Positions 1 through 64,000 of a DNA stretch of 64,000 bases are shown piece by piece (the stretch's first letter is position 1; each line of letters begins with the position of its first letter). The notes below the pieces were generated by a model. It had not been told where the DNA came from and did no database searches. It worked only from the letters and a program-made list of their open reading frames with translations. The stretch is from NCBI RefSeq assembly GCF_032854445.1, contig NC_088301.1:22995808-23059807 (forward strand), written 5' to 3'. The position numbers were made by a program, and so were the translations under genes. The DNA is from Liolophura sinensis (taxonomy: Eukaryota; Mollusca; Polyplacophora; Chitonida; Chitonidae).

Positions 1-850
1 AGGTCTCTACTAATTTCTTTATGTGTGGTACAGGATCTTGACAAGGTGTTTTATTCCTGAAGACAATTGTTTCAAGTGCTGTGTAAAATATTGAACATGT
101 ATTTTGTATTTCTCATTTAGTATGAGTGTACTGTGTTCAGGGCCTGAATTTCCACTCGAATCTGTGAATCAATTCGCCAAAAAATTCACAGCATTTTCTG
201 GTTATGAGAATTTGACTTGATCCTCGCTGTTGAAAGTCTTGTAAATTCCCAACTTAAAGTAGTGTTGAAAGGCTCATTATTGGCCTCAGACGCCCACAAT
301 TGTTATGTGATGTCTTCCCTATTGTACAGCAGTGACATATACGTTAATTAATGAATGTGGCTCCGCTGTCTTTTGATACGTTGTGTCATTGCAGTATGAA
401 TTCTGGACCCCGATTTGTTACAATACCAAGCTTCCAAACAGTAGTAGCTCCCCTTTCTTTTAAGTTCGTGAGCACAATTTATATTACCCAAACAACCAAT
501 CTGACGAATTTCAAAATAGTTTCCGAAGCAACGGAGCACATGGATGCGGTTGCAACTCTCATCAGTGGCTAAAAAATCTGTTTCTAAAAAGACTGTTGGT
601 GTGGGAGAAAAGCTTGAAAGACAGTTTTGATTTCATTGAAGATGAGTCGGGTGTAAAGGTTGTGATATTTCAACAACAAAAATGGTGGGAAAGTAATTTT
701 TTTTATTAGATTGCAACATTTGTAATGGCAAAATTCAGGCCTTGGTGTTTTGCATGTGTTGTATGAAATCTTTTACATGTTTTATTTTTCATGTAGTTTG
801 GGAGCCTATTTTTTGGTTTGTGTTGTATGACATCTTTGACAGATATTTCT
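1..850. other. Gene-free stretch upstream of the first visible MUTYH exon
   Basis: AT-rich DNA with no exon I can recognise. The MUTYH segment expected just before the first visible exon (the conserved LPWR region) is not found here, so it lies outside the window and this stretch is probably intron. Bases 730-850 hold weakly diverged copies of the array that follows. Confidence 0.5.
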
Positions 851-1943
851 ATGTAGTATTTCTGATGTAGCATAGATGTTTACCATTTTGAGTGTGTTAT
901 GTACAAATCTGTGACACGTCTCATATTTCTGATGTAGTATAGATGTTTACCATTTTGAGTGTGTTATATACAATCTGTGACACGTCTCATTTGTGATGTA
1001 GTATAGATGTTTACCATTTTGAGTGTGTTGTGTACAAATCTCTGACACTCCTCATATTTTTGATGTAGTGTAGATGTTTACCATTTTGAGTGTGTTACGT
1101 ACAAATCTATGACACGTGTCATATTTCTGATGTAGTGTAGATGTTTACCATTTTGAGTGTGTTACGTACAATCTCGGACACTTCTCATATTTGTGATGTA
1201 CTATAGATGTTTACCATTTTGAGTGTGTTACATACAAATCTATGACACGTGTCATATTTGTGATGTAGTGTAGATGTTTACCATTTTGAGCGTGTTATGT
1301 ACAATCTCTGACATGTCTCATATTTGTGATGTAATATAGATGTTTACCATTTTGAGTGTGTTACGTACAAATCTCTGACACTTCTCATTTTTCTGATGTA
1401 GTGTAGATGTTTACCATTTTGAGCGTGTTATGTACAATCTTTGACATGTCTCATATTTGGGATGTAGTATAGATGTTTATCATTTTGAGTGTGTTATGTA
1501 CAGTCTGTGACACGTCTCACATTTCTGATGCAGTATAGATGTTTACCATTTTGAGTGTGTTATGTACAATCTGTGACATGTGTCATATTTGTGATGTAGT
1601 ATAGATGTTTACCATTTTGAGTGTGTTACGTACAAATCTCTGACACGTGTCATATTTGTGATGTAGTATAGATGTTTACCATTTTGAGTGTGTTATGTAC
1701 AAATCTGTGACACGTGTCATATTTCTGATGTAGTATAGATGTTTTCCATTTTGAGCGTGTTAAGTACAAATCTGTGACACGTGTCATATTTCTGATGTAG
1801 TATAGATGTTTTCCATTTTGAGTGTGTTATGTACAAATCTCTGACAGGTGTCTCATATTTCTGATGTAGTATAGATGTTTACCATTTTGAGTGTGTTATG
1901 TAGCCTACAAATCTGTGACACATGTCTCATATTTCTGATGCAG
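850..1943 (+). repeat. About 65-bp minisatellite ending on the MUTYH splice acceptor
   Basis: About 16 tandem units carrying GATGTTTACCATTTTGAG and CTCATATTTCTGATGTAG. The last unit ends in CTCATATTTCTGATGCAG, which is the acceptor of the exon starting at 1944, so the 3' splice-site region is part of the repeat unit. Most copies carry TAG and at least one internal copy (near 1530) carries CAG. Confidence 0.9.
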
Positions 1944-2017
1944 TCTGGGTATCTGAAATCATGCTGCAGCAGACTCAAGTGGCTACAGTGATAGATTACT
2001 ACAACAGATGGATGGAG
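1944..2017 (+). CDS. MUTYH: MUTYH exon with catalytic Glu
   Basis: Twenty-four whole codons after a split Val, reading [19 protein letters not shown] and onward. The Glu of SEIMLQQTQ matches E. coli MutY Glu37, the catalytic acid, by family knowledge. Acceptor GATGCAG, donor GAG|GTAAGA; entry is at phase 1 and exit at phase 0. Confidence 0.95.
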
Positions 2018-5000
2018 GTAAGAAAAATGTCACCACCCTGCTTACCACTTGTTTATAAGCCTAACTGAACCAGCAAAATGATCATAGGTTGCTATACATG
2101 GATTGTAACTGTCATAAACGTGTGTTGCCTTTATAGTTGCAGTCATGTTACATGAACCCTACATTTCCTCCATGGAACAGGACTCAGGCGAGAGTCAAGA
2201 AAGCTATTTTGCCTTCCTCTCCAGGATAGGTCAGGGTGGGGGGTGGTCCTCTCCAGGATAAGTCAGGGTGGGGCATGGTCCTCTCCAGGATAAGTCAGGG
2301 TGGGGCATGGTCCTCTCCAGGATAAGTCAGGGTGGGGCATGGTCCTCTCCAGGATAAGTCAGGGTGGGGCATGGTCCTCTCCAGGATAAGTCAGGGTGGG
2401 GCATGGTCCTCTCCAGGATATGTCAGGGTGGGGCATGGTCCTCTCCAGGATAAGTCAGGGTGGGGCATGGTCCTCTCCAGGATATGTCAGGGTGGGGCAT
2501 GGTCCTCTCCAGGATAAGTCAGGGTGGGGCATGGTCCTCTCCAGGATAAGTCAGGGTGGGCCATGGTCCTCTCCAGGATAAGTCAGGGTGGGGCATGGTC
2601 CTCTCCAGGATAAGTCAGGGTGGGGCATTGTCCTCTCCAGGATAAGTCAGGGTGGGGCATGGTCCTCTCCAGGATAAGTCAGGGTGGGGCATGGTCCTCT
2701 CCAGCATAAGTCAGGGTGGGCCATGGTCCTCTCCAGGATAAGTCAGGGTGGGGCATTGTCCTCTCCAGGATAAGTCAGGGTGGGGGGTGGTCCTCTCCAG
2801 GATAAGTCAGGGTGGGGCATGGTCCTCTCCAGGATAAGTCAGGGTGGGGCATGGTCCTCTCCAGGATAAGTCAGGGTGGGGGCTGGTCCTCTCCAGGATA
2901 AGTCAGGGTGGGGCATGGTCCTCTCCAGGATATGTCAGGGTGGGGCATGGTCCTCTCCAGGATAAGTCAGGGTGGGGGCTGGTCCTCTCCAGGATAAGTC
3001 AGGGTGGGGGCTGGCCCTGTCCAGGATAAGTCAGGGTGGGGCATGGTCCTCTCCAGGATAAGTCAGGTTGGGGCATGGTCCTCTCCAGGATAAGTCAGGG
3101 TGGGGGCTGGCCCTGTCCAGGATAAGTCAGGGTGGGGCATGGTCCTCTTCAGGATAAGTCAGGGTGGGGGCATGGTCCTCTCCAGGATAAGTCAGGGTGG
3201 GGCATGGTCCTCTCCAGGATAAGTCAGGGTGGGGCATGGTAAACCAGGTGGATTTCACATGAACCTAAATGTATTTTTCTCACTGGATTTTCAGGTGCAC
3301 ATGAAGTCAGAATTAATGTGTTCCTCAAATTTCTGAAAAGAAACAGAAAACTCTGTCCAGAAAAAGCATTTCAGATTCTTTTGTTTTTGCATTTTTATGT
3401 TTGGAATGCAGCAAAAGCAATTATGTTCTCAGGTGGGTTTTTAAACCCATATATTTAGCATTATTTTGAAAACCTAAAATCTGTTAAAACTTATTCTTAA
3501 TATTTGTGTCTCTGATTGAAGAGGCCATGACGTTGTCTTTGACATCTATGAGTTTGTGTTTACTAGAAATGGCCGACACTACAAGAGCTAGCCAAAGCAA
3601 CGCTGGAGGTGAGTAAATACTATTTCAGCCTTTTGTCCGTTCACATTTTTGGTATGTTTAATTGTGTAAGTCCACATCGATTGATTGTTCAGATGTGTGA
3701 CGTGCTATGTTTTAACATTTGGCCATTCACATGATAATGAGATGTTAAAGTGCGAGACAATAAGTAACTTTTGCAGGATGTCTCGCATCTATTGCAAATG
3801 TGCTGCTTGTGCTGAATAAAGAAACGCAGAATTGATACTAATTGACTGAAAATGAAGATAGGGTTTCCTGGGTTAAATCTTGCAGCCATAGTCGCCTGGA
3901 ATTGCCTATCTGTCACATCAGCCAATCAGAATCAATTCTGTATCCCTGTAAGTTACACATCCATCCTAATTCCTCGGCCTTTTTTTGTATATGAAAGAGC
4001 AGTTTTCAGTGCAATTTATGTACATTTTAAACTTGATTTTCGAGACAAACTACACTGTGTGGTATGGCCAATTTCAGGACTTCACAAAAATTACAAATTT
4101 ATCGGCCCACTCAGAAATAGTGCCTTCAGAATATGCTTGAATAAACACTTTGCAAACATGCGAAAACTTGGAAGAATTACAGTACACTAGACTGATATTA
4201 TTATAGAAATGGATGTCGTTATATGCATATGCTGTTTTGCTATGTTTTATATTTTAACATTTTACCGTATATTTTCTTTATTACTGTAGGTATCTGTAAC
4301 TTGCTGTCCTTGACTGCACATGTTTAGGAGTTATTTGGATTGTATAATGAAGTATTTCTGTTTCTAAAGTTTAGCATTCTTCAAGTGGTACATTCTGCTT
4401 AATTCTGATTGATTCATCCAGCTCATTGGGCCTTACGCTGGCTTCCTTTCCGGCCGTATGTGGAAAGGTCTGACAGCAACCTGCAGATGGTCCTGGGTTT
4501 TCCCTGGGCTCTGCCCTCCCACCAGACGCTGGCTGCCGTAGTATCAGTGAAATACTCTTGAGTACAGCGTAAAACACCAATCCAATAAACAATCAAACAG
4601 CTTATTGGGCCACTAAATAGTTTTTTGTGAAGTTTGATTAATTTCCTATGAGAAAAAAATACCAAAACAAAAATTAAGTGCTGGCTTTGAAAGTGTATTG
4701 TTAGATACCAAAGTTCATATGAAATACAGTATCCTTGTTCTGTAAGATGTACGATGTGTTACATGCAGGATGTTAACACCATGTGGTCGGGGCTAGGGTA
4801 CTACTCGCGGGGAAGACGACTTCTGGAGGGTGTGAAAAAGGTAAAAACTTAGCAGACACACAATGATATCAATAATCTCTTACATGTTTTCTTGCTAATA
4901 TTCATGTAAATTCTTCTTAGAACAAGGCCCTTTGTTTTCCTTTTTCACACGGCCTCTCTTCATCTATGCGACACTGGAATAAGCTATATTCTGTAAGAAC

Positions 5001-7703
5001 CCTGCATTGAAAAGTGTCGAAAGTGGTCTTATTGTATTAATTTTGGCTAAATGAACTAATAAAGAATGTGCCAAAAGTCTGCTCACGAATTCAAAGTTGA
5101 AGACAAATACAAACCAAGCAAGCTTTCTAGAAGTATTCTGAAACCACTATTGGTTTGTTAAAGTCCACAATGAAACCAAAACTGCCGTAATTTTGTTAAA
5201 GATTCATAATTGACCTAACAGCACAGAAATTGAACTTTGTCTGTAACTTGTCAAGGTGAAAATTTCAATTCACAGTAACCAGTCATTTTGTAAATGCTGC
5301 CAAATCAGACAAAATAACCACAATTGGAACCAGTATGAAATGTCGGATTATTGATGGATTTAGCTTCCTCTGGTACAGATAGGAGACTAATTAATAAATA
5401 CATAAGTAACCAATGTGAAGAAATGTTGGACTTCTTCTTCTTTGATTAGGTGGTTGAGGAGCTGAATGGGAAGATGCCTGCGACAGCTGAAGATCTGGTG
5501 AAGGCATTACCAGGTGTTGGCAGGTATACAGCAGGTGCCATAGCATCTATAGCCTTCAATCAGGTGAGATGTGGTGAAGGCATTACCAGGTGTTGGCAGG
5601 TATACAGCTGGTGCCATAGCATCTATAGCCTTCAATCAGGTGAGATGGGGTGAAGATATTACCACGTGTTGGCAGGTATACAGCAGGTGCCATAGCATCT
5701 ATAGCCTTCAATCAGGTGAGATGTGGTGAAGACATTACCAGGTGTTGGCAGGTATACAGCAGGTGCCATAGCATCTATAGCCTTCAATCAGGTGAGATGT
5801 GGTGAAGACATTACCAGGTGTTGGCAGGTATACAGCAGGTGCCATAGCATCTATAGCCTTCAATCAGGTGAGATGGGGTGAAGACATTACCAGGTGTTGG
5901 CAGGTATACAGCAGGTGCCATAGCATCTATAGCCTTCAATCAGGTGAGATGTGGTGAAGACATTACCAGGTATACAGCAGGTGGCATAGCATCTATAGCC
6001 TTCAATCAGGTGAGATGTGGTGAAGACATTACCAGGTGTTGGCAGGTATACAGCAGGTGGCATAGCATCTATAGCCTAATCAGGTGAGATGTGGTGAAGA
6101 CATTACCAGGTGTTGGCAGGTATACAGCAGGTGCCATAGCATCTATAGCCTTCAATCAGGTTAGATGGGGTGAAGACATTACCAGGTGTTGGCAGGTATA
6201 CAGCAGGTGGCATAGCATCTATAGCCTTCAATCAGGTGAGATGTGGTGAAGACATTACCAGATGTTGGCAGGTATACAGCAGGTGCCATAGCATCTATAG
6301 CCTTCAATCAGGTGAGATGGGGTGAAGATATTACCAGGTGTAGGCAAGTGTACAGCAGGTGCCATAGCATCTATAGCCTTCAATCAGGTAAGATCTGGTG
6401 AAGATATTACCAGGTGTAGGCAAGTGTACAGCAGGTGAAGACATTACCTGGTGTAGGCAGGTATACAGCAGGTGTCAGGTGAGATCTGGTGAGGAGATTA
6501 TCTGGTGTAGGCAAGTGTACAGCAGGAGACAGCATCTATAATCAGGTGAGATCTGGTGAAGGCAGGAGCTATAGCATCTATAATCAGTTGAGATCTGGTG
6601 AAGGCAGGTACACAGCAGGAGCTATAGCATCTATAATCAGGTGAGGTAAAGGCAGGTACACAGCAGGAGCTATAGCATCTATGATCAGGTGAGGTGAAGG
6701 CAGGTACACGGCAGGAGCTATAATATCTATAATCAGGTGAGATCTGGTTTAACCATGTCAATAAAGCTATTGAAGTAGTGTTGCACCAGCATACATACTA
6801 AAAATGGGATCAGTATTGGTTACAGCCTGACACGGGGCAGGAAAAAAAAATGTTCAAGCTGATGTGTGACATGGTTAGCAAATTTTGCTTCCTCATTATT
6901 CGACGAAAAGCTACAATGTTATTTACATGGGATTTTTGTGCCGAACAATTGGCCCAAATCAAGGACATATTGGGTGCAGGATTTATTTATTTATTTGATT
7001 GGTGTTTTACACCGTACTCAAGAATATTTCACTTATACGACGGCGGCCAGCATTATGGTGGGTGGAAATCGGGCACACCCCGGGGGAAACCCATGACCAT
7101 CCGCAGGTTTATTGGGTGCAGGACAAATACATATAGGGTGCAGCAATAATACATATAGGGTGCAGGGCAAATACATATTGGGTGCAGGACAACTACATGT
7201 AGGGTGCAGGACAACTACATGTGCAGGACATTGTCTTTGACAGGCTGTTTGTACACAGAAAAACCAGACAGTGAAGAATTACCACAATTTGTCAACGTTG
7301 TCGATCAACGAACAAGCACTCATGATCTTATTGCTTGAGGGAAAGTTGACAAAACATTGTAAAGGGCTGTGTGGGAATCTGATGATGAAAGTTGAATAGT
7401 GCACCCTGTGTGGTTGATGGTTCTCACTCAAGTAACTGAGCACCTTTTGTCTTTTACATTTATCGTTAATTCAGACAGGTATGGTATTGATGTATGTAAA
7501 GAAATATAGAAAACATATCGCCATTTGTCCCTGGTTGTATATTCTGTCTTGGCTATGCAGTGATCTCTGAGTGTTTTGTTTGATACAGACAACCGGTTTG
7601 GTGGATGGGAATGTGGTACGGGTTCTGTGTCGTATGAGGATGGTGGGAGCCGACTGTACCAGTCAGCCAGTACAAGACATGCTCTGGTAAATCTACATAT
7701 ATA

Positions 7704-7759
<56 letters not shown>

Positions 7760-10700
7760 AACACACTGTATTACACCTAAAGTTTGTCATGTAAAAATGC
7801 ACCTTGAGAAAGGCATAAAGGGCTTGAAATGTTACTTTTATGCCAAGACTTAAGTTTTTCCAATAAGAAATCAAGCAAACTTCACGAAAAACCTTCTTAA
7901 ATGGCCGTATATGTTGGTAGAAATAATCTCAATCAATTAAGCTGTGTCAATTGAAAAAGCTAATCTTCAGCTGAAATACAGTACTGCAGCAGATTTTTCA
8001 TCATTTGCACTCCCAGTCTGTATTCTTCTGGGAAAACTCTGTCTTACGACTTATTTCAGTAAATCGGCAAAAACAGCATAATAGAAGATCCGAAGATTTG
8101 TTTTTCAGTTCGAACGCTAAACAGTGAAATCAATTTATTTACATACATGCAGTCAAATCATCAATGCTCCTTCAGAATCAACAATACCATTTGCGAGAGA
8201 GAGTTTCAAGGGGAATAACTCTGGGCGGGTTGTTGACACGGCTATAGACGGTGAACAGTCTTTAGCAATTTAAGAACATTACAACAGGGATATGGGCTGG
8301 AATTTCTACCTAACTGTAATCTCTGACAAATCTCTATGCTGATTCCCTATAGGATGCTTGTCGATGTATAGGCTGTGTTTTGAAACTGTTTAGCTGTCTT
8401 GCATCTGTATACTTCAGTATCTGTAAATCTTCATCTGTGGTATTCTTTTAACCAATCCTTTGTGCCTTGTCTTGATTTTGCCTTTGCCTTCATCTTGTCT
8501 TTGCCTTCATCTTGTCTTCTTGACCTTTGCATTGATCTTGTCTTTGCCTTTGCCTTCATCTTGCCTTTGCCTTGATCTTGCCTTTGCCTTTGCCTTGATC
8601 TTGCCTTTGCCTTGATCTTGCTTTTGCCTTGATCTTGTCTTTGCCTTTGCCTTGATCTTGCCTTTGCCTCTGCCTTTGCCTTTGCCTTGATCTTGTCTTT
8701 GCCTTTGCCTTGATCTTGCCTTTGTCTTGATCTTGCTTTTGCCTTGATTTTGCCTTTGCCTTTGCCTTGATCGTGTCTTTGCCTTTGCCTTGATCTTGCC
8801 TTTGCCTTTGCCTTGATCTTGCCTTTGCCTTTGCCTTGATCTTGTCTTTGTCTTTGCCTTTGCCTTGATCTTGCCTTTGCCTTTGCCTTGATCTTGCCTT
8901 TGTCTTTGCCTTTGCCTTTGTCTTTGTCTTTGTCTTTGCCTTGATCTTGCCTTTGCCTTGATCTTGCCTTTGCCTTGATCGTGTCTTTGCCTTTGCCTTG
9001 ATCGTGTCTTTGCCTTTGCCTTGATCTTGCCTTTGCCTTGATCTTGCCTTTGCCTTGATCTTGCTTTTGCCTTGATCTTGCCTTTGCCTTGATCTTGCCT
9101 TTGCCTTTGCCTTGATCTTGCCTTTGCCTTGATCTTGTCTTTGCCTTTGCCTTGATCTTGCCTTTGCCTTGATCTTGCCTTTGCCTTGATCTTGCCTTTG
9201 CCTTTGCCTTGATCTTGCCTTTACCTTTGTCTTGATCTTGCCTTTACCTTTGTCTTGTTCTTGCCTTTACCTTTGTCTTGTTCTTGCCTTTGCCTTGATC
9301 TTGCCTTTACCTTTGCCTTGATCTTACCTTTGCCTTGATCTTGTCTTTACCTTTGCCTTGATTTTGTCTTTACCTTTGCCTTGATCTTGCCTTTGCCTTG
9401 ATCTTGTCTTTACCTTGATCTTGTCTTTACCTTTGCCTTGATCTTGTATTTGCCTTTGCCTTGATCTTGCCTTTGCCTTTGCCTTGATCTTGCCTTTACC
9501 TTTGTCTTGATCTTGCCTTTACCTTTGTCTTGATCTTGCCTTTGCCTTGATCTTGCCTTTACCTTTGGCTTGATCTTACCTTTGCCTTGATCTTGTCTTT
9601 ACCTTTGCCTTGATCTTGCCTTTACCTTTGCCTTGATCTTACCTTTGCCTTGATCTTGTCTTTACCTTTGCCTTGATCTTGCTTTGCCTTTGCCCCTGTC
9701 TTGACTGTCATAAACCTCCAGGGACCATCTGTCAGACGCCATGATCGATGCTGTTTTATAGCGTGTAGACAGAGTAGGCGGTGCTAATGACCAAAAATCC
9801 TACAATTTGATGGCTGACGTACTTCTCCTCACCTACAGTTCACTATGATAGCAAAACAAATATGGCTAAAATAGCTTAAGTTAAAATGAATTAATTCCAT
9901 AATACAATGGAAAGGAAAATCCTGCTGGAACATTTATCTGGATAAAGATCACACCTGAAATTTTTGCAGTTTGGAAGAGCAAAATTGGTATAATTTTGTG
10001 GCTCTTTTTTTTTTTTTTTTTGGTTTTTCACAGGTCTCATGCTAATAAACTTGTGGATCAGGAAAGACCTGGAGATTTCAACCAATCCTTGATGGAACTA
10101 GGTGCTACAGTATGTACACCCAAAACTCCTTCCTGTTCTGAGTGCCCCGTTAAGGTGGCACTGTAAAGCATATGCGCAGGTAAAGGACTCTTTACAACAT
10201 TTTACTCTTAGGTAACATTAACCTAGGGATATTGTTGTTCGTCTGTTTTGCAGCATCACTAGAAAAAACTCTATCTCTGGATCGTTAGAAGCAAGGGTTA
10301 CCAAAGTTTTACTGCTCTTGCACCATTTTGGGTAAAAATCCTATTAAAATTCAGCAGCCTGGACCAATTTTCTCAAACTGTCGTGGTCAATTGCTTTTGG
10401 GTTGTTTAATCGTAAGTTAAACCATGGGAAGCATTTGATGTGGTCATATTGTCACACACATACATGACAGTTTGTTTCCTTCAGTGTTAAGTTTGTCAGG
10501 TACCTGCTGATGGTTGGTGGTTTACTCTGGCCACTCTAATTTCCTCCACCCTTAAACCTGACCTCCCTCATTTATTTCATATATTTATTTGATTGGTGTT
10601 TTATGCCGTACTTAATATATCTCACTTACAAGACGGTGGCCAGCATTATGATGGGAGGAAAGCAGGCGCAACCCCTTGGGAAACCCACGACCACTTACAG

Positions 10701-13700
10701 GTTGTTGGCGGACTTTCCCACATATGACCGGAGAGGAAGCCAGCATGAGCTGGATTTGATCTCACAACAACAGCATTGGTGAGAGGCTCCTGGGTCAGTG
10801 CTCCGCGCTGTCATGCTAACCCCCTTGGCCACGGAGTCGCCCAGTTGCCTCGTACATGTACATGTGTATTATGTGGAAAATTTTTTTAGTACGGTTTTAA
10901 ACACCAATTGTTCAATCAATGTTTTCGATCAATCAGCACAACAGTGCCTTAATATGACCCAGAGATATTTTATGGAGCTTTGCAGGATATATCGTCTACC
11001 TTTAGGTTTGCCTGTATGGTGTATTACTTATTTGACTCCTCGTTAAGCTCGGTGCTTCTTCCTCTCTATCTGGCTGTCTCTCCTGTATATATATATATAT
11101 ATATTATATATATATATTTTTTTTTTCTTCCAGTTATTATGTGTATAAACTCAACAAATATTGCTAAAAGCCCAGAAGTGAAGCTTTCCTCACACCATAA
11201 AGTTGGCCCGCTGTCGTATAAGTGAAATATTCTTGAGTAGGGCATGAAACAACAATCGAATAAAGAAATAAATCAAAAGTAAAGCTATTCGATATATAGG
11301 CTGATAATTTAAATTTTTATTTATTTATTTAATTATTCAAGAATATGATACATTTAATAAGTTTGGATAATATTTGATAAATGAATTTCAAATGTAGGTT
11401 GAGTACGAAAAGAAGGCGGCAGTGTCAAAGTGGACCAAAGCTAAGGTTACAGATGAAGATAACAATATACCAGATATAGAATGTGGTGAGTGCAGATAGG
11501 GGTGGTTTGTCCTTAATGTTTTGGGAACCCTTGGAAAAGAAAGTTCATTGTTAGTTTTGTGCCAGAATAGTACCTAAATGTAGGAGCAGTTCCTGGATCA
11601 AGATCACCACCAAAATTGCTTCGTCCAAGGAGATATTGTGCTCCAAATTTTGTACAATCCCATCCATAACTTTTAACACTAAGCCGCTGACTGACAGACA
11701 GTGACAGACAGACAGACGAAAACATAACCACATTGGCCGAGATGATAATAATAATAAGAATAACATGAAACAAAACATGTTTATATCCCTTTGGCATGAA
11801 AACCTTAGTGTGAAACGAGGAGGAGAATATGAAGTACCTGCATGAAAACCATTAATGTGAAATGAGGAGGAGGATATTAATTACCTGCATGAAAACCATT
11901 AGTGTGAAAGGATGTGGAGGAGGATTTTAAGTACCTGCATGAAAACCATTAGTGTGAAACGAGGAGTAGGATATTAAGTACCTGCATGAAAACCATTAGT
12001 GTGAAATGAGGAGGAGGAGGATTTTAAGTACCTGCATGAAAACCATTAGTGTGAAACGAGGAGTAGGATATTAAGTACCTGCATGAAAACCATTAGTGTG
12101 AAATGAGGAGGAGGAGTAGGATATTAAGTACCTGCATGAAAACCATTAGTGTGAAACGAGGAGGAGGAGGATATTAATTACCTGCATGAAAACCATTAGT
12201 GTGAAACGAGGAGTAGGATATTAAGTACCTGCATGAAAACCATTAGTGTGAAATGAGGAGTAGAATATTAAGTACCTGCATGAAAACCATTAGTGTGAAA
12301 TGAGGAGGAGGAGGATATTAAGTACCTGCATGAGAACCATTAATGTGAAATGAGGAGGAGGAGGATTTTAAGTACCTGCATGAAAACCATAAGTGTGAAA
12401 TGAGGAGGAGGATATTAAGTACCTGCATGAAAACCATTAGTGTGAAACGAGGAGTAGGATATTAAGTACCTGCATGAAAACCATTAGTGTGAAATGAGGA
12501 GGAGGAGGATATTAAGTACCTGCATGAAAACCATTAATGTGAAATGAGGAGGAGGAGGATATTAAGTACCTGCATGAAAACCATTAGTGTGAAAGGATGT
12601 GGAGGAGGATATTAAGTACCTGCATGACATGAAGCAGGTATGAGAAATGTCTGAAATGGTATATATGTGCATGTTTGGGGTTTGTGATGTACTGAATGGT
12701 ATGAAGTGAAACTCTACAAATGTTGACATACATTGACCAGAATAAAAACATTGTTGTTTGTTGTGAAGTGAAACAGTATTGACAAGAAAATGAGAAGCTG
12801 AGAAAAAGGAAGGAATGGTAGGATAATGATTTTGTCAACAGTCTTGGAGAAATACTGAGGAGTTAAGCAGCATTTATTATGATATGTTCTAAAAAGATTT
12901 TAGCAAAGAAAACATTTACATGTACATCGTATTATAATCATGAAGACATCTGTTGAGAAGACAGATTTACAAGTCGTGCAAAATAATGATGAATTCTTGA
13001 ACTTGTAGATGTTGGTGGGTTTTTTTCTTGTTTTCAGCAGAGGAAAGCTGTAAATTGTGTATTCCAAGCACAGAAGAGTGGGATCCAAGGTGAGAATTGT
13101 AGAATTGTGCTTTTGGAGTGACTTCCCTTTATGACTGTGTCATTAGCAAGTTGCCAATGGTCTGTGATTTGACAGCTGATATTAGTTTTTTTGACGCTTC
13201 TGCTCAGGCATGACGATTGATGAAATGTGAACCTCCCCTCAATCATAGACTGCCATGAGCGTGTGGGTGCAGTAGGTGTTAAAGTCGTTGACGAATGTAA
13301 CTTTGAAATGGACGAGACCGGCCCGGATAGCACAGTTGGTAGAGCGTCCGCTTCGGGACCGGTAGATCCAGGATCAATCCTTGGTCGAGTCACACCTAAG
13401 ACTTTAAAAGAGGAAGTTGTAACTTCCTCGCTTGGCGTTCAGCATGAAGGGGATAGTGCAACGACTGGTTGACCTGTATCAGTATAATGGCTCGGGCGGG
13501 GCGGCTTACTTGCCTTCGGTAAGTCGTCTCAGTGATGCAGCACTAAATAAAAGAGCGGTGGAAATCCGTCCTGCAACAAGGAGGCACATTACACGTGCAT
13601 GCACCCTAATGATTCCTTCGTCGTCATATGACTGAAAAATTGTTGAGTACGACGTTAAACCCCAAGCACTCACTCACTCACTCACTTGAAATGGACGAAC

Positions 13701-16700
13701 GCATTAGGCAGAGTTACGGAGAGAAACAGCCCCAAATGTGTCAGATTGCTGGTCAGGAACATCTACTGCTGTTCACATGGGCATTAAATCATCCCTAGCA
13801 TAAATTGGTACCACAACCATGTGGTATTTATAATTAACTAACCTGTTGTGAAACTCACCGAATCGAAAGGGTCCATGACAATCATGCCTGTTCATGAAAA
13901 AGAATCATATTTTCGGAGCCTATACCATAGCATTTATGAGTTTGCAAGATGGTGGTGGCAGTAAAGTAGACACTAAAGATGTGCTTTTTTTTTTTTTTCA
14001 TTATGTGTTATTGCCATATGGACTATTTTTTGATCAGGCCAACATAAGATTAGGGTAGTTAATCAGTAGGATCATGCGGTTAACATTGATTCGTCGTTGG
14101 GAAAATTTAATGCCCGTGCAAACAGTGGTAAATGTTCCTTACTCTCAATCCGGCATTGACAGTATTATTTTATTGTTTCTTTCTGTAATTCCCGCAACTG
14201 CATTACTCTACCTTAGAGTTACATCGCGCAACTAGCATTAAATGGGCGGGCTCTTGAAATGATTTGGTTCCCCTCGCATCACTGTAAAGTGTTGCTATTG
14301 AGCCCTGTGGGTATTAGATGAAAGGAATGTATAAATATCCTCTGTATTGCGTGGTAAGCCTGCTATTGAAGTGATGTTACATGAAGTTTGTAGGGGTTTA
14401 CTTCTCTTCCACCAATATAGCATGCTTGTAGCTCTGATATCATTTAGATGGGTAACATGGCATGCCTAACCTGAACACGAATATACCTCAGTAGATGTAA
14501 GTTTTCAGAACTTGTCAAAATATGAACATTGACTCAGTGTTCATCTGTTTAGATTATTTAGGTTGTTGTTGTTGTTGTTGTAGTGATGGTGTTATGAACT
14601 ACCCACGTAAACCCAAAAAGAAACCTCCTCGTGAAGAAACCACATCAGTCTGTCTGGTCTGTTGTCATCATCAGGAGAAATCCAAGCGAAAATTCCTTTT
14701 ATTGAAAAGAAAGGAACAAGGTTAGTGTTCACGTTTTTATCGTGTGAATTATGATACAAGCAAGAAAATTGTAATTATAGTTTTGCCCAACCCACATTAA
14801 ATCAGATTGTTACCCTCCCAAGGAGAGTACTGACTTGTTGCTGAGTAGAGCAGAAGTAACACCTCCCCCCAGCCTACCTGCTGACCCTTTTTGGCTGGCC
14901 TCTGTATCTGCGCATGTAACAATAATTGTGTTGGGTCATTTCAAATTTTCTTGTTTGTCAACTATATTGTCTTGTTTGTCAACTATATTGTCTTGTTTGT
15001 CAACCGTGTTTTCTTGTTTGTCAACTTTGTTTTCAGGCTTGTTAGCGGGCCTGTGGGAATTCCCAAGTCTGAAACAGGAAGGTGCAAAGAAAGAGGAGGC
15101 AGAGGTCTGGTTACAAACTAACTACTCACTTTGTCTGCCTGCTGATACTCAGATAGAACATGTAGGCCAGGTGAGTGCTAGTATTCTACATATGGGCCAG
15201 GTGAGTGCATGTAATAAACATACAAAGCATATGAGTGCAGGTAGTCAGTACATGGGCCAGGTGAATTCGGGTGGTAAACATAAAGGGCAAGTGAGTGGAG
15301 GTACTGAATATTTGGGCCAAGTGAGTGAAGATAATAAATGTACGGGCTAGATGAGTGTGAGTAATAAATGTATGGTCCAAGTGAATGAAAGAAAGAAATA
15401 CAGGGAGTATAGAAAATTAACATGTTAGCCTGGTGAGTATAGGTAATGGACATATTAAATGAGCATAGGAAATGAACATATCAGCTGGGTCAGTATAGGA
15501 TATTAACATTTGATCCAAGCGAGTTTTAATGAAATGAACATATCAGCCTATTGAGAACAGAAAATGAACACATCAGCTGTGTGAGTATAGGGAATTAACA
15601 TATCAGAGAGGCAGGTAAAGAAATTAACATATTAGCCAGATATCAGCCAGGTGAGTATAGGAAATTAGGATATGAGCCTTTTGTGATAGGGGCTAAGCTC
15701 ATAAGCATGGTGAGAATTGGCAATTAATATGTAAGCCTGGTGAGAATAGGCAATTAAAATATCAACCAGGTGAGGATAGGTAATGAATGCATTCATTGGG
15801 TGAGTACATTTTCATGAAATTAACTTATTAGCCAGGTGAGTACCAGAATTACAGGAAGTGCCAGGTGAGTACCAGAATTACAGGAAGTGCCAGGTGAGTA
15901 CCAGAATTACAGAAAGTGCCAGGTGAGTACCAGAATTACAGGAAGTGCCAGGTGAGTACCAGAATTACAGGAAGTGCCAGGTGAGTACCAGAATTACAGG
16001 AAGTGCCAGGTGAGTACCAGAATTACAGGAAGTGCCAGGTGAGTACCAGAATTACAGGAAGTGCCAGGTGAGTACCAGAATTACAGGAAGTGCCAGGTGA
16101 GTACCAGAATTATAGGAAGTACCAGGTGAGTACCAGAGTTACAGGAAGTGCCAGGTGAGTACCAGAATTATAGGAAGTGCCAGGTGAGTACCAGAATTAT
16201 AGGAAGTGCCAGGTGAGTACCAGAATTACAGGAAGTGCCAGGTGAGTACCAGAATTACAGGAAGTGCCAGGTGAGTACCAGAATTACAGGAAGTGCCAGG
16301 TGAGTACCAGAATTATAGGAAGTGCCAGGTGAGTACCAGAATTACAGGAAGTGCCAGGTGAGTACCAGAATTATAGGAAGTGCCAGGTGAGTACCAGAAT
16401 TATAGGAAGTGCCAGGTGAGTACCAGAATTATAGGAAGTGCCAGGTGAGTAGTATGGACACTAAAAATAAGATAAGTGCAGGAGTTGAATATGTAAGCAA
16501 AGTGAGTATAGAAAATTAACATAGGTATAGAATAATCAGATATTATATAGGTATGTACATTGTATTTACACCTGGGGTTTTACATCTTACTTCAGTCATA
16601 TCACGATGAGGAGTCATTAGGTGTGTGTACATATATTGTGTCTTTTTGTGGCAGGGCGAGTCCATGCCGCCAAGTGCTGCCGCCCAGTCACATTACACTG

Positions 16701-18676
16701 ACACCTGCCCAACCAGTCCTGTTTCCTGTCTTCAACCTTTCAGTGCTGAGTGCCAAGCAAGGCAACAACTGCTGCCACAATTTTTAAAGTCTTTAGTTTG
16801 GCACATTATAGGAGTACTCAGATTGTAGAAAGTAAATAGTTACATGTAGACTTAACAGACTGATGTGCCAGTTGAGTGAGAAGTACAGGGAAAGCAGAAA
16901 GCTGACACAATGTTCAGGAGATTACTGAGAGTAAGGCTGAACAGAAAAGGTGTGTCACGATGCCCTATTTCCTCTGCCTTTCACATATTCATGTGATGTT
17001 TATGTAGGAACATTTGGAGGGCAATAATATGCCTAAACTGATGAAACTAAACTTTAGTGAAGGTCTAAAATTGGTCCATCAAGGCAAAGTCAATGTGGTC
17101 TTCTCTCCAAAATAAAACTACATAGGAACGGAAGTTGAATTCAGAGTTGCCCTTTCATATGTGATAGGGTTGAGAAGTTAGAGTGTAGTAATATTTGAGT
17201 CAGAGTTCCTCAGAGTAGTCCCCGTCATTTGTGTAATAGGTCATCTTTATACATGCTGATATTTTCAGGTTGTCCACCACTTTTCTCACATCACACAGAC
17301 GTATGTGGTGGATTGCCTGGTGCTCTCAGAAGACATGGAGCTGGATGTAGGGGGAGATAACTGGGAATGGAAGTGGATGACAGGCCGAGAGTTCTTGACC
17401 TCTGCTATATCAACGGCCATGAAAAAAGTAAGGCCTCTCCAAACCATTTAACAACAGCATGTTTATGTGTAAAGATTTTCTCTCTGCATGGTATGCCATT
17501 TGTTTTTACTGATACCTGTTGTTTATCATATGATTTTGTTTATTGACCAGTGGCCCAGAATATATTTATTATGCCAAGCCTATAAGTACATTTTTTAGTA
17601 TAGTCTCACTGGAATATCAGATCAAGTTTGAAAACCAGTCTGATTCATAGATTTTTTTGCATATTTAATGAATTATGTGACTCTCTGTGGTCATTGTTTT
17701 CCGTGTAATATTTGCTACAAATATTGTCAGATTTTTCTGAATCATGTGGGTTGGTTTTCCCCATTGCCTATAGGAGATTGCTACTTTTAATGTGAACTAA
17801 GGTTGACAATCCATTGTAAACATCTGATCAAATTTGTTTTTGTGTTTGGCAGGTTTTTAATGCGTTTGAAAAAGGGGCTGACAAGATTCCAGTTAAGGTA
17901 ATGATTGAGTAATGTTCATATTTTGGTTGTTTGGATATATATACCCACATTCCTCTGTTGATGATAATCCTCAATTTCAAAGTTCTTATTGGGATATTTC
18001 TCAAATGGTTCATATAATTAGCCCTGTCTCGATGTGACTATCAGGCCTATCACCATTGCAATGTTTAGATCCATCTCTCGCTGTTTTGGCTGTGGCTTTA
18101 AGTCAGAAGGTTTGTCAGGTACCTGGCGAAGGTCAGTGGTGTACTGTGGGCACTTCTGTTTACACCTGTCACAAACCTGACTTCGGTCATATAAATTCTT
18201 CAGTAGGACATTAAATTAAACACAACAAATTATCAGCCCCATTTAAAGAGCTGAAGCAAACTGTACCCAAAACTATTTTTTATATTTTTTGATGCACCAT
18301 AAAAAGCAAGTAAAATATTAAAAAACACAACCGTGTCAGACTGAATCTAAGTGACATCACATCACTTTTGCCATAAAAATTTCACTTATTTGTCCACACA
18401 ACATTGATGAACTACCATAGGATCATAAATATTAAGTTTTAATAAATCTCTCAAAACAATGTCAACAAGCTTTGGAAAACACAGATCAAGTCCACCTTAA
18501 AAATAATTGCCATAGTGGAATTTTTCTTTGTGATCATTTTCAGGTGTACTTTAACAGTTGATTGAAATGTCCAAATACTTCTTTCTGCAGAATGTAAAAG
18601 GAAGAGAGAATCGCCAGCGCTGTCCAAGGATGGGAAAAAGCAAGCGTCTTTACACACGTTTTTCAAAACGAAGTGA
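1944..18676 (+). CDS. MUTYH: Adenine DNA glycosylase MUTYH, 5' end outside window
   Basis: MutY homologue, which removes adenine mispaired with 8-oxoguanine in base-excision repair (nucleus and mitochondria in animals). Thirteen exons: 1944-2017, 3567-3608, 4769-4840, 5450-5563, 7589-7686, 10034-10179, 11398-11485, 13038-13089, 14584-14720, 15037-15170, 17269-17427, 17853-17897 and 18591 or 18605-18676. All junctions are GT-AG, and phases agree except at the two places noted below. Visible in order: catalytic helix [13 protein letters not shown], helix-hairpin-helix [16 protein letters not shown] with the catalytic Asp, the Fe-S cluster cysteines, an interdomain connector with extra cysteines, the NYPRK linker, a NUDIX-like 8-oxoG recognition domain ([16 protein letters not shown]), and a C-terminal PCNA motif. 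The N-terminus is missing to the left. Oddities are a one-base excess in the Fe-S exon and a phase ambiguity at the last exon. Confidence 0.96.
2213..3240 (+). repeat. 32-bp G-rich minisatellite in a MUTYH intron
   Basis: About 32 near-identical units of GTCCTCTCCAGGATAAG followed by TCAGGGTGGGGCATG. The plus strand is G-rich. Most variants are single-base, such as GGGGGCTGG for GGGGCATGG. The open frames through it are repeat artefacts. Confidence 0.95.
3567..4840 (+). CDS. MUTYH: MUTYH exons 3567-3608 and 4769-4840
   Basis: Two short exons, both phase 0 at each side. The first encodes [14 protein letters not shown] and the second [18 protein letters not shown] plus LEGVKK. The WxGLGYYSR motif is the MutY signature that follows the catalytic helix. 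The intron between them carries a SINE fragment near 4425-4596. Confidence 0.94.
4425..4596 (+). mobile_element. SINE family A, 5'-truncated
   Basis: Starts inside the tRNA-related region (GCTGGCTTCC) and keeps the body (CCTGGGTTTTCCCTGGGCT) and the TACAGCGTAAAACACCAAT tail. It lies in a MUTYH intron. Confidence 0.85.
5450..5563 (+). CDS. MUTYH: MUTYH helix-hairpin-helix exon
   Basis: Thirty-eight codons, phase 0 at both ends, with acceptor TTGATTAG and donor CAG|GTGAGA. It carries [17 protein letters not shown], the helix-hairpin-helix that grips the DNA backbone. The last two thirds of the exon and its donor are the seed of the tandem array that follows, so several downstream donors are equally good in sequence. 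Confidence 0.95.
5488..6745 (+). repeat. 76-bp tandem array of half an exon plus its donor site
   Basis: About 12 close copies, then several degenerate shorter ones, of a unit made of the 3' part of the preceding MUTYH exon (from GTGAAGGCATTACCAGG to CTTCAATCAG) and the first bases of its intron (GTGAGATGTG). Each good copy keeps CAG|GTGAGA or close to it. The unit is 76 bp, not a multiple of three, so reading through changes frame. Past about 6395 the units shrink and lose the helix-hairpin-helix codons. Confidence 0.93.
6980..7108 (-). mobile_element. SINE family A, partial
   Basis: The tail (ATTTATTTGATTGG on plus) and body (CGGCGGCCAGCATTATGG) are present and the tRNA head is missing. 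A short array of a 20-25-bp unit containing TAGGGTGCAGGACAA follows to about 7225. Confidence 0.85.
7589..7686 (+). CDS. MUTYH: MUTYH exon with catalytic Asp
   Basis: Begins at phase 0 and leaves at phase 2. It encodes [18 protein letters not shown] and then [15 protein letters not shown] (W is split). The Asp of VDGN corresponds to E. coli MutY Asp138, which is needed for base excision. It joins the next exon as [10 protein letters not shown]. Confidence 0.95.
7690..7756 (+). repeat. (TA)n microsatellite
   Basis: An almost pure TA run just inside the intron after the donor at 7687. A second, shorter run lies at 11085-11112. Confidence 0.95.
8450..9700 (+). repeat. Pyrimidine-rich CCTTTG/CCTTGATCTTG array
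   Basis: A 1.2-kb array of hexamer CCTTTG blocks mixed with CCTTGATCTTG blocks, with no fixed higher-order unit. The plus strand is strongly T/C-rich with few As. It lies in the MUTYH intron before the Fe-S exon. Confidence 0.93.
10034..10179 (+). CDS. MUTYH: MUTYH iron-sulfur exon, one base too long
   Basis: Encodes [17 protein letters not shown], then [21 protein letters not shown]: the C-x6-C-x2-C part of the MutY [4Fe-4S] cluster. After CPVK the current frame runs VAL and stops, while the next frame gives CKAYAQ, i.e. the fourth Cys at exactly C-x5-C, and matches the phase of the next exon. The exon is 146 nt; keeping phase would need 145. The excess base lies within 10155-10161. It could be an assembly error, an allele or real damage. 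The rest of the gene shows no decay, so I favour error or allele. Confidence 0.9.
10480..10570 (+). mobile_element. SINE family B body fragment
   Basis: Contains GTTTGTCAGGTACCTG and GGTGGTTTACTCTGGCCAC, shared with 18110-18215 and more weakly with 28575-28625. Confidence 0.6.
10575..10842 (-). mobile_element. SINE family A, near full length
   Basis: On minus: a tRNA-like head, a region equivalent to a B box, the body with CCACCATAATGCTGG-like sequence, and a tail with ACACCAATCAAATAAAT. Length is about 270 bp. It lies in the MUTYH intron after the Fe-S exon. Confidence 0.9.
11205..11270 (+). mobile_element. SINE family A, 3' fragment
   Basis: Only the end is left: GTCGTATAAGTGAAATATTC, then a GAGTAGGGCATGAAAC tail. 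Confidence 0.8.
11398..11485 (+). CDS. MUTYH: MUTYH connector exon
   Basis: Twenty-nine codons plus one base, starting [12 protein letters not shown] and ending NNIPDIEC. It follows CKAYAQ of the Fe-S exon at phase 0 and leaves at phase 1. The final Cys is the first of the connector cysteines that in mammals form the zinc linchpin. Confidence 0.93.
11810..12625 (+). repeat. About 47-50-bp minisatellite in a MUTYH intron
   Basis: About 17 units of AAGTACCTGCATGAAAACC, ATTAGTGTGAAA and a length-variable GAGGAGGAGGATATT. The GAG-type triplet count differs between units. I see no match to the flanking exons. Confidence 0.92.
13038..13089 (+). CDS. MUTYH: MUTYH zinc-linchpin exon
   Basis: A 52-nt exon encoding [17 protein letters not shown]. 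With the Cys ending the previous exon this gives C-x4-C-x2-C, comparable to the cysteine cluster of the mammalian connector that is reported to bind zinc. Phases 1 and 2 fit both neighbours. Confidence 0.92.
13300..13690 (+). mobile_element. tRNA-derived SINE (family C), full length
   Basis: Head GCCCGGATAGCACAGTTGG (A-box region) and a B-box-like GATCAATCC; a body with GGGCGGGGCGGCTTACTTGC and GTCGTCATATGACTGAAAAA; and a tail ACGTTAAACCCC followed by (ACTC)n. The tail recalls bivalve SINEs of the RUDI type from memory, so the name is tentative. Confidence 0.85.
14584..17427 (+). CDS. MUTYH: MUTYH NUDIX-like domain exons
   Basis: Exons 14584-14720, 15037-15170 and 17269-17427. The first encodes the linker [18 protein letters not shown] and strand VCLVCC. 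The second gives [12 protein letters not shown], the signature of the MutY C-terminal domain that reads 8-oxoguanine. The third gives [17 protein letters not shown] and ends TAMKK. Phases are 2/1, 1/0 and 0/0, all compatible. The acceptor of the first follows a (TTG)n tract; the donor of the second seeds the 15.2-16.4 kb array. Confidence 0.95.
14941..15036 (+). repeat. 21-bp tandem repeat forming the polypyrimidine tract of an acceptor
   Basis: Four units of TCTTGTTTGTCAACTATATTG, the last one running into TTGTTTTCAG, which is the acceptor for the exon at 15037. The tract has been multiplied without harm to the AG. Confidence 0.88.
15163..16447 (+). repeat. Array of amplified 5' splice sites
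   Basis: Starts on the exon end GTAGGCCAG|GTGAGTGC. To about 15840 there are 30-60-bp diverged units with GGGCCAG|GTGAGTG-like cores. From about 15840 to 16447 come about 21 near-identical 29-bp units carrying CCAG|GTGAGTACCAG, then AATTACAGGAAGTG. Nearly every unit of the second part holds a consensus donor CAG|GTGAGTA. Confidence 0.93.
17853..17897 (+). CDS. MUTYH: MUTYH 15-codon exon
   Basis: Encodes [15 protein letters not shown]. It directly continues TAMKK, matching the position of the vertebrate MKKVF segment at the end of the NUDIX-like domain. Phase 0 at both ends, donor AAG|GTAATG. Confidence 0.88.
18050..18230 (+). mobile_element. SINE family B copy
   Basis: Contains GTTTGTCAGGTACCTGGCG, AACCTGACTTCGGTCATATA, and ends GGACATTAAATTAAACAC. 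It lies between the last two MUTYH exons. Confidence 0.65.
18591..18676 (+). CDS. MUTYH: MUTYH last exon with PCNA-binding motif
   Basis: In the frame that stops at 18674-18676 it reads [17 protein letters not shown], then [18 protein letters not shown] fits the PIP-box Q-x-x-L-x-x-F-F, and mammalian MUTYH also ends with a PCNA-binding segment. However, with the best acceptor (CTGCAG, exon from 18591) phase 0 selects another frame, ending at 18741 without known similarity. An acceptor at AAGGAAG (exon from 18605) restores the PIP frame. Start of exon is therefore uncertain; the frame is likely. Confidence 0.75.
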
Positions 18677-18968
18677 CAAACAAAACCTAACGCTTAATAG
18701 TTCAGTGATGGAATATTATCATCTGAGGCAGATTACATCATAACGTTTGTCCTGAATATTACCAGGACAAGAAAAAAAAAAATGATCTGGAAAGGTCATG
18801 TCATACAATAGTGTTGTGAGTCATGAGAGAGAGGAGGGATTCATTCAGGAAATGTTACTGTACTGGAATTTTTCCTGTACATGTTTACCGTGTTCAGACC
18901 CGTGCAGTCTGTATGCACATACCAGCACATTTATTCCTTATAGTCAACTATTGGTAAATGAAAATCAG

Positions 18969-18974
18969 AATAAA
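18969..18974 (+). terminator. Possible MUTYH poly(A) signal
   Basis: AATAAA about 290 bases after the likely stop codon. There is no other support. Confidence 0.45.
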
Positions 18975-19104
18975 TTTTATCTCATCTATAAAGCATGTAC
19001 ATATGACCGTGATATCTGTGGCTTGTATTGTTCTTTTTATGGCTGGGTTGGTCCAGAAAAAAAAAGATAATCATATTTTTGTTCCCTGTGGCTTAACATT
19101 GGTT

Positions 19105-19310
19105 TTTATTTATTCATTTATTTATTATTTTATTCATATATTACTCCTTACTCAATATTATTTTGCCCGTTACAACGGCGGCCATTGCTAGGCTGCTACA
19201 AGAGCTTCCCACATATTGCCAGAGAGGAAGCCAGCATGAGCTGGATTTGAACTCACAGCGACCACATGGGTGAGAGGTTCACACTAATCACCTCGGCCAT
19301 GGAGACAGCG
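19105..19310 (-). mobile_element. SINE family A, internally deleted
   Basis: Head and tail remain (GGAAGCCAGCATGAGCTGG on plus), but part of the body between them is lost. Confidence 0.82.
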
Positions 19311-19474
19311 GCTTCACATCAGTATGATAGTGAGATGTGGTAAACTGGGTCTAGTTTTGTTTCTGTAAACTTTTTGAAGAGAAAGAAAAATTACCAAAGA
19401 CATCATTATGTGTAGACAGGCTGTTAAAACGGTATCTGAAAGTACCCATTTTTTTAGATTTGTTTTTCACTGCA

Positions 19475-19625
19475 TTTATTATTTATTTCATTGGTAATTT
19501 ACGCTGTACTCAAGAATATTTCACTTACATGCCGGCAGCAGCCAGCATTATGATGAGGGAAAAACCAGACAGAGCACGGGGGGAAACCCACGACCATCTG
19601 CTGTCAGATGGTCGTCAGACATTTC
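19475..19625 (-). mobile_element. SINE family A, head missing
   Basis: Body with CAGCATTATGATGAGGG and ACCCACGACCATCTGC on plus; the 3' tail is present. Confidence 0.82.
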
Positions 19626-20860
19626 CACGATTTTCACTGAATTATATGCAATCAAGTGTGTGAATTGTAAGGGGGACTGTATGGACCACACCGATAATCT
19701 ATGTTCCCATTGACGTCACAGCGACTTTTCTCTGACCCTGAAACAGGTCAGTTTAACTTTTCAAGCGGACACAGGCACACATTAAATGAACATCAACAAG
19801 AATTTATGCAGAACTAAAATAAAGGTATGGAAAAAGTTGTGACATCATAGGCAAGATTCAGTATGAACATGGTCCAGACCACATCACAATCCAAAAAAGA
19901 TGGTCAGTCACTAGCCTAAGGCCTGTGGTTTTATACGGTAACTCTAGTGCTTTTCTACACTTATCGGACGATAGAATTGTTTTATGTCTCGTGTCCCTGC
20001 CACGGCATGGCAATAAAGTGCAGTTTAATGATAATGGGCCACATATTGATTTGATCTTTTGAAAATATAGAATTTGGGGATGTTCTATTGACGTAACTGT
20101 ATAGGAGATTCCACGCTATATTTTGAGGGTTTTAGGTAACATGTCTCCCAGAGCTTAGTCATCCAAATAACGGTTCATATTTGGAAACACCGGTCTGCAT
20201 GACAGATAACTTTGTCCCAGTTATTACCGGCACATTATGACCAACATTCACATGAAGAATACGTTCGACGATCTGCAGACTCGAATCCTTTAATTTATGT
20301 ACATATGTAAATAATCTTCCCATATGCACGCCCACCTGGCATCCTGTTGGCCTATACGTGTTACTTGTGTGTTTCACATTGTCCAAGTTAGTAGGCCATT
20401 ATATGTAGGTGGACAGGAGTTATCGATTACCTTTCAGATAATGGTACTTTGACAATCGGTATATAACTAAATACATGTATCTGATAATGCACTTATGTTT
20501 ATTACGTGTACCAGGTACTGGATAATGTACATGTGTATGCTGTACTGCTGTTTACGTTAACGATGGTATTGGTTAAATCATGCAGGAACCAGTGGTGTAC
20601 AGCTAATCACTTAACACAGCTAAACACGGCTTTAGCGTTTCTACAACTGTACAACTGAAATTCGCCGATGATTTAAAATCTTCACACATTTTTCTATGTT
20701 ATATTATTGTATATAAAGTGTTCTTCTACTCATACTAATAATGTGTATAGGTTCGAGTGCAGGGCCATAATGTAAAACTAGTTCTTTAACTAATTATGTA
20801 ACCCTGGGTAAATAAAGGATCTATTATCTATCTGTTATCATGCATACAGATAATGGGGTG
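19626..20860. other. Gene-free intergenic stretch
   Basis: No exon, SINE or array recognised. A full palindromic CRE-type octamer TGACGTCA lies at 19711-19718, which may be chance. Confidence 0.5.
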
Positions 20861-21690
20861 CACAACTAACCACACAGGTCACCCAACCGGTCACAGCTTA
20901 TCATGCGTACAACGACAGTACAGCTAATCACCCACCCGGTCACAGCTTATACATACAACCAGTGGTATACAGCTAATCACCCATCCGGTCACAACGTATC
21001 ATACATACAACCAGTCGTGTACACCTAATCACCCAATCGGTCAGGACAGTTTATACATACAACCAGTGGTGTACACCTAATCACCCAATCGGTCAGACAG
21101 TTTATACATACAACCAGTGGGTGTACAGCTAATCACTCAACCGGTCTCGCATCTTATACATACAACCAGTGGTGTACAGCTAATCACCCACCCGGTCACA
21201 GCTCATCATGCATACAACCAGTGGCGTACAGCTAATCACTCAACCGGTCACAGCTTATCGTGCATACAACCAGTGGTGTACAGCTAATCACTCAACCGGT
21301 CACAGCTTATCGTGCATACAACCAGTGGTGTACAGCTAATCACCAACCGATCACAGCTTATCATGCATACAACCAGTGGTGTACAGCTAACCACACAACC
21401 GGTCACACGCCTATCATGCACACAACCAGTGGTGTACAGCTAACCACACAACCGGTCACACGGCTAACCACACAGCTTATCATGCATACAACCAATGGTG
21501 TACTGCTTGTCACCCAACCGGTCACACACCTTATCATGCATACAACAAATGGTGTACTGCTAACCTCACAGTTGATCACCCAACCGGTCATCTTATCATG
21601 CGTAAAACCAATGATTTAACAGGCTAACCACACAGCTAATCACTCAACCGTTGACACAGTTTATCATACATACAACGGTATTGTATAAGT
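20860..21690 (+). repeat. 52-bp intergenic minisatellite
   Basis: About 15 units built from ACAACCAGTGGTGTACAGC, TAATCACCCAACCGGTCAC and AGCTTATCATGCAT. Units near the ends are more diverged than those in the middle. Long open frames on both strands are repeat artefacts. Confidence 0.92.
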
Positions 21691-21984
21691 AATCGTACAA
21701 CCGCTTACAGGTCTACAGCCAATCATACAGCTGGTGATACAACTCGCTTATAAAGCTAAGCGTATAGCCGTTCGAAAGCGTAATTATACAACAGATCATA
21801 AAGCTGATCAGCCGTTCTTGTATACCCACCATACATTTAACCACACAACATGTCAAGTTTCATTGAATTTGAGGGTCGTAACATATTATTATAATAACCG
21901 AATACATTCTGGCATCATTCGGACAACAGACTTTCTGTCAAAATCAACAGATTAATGTTTTGAGTGTACAAAAAAATTAGGGAT

Positions 21985-22120
21985 GACTCAGGGGCCACTC
22001 AACAATGTGGTCGCTGTGAGTTCAAGTCCAGCTCGTGCTGGCTTCCTCTCCAACCATACGTGCGAAGATCTGTCAGCACCTGCGGGCGGTCAAGGGTTTT
22101 CCTCGGCCAACAAATCACAG
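21985..22120 (+). mobile_element. SINE family A, 5' part
   Basis: Head with TGTGAGTTCAAGTCCAGCTC and GCTGGCTTCCTCTCC; it stops before the tail. Confidence 0.85.
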
Positions 22121-22679
22121 CCAATTCACACAAACGATCAAGTAATGGAGTTCACTATTTGTGATGTGACGTACAACAGGGGGATATATGCTACATAATT
22201 ATGCTTTAAAATGGCTATAATGACCTGTGCCATTAACAAATACTTACAACGACAATATTTTTACACCACTGAGTGTCGTCACGTCACCTGACGTGCTGTC
22301 GCGAAGTAGATATACCATGTACCTTTCGCAATGTTCAGAAAGCAGCTAGATGTGTGTGACCCTTATGCACGTGTACTGAATGCACAACCAGGTCAGCTTG
22401 TATCTTACAGCTCCACTGTTTTATGTGGGACACCACTGTGGGCGTTGTGGATAGCGTGCGGTGGATGTAGTAGTTTTCTGAGGTGGTCCGTTAGTGCCAT
22501 ACAAATTGTATAGATTTCTACCAGGATTCATTGGCGTTTTTTTTTTCCTCAGAATTTATCTTCCAGGACCAACGAATTTGTATACAAAAGCAAATTAAAC
22601 AGACACAGAAAAAAAGTAAAATCGATAAGTTAAGCTATTAAATTCGAAACACTTTTTTCCGCTGAGAAACCTGTCCGTG

Positions 22680-22960
22680 GAAAATTTTTTTTTTATACGT
22701 TGAGGAAAACACGATTTCAGTATGACGGATAAAACTATTTCCACCTATAACTGTATTTCCTCTGCGGCTCCACGGAAAAAGTATTGTGCCGATAGATAAA
22801 CTGCAAGAAAATGATCAAAAAACTTAACTTTGTTAATCAAAAAAATAACAAATCAACACTGCGGTGGAGAAACCTATATATATTTCCTCCACGGCACTAC
22901 GGGGAAAAAGTAATGCGCTGATAGGTAAATGGTCAAGAAAATGTCAAAAAACATAGAACT
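22680..22960 (+). repeat. Short diverged direct repeats upstream of the arrestin-fusion promoter
   Basis: Two or three related blocks of about 100 bp share CTCCACGG, GGGAAAAAGTA or GGAAAAAGTA, GATAGRTAAA and CAAGAAAATG, followed by CAAAAAAC. Origin unknown. Confidence 0.55.
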
Positions 22961-23060
22961 GCACGAACGGGCCGCCGTAGTTTTCACATTTCACATGCTG
23001 TGATAGTCATGTGAATGTGTTGTTTCTTTTTTCACGATGAGATGAGTATATCGTACCGTG

Positions 23061-23067
23061 TATAAAA
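23061..23067 (+). promoter_or_regulatory. TATA box of the arrestin-fusion gene
   Basis: TATAAAA lies 167 bases before the ATG at 23234. A pyrimidine-rich CTCATCTTTCTCTTC follows at the distance expected for a start site near 23090. Inference from sequence only. Confidence 0.55.
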
Positions 23068-23233
23068 CCCTCTCATCTTTCTCTTCGGACAGAAGTTGAC
23101 CTAGATGTAATTGATCGTACTGCGGTTACAAATCTGTGTGCGCAACCTAATACGTACATCTATATTTATAATCTACGTATTAGGCCCTACATGTGTTAAA
23201 GTTTAATTCCATCGGAGAGAGAAAATCAGCCAA

Positions 23234-26200
23234 ATGGTGAAGGAAGTGTTTATTACACTGGCTGGAAACAAGCAGGTTTACAGGGCTGGAGAGCTGGTAT
23301 CGGGCGAATGTATACTGGAGCTTACTGAACCGGAGACCGCTAAGGCCGTCAGCATGTACTTCTACGGGAGGTCTATGGTCAAATGGGAGGACGTGGAAAT
23401 AGGAATTGGTCACTTCGGTCACGCCATCCTGCCTAAACCAAAGACGGTTAACCGGGAAAGCAGGGAAGACTATTTCGCCTTCGTGTTGACACTCTGGGGC
23501 TCCAAGAGTAAGAAATGCGATAGGCCTGTAGCCTATATGTATATATACAAACACAAAATAATCTGTTAATTTTATTGATTGATTTATTTATTTATTTCAT
23601 TGGTGTTTTACGCCGTACTCAAGAATATTTCACTTATTCGACGGCGGCCAGGATTATGATGGGAGGAAACCGGGCAGGGCCCGGGGAAAACCCAGGACCA
23701 TCCGCAGGTTGCAGACAGACCTTCCCACTTACGGCCGGAGAGCTGTTAATTTTAACGTAAAGTCTGTTGTCCGAGTGAGGGACGCTAAAATGTGGTCTGT
23801 TATTATAGCATACCGTACGTGGGAATGTCTGGCAGCGACCTGCGGATGATTGTGGGCTTTGCCCGGTTTCCTTCCAGCATGAAATGCTGGCCTCCGTCGT
23901 ATAAGTGAAATTTTCTTGAGCACGGCGTAAAACACCAATGTAATAAATAAATACATAAATAAAAAAAGTTATAGCATAATATGGCGTCATATGCAATGTA
24001 TTATCCTTTTCCTCAAACCAGCACAACATGCAGTGTGTTGATACCGCATGTGGTGAACTCAGTATCACTGTGTGTTGTAAGAAATAGCTGAATACTCGGT
24101 GGAATCTATATCATATTCTGTTGAAATAACCAAAATCCGGACGCTGTGAGTTAAAATCCAGCTCATGCTGGCTTTCTCTCCAGTCGTATGTGGGTTGGTC
24201 GACGAGCAACCTGCAGATGGTCGTGGGTTTCCCCTGGGCTCTGTCTGGTTTTTTCCGACCATAATGTTGTCCGCCGTCGTATAAGTGAAATACTCTTGAA
24301 CACAGAGTGAAACAACAATCAAAAATAAATAAATAATGATAATCTTGTAAACTTAGTAAAATTTATTTTTAAGAAGAGCAGCGATTGGAATGATTGGAAA
24401 ATGGTCACACGTAACCGGTGAAATACGGCCTCTTGTCAGTTTATCTCAGTTAGGGTTTTATTCTAATCGTTCATGCAAATGCATAAATAATAGCATATTA
24501 AATTGCCGATTACTAAACGTCTAGAATGACTGAAAATGCCATTATTATTACATGTAACATTAATAATGAAAGTATGTTGAAAAACAAAATATTATGGCGA
24601 TATTCTCGTAAATGTATTCTGAAAATTATACAACATACTCTTGTGAACTTATCTAAACCATGTGAAGAACCTGGATACAGGCGTCAACTCAACACAAGAG
24701 GCTGTTGAAATAATAAAAATAAAACACTCGCTTGAAAGTCATTTGAAATAACCAAATCATACATCATTAACAATAAAAGTTGATCTCTTATAAATTTTTT
24801 TATTACCTAGATGGCCCAAAGTCTGAGCTCCCTCCTGGCACTCATCGCTGGAAGTTTAACTTCAAGCTCCCACAGCGCCCCCTACCGTCTTCATTTGAAG
24901 GAGAACACGGGGCAATCCGTTACTGGCTTAAGATAGAAATTCACAAGCCCTTCCCATGGCCGAATTTCAGACGTTACCGGTGTATTACAGTGCTGGACGA
25001 TCTCAATCTCAACGCCCCCCACTACAGTGTAAGATCGAGTTAAGCCGTGTTCTCTTTACCCTCGATTCCTGCAAGAGCAAAATTCTCCGTGCGAGTAAAA
25101 CCCCGATACCTAAAACGTCTCTAAGTACCCAGGAAATCCTCAAATCCCCCCAAATCGTCTCCATGTATTGAGAACCTTTAGATCCCCAAAAGTTTTTCCA
25201 AGATTCATGATACTCGAAATGACTAAAAAAAATCGCAACGCATCCCACAAAGTCCCTGAAATTTATCCGCAGATATACAGCTTTCTTTCATCAAACATCT
25301 CCATAAAATACCTCTAAGTATCGAGAAACCTTAAGCTTCCTAAACGTTATTCGTTTATTCAGTTCTCTACAATTCCCCAAAGCTTTTCCCTGTATCCAGT
25401 ACCCTAAATTCCCTAAAAGATCACCATGTGTACAGTACCCTCAATTCCCTTTCCGTGGCTCTATAACCCTCAATTCAATGAAACTTCTAGGGCTACAGCT
25501 TCCAAATCCCTTTAACATCTCACTATCTAGAACTATCAAATTCACTAACACCTGTCGATCAATCTAGAACATTCAATTCCCAGAAAACATCTCCATATAT
25601 CGATAGAACCGCCATCCCTAAAACATCTCCATGTACCCATGCGGTTCACATGTCCTAGAGGTTCTCCATGAAACTAGAACCCTCGTTTCCCAATATCCGC
25701 CACCCACAACTTTTCTTTTAGTTTTACAAGTATCTAAACCCTGTTTTCCTTAATTTATATGTATATATTTATATATTTGATTGATGTTTTACGCTGCGTA
25801 CCCAAGAAAGTTTGACTTATATGACGGCGGCCAGCATTATGGTGGGAGGAAACCCAGAGCCTGGGGAAACCCACGACGATCCTATGGCCGGAGAGGAAGC
25901 CAGCATGAGGTGGACTCACAGCAACGGCATTGGTGAGAAGCTTCTGGATAATTGCGCCACGCTGGTACGCTAACACACTAACCGGAGGCCCCCTCTTTCC
26001 TTAAACGTTTCTTTAAATGTTTTCCTGTATGTACATGTAGAAGGGGACATTCCAAGCATCCAGAACCTTCAAACTCCCTAAAAGTTCACCATGTATTGAG
26101 ATTTAAATTGAATACCCTGAAGAAGTTCTCCATGTATTTTCAGATTTACTAGAAGTTACCCATGTACATTGTGTCCTTAAATTCTCAAACTTCCTAAAAT

Positions 26201-29200
26201 GTTTCAATGTGTCCAAGACCCTCAAATTGCACACATTCCTACAAACCCTCTCAAATTGCCTAACACGTCCCCATGTAGGCGGAACCTTCGAGATTCTCTG
26301 TCCTTGGTCAAAAGAGGCCCAAAGAAAAATGTTGTATATGATATGGTCGGAATGGAAACCACCAAGTGGTTGTGAATGCTAATAAAGCTTGCTCACATGC
26401 GCTGTTTTACAAACGTTGCAGAAGCCAGTGAGAGGTTCTAACTCAAAGATCATATCCAAAATGCTCGGATTCGGAAATGTTGGCACAATCAAATTGATTG
26501 CGAATACTGACAGACGAGGTTACGCTCCTGGGGAGAAGATTGGCATTTGTGGTAAGTCAAACAAGCAAACGCTCTCTTCCTTGCAATCTGTTACGAACCC
26601 GTATTGGTGTCAGAAACAAATTCGATATAGACAATCGGTGTTAACGTTTTTATATCCGTGGTTACGGCTTTCTTATTCGTTTTTTCGAATTTAACGTTCA
26701 TTATCCGGAGATGGGCGTCTATTGAATTAAAATGGACTGACACACAATAGTTCCGAGCAAAATCAGCATTGTAAACCCAGAATGGACATGATGGCATTAT
26801 TTTGATTATGAACACGATAATCTATTATTTCCTTCCATTCTGTCAATAAGCACTTTTAAAATGATGTACATGTAAAAAAAATAAGTCAATCTCAAATATT
26901 GGCTTAAAAATCATGGGAATGGCTCCGTGGTGTTTCACGTCAGTCTGTGCATCATGAGAATCTCTCATATTCTCAGCCACCATGGTGAACGACTCCGCCA
27001 AGGTTATGGACGGGTCCAGAGCAAAGCTTATTCAGAGGGCTCAGTACTTCGCCAGTGGGAAAGAGAAAACCGTCGAAAAAACAGTGGCTGAAATCTACGG
27101 AGCAGAGATACCAAAGGTTTGACAAAGAATAAAGTTGTATATGTACATCTTTTGGGCTGACATGTATGCATTGTTGTGGGAGTGCGCCGATTTCCATTGA
27201 GTTACAATGATGCAACATGCAATAATAAGTGAAATCGGAATATAGAAAAGTATATATACTGATTTTCACCGGAAGTAGATATGAGAATATATTGAAGAAG
27301 TAAAGTTTTTTTACAGTATTTGTTTTAAGTATACATATGAAGAAAAAAGGGACGTGTCCACTGTTTGAGGATGATGCAGCTATGTATTTAATATATTTAA
27401 GATAGTTTAATATACAATGCATTTACAAAGCTTTAAGACAAAGGAGTTCGATTGATGAGCCACATACCGCACGGTCGTGAGAATGTACGACATCATGTTT
27501 GATGATTTTCAGGGAGTCACTATGAAATCGGTGTGGGAATGTATGCCATTCTGTTTGATAATTTTTAGGGATTCACCACAAAGTCGGTGTGAGAATATAT
27601 GCTGTTCTGTTTGATGATTTTCAGGGAGTCACAATGAAATTGGTGTGGGAATGTATGCCATTCTGTTTGATAATTTTTAGGGATTCACCACAAAGTCGGT
27701 GTGAGAATATATGCTGTTCTGTTTGATAATTTTTAGGGATTCACCACAAAGTCGGTGTGAGAATATATGCTGTTCTGTTTGATAATTTTTAGGGATTCAC
27801 CACAAAGTCGGTGTGAGAATATATGCTATTCTGTTTGATGATTTTCAGGGAGTCACTATGAAGTGGGAGTGGGAATGTATGACACTAGGCTGCCTTCCCC
27901 CGTCCTCCAGAAGCGGAAGTTGTCACATACTCAGGATTTCCTACTACATAAAGGTTAGATTCGGATTTAACTGCTCACTTAAGTTATGTGTGAGATATAT
28001 ATGTATACATACACAATATCTGGCACTTGGTACTCTATAAATGGCTCATGCACTTTAAACAAAAGACATCACTCGACCAAGTGTGTACACGCATGAATAA
28101 AGTATCCTACAGGAAGTCTAAAAAGCATGACGTAGCACAACTGAGATATGGCAGCTCGCAGTAAACAAAATCGTGCACATTGAGGCGATCAAAAATGCCG
28201 CCATGTTATCAGCTTTAAGCAGTCAGGCGTGTGTTATTTCAATAACCCAAGGACGCAGCTCTTTCCGCTTACGTCATCCGAACCCTGTTTTGCCTTTTAA
28301 CCATATGTGCATGGGGTACGAGTGATACGAGTTTCCGGTTTGCTCTATCCTGGCGCATCCCTTGACCTCGTAAGAGTTCCTGATTAAGAGTTGATCTATG
28401 GAGTTACCAAATACGTCAGAAAAAATGTCGATGGCCGTTTAGATCTATTTTCGCCCCTCCTCCTAAGCAACTAGTGATATTATTTGTCTTTTCCTTTACG
28501 TGTCACTTTCGTCGTATCCTCTCCGCATTGACCATATCAGTCGGGTCTGATGTTTGAATAGCTGGTGTGGTTGCGGCCTTTAGTCAGGTACCTGACACAG
28601 TGCGATAGTTTTCTCCAACCTCTAATAGATTTGCTCCGCCCATACATCGGACATCGTTGTGTAGAGATTATTTAAACCTAAAATTTAATAGAAGTACAAA
28701 AAAGTAGAACCATTTCAGGTGAAATCTTTGCATGTCTAAATAACCACTGCATATGTAAAATAAAATACAATTTTGAAATATCTGTTCGTGTGATTGTGTA
28801 TTTCTTGTAGTATAAAGCTTGCTATCTGGCATAATGTCTTCAGGAAGCATAAATGGTCCACATTTTGTCTAACCGAAATCTGTTTACATATAATCCCTTA
28901 CGATTGTTCAATTTTTTGGGTTTTTGACTCATATACCCCACTTATTACGTATGCGAACGGCCGTTCTATACTTCAGATGTTTATCGCGGTTCCTTTCGGT
29001 TTTGACCTTCATGTTCACTTACCAGTGGTTATAGGAACAGTTCCCCGTGGGTACAGATCTGGGGTCACTCCAGGTGAGTGTGTCCTGACGAGGGGAGAAT
29101 ACTTGTCTACTCGTCAATGTCAACCTTGTGTGGATTTGAACCAACGGGCACTGGCATTCTAATCTTTGCTCTCTACAACTAGCCTATATCTTGTTCCAAG

Positions 29201-29870
29201 CATACGTTGTTACATTCATCCCTTTATTGTTAACACGTTAACAATTTTTAATCTTGATCAGTTTGCTTTTTGTCACATTTTTTTTTGTTTCATCATTCGC
29301 CTACACATGTATGAAAACTTCCACATTTAGGGGCAAGTACATGTCACAAAATATACCATTTGGTGCTAAAACTTATATTTGCTCAAAAGGATATAATCCT
29401 ACCTTATAAACAAATACAGGTCTCCAGAAACCTGCGGATGGTCTATACGGGGGTTTATACGGGGCTCTGCCCGGTTTCCTCCCATCATAATGCTGTCCGC
29501 CGTCGCGCAAGTGAAATATTCTTGAGTACGCTTATTGAAATAAATGAATCCCAACAAACCTCAAAATCTTTCTCTGTGACCATCAGAACTCTCAGAAATT
29601 ACGAAAAGTCACCAAATAAATCATGGACAAAACTTTGGATGATATATAGACTAATATAGTGTAAGATTGTATGTTTCAGGAAAAGCACCCGTTACCTCCT
29701 ATGCCAAATGCAACCAAGGTTTTGAAGCGTTTCCTGAGTCGGATTCGGTCTTTCCAAACATTGACTACACCCCAATGACGGCTTTTGTACCAAATTTCCG
29801 GTTTACCGCCCCTGTTCCTGGACAAAAACCTGCACTCGCTCCAGTAACAGCTAAGGCTACACCTAAAAAG
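23234..29870 (+). CDS. Arrestin N and C domains (alpha-arrestin, ARRDC-like)
   Basis: Residues 1-385. The N domain (about 1-160) starts MVKEVFITLAGNKQVYRAGE and holds LPPGTHRWKFNFKLP, then LPSSFEGEHGAIRYWLKIEI, the ARRDC signature. The C domain (about 175-320) holds IKLIANTDRRGYAPGEKIGI, CHILRISYYIK and LPVVIGTVPRGYRSG, aligning in order with human ARRDC3 from memory. The tail to 385 includes FPNIDYTPMTAFVPNF, a motif position shared with invertebrate ARRDCs. No PPxY motif for NEDD4-type ligases is seen. Exon 1 has no competing upstream ATG in frame. Donor AAGA|GTAAGA is used in exon 1; AGT|GTAAGA in exon 2. Confidence 0.92.
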
Positions 29871-32800
29871 GTTAGTAATACGAAAAAGTACAGCATAGAA
29901 GGAGAAAACTGGTGCATGCATGCATACAACTTAAACGCTCTTTAGCCTGAAAGGCTTAAGCAGAATTAGGTAAAATAAATTCAGTGATCTAAACAGCAAC
30001 TTAAGCTTCATTTTACCGTAAAAAAGTAATTTTTTTAACCGTGATTGATATTAATAAACATTGTTTTACGTGTAAATGACAGGTAATTTATTTGTAATCT
30101 TTGTGACTTGTTTTATTTCTCCGCACAGACAAGTTCTCTTCCTGCCGTTTCGTGTTGCTGTCTGGTGATACGGTTTCTTGGTGATCAGCTACCAATACTA
30201 CAGAGTTCGCTGCGCGCGAATAAATCCACTCTGGAAGATCTCGGTGCCACCGTGATCGGAGTTACAGACAAGGTATTAGTTGTGCTATATACTGCTCTCT
30301 GTGACACACTGAGTCAATAGGCAAAAGCTGGTGATGTGTGAGACACTCAGTATAAAGGTTAGCATTGTGTGCTAAATAAGTTATTTCTTTATTTGATCTG
30401 AGCCAATCAGGCCTCAGTAGCCATCAAGGTATCCATATTTTGTTCAATCAATAATGCAGTAATCATTAAAATTAAAGAGTTATACGTAAACACAGGAAGG
30501 AGTGGATGAAGTAAGTCTCGTTCCAAACGTCAGAAAAACAATCAATTATTAGCATTTGTACACAGCTTCATTTAATCCACTTATCCATTTTTCAGTTGGA
30601 ATACCAAAAAACACCATCGCAGAAATCGTTTGTTTAACCGTTTGTTCTGTTAATGTATCTATTTGTTAAACCGAGAAACAGAACTAAAATCAGTCAATTA
30701 AGAAAGCATTTGCAAACCATTTCATTTATTTATTCATTTGATTGGTGTTTTACGCCGTACTCAAGAATATTTCACTTATACGATGGCGGCTAGCATTATG
30801 GTGGGAGGAAAAACATTTGACCTATCACATTTGACCTAACACATGATGTATTACATTGGCTGACAGTATTATTCAAGAATATTTCACATAAACGATGGCG
30901 GCTAGCATTATGGTGGGAGGAAACCGGACAGAGTCCGGAAGAAACCCACGACCAACCTTGTGTTGCTGTCAGACCTTCCCACTTAAAACCGTGCTCAAGA
31001 ATTTTTCACTTGTATGACAGGGCTCAGGTTTATGAGTGGAGGAAGTCGAAGTGATGACCCTTACAATGTACTGCTCACTTAAAACCGCACAAATAGCGAG
31101 AACTGGATTCGAATGCGCAACCTCATTGGTCAAGCGCAGTTCAGTAACCAGCACTTTAACAGTTTGGGCCAGCAAAGACAACCCAAATTAGCCACTATAA
31201 TAGCCATTGGTACCTATAGGTGGCCCAGGCCGAAGGGTACCCGTGGAACGAGGGTCAAGGACTGGCCTTAATTGTTTTCCCCACCAAGGACAAGGCAAAA
31301 GATTGGGTTAGTACCACCCCAGAGGTATCTGACCATGACTGGCTGGAAGGGGCCGACATTACCCTGTTCACTATGAGAGAAGCCAACAAACCAGGTAAGA
31401 GTTTCATCGTAAACTAACCATGTCCGGTCTCATCAAGTGCATTATTCGCGGTACCCTTAGTGCCCCTTCGTACCGTCTACAGCACTGTGAGAATAACGCA
31501 AATGTGTTAGTTAGTCTGGCATCAGTGTCTTGAAATATCATACTGATTCATGAATATATTCTCACTCATTAATATATATACCGACGCATAAATATATTGC
31601 CTAGCGGCAGGGTTAGTAGGGGAATGAAACCGAGCATAATCATGCTGATTATATTTGAAATATAAACTTACCAATTTTGAATTAAGAGAATTGTATACAA
31701 TCTTATATTTTACCAAAAAGTGGAACTTATTTCAAAACTGGTCATTTTCTACTTCAGAATTGTCTATAACTTCATATGAATTGTTTATTTCCAAACTGAC
31801 ATTTTATGTCAAAAACAATAATTCATCTCAAAGCTTTACATGTAATCCAAAATATCACCTTTATGTCTGTAACTATATAACCGTAACCTATATCTAAAAA
31901 AAATTTCTGAAAGAATTTGTTGTGGATACCCAGCGTTGTTGTTCGGCCTATATTCGTTCATCGTATCCTTGACCTAAAACATTTGACCTATCACATTTGA
32001 CCTATCACATTTGACCTAACACATGATGTATTACACTGGCTGACAGTTTTACCTTTGTGTCTAACAAATATACGTCACGCTGTTAAGAACTGATATACAA
32101 CTTGACTGGAGATATTAATACTTTTATAGCAAAATATATGTGATTTCGATTTGCAGATATTTCCGAAGGATTTTTCAGTATCGAGTTAACGAAATGCTCT
32201 AGGAGTATATCACAGGAGGAGATCACGAAATTAGGCAGGGTCTATACTCCTAAGTCGAGAGCCGCAAGGTATGGGGACATGTATGATCTTCAGTTAAGAT
32301 CTACTCTCTCTAACGATATTTTCTCGCATATATCCATTTTATCCAGCAGCTTTCAACCACAATGGACGTTCCGGGTCAGTAATTGTAAGGACAATTACCA
32401 AAGGAATATTCAAAACAGTACAAATATATGAGAAAGTATAGAAAGTATTTAGTTCATTGGTATATTACTCTTACGACGGAGGCTAGCATAACGGTGGAAA
32501 GAAAACCGGGCAGAGCACGGGGAAACCCCCGACCAACCACAGGTTGCTGACAGCATTTCACACGTACGACCGGAGAGGAAGCCAGTTGGACTTGAATACA
32601 GCGACCACATTGGGGAAATGCTCCTGATGGATCATTGCGCCGCGCTGGCAAACTAACAGCCTCGGCCACGGAGGCCCAAGTATAAAAAAAATAAGAAATT
32701 AGAACAGCGTTACATAAAGAGATGAATCATCATGCATGAATACAGGAAAACATCATCCACAGACCGTGCAAAAGTTCCTCTTGTGTAGAATGGGTTGTGT

Positions 32801-35800
32801 AATGACAGAAGCCCGCCCCATGTGTTCCGGCAGTGAGCTATAGTGTCTTTCCTGAAAAAAAATTCTTAAAGAATTTGACACATGTACATTAATTTTGCGT
32901 ACCACAGGTAATTGTTCCCTTAAACGAGCAATAAGGGCCAAGATTTCAACGAATTCTCTCACCAGTCTCCCATAACAATACGCAATTTTTGAGTTACGGT
33001 ACGTCATTACGACTCTGGGATCAGGAGGCAATCTCAGATTTAAGTCAAAATTTCAAATCACTTTGAAGTTGTTATTTCCTATGTAATGCGGTCTGAATAT
33101 TGCTTGATAACGCAGATTCTGGATAACTTTTTGTAGGACAAATTTCAGCTTAAATGATGGAAAGAAACATACCAAATTTAATGATTAAAATTTTGACTTA
33201 AGTCTAAGGTTGCTTCGTGATCCCATGACAAGAATTGTCTTTGTTTTGTGGCACTAAACATGACAAGTTCCCTCTATTTCAACATGACAGTATTAATGTT
33301 TCGTCAAAACTACCGAGAGAACAGGATTATTTTGGCAATATTTGACACTCAAGCACGGAAACTAATTCCAAATTCCGAAGATTAATCTTCATTTAATTGG
33401 TCTTCTATATTCACTATGTACTACCAATGTTAAAATTCGCATATTCACCTTACCATGGTGTAAAGCTGTAACAGTGGCACCGCTTAATTTTCGTAGGTAC
33501 AGACTTACCCAATGACGATGCTCGGGAAACTTGATAAACATTGCTACAGCGGGAAAGAGTACTCAGTTATGACCCATTACCAAACAGGCATAGTCCATCC
33601 GGATGTTGTCTATGGGGAGGTAACTCATGCAATGGTATAGTTCTGTGTACTACATTACTGAGTAAATGGGCTACACGCATGTGTTATCTTCCATTGGAGA
33701 ACATCTAGATGGCTCTCTGCCTGTCTTGGTCACGGGTCATTACTAAGTACATATTGTTTCACATTTATATGCGATCGGGCTTTTGTGTCTAAAAAATATT
33801 GATCTCTATTGGTTTTTTGCAATGTTTACCTGTTCAATGTGCTTGTTTATTTTTACCTAGAGGGCTTCATGGCGGAGCGTTGTTAATCAGCGCGGGATCA
33901 AAGAGCTGGGAGCACCTCCGTGGTGCGGTCGTTTCAAGCCCTAACATCCTTACCTGCTTACAGTGGCCTAGCGAGGGAAGTTACGAAAAATACCTGTACT
34001 CACTACAAACAGGTAAGACTTTGACAACAAGGAGGAGAGCGAAATACTAAGTGCATGTATACATGTGACGACAATTTGACAAACTTGCCAGATGGTCCCC
34101 CGATGGCGGTTTAACATAAAACGAAGGAATATCTTCGTATGCAGTTTGGTGAAAGTGACCTTGACCATATGAATATTTGCTCATGCATGTGGCTACTAAA
34201 ACAATTTTTCACTTTTTTTTAACCGCTAAGCTAGTTGAATATTGTCGACATAACACTAGCAATCAGAATATGATGTAAAAGATTGCTATAGATGCGCAGT
34301 AATACATATCGGCCTGCAAAGGACAATTATTTGACCTAGAAAAGACAATATAAAACTCTGCCCACAATTGTTTCTCTTAGCGGAGAAACGTGGACAAGAA
34401 ATGATTGCGTGGAAGAAGATGCATTTTTTGATCAGTAAAGTGTTTAGGGTCATGCAACAACCTGCGGATGGTCGTGGGTTTCCCCCGGACCCTGACCGGT
34501 TTCCTCCCACTATAATGCTGGCGGCATAAGTGAAATATTCTTGAGTACGGCGTAAAACACCAATCAAATAAATAAATAAAATAAATTAAGTGTGTAGGGG
34601 CCTTCGTGCCAGCGTGGCGCAATGACCGATGCGGTCGCTGTGAGTTCAAGTGCAGTTCATGCTGGCTTCTTCTTCGGCCTTACGTCCTTTATAGTACTTT
34701 GCTTTACAAGCGACCACGTAATACAGGCTGTATAGTTACAATCAGAAGAGGTTAATTCATTGTGATCAAATTGCCAGCAAATTTTACTGTAAAAAAAAAA
34801 TCCTTGTTTTGACTGTATATAACTTCATAACATACATAGAAATGTACATAAATAGCGTCATTCAGAGATTTTCAACTTTTCGGTATGGCCAAAAGAAGAA
34901 TACAAAGAGGCTATGGACTTCTGGTCGACACTATTCAGACGAGAAAGCCGGGTTACCTTGGAAACCATGAATATGCGTTGGTGGTCGGAAGAGAGTGTTG
35001 GTGACATCAGTAACACAAACGTTCAAACTGTGAAGGTCTGTATGTATACAGCTGATTGAATTTTTGATGTTTATGTGGCTGATTGGTGTGCCATAGGATG
35101 TTAAAAGACACGTTAAAAGAACAGATCATCTTAATAAAAAATAGTACGCCCCATCGTGCTGCTCCAAAATATGGTTTCATCATTTTATTTAATCACATTT
35201 TTTACGTTGAATAAAATCCCCAAAAGATCGAGGTTCTACGGTGAACGTTTTGGACCATACTGAATAACGTCATAAGTGACGTCAACTATGGTTTTTAGCT
35301 GCTCTGATTGCCATGCATACATTTCTGTGTTTTACATGAATAAAACATTTAGCACATATCTACATGTGAATCTGTGTTTAATGTGCAGAGCATGTTTATA
35401 GACTGAAAAGATATTGTGGGGGTCACTGTGTTTAAAATGGCGCAAAGACTCCACTGTAGAACCTCAGTGCTAGTTTGGGATTATATTCACTGTAAAATGT
35501 AAAATCTAACCATGACATCCGACACCCGTGTACCATGCACTCGTACATATACAGCTTAAGGGATGCTACCAGTCAAAAATCGCAAGAACTGTGTTTGGAA
35601 GCTACATGAAATGGGCTTTCAGATTATGAGTACTTAATTTAGATGTGGTGTACTCCTTTAAAAGACCTTCTAGAAAGATCGTTTGGAAATTAAACCATCT
35701 TCGCCAGACAAGTGGTACAGGCACGATGCTCTATACACTCAAGTATCATGACCTGAGAAGATCACATTAAAGAGGTCATCAAGGAATAATTCAGTAATTT

Positions 35801-38555
35801 TTCTTTTATCGCACTTGAACTAGTTTATCAGTTAAACCAGTACGTTGTTAGAAGCTATAGCTCTTCCGTATTGGGGGCCTCCGTTGCCGTGGTCATTAGC
35901 GTACCAGTGCGCAGCAATGACCCAGGAACCTCTCACCAATGTCGTCGCTGTGAGTTCGCGTCCAGCTCATGCTGGCTTCCTCTTTGGCTGTACGTGGGAA
36001 GCTCTGCTAGCAACGTGGGGAAGTGCCCGGTTTCCTCCAACCATATTGCTGGCTGCCGTCGTATAAGTGAAATATTCTTGAGTAGGGCGTAAAACTCCAA
36101 TTAAATAAATAAATAATTTTTAGGTATTGTATAGATGGGCAATTTTTTTTTCAAAGTCGGAAAGTTATTTTTTTAATTGAAACAATATTTTATCCCTTAG
36201 GTCCATTCCACACTATCTTCACCTCCGTGCTCTGCCCGATTTCCTCCAACCATAATGTTGGCCGTAAACAATCTTCACATGGAGTGCATAATACCGTTAT
36301 TTGAAATAAGAGTTCAATGTATTTGGGTATTTTAAATCTATATGAAACAAATAATTATCATACAATGTTCACAGACCCAGGAAAAAGAAGATGTCGAAAC
36401 CGGAGTTTATTTCGTCATTCGGTTTCCTTTCGAGAAATTTACTCAATTCCAAGATGCTATAAAAGAAAAGAAGGTTCTTTTGAAGGAGTTGAAAGGGCGG
36501 CTTGTGGCAATGGCCCCACAGGTAAGTGTGCCATATTGGTAATTTTAGAAGGTGTGAAACCCTTTTATCTGTGTTCCTGCACTTAACAGAAACGTTGACC
36601 TCTCTGAAATCATATATATTTTCATTCGATCTACATTCCGTTAATTTTTTAAAAATTACATGTAGACTGTGATTATTAATTTATTTCCTTGTTCTTAACT
36701 ACCGATTTTAATAACTATTCACTTATACAAAGAATTTTAGGGTTTTGGATGAAGGAAGTATGATTTATAGCAGAGTAAGCCTCAACACTTCCACAGGCAG
36801 ATTCATCCGGCAAACCTGTAGCCATTAGTGAACCATGCGTCTATAGCTTTCAATCTGATCTATAGGTACCGTTGGGCTTGTGTTGTTTTGGTGCCGTCGA
36901 GATTTTCCACATTTTCAAGTCTATAAAACTATAAAATTGCTTTGTTATATATTCTAGGCCACAAATTATGGGAATTTTGATTTGCGTCAGCAGAGGGTAA
37001 AAGGCTGGTCTTTCCTGCCCAGAAGAAACTCTTCATTTTAGTAGAAAATGTCCGAGGGTAAATTATCTTCATTGAGATAAGAAAAGTCAGGTTTAATTAT
37101 GGGTGTGTAAGTATAGCATTTCATTAAAGAGACTATACCGGAAAGTTTTGACAAAAAGTAAAACATGGTCGAATTTTTTGTTATTATTTTAAAGAAGCCC
37201 AAATAATTACCTGCCATGAACTACCAGTATGTGCTCGCGCTCAAGAACTTTTACGAAAGTAGGATCAGTTTAACACTGTAAAATAGTACAGACACGAGTG
37301 TGATATTTTCTGAAGGCAGTGATTTGAGCTGTTCTTAATAAACAGAGAGAAATTGATTTGATTAATGAATATGGATTGGTTGTTTGTGTTTGTTTTTGTC
37401 AAAAATATCCGGTATGGCGTCTTTAAAGAAAAAAAAAAACAATTTTATCAATTCTTAAAGTCGTTCTATTCAGATCATGACGACCGAAGGAACCACGTGG
37501 CCCGTGGGCAAGACCTTAGCCATTGTAAGGTTTAAGGCTTCCGAGGAAGCCAAACAGTGGTTTGGGGAGATCGGGGAATTACCTAACACTGCCTGGCTGA
37601 GCGAATGTGACGTTCTTATCGTGAAGATGACAGAACGAAGCCACGATGGTGAGTTTCCCGCTAGTGTTCTTTCCATGCATGTTTCTTGTTCTATTGTCCT
37701 TTTGTCAGATACATGTACATATACATGTACATATCTGATCGTGGAGATAACAGAACAAAATCACGATGGGAAGTTATCTTCCCTTGCTATAGTGTTCTGT
37801 CCATGTATTTTCTTGTTTTGTTGTCTGTTTTGTCAGATACATATACTTGTAAGCCTATATCTGATCGTGGAGACAATACAATGAAGTCACAATGATGAGA
37901 TACACATGTATTTCCCATCTAGTCCCATTTAGTTTTAATATATATTTGTGACTGGAACATTTTTAACAAATTCATATCGTGCATAAAAAAGAGAAACGCA
38001 CAATTCAAATAACACTGCATAGACTTCTCCGTAAACAGACAATACGATCAGCACCTAACTCTTTAGAAATGGAGGTAATGAAATTTCTTTGACATTTCTC
38101 AATCTAATGCACCTATACACTGTGAATAGTAATTTTAATAGAATTTGCGACATATTTTAGTGGGCCGAGTGTTCAAACTTCTATTTTTATCCGAATGAGT
38201 CAAGTTTTGTTCTAGTGCTGGTGTTATGATCGTAGTGTAAAGCTTGGCATATGGCACCGAACGACTTTTTCGGCGTTTGCTGTACAGAAGTTATGCTACA
38301 CCAACCTGACGAAGGTTGTCAAATATGACACGGATTGAAGTCATTCACCAGTTTATGTTCTTGCACAGATGATGGTACATTTGTCCTGACGACTTCTACA
38401 ATATGTCTGAAGAAAGAATATGTTGGCTGGTGGAAGGAATTGCTCGAAGAAATAAAAGCAGTAAGGTATGGACTGACATATCAAAACAACAAAATGTTCA
38501 TGATTTAGTCAGTTAATTAAACTTATTAGTTCGTACGATTAGATAGATATACATG

Positions 38556-38613
<58 letters not shown>

Positions 38614-40055
38614 AGCTTAGTTTGTTTGGTTGGTTGGTTGGTTGGTTGGTTGGTTGAGGTAAAGTTAACAGTACCCGTTCCATGAATCTAGGTGCCAAAA
38701 CAGACAGTCGTATACCCAGCCTTCCACCAAAATGGACATCCGGGTCAATAATTGCTATGCCAATTTCCAAAACAGCGTTCGTCACAAACCACCAAAAAAC
38801 TAAGAAAGTATATGAAGTAAGAAGTTAGGACGGATTCATAAAAAGAGAAACTGTCAGGAGCTGTAAATCGTGACGGAAAGATGCGGTTGTAAGGAGTGTT
38901 CTAAGCAAATGAATTAAATCAGCGGCCAGTCGCGTACCATGCTGGCTTTAAAAGTCGTCGGGGTCTCCGTGTCCTCTCACCAATGCAATCGCTGTGGGTT
39001 CAAGCCTAGTTCATGCTGGTTTCCTCTCAGGTCTTCCAGGAACATGCGGATGGTTTCCTTTGGGCCCTAACCCGGTTTCTCGCACACAGTGCTGGCTGCT
39101 ATCGTATAAATGAAATATTATTGAATGTGGCGTAAAAAAACCAATCAAATAAATAAGTACGGTAAATATATAAATATAAGTTGTCGATAATGGAAATATG
39201 TATGAGCTTTACCATAAAGGCTGGCAGGTTTTGACACTCATATACATGTTGCAAGTTGCAAATTTCAAGTCTCCATATAACATGCCCATACGAACCCCCT
39301 ATCTAGTTCTTGGGAACAGTGTTACGTTTGCGCCCATTTGATACTTATTTCCTTTGTTCAGGTTGAAGCACGATGGCGTGGCTATTTTTGGTATTAGCGA
39401 CATGAAAAAAAAGTATGAAAGACTCCAGGGAGATTGGCTTACGGAAGGTGACTGGCTGAAAGATAAGAGGGTTTGTGGCTGTGTCCAGTTTCCCAACGCG
39501 CAGGCGTACTTTGCTTGCAAGGCAGAACTTGATAAAGGTACGTGTATATGTGCAACCCTTATATACGAACAAAATTTAATATGTTTCAATCTTTCGGAAT
39601 AAATCATTACATATTACAAAACTTAGTGTCATTTGAGGAAATGTCTCCAGAACTGTTTTCATTAAAGTCTTATCTGGGTGAAGAAATGTATTAAAAGAGA
39701 AGGAATGTTGTGACCCCTGGATTAAAAGCTCACATAGCTTTTTATAAAGGAGCCAACATTACGATTATTTCTTTGGACGATAATTTTTATACAATTGGTA
39801 TTGCATCACTCGTAAACCTGAGTCCCGTCATATAAATACAGCACTGACGTGATATACCGATCAAATAAACACATAAATCAAATAAATAAATTTCTTTTGT
39901 TTTCAGGGAAACATGCGGACAAAAAGAAACAATTGATACAAACTGAACAGGCGCTTCTATTTGAGACAGTAGATTTGTGTTGGCTGAAGGACGACGACAC
40001 AGAAGACATGGCTGGTAAAGATGATGAACATGCAGGTGAGAATAGAGTCGAGTAA
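23234..40055 (+). CDS. Alpha-arrestin fused to a duplicated DUF1330-like module (883 codons)
   Basis: Seventeen exons: 23234-23507, 24811-25028, 26422-26551, 26977-27116, 27849-27953, 28977-29073, 29680-29870, 30129-30272, 31220-31394, 32157-32268, 33861-34012, 34866-35035, 36375-36521, 37474-37648, 38369-38465, 39362-39537, 39907-40055. Every junction is GT-AG and every phase matches, giving one uninterrupted frame of 883 codons plus TAA. The first seven exons form both arrestin domains; the last ten are two copies of a five-exon module. Alpha-arrestins are cytosolic adaptors linking membrane proteins to ubiquitin ligases and endosomes; the function of the module is unknown. No start codon or promoter is evident before the module, which favours one gene. 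The alternative is two genes, with the arrestin ending at 29945. Fusion itself is inference. Confidence 0.65.
23575..23745 (-). mobile_element. SINE family A, inverted partner 1
   Basis: Tail-first on plus (ATTTATTTCATTGGTG), with the body to the AACGGCCGGAG-like region. It lies in intron 1 of the arrestin gene, 55 bases from an opposite copy. Confidence 0.88.
23800..23955 (+). mobile_element. SINE family A, inverted partner 2
   Basis: Body and tail (CCGTCGTATAAGTGAAATTT, GGCGTAAAACACCAATG). It faces the copy at 23575-23745, so transcripts could fold into a hairpin of about 150 bp. Confidence 0.88.
24140..24335 (+). mobile_element. SINE family A copy
   Basis: The second half of the head (TGTGAGTTAAAATCCAGCTC), body and A-rich tail are present. 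It lies in intron 1 of the arrestin gene. Confidence 0.87.
25750..25990 (-). mobile_element. SINE family A, nearly full length
   Basis: Tail, body and tRNA head (minus strand) are present, with a deletion in the body near the ACCTGC region. It lies in arrestin intron 2. Confidence 0.88.
27470..27890 (+). repeat. 56-bp array of an acceptor plus exon start
   Basis: Six upstream copies precede the real junction at 27848/27849. Acceptor-like ends sit at about 27512, 27568, 27624, 27680, 27736 and 27792, each reading TTTGATRATTTTCAG or TTTGATAATTTTTAG and then GGAGTCACTATGAA or GGATTCACCACAAA. The unit takes in the last 20 or so bases of the intron and the first 30 or so of exon 5 of the arrestin gene. 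Confidence 0.93.
28530..28640 (+). mobile_element. SINE family B fragment
   Basis: Shares GTCAGGTACCTG and the TTTTCTCCAACC region with the other family B copies; diverged. Confidence 0.45.
29420..29545 (+). mobile_element. SINE family A, 3' half
   Basis: Body and end (CTGCGGATGGTCTATACGG, CCGTCGCGCAAGTGAAATAT). It ends about 135 bases before the arrestin exon at 29680. Confidence 0.83.
29974..29979 (+). terminator. Possible intronic poly(A) signal giving an arrestin-only product
   Basis: AATAAA stands 29 bases after an in-frame TAG (29943-29945), reached if the donor at 29871 is not spliced. That would add 24 codons (VSNTKKYSIEGENW and onward) to the arrestin and end the protein without the module. 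Confidence 0.4.
30129..35035 (+). CDS. DUF1330-like module, copy 1 (five exons)
   Basis: Exons 30129-30272, 31220-31394, 32157-32268, 33861-34012 and 34866-35035; phases 0-0, 0-1, 1-2, 2-1, 1-0; 251 codons. Exons 1 and 2 read like one ferredoxin-like beta-alpha-beta unit: LEDLGATVIGV, then EGYPWNEGQGLALIVFPTKD and KAKDWVSTTPEV, which resembles the DUF1330 pattern of Glu-Gly-Trp, a strand, Phe-Pro, then Ala-x-x-Trp. Exons 3 to 5 look like a second, more diverged unit (GGALLISAG, IFNFSVWPKEEYKEAMDFW). No catalytic motif, signal peptide or membrane segment is seen. The family name is from memory; the internal homology to copy 2 is direct. Confidence 0.7.
30722..30985 (-). mobile_element. SINE family A with internal filler
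   Basis: Two partial copies of the same tail region (AAGAATATTTCACTTATACG) flank about 60 bases (30811-30868) containing ACATTTGACCTATC repeats. The filler is also found at 31975-32050, so this is a nested insertion or local duplication. Confidence 0.75.
32335..32450 (+). repeat. Intron segment shared with the second module copy
   Basis: AATGGACGTTCCGGGTCAGT and flanking bases match 38705-38820 (AATGGACATCCGGGTCAATA). Both lie in the intron after exon 3 of their module, and both donors read AAG|GTATGG. Confidence 0.7.
32457..32674 (-). mobile_element. SINE family A, near full length
   Basis: Head GGCCTCCGTGGCCGAGG on minus, body and part of the tail. It lies in the intron after exon 3 of module copy 1. 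Confidence 0.9.
33497..33619 (+). other. Orphan exon-like segment of 41 codons, phase-incompatible
   Basis: Acceptor TTTTCGTAG and donor GAG|GTAACT bound 123 nt that are open in one frame (KEYSVMTHYQTGIVHPDVV). Joined to the phase-2 exons on either side it is read in another frame and meets TGA within six codons. The gene model is perfect without it, and module copy 2 has no equivalent. Either chance or a premature-stop cassette. Confidence 0.45.
34452..34690 (+). mobile_element. Two partial SINE family A copies
   Basis: 34452-34588 is the body and tail with AAATAAATAAATAAAATAAA; 34600-34690 is the head of another copy (GGGGCCTTCGTGCCAGCG, GTTCAAGTGC). Same orientation, so the second inserted at or near the tail of the first. 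Confidence 0.85.
35872..36116 (+). mobile_element. SINE family A, full length
   Basis: Head GGGGCCTCCGTTGCCGTGG, B-box-like GAGTTCGCGTCC, body with CCAACCATATTGCTGGC, tail ACTCCAATTAAATAAATAA. It lies in the intron between the two modules. Confidence 0.92.
36375..40055 (+). CDS. DUF1330-like module, copy 2 (five exons, carries the stop)
   Basis: Exons 36375-36521, 37474-37648, 38369-38465, 39362-39537, 39907-40055; entry phases 0, 0, 1, 2, 1, as in copy 1; 247 codons and TAA. Exon 2 is 175 nt in both copies. It aligns exon by exon: VYFVIRFPFEKF with CCCLVIRFLGDQ; EGTTWPVGKTLAIVRFKASE with EGYPWNEGQGLALIVFPTKD; AKQWFGE with AKDWVST; LFETVDLCWLKDDDTEDMA with TLETMNMRWWSEESVGDIS. Exon 4 is longer and gives LQGDWLTEGDW and VCGCVQFPNAQAYFACKAEL, another EG-W, F-P, A-x-x-x pattern. 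The acidic C-terminus ends GKDDEHAGENRVE. A donor-like CAG|GTGAGA at 40036 could extend the gene by splicing, but no further exon is seen. Confidence 0.7.
37612..37925 (+). repeat. About 120-bp repeat of an exon end plus donor, 2.5 copies
   Basis: The end of the exon at 37474-37648 (ATCGTGAAGATGACAGAACG, GCCACGATG|GTGAGT) and the next 80 bases are repeated from about 37730 (GATCGTGGAGATAACAGAAC) and 37855 (GATCGTGGAGACAATACAAT). The donor has decayed to GGGAAG and then ATGAGA in copies 2 and 3. Confidence 0.9.
38556..38657 (+). repeat. (TTAG)n then (GGTT)n microsatellite
   Basis: Pure AGTT repeats followed by GGTT repeats, in the intron after exon 3 of module copy 2. Confidence 0.95.
38935..39165 (+). 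mobile_element. SINE family A, diverged
   Basis: Disordered head (GTCGGGGTCTCCGTG), B-box-like GTTCAAGCC, body and CCAATCAAATAAATAAGTA tail. Confidence 0.82.
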
Positions 40056-40067
40056 TGCAAGCATGTC

Positions 40068-40500
40068 AGTTACCGTCAACATCAACACCACGAAACATAG
40101 CGGCAATAATGGGACAGTCAGCCGTGTATCAGAGAGCAGTCACCGTCAACAGCAAAGCACAGCTGGACACGGCAACAGCAATGTGACAGTCATCCGTGTA
40201 TCAGAGAGCAGTCACCGTCAACAGCAAAGCACAGCTGGACACGGCAACAGCAATGTGACAGTCATCCGTGTATCAGAGAGCACTTACCGTCAACATCAAC
40301 ACAGCCAGACACAGCAACAGCAATGTGACAGTTAGCCGTGTATCAAAGAGTAGTCACCGTGAACATCAAAACACAGCCAGAACACAGCAGCAGTAATGTA
40401 TCAGTGAGCAGTTACCGTCAACATTAGCACAGCGTGGAACAGCGGCAGGAATGTGACTGCCAGCTATGTATCAGTGAGTAGCCGCCGTCAACAGCAACCC
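40068..40500 (+). repeat. 72-bp minisatellite starting 12 bases after the stop codon
   Basis: About six units with GTCACCGTCAACAGCAAAGC, ACAGCTGGACACGGCAACAG and GTGACAGTCATCCGTGTATC. Two central copies are nearly identical. The unit is a multiple of three, so one frame (40021-40335) repeats a 24-residue unit, but this is not the frame of the gene; it probably lies in the 3'UTR. Confidence 0.88.
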
Positions 40501-40504
40501 AGAG

Positions 40505-41374
40505 AGATACGTACAGCAGTGTTATGCTGAGTTCTTTTTTGTAAAGTTTGATACCCAGTTTGATGTGATCGTTTTAGTTATTGCTGGCATTATTCTGTGT
40601 TGAGCGATTACTGATTATGATTATAAACTGATCATGTTTTTCGAGATATGTTTCAGTTGCGTAATATATTCATTTCAGTATGTCTTAAGAATATTATGTG
40701 TAGTTGTTGTATTTGTCGATTGATGATGTAGATCTGTAAGCAGTTGTAGGATGCTTACAGCCCGGCGACTTTCCATGAAAGTTGTTTATGGCCTTGTTTA
40801 TAAAGTGTACCTCCCTATCTGTTGAAGTCCATGGAATTCTCATTTCCTCTACTTTTCCGCACTGGACTTGCAGTTTAACGTCCAACCCATTCGCAGATTT
40901 CACATGTAGAAGAGCAACCTTACCTTATCTAATCTTTCGCGCCATTTTGTTTACGATGGGAAACGCATCTCCATATGTTCCTTCTGGGGAATTCCGGGTT
41001 GAAAATTGGTTTCTAGAATTACTAAGCACGACAAACAAAAATTGTCTAGCCGTTTAGGTCTATTTCTACTCCTCTTCCTTAACGTCTGGGTTTATATCAC
41101 CGAGGAAACAAGTACAGTACCTGAATCTACAAATGCTAGGCAGGACGATTCGAACCTGCGAAGTCATTGATCAACAGTTGTTTGTAGCAAAGTCAGTGGC
41201 AAGTCTATTCGAAGATAAGCCTAATCGGACGACCCTGTAGACCTTACCGGTCTCAATACCGACATAAGTTGTACAATGCATGCTGTCTCACTAAAGCGGT
41301 ATGTCAAAGACATCCCATCTAAAGTCACGTCATATACCGACACAATAGGTCGATTAGTACTTGACCCGTCCTAT
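40505..41374. other. Gene-free stretch downstream of the arrestin-fusion gene
   Basis: No exon or known repeat seen. A short segment near 41045-41080 (GCCGTTTAGGTCTATTT) resembles 28434-28460, suggesting an unnamed dispersed repeat. Confidence 0.4.
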
Positions 41375-41500
41375 TTTGCCGAGAAACAAGACAGTGAAGT
41401 TTAGGGAAGACCAGCGATTCTTCTGTCTCGGCATATGATCGAACCACAGGCTTTCCGCGCTTGCGAGACAGACGCTCTACCACTTGGCCATAGACATGAG
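41375..41500 (-). mobile_element. tRNA-headed SINE fragment
   Basis: On minus: CTATGGCCAAGTGGTAGAGC (A-box region) and GTGGTTCGATC (B-box region) 30-45 bases later, without a cloverleaf acceptor stem. Read as a SINE head, not a tRNA gene. Confidence 0.6.
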
Positions 41501-41750
41501 GTCTCTTGTTTCAAACCAAAGCAATTCTGCTGAAAGTTTCTGTCACATCTGAAAGCGTAGTGGATTTTCGTAATGGTTACCTTTTAATGTCAAGTTTGTG
41601 AACAATTTGCAAAAATCAACATAACACATTTTTCATTTTCATATTTTTCAAAATTCATCATATATTCATAGCACAATGAAAGCAGTTGTAAGTAATTTCT
41701 ATCACATTTATATCATTTATATAAACCGACGCTTAAGGAGAGGCCAACTA

Positions 41751-43281
41751 TACTCTCCCAAAAAAGAAACGCAACATCCGATTCGTTTTATCCAAATATG
41801 AATTTTTCAACATCATCTTAAATACAAAAATAAGCATCACATCACACTGAAATTTTCCACACTGGTTGTTCAGACTTTTAAGTTAATTACAATGTCAAAA
41901 TTTATCACATTAAAGTCCATAGCACTCAGATGACGTCACTGCAAAGTCAATATCTGCTATGCCCACCATTAACCTGTAACACAGCGCGAATCCGTCTCGG
42001 CATAGACATGATCAATCGGCGAATACGGTTTTGCGGAATTCTTCTCCATTCTTGGTCAAGAGCCTGCAGCACTTCTTGCTGAGTTTGGGGCGCTGGATGA
42101 CGACTGCGCAAGCGTTTTCCCGTCATCCGACAAATGTTCTATTGGGTTCAAATCTGGTGATTTGGACGGCCAGGGCAGCACTGTTACGTTTTGGTTCCCC
42201 AGAAAGTCAACCGTAGCACGAGCTGTATGCGGCCGACCGTTGTCGTGCTGAAAAACTTCCCTACGAAGGTCCATTATGGGCAGCATGTGTGGCGTCAAAA
42301 CCTCATCTTTGTATCGAGCGGCGTTAAGGTTGCCTGGGATGTGCACCAGTTGAGATTTTCGGGCGTATGATATGGCACCCCACACCATCACACTTCCTCC
42401 ACCGAAATTGTCGACTTCAAGGACGCAGTTCCTTGCAAACCTCTCATTTCGGCGTCTGTAGACGCGTGTACGGCCATCTCTTTTCTCCAGCATGAATCTG
42501 GATTCATCGCTGAACCAGGCTCGCCTCCAATTTCGCAGATTCCAGTCCCTTAATCTGTTGCACCATCGTACCCTTGCGCGTCGATGCTGTTGTCTCAGTA
42601 CTACGCCAAAGTAAGGACGTCTGGGACGTAAGCCGTTTTCACGGAGATGGTTCCTGACTGTCTGTGCCGATATTCGTCGGAGACCTGGGACATTTGATGC
42701 TGTTTCTGTTGCTGTTACGGTTCGGTTTCTGAGATGAAGTAACCGGATGTAACGGTCTTGGGCTGCTGTTGTGACCCTAGGTCGGCCATAACGTTGACGG
42801 TCAGCTGTTGAACCGGATTGCTGGTACCGTTGCCAGAGCCGGGAAATCGTGCTCCGGTGAACATGATAAAGTCTAGCGACTGCATTCTGTGATTCACCGG
42901 TGAGGAGTGGACCAATGACGATGTTCCGGGTAGCGGTGTCTAGTCTTGGCATATCTTGGCAGGTTGGAGAAGCAACTTAGTGACTGAATTCAACGGAACG
43001 GTTATGTGTCTTTTATACCCATTAAATCCGCTTAAAAATACGGCATAATTCGCAGGTGCAACTGTCCTAAGTTTTTCTCTACGAATCCCTCGCGCAGCGT
43101 TACACAAAGGCCGACCCTTAAGTCACGTGTGACCAACAGACACTATCTGGTGTTTAAATTCAATTATCGTACATTTACACTATAATATGATCATGTTGTC
43201 ATGTCTCAATCACGCCAATTTTTTGAAGAATTTATGATTGATCTTTTGGGGGGGATGTTGCGTTTCTTTTTTGGGAGAGTA
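41751..43281 (-). mobile_element. Tc1-like DNA transposon with perfect ends
   Basis: A 29-bp perfect terminal inverted repeat beginning TACTCTCCCAAAAAAGAAAC at 41751 and reversed at 43253-43281, flanked by TA on both sides (41749-41750, 43282-43283). Total 1,531 bp with a single transposase gene. Intact ends suggest a fairly young copy. Confidence 0.96.
42056..42952 (-). CDS. Tc1-like transposase (DD34E), C-terminus frameshifted
   Basis: 298 codons of a family usually near 340. N-terminal helix-turn-helix (residues 1-90: TGESQNAVARLYHVHRSTIS) and an RPRV linker. The catalytic triad is present: Asp in WFSDESRF, Asp in FQHDNGRPHTA, and Glu in SPDLNPIEHL, with 34 residues between the last two. 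Just after IEHL the frame shifts (the usual W is S here); the normal C-terminus continues in another frame to about 41960 (SRHPAPQTQQEVLQALDQEW, then RIPQNRIRRLI). The protein is probably inactive, though triad and element ends are whole. Confidence 0.95.
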   Translation of the reverse strand: MPRLDTATRNIVIGPLLTGESQNAVARLYHVHRSTISRLWQRYQQSGSTADRQRYGRPRVTTAAQDRYIRLLHLRNRTVTATETASNVPGLRRISAQTVRNHLRENGLRPRRPYFGVVLRQQHRRARVRWCNRLRDWNLRNWRRAWFSDESRFMLEKRDGRTRVYRRRNERFARNCVLEVDNFGGGSVMVWGAISYARKSQLVHIPGNLNAARYKDEVLTPHMLPIMDLRREVFQHDNGRPHTARATVDFLGNQNVTVLPWPSKSPDLNPIEHLSDDGKTLAQSSSSAPNSARSAAGS

Positions 43282-43829
43282 TATTTAGCTGAACGTGTTT
43301 CGACTGACCTCATACTGTTCGTAGGCCAATATGTTAAAGTCACAGGTGTCTGTCAACATTATAGGCTTATATATACGTTTCTTCTGAAGAAGGAAATCAC
43401 ATTTTATGTGGTCACACATACTTTTCCAGTGCCGTTTTCAACTCCCCTTCGACTCTTGCCACCGTGTCTGTTACATTAAAAGTCAATAATAGAATAACAA
43501 TATAATATTCACCGGATGACATATTAAGTAGACAATTTCTGGGCAATCACAAATTGGAATCAATAGCCTGCTTGGTGAAAACACGCAGGGGGGACACGTA
43601 GCTTATAAAATGTAATGTGACACTAAATTACATATGGTACACATTTCCTAAAATATGGCATCTTTAATATTACAATAAATGAAACTACACGTGCAATACA
43701 TTGTCACAGCACAAAATACTGTCACATAATACAAATTGTGTTCAGTTGGATCGTATAATAAAACATTTATTTTGTCTGATTAGGGGAATATTTATAACAG
43801 TTAACTGGTAAGGCAAGTTTAAAATAATA

Positions 43830-44895
43830 CCTTTGACTGACCAATATTGCATACTGTGGGCCAAATTCTCTTCCCTGACCAATATAGCATACTCTGGGCC
43901 AAATTCTCTTCCCTCACAAACATAGCATACTGTGGGTCAAAGTATCTTCCCTGACCAATATAGCATACTGTGGGCCTAATTCTTTTCCCTGACCAATATA
44001 GCATACCTTGGGCCAAATTCTCTTCCCTGACCAATATAGCATACTGTGGACCAAATTCTCTTCCCTGACCAACGTAGCATACTGTGGGTCAAATTCTCTT
44101 CCCTCACAAACATAGCATACTGTGGGTCAAAGTATCTTCCCTGACCAATATAGCATACTGTGGGTCAAATTCTCTTCTCTGACCAATATAGCATACTGTG
44201 GGCCAAATTCTCTTCCCTCACAAACATAGCATACTGTGGGTCAAAGTATCTTCCCTGACCAATATAGCATACTGTGGGCCAAATTCTCTTCCCTGACCAA
44301 CGTAGCATACTGTGGGCCTAATTCTCTTCCCTGACCAATATAGTATACTGTGGGTCAAATTCTCTTTCCTGACCAATATAGCATACTGTGGGTCAAATTC
44401 TCTTCCCTGACCAACGTAGCATACTGTGGGTCAAATTCTCTTCCCTCACAAACATAGCATACTGTGGGTCAAAGTATCTTCCCTGACCAATATAGCATAC
44501 TGTGGGCCTAATTCTCTTCCCTGACCAATATAGCATACTCTGGGCCAAATTCTCTTCCCTCACAAACATAGCATACTGTGGGTCAAAGTATCTTCCCTGA
44601 CCAATATAGCATACTGTGGGTCAAATTCTCTTCTCTGACCAATATAGCATACTGTGGGTCAAATTCTCTTTTCTGACCAATATTGCATACTGTGGGTCAA
44701 ATTCTCTTCTCTGACCAATATAGCATACTGTGGGCCAAATTCTCTTCCCTGACCAATATAGCATACTGTGGGTCAAAGTATCTTCCCTGACCAATATAGC
44801 ATACTGTGGGTCAAATTCTCTTCCCTGACCAACGTAGCATACTGTGAGCCAAATTCTCTTCCCTCACAAACATAGCATACTGTGGGTCAAATTCT
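43830..44895 (-). repeat. 38-bp satellite with two alternating unit types
   Basis: About 28 units. Type A carries CTGACCAATATAGCATACTG; type B carries CTCACAAACATAGCATACTG and is usually followed by TGGGTCAAAGTATCTTCC. Type B recurs at multiples of the 38-bp unit, giving a higher-order pattern. Strand is arbitrary. Confidence 0.9.
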
Positions 44896-44959
44896 ACTGA
44901 GTCATAAGTACTACACTTTCTGTAAAATTTGCCGAACGGGAATACTCGCCTGTTGATTT

Positions 44960-45196
44960 GAAGTCTCTGAGCTCCCTTTTTTTGTGATTTGTCACACCAT
45001 GATCCTTGTTATGCCAGCCACAAGTGCAACAAGCGAAAGGTTCTTCTCTGCTCTCCGCAGGCTAAAAACATACCTGCGGTCCACCGTGACACAGTCTAGA
45101 TTAAAGGATTATACAGACAACATTGATATCAAAACTGCAGTCAATCACTTGGTTGAACTGTCAGACTATAGGCAATCAATCTTTGGAAAGTATTGA
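44960..45196 (+). pseudogene. hAT transposase C-terminal remnant
   Basis: The frame ending at 45196 reads LVMPATSATSERFFSALRRL and KTYLRSTVTQSRL, the hAT dimerisation domain, then TDNIDIKTAVNHLVELSDYR and SIFGKY. The usual NLMxLHVHK segment between is missing (KDY remains), so there is an internal deletion. The rest of the transposase is not found in the preceding 1 kb, which is satellite. Confidence 0.85.
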
Positions 45197-45199
45197 TAG

Positions 45200-46075
45200 C
45201 CTAAATCGATCGGCAAGTAATTATAACAGCGTAATTATTTCTAATTGTGTGACAATCATGCGTCCACTCAGTGCAAACCTGTGTCAGAAAAGAGCCAGTT
45301 TCTGTAGGGCGAATACCAGTCCTTACAAGTCCGGTTCTCCGACTCGTTCTGTCTTTTCAATATACTACATTACTATTATATAGCTGGTTTCATGGGCAGC
45401 AGCCTGCACGCCTGCTTCAAAATATAGTAGGCCTACCACAACGTCATAGCCATAAATTCGCGGTGGAAGTTATTGGCTTCATACGCATTTGGAGTTTGAA
45501 AAAAAAAAACACAATCTCTATTCATCTATAGGTACTGGATAATTTGTCATCACTCTTGTTCTGCTTCTGTTTCTTTTTCAATGTGTTTTTTTTATTGCCC
45601 CGGCCATGGTCGAGGTAGCGGTGACGGTTCCACCGCCCATGAACATATATCATTCTCACCTGTTACGCTCTTGTTTCACGCATACACAAAAACATTTTCA
45701 AGCTGTGCAAAGACACATCATTCTCTCCTCTTACACAACTGTGTTTGTGAAATATCTCTTTGCTTTTCAGCACGACTGTAGACAGAGACAGAACAAAAGT
45801 ATACACCGACCGGGCTGATTTGTTTTAAGCCTACAATGCTTCCCATAGTTTTAATATAAAATATCGCACTTTTTATTAAACCGATACAAAACGTCCTTGG
45901 ACCAACTGACTGCCTACCAGCTTCTACAGCTAAATGTTTCCAAGTACATGCATTTAGATAACTTACTACCATATTCCTGTTTAATCTTCATATGATTACG
46001 CATGCTATCTGTTAAGTCAGCTGAATGTCTTCTATTTTGCTCGATTTGTTCGATTTGATATATAGGCCTACATTA
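45200..46075. other. Gene-free stretch
   Basis: Nothing recognised. Open frames of 60-90 codons here overlap one another on both strands and lack protein-like features. Confidence 0.4.
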
Positions 46076-46079
46076 CTGA

Positions 46080-46330
46080 CTGTCTCATTTCTAGGCGGAA
46101 ATCTCATATAAACAAACTTTGCGGTTACTGGATCACTGCTTGTCTTGTTAACCCGGACGTGGGGTTTGCTACAACCCCACTCTGCCGCAGTCTCTCAGAC
46201 CTGGCACGTAAGAATTATGGCCCGGGCTTGTGCGGGACGACGATACAAATTATGACCAGGCAGAGCGTCCCGCATCGTAATAATTACGCGCATGCGTACT
46301 GTACGGCGCGAGATATAAGGATTACGCCCA
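46080..46330 (+). repeat. Inverted repeat, left arm
   Basis: Matches the reverse complement of 51605-51855 over about 250 bp, e.g. GCGGAAATCTCATATAA and GCACGTAAGAATTATG against GCGCGTAAGAATTACG. Both arms keep an open frame with similar residues (ARKNYGPGLCGTTIQI and ARKNYDPDWHGTTIRI). It contains the palindrome CGTAATAATTACG. Confidence 0.8.
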
Positions 46331-46479
46331 GAGATGTAAGATGATATACCCATAATGTTTGAACCATTGTAGATTGAATAAGCCTGGTCTTGTTGTATTC
46401 ATCATGCAGGGTCTTGAATTTATCTCGCAAATGTTAAATATACACCTGCTGGAGGTAAATAGGCAGTCAAGCGGAAAGC

Positions 46480-46690
46480 CGTTACCGGTATCCTACAATG
46501 CTAGCCAATTAGGGCCTGTCCTGCAATGAATTCCGTGTTCAGCGAATTAGACTGTGTTCTCGGCTATTGCCGGTAACATAATATCGTTTTAGATAAGCAA
46601 AGAAATTACACTCGCACAGACACATCTGAACAGTTCGGTCAACCAAAAAACAGTTTATAGGCTAGGTACAATTAACCCGGCGTAAAGAAA
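46480..46690 (+). repeat. 210-bp direct repeat, copy 1
   Basis: Shares CAATTAGGGCCTGTCCTGC or AGCTAGGGCCTGTCCTGC, GGTAACATAATATCGTTTTA and TTTATAGGCTAGGTACAATT with 47085-47290; roughly 85% alike by eye. Confidence 0.85.
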
Positions 46691-47084
46691 TCGGACATAA
46701 ATACAGACATTATAGTCCCTTAAATCTGGCTAAATGAATGATAAGTAATTATCTTGAAGATGAATTCTTAACCAGCGGCCTTCACTACCAAGAAAACAGA
46801 TGATACGGCTAAATAGGTGACCTTCCTAGAAACAGTATTCCACCTACATATAAACATGAAGTCACTGGGGTTAACTTACAAATGTGTTAAAATATTCATT
46901 CGAACTGGTTGACGTTCTTACAGATATGTTAAAATATTCATTCGAACTGGTTTAAGTTATCTTCAAGTACAAAGTTTTCTACTAGTCTAGTTCACAAATT
47001 CTATCTCCCTTCCATTCGCAATCTTTAGCAACATATTAGTTCCACATAATTAGATAACAGATTATGTGGAAATAAAACCATTAC

Positions 47085-47290
47085 AGGTAGCCTACAATGC
47101 TGGCCAGCTAGGGCCTGTCCTGCAATGAATTCCGCGCGCAGTGAATAAGACTGTGTTCTTGGGTATTGCCGGTAACATAATATCGTTTTAGATAAGGAAA
47201 GAATTTGTACTTGCACAGACACATTTGAACGGCTCGGTCAACCAAAAGACGGTTTATAGGCTAGGTACAATTTTAACCTGGCGCACAAGC
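47085..47290 (+). repeat. 210-bp direct repeat, copy 2
   Basis: Partner of 46480-46690, about 600 bases away. No terminal motif, target duplication or coding sequence links the two, so a segmental duplication is as likely as a mobile element. Confidence 0.85.
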
Positions 47291-47299
47291 CGGTCTGCC

Positions 47300-49590
47300 G
47301 AAGACTGTTCACTGATGCTCGACCCGTGCTACTGTGTTGTTCATAAGAAATCATGTTGTCGTTGTCACGCTGATCAGTACATACATTTAATTTAAGTGCG
47401 GTAACATTTCCATTCAAGGTGATTCTATAATCCTTGCGATATAAACGCAAGAGTCAGAATGTCAACACTCTCTATAAGTGTTAAGCTGATAAATCGTGTT
47501 AAATATTGTAAAATGTGATTGCCCACACCTTAAAACTATTAAATCGAGTAATGACTAAATGAAAGGTACATAATGTTACATTAAAAGACTTTAAACATAA
47601 AATGCCTTATATACACAAAAGAAGTGTTGCTTGACGTAAGATAATGGTACATTACTGCACTGTCTCTTTATATAAACTGTTAATTTTTTCTTCCGCCGCA
47701 GAAGGCTTAACCTAGCATTCTGGATGTTTTCTCACCTCCACCACTGTCACCATGTTGGAATTAGCATGATTAAATTTATATACAGCATTTTAATTTTAGG
47801 AAAGTATTCAGTTTAAAACCAAATCAATGTATCAGAGTGGCAGCAGGTTTGAATATTTTCTTATAATGTAGTGCAGTATTCAACATGAAACTCACAACAA
47901 CAGAACTGAGCCAATGTGACACGGCTCAGCGATATGTAGTACTGCATGGTTCTAGACTGCACTGTACCATGCGGCGTCTACAAAGTGCTGACATGAAACA
48001 GCCCACACGGCACTGAACACCACCATACAGATCCATCTGAACAAAAGATGTCCATTGCTGTTTAGTATATGGTTGATATTCTAGGGCGTGAGGAGAATGC
48101 AAATGTCTGAATCTCTATGCAGACTGATGATGATGATGGCTGTAGTTTTATGGCGACGAGCTCCATTCTATTAAATAATGTGCGCCAAGCCATTGGTATA
48201 TATGTTCAACACAACATATCCATTATAGCTACACCAACCCTGACGAAAAATACAACGAAATATCTGTTTGTACGTGTTCTTAACACTTTTGTATAAATAA
48301 AACTAATCTAGTGGTACAGCTGGTACATTTAGACGATGAAAATAATTTCCAACGACAAATCAGTTGAGTTGTTATTTCCATTTCATATATTTTCCATACA
48401 CGAGGACAGTCTTATATTTAAAATACACAGGACTTACAAGTATAAATGAAAACCATTAGGCTGACTCCACAATTCACCTGATGGATTATAATGATACATA
48501 ATTCATCCCCACATACTATAACTACACAGATTGTGACCTATACCAAATTAGACTAAACCATTCAAAAGCAAAATAAGAAACAAAATCACCCATAACCATG
48601 AAAATAACCGTCATTATGAATCTACTAAAGACACACGTACATGGGCAGGGTATATAACTGGACTGGATATAACTAAGTAAAACATAATCAATGTCTCCCA
48701 TGCGAACAGGTGTATATTATGTGCATACTGGTATACCTTAATAAAGATGTACAACACTCATACGCTGTGAACCACAGTTAATAGGGCCTACCCATATGTT
48801 ACCTACTAGACGAAACAGAAAATCTTGAATATGTTAAATTGATCTCATATACACATACATGGCATGACCTGATCTAAGCTTAGATAGAACTTAATTTTGG
48901 CCACCAATATAAGACGTTCCAACGTTTAGATAGTTTCAGCACCTTGATAAATAAGTATGGACCCATGGTACTAAAATTTCTGGCACCTAGTTAGAAAGAA
49001 GGCCAGAACTTGGAAACTATTTTGACGGATTGATCCCCTATGGAGATACGTAAACCCTAAAGAAAAGTGTCCGGAATGCAGTTTAAAGAACAAAACATTA
49101 GCATGGAAACGAGACCAGAATGACAGACCGGCTAAGTATATAGACATGAAGGATTATCCCGGAGTCGGCTACAAGGGCCGGGTAAATTGAACCATGTAAC
49201 ATACACGTTCATCATAAACTACTGCATGGACACCCATCAAGAACACTTACTAAATAAATCGCGTCTCAAACTACTCAGAAATGATAATATACTATATAAA
49301 CTGTTTTTACATCATTGGTTCGATATCAACGAGCTCACTAAAGAAGAACGCGACCGAGATCGCTCGGCTGGGAAGTCGTATTGTTCGAATTACGTGACCA
49401 CAACGGCAAGACGATTTGTGTCGGTAACCAACTGAAAATGGCCTCCGTGGTCAACTATTCCGGCCTATTCAAGAAGCAGACCAGAAATTATTTCTGGATG
49501 AGCCTATATATTGATAGATATGGTTTTTCACATTAGTTTCCTTTGTGGATGTTAATTTACAATAATTTCTGCCTTGCTGAAACTTACATA
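47300..49590. other. Gene-free stretch inside the inverted-repeat interval
   Basis: AT-rich with no exon, SINE or array recognised. An open frame at 49187-49435 (82 codons) has no similarity I can name. Confidence 0.4.
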
Positions 49591-49594
49591 CAGC

Positions 49595-49878
49595 CTGTCG
49601 GTCATTGCGTCTTTACGCCGGACCTAAGAGATCTATCGAGAAAGTTTACTGCAGAGGCATTAACGTATAAAGCTCGTTATCGAGAAGTTGATCTGCGGCA
49701 TCCTGAAGAGGTGATCCCAATTCTTGCGCTTCTCCTGCTGCGCCCTGAGGAGACTACACGCCCTGGTCTGTTGCTGTTTGCTAGACTTGCGCAGATTAGT
49801 GATGCTCAGACGCTATCTGCTGTTTGTGGCTCTCCACAATTTCTTTTAACTGTGGATCAGTCAACCTTTAGCCGTTGA
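49595..49878 (+). CDS. Uncharacterised open frame, possible terminal exon
   Basis: Not recognised. After an acceptor-like CTTACATACAG at 49594 the frame reads HCVFTPDLRDLSRKF, HPEEVIPILALLLLRPEETT and onward, ending QFLLTVDQSTFSR at a TGA. It is more GC-rich and less repetitive than its surroundings, and amphipathic helices are plausible. No ATG suits it, so if real it would be a 3' exon. It may be chance. Confidence 0.25.
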
Positions 49879-49879
49879 C

Positions 49880-51600
49880 ATACACGTCAACGGACACCTC
49901 GATGTTTTTACGCGAAATCTGGATATATTTGCAGAATTGTATGGATGACTTCGGCATTGCTTTCTTGGATGTTTTGCCTGCTGAGTCAATAGACTTCAAG
50001 AAAAAGAACTCTGATTAATATTAATACATCGCAGCGTGCATAATTAGGAGTAGATATTTTGCGAAGCTCTACATGTGACATTGTTTCTCACAAAAAATTA
50101 TACAATCATAATAAGATAAATGTTAAATGTTTCATTTTAACTATACAATTGTTTTTGTGTGAACATTTTTCTGATGTGAACAGGAATGTCATCTGAAAGC
50201 TGATCGCCTCCCTGGATGCCGAACACCAGACCGGGTCAAGGAATTAACCTTAATCTTGGCGCAAATTGTAAAACAGATTGAAATTTAGGATGGGTCCACG
50301 AGTGAACTATAATCATGGGATGAGATAAGTTGTTTTGCCCTCCGCCTTTTCAGATCCCCATTATTTACTCATTACATGGTAATGAACGTGTTAAACTTCT
50401 TAATGGTAGAAGCAGTAAACCAATTATGGCATCAAATTATACCACACAGTTTTAGCAATTTGTGTCTTAGGTAGGATATCAATCTAGTCTAGTTTTCCTT
50501 ACAGAAATGGGAATGTTTGGTATCTGTTTCATCTTATGGGAATAAGATATTAGCTCGGCGCATTGAAGTGACGTGACATAAGCATGGCCTGCATGAATCG
50601 CAGAATGACGCTCACCCCTGCACACCACTAGGACAGGTTGAAATGTGTAATATTTTGTGAATATGGTGACAGGGTGTTATTGTAATATGACTAAGCACAT
50701 GACCTTGAAATATTTATTATTAATTTTATCACCCAAACGTAACACACTTAAAGACATGTCAGAATGAGATAAGTCCTGTTCTCAATTTTCTCTAGTTCTG
50801 TGGGAATACAGTAATTGTTATAGTACATGTATTGTAGACGTTATTAATAAATATTTCCAGCAGACGTCAATTTATGTACTGCACAGCAGTTTGGATGAGG
50901 TTGACAGGAAAAAAATTTTCTTTTATTTCTGGAAACTATGCACAAACTATGATTTGATCTCTAGACCTCCGTTCGACCTTAAACTGATTCGATTTTACAC
51001 AACTTGCAGTCGATATCAAAGTGTTTGGGGATATATTTGTTACATTCAGCGTGTGAACTATAAGTTTAGCGGACATGTGTATGGAGAAACGACTGCATAA
51101 ATATACGCTGTTCATTCAAACTTTTTAAAAACCATAACACGTGTTGTTTCAATATAGGTAATGTTCCTGCATGTAGATTAGTTTGTCTGATGACCTATTA
51201 TATCTTATACATGTACGCACATCTATAATGTTTGCTTTCATGAAAAACATATAGGTTCTGTGCTGTATTTCTCCTCTAAAAGTAAACTTTCAGATATGTA
51301 TCTTTGATTTCTGGTTACTCTTGTGGGTTTGATTGTAATGAACAGTGCCATGTTAAATATTTTTCCTTGTAGAAACACATGTACCTGTCATTCGCGGCCT
51401 AGTTTTATCTAGTTTTACAGTGAATTCAAGGTGTCTTGGGGGAAAGGTCATTTGTACTGGAAAATATCATTGCGCACCATGCTATCCACAACAATCTCTC
51501 CTGCTAGCGTAAATCGAGGTAATGTATTACGAATTCAAAGGATGGATATTGAGCAGTCTACACCGATAGTAGTTTAATCCGTTCAATATATTATTTGCGT
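49880..51600. other. Gene-free stretch
   Basis: No exon or named repeat found on either strand. Confidence 0.4.
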
Positions 51601-51604
51601 GGAT

Positions 51605-51855
51605 GCTAATGTCTCGTGCCGTATACTACGCATACGCGTAATTATTACGCCCCGGGTGCTAGACTTTTGGTCACAATTCGAATTGTCGTCCCGTGCCAGT
51701 CTGGGTCGTAATTCTTACGCGCCGGGTCTGAGTCATCGCGAGAAAGAATGGTTATAGCAAACCGTCTGCCCGTGTCAACAACACAAGTTGTGATACTGTC
51801 ACGGCAAAGTTCGCTTATATGAGATTTCCGCTCATGTAATGAGAAACGAGACGGT
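51605..51855 (-). repeat. Inverted repeat, right arm
   Basis: Reverse-complement partner of 46080-46330. The arms converge and enclose about 5.3 kb. Confidence 0.8.
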
Positions 51856-52460
51856 GTTTGGCACAAAATAACTCAAAGATCTGTAGTTCAATAACTTAGG
51901 ACTATTTGTAAACCATCATTTGTAAAAATCAAATGAATGTTCTTTCAGTTACGGTCTGCTGACCGTATGATGACCTTTCACTCACGTGATAGCGTTTAGC
52001 AGACGACAGTTGAAGACAGCAATCTCCCCGGATGCAGAGTCCACTCAGGTATTTCCTAGTCAGTCCCTATCAATGCGGAGAGTGAATTATGACAGTGACA
52101 ACATGGGAGTTCGGACGTTGTACTAGTCACTCAAGCCCTTGTCAGGATTTTCAGCGATGAATACAAAAATCATTAAAGGAGCGTAACGCCGTTACGTTGT
52201 TGTTACAATGTAACATGCCGCTCTCTAATTCAATTCGAAAACAGAAACGAACTGAACCAGCCAGTCTTCATCACTATAGAATGGTTTAAAACAACTGGTC
52301 ATAATTCAATCCTATGAACATCATTTTGGGGGCGTTATTCTTTTCCATGGCTTCATAGATATCTCAAGACAGAGTGTGGGTGACCAGCAAACCTTACGTC
52401 CGAATCTCTGAGCGGGAAACGTCAAATCACGATGTGCGCAAGAATAGCTTGCGAATTTTA

Positions 52461-53681
52461 CTAGTCAATACGTGTAGCATTTCCAACCTGTCTCTGTGTG
52501 ACACGGTCAAGCACGGAATGCGCATCCGTGGATAGGTCCTCGATGAGCTTATCTAAAAAATAGTACGTCGTGCCAAAGGAGGTTGCCGCATTCACAACTG
52601 ACCCAATAAAAGGAATCCATTTTAAAAATTTCCTTGGACAGTTTTTTAAGGCTTGCTTCAAAATGATTCCTTTTATTGTGGATGTTATTCCACCCCGTGC
52701 CAATAAGATACTTCTCGATTTAATGATGGCGTCTTTGTAATAGTCGACTGTAGTTCCGGTTCTCTCCGCCAAGTGCGTCATAGAATCGTCGTCTAAGCCC
52801 AACTGCTCCAGGTAAAACTTTGTCTCGAAGACAAGTAAAGTGATGTCCACACCAATATCCAAGCCCGGGATAGGTATCGCTCCACCCGCCGCAGAGAGAG
52901 TGGCAACTTTCCATATCCTAGATTTTAGAAAAGTTTTCTTCTCCTTGATGACACTGTGGCAGAAGGTTCCAAGTGTGAACACCATCGCCTGGGATTTGAG
53001 ATCGGGCAAAGTCATGAATATACTGTCCATGAGGATGGGAAACTCAAAGCTGTCTGGTTCGAAGTTTGATATCACATAAATCTGACAGTTTTTAAGTTTC
53101 AACGCTTTTAGGCTTCTATGAGCATCTGTTACTATTTTATGGCGAATCACTTCCGGATCTATCTCTGATTGATCTTCAATGGCTTCATCAAATTTCGTAC
53201 GCACAAAGAAGAAAGGTTTCTTGCGTTGTAGCAGCATCTCGGCAAGCCATCCATCGTGACTGGTAAAGCGACGATCTGAGAGGATGACGAAAAAATCATA
53301 TCTTTCCACACCAATTGCTTCCAGATAGTATTCCTTTGGGTAGCGGAGTGTGCCAACGCCGGGCAAATCCCAGAAGATGACTTTAGAGTTAAACGGGTGC
53401 GGGTAGGGTGTAGGTTCTGTGGTAGTCTCCACGACCCCGACAGGGGCGGCCCCTTCATCATCACCGTTCAAGTTCCTCACAGTGTTGATAAAACTGGACT
53501 TGCCCACCCCTGCCTCGCCCACGATACCTACGTTAATGGCAACTTCCTTCCATTGTTCAATTTTGTGTTTAAGATACGTCGATAGGTTGGACACGCCATG
53601 TTTCTGCACGTACTCCATAGCTTCTTTGGCATCCTCCTTCTCAATCACCTGAAAATCACGTTGTGGGTTTGCGACTGCCAT
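52461..53681 (-). CDS. Immunity-related GTPase (IRG family), full length
   Basis: 406 codons in a single coding exon, the usual IRG size. The family consists of dynamin-like GTPases that in vertebrates act on pathogen vacuoles and membranes; the role in invertebrates is not established. N-terminal helices at 1-47; G1 GEAGVGKSS at 55-63 (a GKS-type P-loop); Thr cluster TTT at 86-88; G3 DLPGVG at 105-110; G4 RTKFD at 161-165. The helical C-terminal half includes a hydrophobic GGAIPIPGLDIGVDITLLVF that may touch membrane. The ATG sits in ACCATGG. An acceptor-like TTTCATGTAG on minus just upstream (about 53760) suggests a 5'UTR intron. Closest named relatives are IRGC/IIGP5-like proteins. Confidence 0.94.
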   Translation of the reverse strand: MAVANPQRDFQVIEKEDAKEAMEYVQKHGVSNLSTYLKHKIEQWKEVAINVGIVGEAGVGKSSFINTVRNLNGDDEGAAPVGVVETTTEPTPYPHPFNSKVIFWDLPGVGTLRYPKEYYLEAIGVERYDFFVILSDRRFTSHDGWLAEMLLQRKKPFFFVRTKFDEAIEDQSEIDPEVIRHKIVTDAHRSLKALKLKNCQIYVISNFEPDSFEFPILMDSIFMTLPDLKSQAMVFTLGTFCHSVIKEKKTFLKSRIWKVATLSAAGGAIPIPGLDIGVDITLLVFETKFYLEQLGLDDDSMTHLAERTGTTVDYYKDAIIKSRSILLARGGITSTIKGIILKQALKNCPRKFLKWIPFIGSVVNAATSFGTTYYFLDKLIEDLSTDAHSVLDRVTQRQVGNATRID

Positions 53682-53889
53682 GGTATGTCTTTTCAGAAGG
53701 TGTACAAATCAAGTCTCTCCTCAAGTTTCCACGGTATGGCCAGATTCTCAGGAAATTTCCCTACATGAAACAAAATAAACAAGGCTTACATGTAACCCAA
53801 AATCTTGTCAATATAATTGTATTCAGGCTTTACAACTAATTGTGGATATTTACTTTCAGTTCACAAATTATATTTTTTCATGCGATTGA

Positions 53890-54830
53890 ACGGATAGTTT
53901 TGTTATTTAATGCAAGACGAGAGCCATTCTGATGTGGCAAGGAAACATGATAGAGGCTTAGGGAACCCACATCAACTTAATAATTCCCGTACGTATATAC
54001 TTAATCTCGCGAGGACTGTTACACTTTTCAACTATAAAAAGGCATAAGTACGTATTTTTTACACCTCCGATTGAGCCATTTCAATGATCAGTTTGAAATC
54101 GGCCGTGATCATGCAAGGAGCATGTTAAATAATATTCTATACCATTGTGGACAAGTTTTAATTCACTATCCTAGTCAGGGCCAGATTAATTGTGAGTGAA
54201 ACGAAGACGATAAACCGAACAATCGCAGTGTTGGATCTTTTTTTTTAATTAATCAAATGAGATATTTGGAATTTTACAATAGGAATTTTAGAAACGATGC
54301 GTCAACTTAATGTGGAAAATTTGCTAATGTCTCACAATGATTTCAGTTACTCTTTGAAACTTTGAAAGCGCAAAGCCCTCAAATTTTACGCTGTTCAAAT
54401 TTAGAACTTAAAAGTTTAAAATGTTTGAAACATTCACATCAACATTGTTTATGAAGAGTTCTTTCGAGGACACGACGGGATACTGTACTCATCCTTTAAT
54501 CTCTTTAAGGATCTTTATGTTACTTTTCTTTAGCTAAACTCTAGAACAAAACACGAAACACGCACAGTCCAGACATTTTAACAACGACATTTCTGTGTTA
54601 TGGACACAGTAAACTGACAGACAAGAAGTAATAAAGTGATGCAAATAAATTATTCGTAAATAGATTACATATTAATAGCCGAAACACTGGCAGACAACTG
54701 ACAAAACCTAGTGCTTCAAAGATAGCATTAATATATTATGTGGATGCTTAGTGTCACCATGGCGACGGTGAAAGCTGAAAAGGCTCTTTGCTATAAATTA
54801 ATGATGCCCAGTTGACTCAAGGTTAAAATG
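53890..54830. repeat. Duplicated non-coding block near the IRG gene, copy 1
   Basis: Matches 55085-55890 in the same order: TTTTCAACTATAAAAAGGCAT, then ATTTAGAACTT, then ATATTATGTGGATGCTTA. The copies are diverged, with indels. It lies just upstream of the full-length IRG gene. Confidence 0.75.
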
Positions 54831-54924
54831 AAAAGGCAGAATATACATAATAATGACCATTATGAATGTATATTAATGAGCTATGCAAAAGTGGTGAGGT
54901 TAATACGAGCCCAAGAGCACAAAG

Positions 54925-54943
54925 AGGGGGGGGGGGGGGGGGG
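54925..54943 (+). repeat. Poly-G run
   Basis: A near-pure run of about 18 Gs. It is prone to length error in assembly and could form a G-quadruplex. Confidence 0.9.
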
Positions 54944-55084
54944 GCACATGCCCTGCGAGGAGTTTGGAGTGATGAAACAATGCCATTCTTGTTATATGCA
55001 CTTATAATAACCACTCAAAATCAGCACTTTGCCAACATTGCTGATGGGGACACTTTTATTAATGATTTGTCATCCACCATTTTC

Positions 55085-55890
55085 TAAATTCAAATTCACT
55101 AACGTATACTTATCCCGCGAGAACAGTTTTCAACTATAAAAGGCATATAGTTTTTTTAAACTTCAGAGTCAGTCATTTGAACGATGTGTTCACAATCTGT
55201 CGTGAAGAGTGAATCGAATGCATGATATATCTAAAAATACAATAGGCATTTTATAGAAGATGGGCGAGTTAATTTGTTAATATAGCATTTCATTTTATTC
55301 TGTAACAGTCTGAAATCACAAAACCCCCAAACTGTTACGCTACTTAAATTTAGAACTTCATTTGAAGAAAAAAAAATGAAAAGGTAACCCTAAATTTATA
55401 AACAAATTGTTCATAACTTTAGGGTCATTTTAAAAAGAAAGATGGGGCTTCCGCGACCCTGGGCGTTAGCACGCGAGCACGGCCCAATGACCCAGGAGCC
55501 TTCCACCAATGCGGTCGCTCTGAGTTCAAGTCCAGCCAATGCTGGCTTCCTCGCCGACCATAGGTGGGAAGGTCTGTCAGCAACCTGTCTGTCAGCCCGG
55601 GATTTCCCCGGTCTCTGCAAGGTTTCCTCCCACCATAATGCTGGGCGGCCTCGTATAAAAGAAATTTTCTTCGGTACGGCGTAAAACTTCAATCAAGTAA
55701 ATAAATAAAACAAAGAGAGAACTTATAAACAGCTGTAAATCAATACAGCGTAAAGAGAATATATACATGTATCACCAGACGAAACACTGGAATACAATAT
55801 CCAAATGTCATTAACATATTATGTGGATGCTTATTGTCAGTAGTGAAAGGTGAGGAGGCTCTTCGTTACAACTTCATGATGTCGACGGGA
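55085..55890. repeat. Duplicated non-coding block near the IRG gene, copy 2
   Basis: Partner of 53890-54830, with TTTTCAACTATAAAAGGCAT and ATATTATGTGGATGCTTATT. It is interrupted by a SINE at 55445-55709, so the duplication is older than that insertion or the insertion is private to this copy. Confidence 0.75.
55445..55709 (+). mobile_element. SINE family A, full length
   Basis: Head GGGGCTTCCGCGACCCTGGG, B-box-like GAGTTCAAGTCC, complete body and the AATCAAGTAAATAAATAAA tail. Confidence 0.92.
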
Positions 55891-56689
55891 CAACAAAGGA
55901 CTTAGGTTTACAGGAAAGGATGAAACATAATGGATATATAGTAGAATACTAACAAAAAGCAAAGGTGTAGCCTCCGGCAATAAGGAAACCGTTCTCTGGA
56001 TAAAGAAGAGACATACTTAACGAACAACCAGAGCAACAATATCTTAGGGACCATACTTGTTAAACGTTTTAAGACTGAACTAAAAATGTCAAACACAGCT
56101 ACAATTAAAAGTTAAACGTTTTGCTCTATGCTTTTTAAAATTTGTACACTGATTCTTTACTGCAAAACAATGTAATTAAGAATTTGGGTTCTTTTCTGCT
56201 CTAGGTTTGGCTTTTTAAGCACTTGCAATTTAGGACTTAAGTTGCTTGATGCAACCTTACAATTAAAGGAAGAAATAATGAAACAGTGGTCAATGAGCAT
56301 GTTGTTGGATTATCCCCTGTATCATTCTGACTGACATCGGGTGCGAAATAAATAAAAAGCCAAATTTTATGATGTTTTAAAGCATCTTTTAGTGTAATAC
56401 ATCCGGGTTTTGAACCCATGACCCTCGTTTACTTTCGGTATGATCCAACTTGTATTAGCGTGTTTTGAAAATAGTGCCTTGTAATAGATAAGCTACTGTC
56501 TCAACTGATAGCAATTTGTGTCACGCATGGTTAACTACCCCTCCCTCTTCCCTATTTATTTATTTATATGTATTTATTGACAATAAAGGGTGAGTCAGTG
56601 ATGGACACAAATATATAGGTCTGCTGTGCTTATAGCGGGTCTTTAACTGGCTTGCAAATTTTTCAGCGTGTCCCCAATATTGCCATACT

Positions 56690-57065
56690 CCTCACAGCTC
56701 ATGCGCGACTCTCTACATTCGCTTTATATCCCTGCCACCACGCACTAGCAAATTCCATACAGAAATCTTCGAGCAACGTCGTGGTCACTGAGGAAGGCAG
56801 TAACGATGAAGCAGAAAGTAACGTTAGAAAACACAAACAATCTCTCTCAACCTTTGTCTACATTTATACTTGATACACATGTAATCTAACCAACACCTAA
56901 GAAAAAATTATTAATGAATGCTGATTAAGTAGTTCCACGAGAACACGAATGGCGAGGCTAAGCTGACACAAACCTACGTGCGTCGTACAGTCTCTGTGCA
57001 AAGGTCAAGTTTGTCTGGGGATGTAAAGCGAGCTTAGAGATCGATACATGCGCTGTAAGCATGCA
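56690..57065. repeat. Duplicated block, copy 1 (related to the short IRG upstream region)
   Basis: Aligns with 58890-59275: GCAAATTCCATACAGAAATC with GCAAATTTTGTACAGAAACC, TTAATGAATGCTGATTA with TTCATGAATGCTGATTA, and GGTCAAGTTTGTCT with GTAAAGCGAGC in both. Confidence 0.78.
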
Positions 57066-57295
57066 CTATCATATCTTCTTAACCATGACAATCTATTTAT
57101 TTCACAGATGTAATCGTTTGGAAGAACGCAGTGTACCTTTAATTTACTTTTTAACTTGAAAGAATCTCAGTCCTGAACAAAGACCACAACCGAATCGGCG
57201 AGTATTGGGTTCGAAGTTGCGACCTCACTTGATTGTCGTGAATTGTGAATGCCAATTAAAGCGAGAACCCCCACCCCCCCACCCCCCTCTATGTT

Positions 57296-57520
57296 ATATT
57301 TATTTATTTGATTGGTGTCTTAATTACGCCGTACTCAAGAATATTTCATATATACGACGGCGGCCAGCATTGTGGTAGGAAACCGGGCAGAGTCCGGGTG
57401 AAACTCACGAATATTTCGCAGGTTGCGTGCAAACCTTTCCACGTTCGGTCGGAAAGGAAGCTGGACTTGAACTCACAGCCACTGCTTTGGAGTCATTGTG
57501 CCATGCTACAGCCACGAAAC
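57296..57520 (-). mobile_element. SINE family A, diverged
   Basis: Tail and body on plus (ATTTGATTGGTGTCTTAATT, CGGCGGCCAGCATTG), with the head region shortened. A C-rich run precedes it at 57268-57291. Confidence 0.82.
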
Positions 57521-58889
57521 CAATCTTAAATATATACGCACGTACAGAACTAAAAGGCTAGGCTATACACATATGAAACCTCAACCTACAGGCCCTGTAA
57601 AGAAACAGACACCCGTACTTACCAAGCATCCACGCTGTGTATTACGCTGGGTTCAACAGTCGGCTAGGAATAAACTGGTGGTCAACTGTACTTATATTAT
57701 GAGCAGGACACTAAGTTAATCTGCACGCACCACAAGGTAGTCAACATAACTGTCTGTCTACCTAGTCAGAGAGCCAGAAAGTCCTTGTAAAAATTTTCAT
57801 TTTCTGAAACCTGGAATTCCCAGTATTACAAAGACCTTCTACTATTAACAGATTGCTCAACCTACTTTCGGTATTAAAATAGCTTGTCCTCTTTCTAGGT
57901 TTAAAATTAAACCCTCTGTTTTCAGTCACCATTGTTTACTCACGTCTTACCGTTAGTAAACAGCAGTATACCAGCACTGTTCGTGAGAATGGATACATGA
58001 CTGGGAATAAATCTTAACATGCTGTTTGAAATTCGCATGTAAGAGAGAACATCCGGTAAATGACAAGGGGGAGCCAAAGTCATACGACAGGGGTGTAACT
58101 TCGAACCAAACTCTATGAGGAGTTTGACTTATGATGCGTAGGGCCCACAGCGTGAAGAGCACTCAGTGCAGCCAGGGTAACCCACCCAGTGAGAGAGTGT
58201 GCTGAGAAATACCGTATGTTTGTCAGCACGTATAGTGTCTTGTATGTGATATTTCAGGTAGGTTTGAGGTAACTCGCCGGATTGGGAGAGGATGGTGTGG
58301 TTGGTGGGGGGGTGGGGGTGGGGGACGGGGTTTGGGGCGGTGTTGTTATATGGCTACATTTGTAACCTGGGCAGGTAAGTTCATTTTCCAGACTTGCTGT
58401 AACTCGCTCTGTGGGGCTGTGGTTACGTGTACTATCACAGCCCTGTCTTGTTCCATAGGCTTAGCTTGAAAACCTCTGTACTTCCCTTGCTGGCTTCAGT
58501 ATACTACTGCTGGGCACCAAATAATTTGTCAGTCCGTAGTCACAGTCGTATCAGCTATAAATTCCAGAGAAGGTTCTCCCATGTGTCATCACCAGAAAAC
58601 CCACACAAGCGTGAAACTGTAGTGGAAACCAGATAAATTTCATCTCCAACCGCTCTGTGTGAATGCATACTCCTCTCAGTGAAGGGAATCATGCATACAG
58701 TTACCACTGCCATTATAGGCACTAGGCAAGTTAGACCCTTTGGCGCGCATTCCGGATAATTGCTTAGGATCAGTCTGACCAGTAATGACCTAGAGGGAAC
58801 CATAATCAACGTTGGTCACTGAAAACATTTCTCAAATAAATAAAACAAAATTGGATTAAACAAGTACAATTATGCTAGGAGTGTCAATA

Positions 58890-59275
58890 GTTATCTCCCT
58901 TGTATGGGCTGTACGTTCGCTTTACCTTCACCAGCAAATTTTGTACAGAAACCTTGAACAACTCCAAGGTGACTGGAATCATGGTAATTAGACAGGAAGT
59001 GAAATCAACAAAAATAGAAACTCCCTTAGAGCCTTTGTTTCTATAAATACTAGATAAATGTGCATTCTTTTTACCTAAATTATACGCAACATTACTATAA
59101 CAGACACCAATTGTATTCATGAATGCTGATTAGTGTTCGGCACGAAGACATTAAACTGGTTAGGCTAAGCAAATCTACGTGAGAGGCACAGGCTCCAGTG
59201 GTCAAGTTTGTCTAGCGGTGACGGTGATGTAAAGCGAGCGTAGAGAGTGGCTCATGAGCTGTGGACTTGACATAG
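58890..59275. repeat. Duplicated block, copy 2, upstream of the short IRG gene
   Basis: Partner of 56690-57065. It lies 350-730 bases before the coding exon of the plus-strand IRG gene, so it may hold its promoter; copy 1 would then be an orphaned promoter duplicate. Confidence 0.78.
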
Positions 59276-59622
59276 GATTTTGACCTAACTATTAAATTAA
59301 ATTAACATTTTGTATTGTTTACGGTGGCCATAATTGAGGGGACCCTGTCTGAATACATGCAGCTGCAGAGGCCAGTCGCTTAGGTTAAGTTACATTACGT
59401 TAGACTTACTTTCTAAGGTCTTAGTTCACAACTATGTAACTCTTGTGAACACTTTGTGAAGCTGCATGATGGACACTAATGTATGCAATATTTACGACTA
59501 GTGAACGCTTAACTGATCAGCCGAGCGGTTTTGGTTAAGCTATAGGTAGCTGTTTTCTACTTCCAGTGTTAAACGACCTTTCTTCTTGTTTTTCAGCCTC
59601 TTTGAATGGGTATAATTGGACC

Positions 59623-60294
59623 ATGGCTGAGAGAAAAAAGATCACACTGAACGTGGCTGTTATCGGCAAATCTGGATCTGGCAAATCCACTTTCATCAAC
59701 AGTTACTGTAGAATTCCGCGTGGATCCGAGAATGCGGCCGAAACGGATGTTATTGAATGTACCAGTGAACTGATGTTTTATGAGAGGAAAACTGAAACTC
59801 GCCGTATATCTGAAGCTGAACAGCTAGTTCGTGATTTGTATGATGCCGATTATGAGGTTGTTCTTTGGGACTGCCCTGGTTTTGGAACGTCCAGCTTCCC
59901 AGACGATGAATATATCAAAAAGATAAACTTGGAATACTTCGATTTTTACCTGCTTTTTTCCTGCACACGTTTCTTTGAGTATGAGATAGCTATCAATAAT
60001 TTCATTGCTCAACAAAACAAAACGTACTTTTACGTAAGAGCCAAGATTGATCGAGATATTATTAATGACAAGCGAAGTCACCCACGCACTTCATCGGCAG
60101 AGAAAGTTAAGCAGTGCATACGCAACAAGGTGAAAGAGAACATGTCGTCAGACTCGAACGTTTTTTTGGTGAATGCCAAAGATTGTGACGCTTTTGACTT
60201 CCCCGAACTGGAAGACATGTTGGTTTTCCACGCTGCCTCGTCCAAGTATAATGGAGATAAACACAAGAAAAAGTCGCGTTCAAAGAAAAAGTAA
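59623..60294 (+). CDS. Short IRG-type GTPase, G domain only with a basic tail
   Basis: 223 codons against about 400 for family members. G1 GKSGSGKST at 15-23, G3 DCPGFGT at 83-89, and AKID at 140-143 in the G4 position. VLWDCPGFGTSSFPDDEYIK and YFDFYLLFSCTRFF align with VIFWDLPGVGTLRYPKEYYL and RYDFFVILSDRRF of the minus-strand gene. It lacks the helical C-terminal half and ends in a lysine/arginine-rich run (KHKKKSRSKKK). The ATG at 59623 sits in ACCATGG; an acceptor (TTTTTCAG, 59596) just before implies an upstream non-coding exon. The G4 Thr is replaced by Ala. It may be a genuine short form, because the frame is clean and a poly(A) signal follows. Confidence 0.88.
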   Translation: MAERKKITLNVAVIGKSGSGKSTFINSYCRIPRGSENAAETDVIECTSELMFYERKTETRRISEAEQLVRDLYDADYEVVLWDCPGFGTSSFPDDEYIKKINLEYFDFYLLFSCTRFFEYEIAINNFIAQQNKTYFYVRAKIDRDIINDKRSHPRTSSAEKVKQCIRNKVKENMSSDSNVFLVNAKDCDAFDFPELEDMLVFHAASSKYNGDKHKKKSRSKKK

Positions 60295-60453
60295 CTTAAC
60301 TGTGATTAAGGTGCAAACAGTGAGACAAAAGGCCTAAATAGTAGAGTACACATATGCAGTATTAACGTCACTGAAAGACCTACATCTAAAATTTGACCCA
60401 AATATCATGTACGGGTACAACAAAGAAAAGGCCGTTATCCAAACTGTGATAGT

Positions 60454-60459
60454 AATAAA
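60454..60459 (+). terminator. Poly(A) signal of the short IRG gene
   Basis: AATAAA 160 bases after the stop codon, supporting 60294 as the true gene end. Confidence 0.6.
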
Positions 60460-60574
60460 ATTATGATATTTATGAGTGGTTGGATTTTTATCATTATAAT
60501 AACGATGAAAAATTTCTGTTGTTATGCTTGAAATGTGTCTGCTGGATCATGCATATATATAACCGGTATTTTTA

Positions 60575-60730
60575 TGCCCTAGTGATCCGACAGCAACCTG
60601 CGGCAGATCTTGGGTTTTCCCCGGTCTCTATCCGGTTCCCTCTCACCATAATGCTGGACACCGACGTATAAGTGAAATATTCCTGACTGAGTAAGGCGTA
60701 AAGCACTAATCAAATAAGCAAATAAATTTT
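60575..60730 (+). mobile_element. SINE family A, 3' half
   Basis: CAGCAACCTGCGGCAGATC, CACCATAATGCTGGACACCG, and a tail CTAATCAAATAAGCAAATAA. Confidence 0.86.
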
Positions 60731-60809
60731 ATCACCTAGGCATATGCATCGCTAAACATTTCTTGTGAAGACTACTTCTACTATATAACTTTTATTGTAT
60801 TCTGTTTGT

Positions 60810-60910
60810 TTGTTTATTTATTTATTTGATTGGTGGTTTACACCGTACTCAAGAATATTTCACTATGCCACGGCGACCAGCATTATGGTGGGAGGAAACC
60901 CACGACCATT
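60810..60910 (-). mobile_element. SINE family A, 3' fragment
   Basis: Plus strand reads ATTTATTTGATTGGTGGTTT and CCAGCATTATGGTGGGAGG. It lies 80 bases from an opposite copy, so the two can pair. Confidence 0.86.
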
Positions 60911-60919
60911 CGTATTCTG

Positions 60920-62280
60920 TTCAAACTCGGTGTTTGTAAAACTTGGTGACCATCTGAAGATGTACATGTTCTTTCTTCGCTACTTTCTGCGAATTATATT
61001 ATACAACTTACCACCATGACCTCCGATTGAAGTTTTAATTTGGATTTTAAAAATAAATGAGAGATTGTCAATTAACGTTAGCCAGATTTCCCCGAAACTT
61101 TGTAGATATGTTCATTACAGAGATGGAGGAAAATTTAAGAAATGAAACGTTCTTTGCCTTGCTCAAATAACCAAAATAATGCACGAGAGTTGTCCACTTT
61201 TTGAGAACTAGAAGTCGCCATTATCTTGGTGACTTGAGTACGGCAAACTACGTTTTATTTCTATTCTAACATATCATTATGACATAATCGAGCCATTAGG
61301 GAGGAAAATAACACCGAAAACAACCGCTCTCTCCTTTTTGTTAATATGTAACAATCTAGGTTGTTTTGTTATGAATTTGGGCAAGTCCTTGCCAATGGAG
61401 CTGGTGGGAAATAAATCATCAATTCAGAGCGAGTTAAATGCAGACCAATAAATGCAGATTTCCCGTAAAACTTCTACAACTCTGGCTACACTCCGTGGAG
61501 CCAGGCGCGCGCTGACACATCCACACAGGCATCCGCCGACTGGGAGGAAACAATTACGGTGGGGTGTAAAACACTGCTCAAAGAGCGGCGTTGTTCATCA
61601 TACGGCCACTAGCTGTATGTAACTCACCAGAATGGACTCGTTCAGGTGTTAAAGTTTGTGGAGGTATGTTAGAATTGTGCATGTTGCACGCATGTACTTT
61701 TTGGTGTACATTAAAGCTTCACAAGGCATGGTCTATAGTTACTTTTTATTGTACTCAAAAGATTTTAACAGAAAGGCTGTTGTCTGAGTGACACTAATAT
61801 TGCAACAGATTATTCCGTTAAATGTAACATGTGTGAGTTGTTTCCCTTTGCGCGATCGTGATTAGGCTACCAGCTGCCGAACTGATTAACGAACTCTCTG
61901 TCACGTCGTGCACGCTGAATAAACTGTTCCTGAAATATTCTCTCCTATTGGGCATTTCTTTTTTATCAGTCAGGATTACTCGTCTCAACCATAACACACA
62001 TTCAGTAATTCAATATAAACATGTTTTCGGCAATAATATTCCTTTCTAATATATAGCAGTGGGTGTAGCGTCTGAAAATGCATTTATTTTGTGAATTTGT
62101 ACGTTTTTCATGGATCGTTTTTGGTTCGGCGAGATTCCGGAACAGGTTAGTTGATTAAGGGGACCACTCGGTTGACATCGATTTACGCTTTGGAAGATTT
62201 AATGCGAGTGTGATGATTTGGTAAATGTGGCTTACCGTCGATCTGACACATTAGAAACAGTTAATTATTCCCCGTAATTC
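60920..62280. other. Gene-free intergenic stretch
   Basis: Nothing recognised between the short IRG gene and TPMT. The last 120 bases before 62403 should hold the TPMT promoter, but no TATA box is visible. Confidence 0.4.
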
Positions 62281-62402
62281 TCCCAACACCTCGTGTTGGT
62301 TGATACAGAGAGTTACATTTCGCAAATACGTGTTTCGGCCCTATAACGAGATCTCACAGCGTACAGGCTCTCTCTGTGCCAGTGGTCAAAACATAAAACA
62401 AG

Positions 62403-63350
62403 ATGGCCGCCTCCAACGATAGCGATGTTCCAGAGGGGATGCGAATAAATCCTTATGGGGATCTGGAACCGTTTGAGCTGGGTACGGAGGACTGGGAGAA
62501 ACGCTGGGAGAAGAATAACATAGGGTTCCATTCGTATAGTGTTCGTGAGTAAGTGTATACTAAAGAATTCTCTTAGCTGGGTACGTTTGTGAGGATGGGT
62601 GTCTATCAAAAGCTGAGATCTGACCTCATTATCTAGGTCGACCTCGTTATGCAGGCTGACCTAGATATAAGGTTGACACGATAACTATAAACACGTACTG
62701 GCGTGATGCATATAGGCCTACGCCTTCCACAAAACGCAAGAATGAAATGAAATACATGTATATGTATTTCTTCTAATTACGTTTATGAGGAGAATCTATT
62801 GATTTTACTGAGTTAATAATCAGTTTGTTGAGAAATAACATAATCCACTTCAAGCGTTGGGCGGAATGTGTAGGCCTATATCATCAGCGTCTGTGACAAA
62901 TTGGTTTTACATTGGTGTGATGTACATGTGTAGGCGTATAACATATATGGGAACGCAACACTGTTGTATGGGAGATGCATAACTATAAATGTATCGGGTT
63001 ATTATACTTAATATTATTATGATCATATTCATAATAATATTATATACTTTCTGCATAATGATCAATACATATACAACCTGTAGATGGTCATGGGTTTCCT
63101 CCCACCATAATGCTGACCGCCGTCGTAAAAGTGAAATATTCTTGAGTACGGTGTGAAACACCAATCAAATAAATAAATAAATAAAAATATATATGGTGTG
63201 CCAAAATGTACTGTATTATAATAGCTTCAGCTGTATTCTTTACTTTATTTTCTACAGAATATTAAAAAGAAATGTGGATCGATTAGTAGAAGGTCGAGAA
63301 AAAATCAAGATTTTGGTTCCATTATGTGGGAAGTCACTGGACATAAAATG
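62403..63350 (+). CDS. TPMT: Thiopurine S-methyltransferase, first two coding exons
   Basis: TPMT-type SAM-dependent methyltransferase (cytosolic; aromatic and heterocyclic thiols). Exon 62403-62548 starts MAASNDSDVPEGMRINPYGD and gives EDWEKRWEKNNIGFHSYSV, matching the family pattern of E-D-W-x-x-x-W, then Phe-His. Exon 63258-63350 gives ILKRNVDRLVEGREKIKILV and PLCGKSLDIKW; PLCGKS is the SAM-binding motif I region. Donors GTAAGT and GTAGGC, acceptor CTACAG; the phase-2 junction fits. The rest of the gene lies beyond the window. The first ATG, in AAGATGG, has no competing upstream ATG close by. Confidence 0.95.
63070..63185 (+). mobile_element. SINE family A, 3' half
   Basis: Lies in TPMT intron 1; it carries CCACCATAATGCTGACCGCC and a tail of ATCAAATAAATAAATAAAT. 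Confidence 0.87.
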
Positions 63351-63766
63351 GTAGGCACTGTGTGTTGGTGTGGGTCAGTGTGTACAGTTATTCTCGCATT
63401 CTCATGCAGCTGCCTATAGTGTTGTTTGACAGCACTACCAGCACCATGCATATAGCAGACCATGGGCAGCAATCAGCTTAAACATCACTCTAAGGTCAGG
63501 TGATGGGACACAAACTTAAGTCAAAACGCTGTTTCGACGTCTTTACGACACGCGTTTACATATGCTGCCTGAGGCATTTTTAGGCATTTTTAATGACAGT
63601 AATTGAGAATGGATACAGTTTACAATCGAAAATGGTATTGCCTTATACAACACTGATACGTGTTTATAAACATGACCATGTATACACTTTGAATATAAAT
63701 ATATAATATATATATTTCATCATATATAAAAACTGTATTCCGTGTTGGGCCGAGTATTGACTATTG

Positions 63767-64000
63767 GGGCTTGCGTGGCCGAGGTGGTTAGTGTGCCATC
63801 GCAGCGCTGAGACCCAGGAGCTTCCCACCAATGTGGTCACTGTGAGTTCAAGCCAATTCATGTTGGCTTTCTCGGCGGCTGTACGTTGGAAGGTCTGTCA
63901 ACAACCCGAGCATGGTCGTGGGTTTCCTCCGGTCTCCTCCCGGTTTCCTCCCACCATAATGCTGGTGGCCAACGTATTAGTGAAATATTCTTGAGAAAGG
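63767..64000 (+). mobile_element. SINE family A, cut by the window end
   Basis: Starts GGGGCTTGCGTGGCCGAGG, with AGGTGGTTAGTGTGCC (A-box region) and GAGTTCAAGCC (B-box region). This copy shows the tRNA-Ser/Leu-like head most clearly. It lies in TPMT intron 2. Confidence 0.9.

Follow-up and report, generated by a model that had tools for sequence, protein, structure and literature searches.

Gene model at the locus

The window analyzed here was a stretch of 64,000 nucleotides from the genome of the chiton Liolophura sinensis (Polyplacophora), in which a 17-exon gene was found on the plus strand. An earlier note on this DNA had described the gene as one that appears to fuse an alpha-arrestin to tandem DUF1330-like domains. 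Its 17-exon model was borne out when the gene was rebuilt from open frames and splice sites: the introns were GT-AG in 16/16 cases, the phases were compatible, and the joined frame of 2652 nt consisted of 883 codons and one terminal stop. The exons, with the read-through of exon 7 and the source of each assignment in brackets, were as follows.

23234..23507, plus strand: exon 1, start codon, arrestin N domain (gene rebuild; Arrestin_N Pfam match)
24811..25028, plus strand: exon 2, arrestin N domain (gene rebuild, Pfam)
26422..26551, plus strand: exon 3, arrestin (gene rebuild, Pfam)
26977..27116, plus strand: exon 4, arrestin C domain (gene rebuild; Arrestin_C Pfam match)
27849..27953, plus strand: exon 5, arrestin C domain; a 56-bp tandem repeat reaches into it, its last copy forming the opening 33 bp (gene rebuild, repeat scan)
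28977..29073, plus strand: exon 6, arrestin C domain (gene rebuild, Pfam)
29680..29870, plus strand: exon 7, arrestin end and Ala/Pro/Thr/Lys-rich linker, donor AAG|GTTAGT (gene rebuild)
29871..29945, plus strand: exon 7 read-through to the in-frame stop 29943-29945 (gene rebuild)
30129..30272, plus strand: exon 8, module 1 first unit (DUF1330-like), phase 0-0 (gene rebuild, Pfam, acceptor score)
31220..31394, plus strand: exon 9, module 1 first unit, phase 0-1 (gene rebuild, Pfam)
32157..32268, plus strand: exon 10, module 1 second unit, phase 1-2 (gene rebuild)
33861..34012, plus strand: exon 11, module 1 second unit, phase 2-1 (gene rebuild)
34896..35035, plus strand: exon 12, module 1 second unit, phase 1-0 (start as in the NCBI protein; 34866 in the earlier note)
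36375..36521, plus strand: exon 13, module 2 first unit (DUF1330-like), phase 0-0 (gene rebuild, Pfam)
37474..37648, plus strand: exon 14, module 2 first unit, phase 0-1 (gene rebuild, Pfam)
38369..38465, plus strand: exon 15, module 2 second unit, phase 1-2 (gene rebuild)
39362..39537, plus strand: exon 16, module 2 second unit, phase 2-1 (gene rebuild)
39907..40055, plus strand: exon 17, module 2 second unit, stop codon 40053-40055 (gene rebuild)

In the NCBI annotation, the product of LOC135470746 (P0001) was an 873-aa protein named 'uncharacterized protein LOC135470746 [Liolophura sinensis]'. Splicing with the exon 12 start at 34896 gave P0001 letter for letter over all 873 residues, and P0001 terminated at the same stop codon as the model of the earlier note. 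All the other exon boundaries of that model stood, while its exon 12 start at 34866 gave way to 34896. Since P0001 was reproduced exactly with the latter start, the ten additional residues are probably intron. Exon 12 from 34896 was 140 nt, closer to its partner exon 17 (149 nt) than the version of 170 nt proposed before. The splice-site scores came from a simple self-made weight matrix with assumed base frequencies; in this matrix the acceptor at 34896 scored -2.45 and that at 34866 scored -1.03, and the choice of the weaker acceptor by NCBI hints at transcript evidence. RNA-seq from five tissues, namely digestive gland, foot, gill, gonad and heart, was made for the Liolophura species, as stated in the excerpt of the assembly paper (PMC11068029), which there uses the name L. 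japonica; the name was changed to L. sinensis by a correction (PMC12441733).

A strong donor (CAG|GTGAGA at 40035-40036, score 7.0) was present about 18 bp upstream of the exon 17 stop, and an extra 3' exon beyond the donor at 40036 is possible.

The window also contained tandem repeats and other coding sequences. A 76-bp unit in 12.6 copies (5491-6437) read as an exon end (24 protein letters) followed by a GT donor; this reading scored 25.4 bits with the Pfam helix-hairpin-helix motif, whose cut-off is 24, and presumably resembles MutY/MUTYH. The ORF at 14835-15350 matched NUDIX_4 weakly, with 19.8 bits against a cut-off of 35, and is possibly the end of the same MutY-like gene. Two more tandem repeats lay at splice-like or exon-end sequence, one at 15831-16451 with a 29-bp unit holding CAGGTGAGTACC and one of 72 bp (40067-40399) that began 12 bp past the exon 17 stop. 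The 56-bp repeat (6.9 copies, 27496-27881) ended within exon 5 and copied the acceptor region and the first exon bases, so that spare acceptor copies lie upstream of exon 5. The repeats suggest a tendency to begin at exon edges in this window. ORFs of the IIGP family (interferon-inducible GTPase; cut-off 24) were found at 52461-53681 on the minus strand (231.2 bits) and at 59566-60294 on the plus strand (140.5 bits). The minus-strand ORF at 42056-42952 encoded a 298-aa transposase with DDE_3 and HTH_Tnp_Tc3_2 domains, which we take to be Tc1-like.

The arrestin part and its relatives

Pfam analysis of P0001 revealed Arrestin_N at residues 7-159 (104.3 bits; cut-off 24.9) and Arrestin_C at residues 185-312 (87 bits; cut-off 27.7). 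All eight PDB matches of the arrestin part at E up to 1 were TXNIP, ARRDC3 or a chain named 'ARRestin Domain protein' (8/8), and visual and beta-arrestins were not among these eight. Judged from these matches, the arrestin part belongs with the alpha-arrestins. The known animal alpha-arrestins are built of an arrestin core with a tail that is largely disordered. A motif scan of the chiton protein revealed no PPxY, the motif that lets alpha-arrestins bring Nedd4-type ligases to membrane proteins (PMC10945707, in excerpt). According to the same excerpt (PMC10945707), human ARRDC5 is counted as an alpha-arrestin although it has no PPxY, so the motif is not strictly required for membership.

The arrestin part was searched against proteins of 326 to 1038 aa, and 4 proteins matched at E 1e-5 among 3491 candidates. 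Candidates in the homology searches had to share exact five-residue words, so that distant relatives may escape. Both matches with molluscan names, P0001 and P0002, were fused proteins; the other two (P0003 and P0004), without an organism name, were arrestins of 493 and 494 aa without a Pfam tail domain. P0002 was the 'arrestin domain-containing protein 1-like' of the abalone Haliotis cracherodii (787 aa). It shared 153/378 identical residues (40%) with the chiton arrestin (E 3e-88) and contained Arrestin_N (102.1 bits) and Arrestin_C (94.2 bits). The abalone protein had the same order as that of the chiton, namely an arrestin, an Ala/Pro-rich linker and a two-unit module. It differed in having one module instead of two, a longer linker with one PPxY motif (PPSY at 452), and an acidic, Ser/Glu-rich C-terminal end.

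P0002 was the one relative found to bear the tail. The search with tail residues 386-883 matched P0001 alone (the 7999 candidates sharing most words were scored). A 337-aa tail without exons 10-12 had no match at E 1e-3 among 1040 candidates, a search whose length limits left out 873-aa proteins and which is thus no proof of absence. One scan of prokaryotic genomes used the arrestin-tail alignment and another, of viral contigs, the first-unit alignment; their 60 and 86 pattern matches, respectively, contained no confirmed relative.

The tail modules and their possible relation to DUF1330

The ten exons of the tail (8-17) form a five-exon module that occurs twice. Exons 8-12 and exons 13-17 had identical phases (0-0, 0-1, 1-2, 2-1, 1-0), the final 1-0 exon of module 2 (exon 17) ending in the stop. 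The exon lengths in module 1 and module 2 were 144/147, 175/175, 112/97, 152/176, and 140/149 nt. Alignment of the two modules showed 24% identity (54/223) and a score that exceeded 300 shuffles by 13.4 s.d. When the tail was compared with itself in BLASTP, the self match alone was reported; in tblastn of the tail against the window, the first units of both modules matched each other (E 4.5e-5 and 1.7e-4).

In each module, the first two exons encoded the first unit and the last three exons encoded the second unit. The first and second units showed no resemblance (hhalign probability 0.2%; alignment scores inside a module 0.3 to 0.9 s.d. lower than for shuffles). Across modules, unit 1 and unit 4 scored 3.2 s.d., equal to the best shuffle, and this was taken as chance.

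Residues 473-692 of the abalone protein aligned with module 2 (59/232 identical, 25%, E 4e-22), and residues 484-712 aligned with module 1 plus the beginning of module 2 (50/234 identical, E 1e-14). Against 300 shuffles, the abalone module scored 17.4 s.d. above with module 2 and 13.5 s.d. above with module 1. Conservation along the full length between chiton and abalone speaks for the modules being folded domains.

The description of the tail as tandem DUF1330-like domains held for two of its four units (exons 8-9 and 13-14) and failed for the units of exons 10-12 and 15-17. Whole P0001 matched DUF1330 (PF07045) with 24.8 bits against the Pfam cut-off of 23, the best stretch being residues 637-704. 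Taken singly, the chiton first units reached 13.6 and 16.2 bits and the abalone first unit 14.3 bits, all below this cut-off. DUF1330 was the sole Pfam family listed in 3/3 first units, which are homologous and hence not independent votes, and it was absent from the whole-protein Pfam matches of P0002 at E up to 1. The second units matched no Pfam family up to E 10. A PDB profile search with the three first units gave 7 matches at E up to 10, with no DUF1330 or barrel protein by name and nothing usable among them, and the second units gave no usable match. NCBIfam flavodoxin models scored 12.7 and 15.6 bits in P0001 against cut-offs of 172 and 175, with none in P0002, and were rejected.

DUF1330 is a member of the dimeric alpha/beta barrels, which often pair. 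The tail could instead be a mollusc-specific fold without kinship to DUF1330 or the barrels, the Pfam match being a marginal chance one; this would leave the fusion itself real. The three low single-unit scores, the absence of DUF1330 from the abalone matches, the seven PDB names and the lack of a family for the second units all favor a separate fold. The exclusive listing of DUF1330 in the three homologous first units and the score of the whole chiton protein above the cut-off point the other way, and we consider a mollusc-specific fold a serious alternative that is nevertheless unlikely.

The junction, a possible mechanism and known parallels

The 29870/30129 junction divides the 883-aa product into 385 residues before it and 498 after it. 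The main argument of the earlier note for a single gene, ten further exons open and in phase, proved weak. Whichever gene owns them, exons 8-17 form one consistent coding unit, so their open frame is uninformative on the link to the arrestin; junction 7/8 alone tests the fusion, and agreement of phase there has a one in three chance. The fusion found its support elsewhere, in the identical junction of the NCBI model LOC135470746 and in the same arrestin-then-tail order in the abalone protein.

The exon 8 acceptor was at the 99.3rd percentile of the AGs in the window. No ATG was present in exon 8, which therefore needs an upstream exon ending in phase 0. The exon 7 donor, with a score of 3.75, was at the 97.7th percentile of GTs and ranked tenth among the model's 16 donors. 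The earlier note had seen no ATG that could start a gene before 30129. Of the GTs at 29871-30100 other than the exon 7 donor itself, one closes an ATG-opened phase-0 first exon (ATG 30076), the single such candidate in the 183 bp from the arrestin stop to exon 8; its donor was very poor (-4.53). Between 22000 and 30128 and outside exon 7, the ATG-opened phase-0 candidates with a donor of at least 3 were 22380-22391 and 25821-25964. Candidates with a donor below 3 are also possible, because the real donors of the model reach down to -0.52.

Reading through exon 7 leads to the in-frame stop at 29943-29945 and would yield a 409-aa arrestin. AATAAA was found downstream at 29974 and 30053, the first 29 bp after the stop. 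This hexamer occurred 84 times in the 64 kb, giving about 0.24 expected in the 183 bp, and the pair is mild evidence for a short product. The GC content of the read-through (29871-29942) was 0.375, compared with 0.476 for exon 7 and 0.500 for exon 8, and it was AT-rich like the intron. The GC3 values of the arrestin and tail parts were similar (0.53 and 0.504). The linker across the chiton junction aligned with the abalone linker at 10/20 identical residues, and 3/2000 shuffles scored as high; because the sequence is of low complexity, this match is supporting evidence only.

These data bear on two other accounts of the gene structure. Two same-strand neighbor genes may have been merged, a 409-aa arrestin ending at 29945 and a tail gene with a missed first coding exon. 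Such a merger would fit the in-frame stop, the AATAAA pair and the two upstream first-exon candidates, and it would need just the one in three agreement of phase at a single junction. Against it, the 183 bp that separate the stop from exon 8 offer no plausible first exon, and the same order in abalone would call for a lasting neighborhood and two mergers, or for a wrong model carried over. The chiton and abalone models may come from one annotation pipeline and hence not be independent; the NCBI pipeline draws on protein evidence from other species, and a merged model can pass between species. Altogether, we regard a merger as very improbable.

The second account, compatible with the fusion, is that both products exist: a 409-aa arrestin made by exon 7 read-through with polyadenylation near 30000, and the fused protein, the choice of 3' end switching the tail on or off. 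The read-through is open to 29945, AATAAA lies 29 bp past the stop, and the exon 7 donor is mid-range among those of the model; yet the stretch is intron-like in base composition, its 24 residues have no notable match in P0002 (score 24, without a shuffle control), and AATAAA is common here by chance. A switch of this kind appears unlikely, though less so than a merger.

A single fused gene is the preferred reading, and on the sequence comparisons the fusion is very likely genuine and of old date. The lines leading to chitons and to gastropods separated early in the evolution of molluscs, so a fusion shared by this chiton and this abalone would be old. It is highly probable that one gene encodes an alpha-arrestin whose C-terminal linker leads into a tail of two conserved two-unit modules, and that the fusion, present in abalone in the same order with one module, predates the chiton lineage, the difference in module number going back either to a gain in the line to the chiton or to a loss in that to the abalone. 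The gene model, the order of its parts, the module duplication and the conservation in one gastropod protein were computed here.

For the fold of the tail, the ligand, the cargo and the ligase, we infer the following. The arrestin part would dock on membrane cargo as alpha-arrestins do. The PPSY in the abalone linker could recruit Nedd4-type ubiquitin ligases, and the chiton form, without PPxY, would need another ligase route. The tail would be a folded module able to dimerise or to bind a ligand or a partner, thereby setting when or where the adaptor works; as a best guess, the two units of one module would pair within the chain and bind the ligand or partner. This mechanism as a whole, with arrestin docking and a folded, binding tail, is tentative and falls somewhat short of an even chance. 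A bolder version would see an old molluscan class of ligand-gated trafficking adaptors, in which the two units of each module form one intramolecular pseudo-dimeric barrel with a pocket and the ligand controls arrestin assembly or cargo release, the chiton protein carrying two sensors in a row; we hold this to be distinctly doubtful, more so than the switch of 3' ends considered above.

If the preferred reading is right, a conserved tail of repeated domain-sized units would be a new mode of regulating alpha-arrestins, and DUF1330-like domains in animals may gain a first role. The fusion is testable at once, because chiton RNA-seq exists and abalone has the same order.

The gene models of both molluscs are already public under generic names; a published description of the architecture, an arrestin with a DUF1330-like tail, was not found in the literature searched, which was mostly open-access. 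The protein has the Arrestin_N and Arrestin_C domains in common with the TXNIP/ARRDC alpha-arrestins and differs from them by four domain-sized units added after the linker. With DUF1330 it shares the weak matches of the first units of its modules; here, these units are paired with a second unit matching no Pfam family and are fused to an arrestin. The papers found to mention DUF1330 concern, by title, bacteria and plants with their microbes. In the literature searched, the closest published parallel was found in the amoebozoan arrestin-related proteins (Dictyostelium Adc and Entamoeba), which, in the excerpt of a 2009 review (PMC2699828), also combine an arrestin core with added known domains. 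That excerpt states that such an organisation seems limited to Amoebozoa (PMC2699828), and the domains added there differ from the chiton tail, being SAM, MIT, LIM, FYVE, and C2 (PMC2699828).
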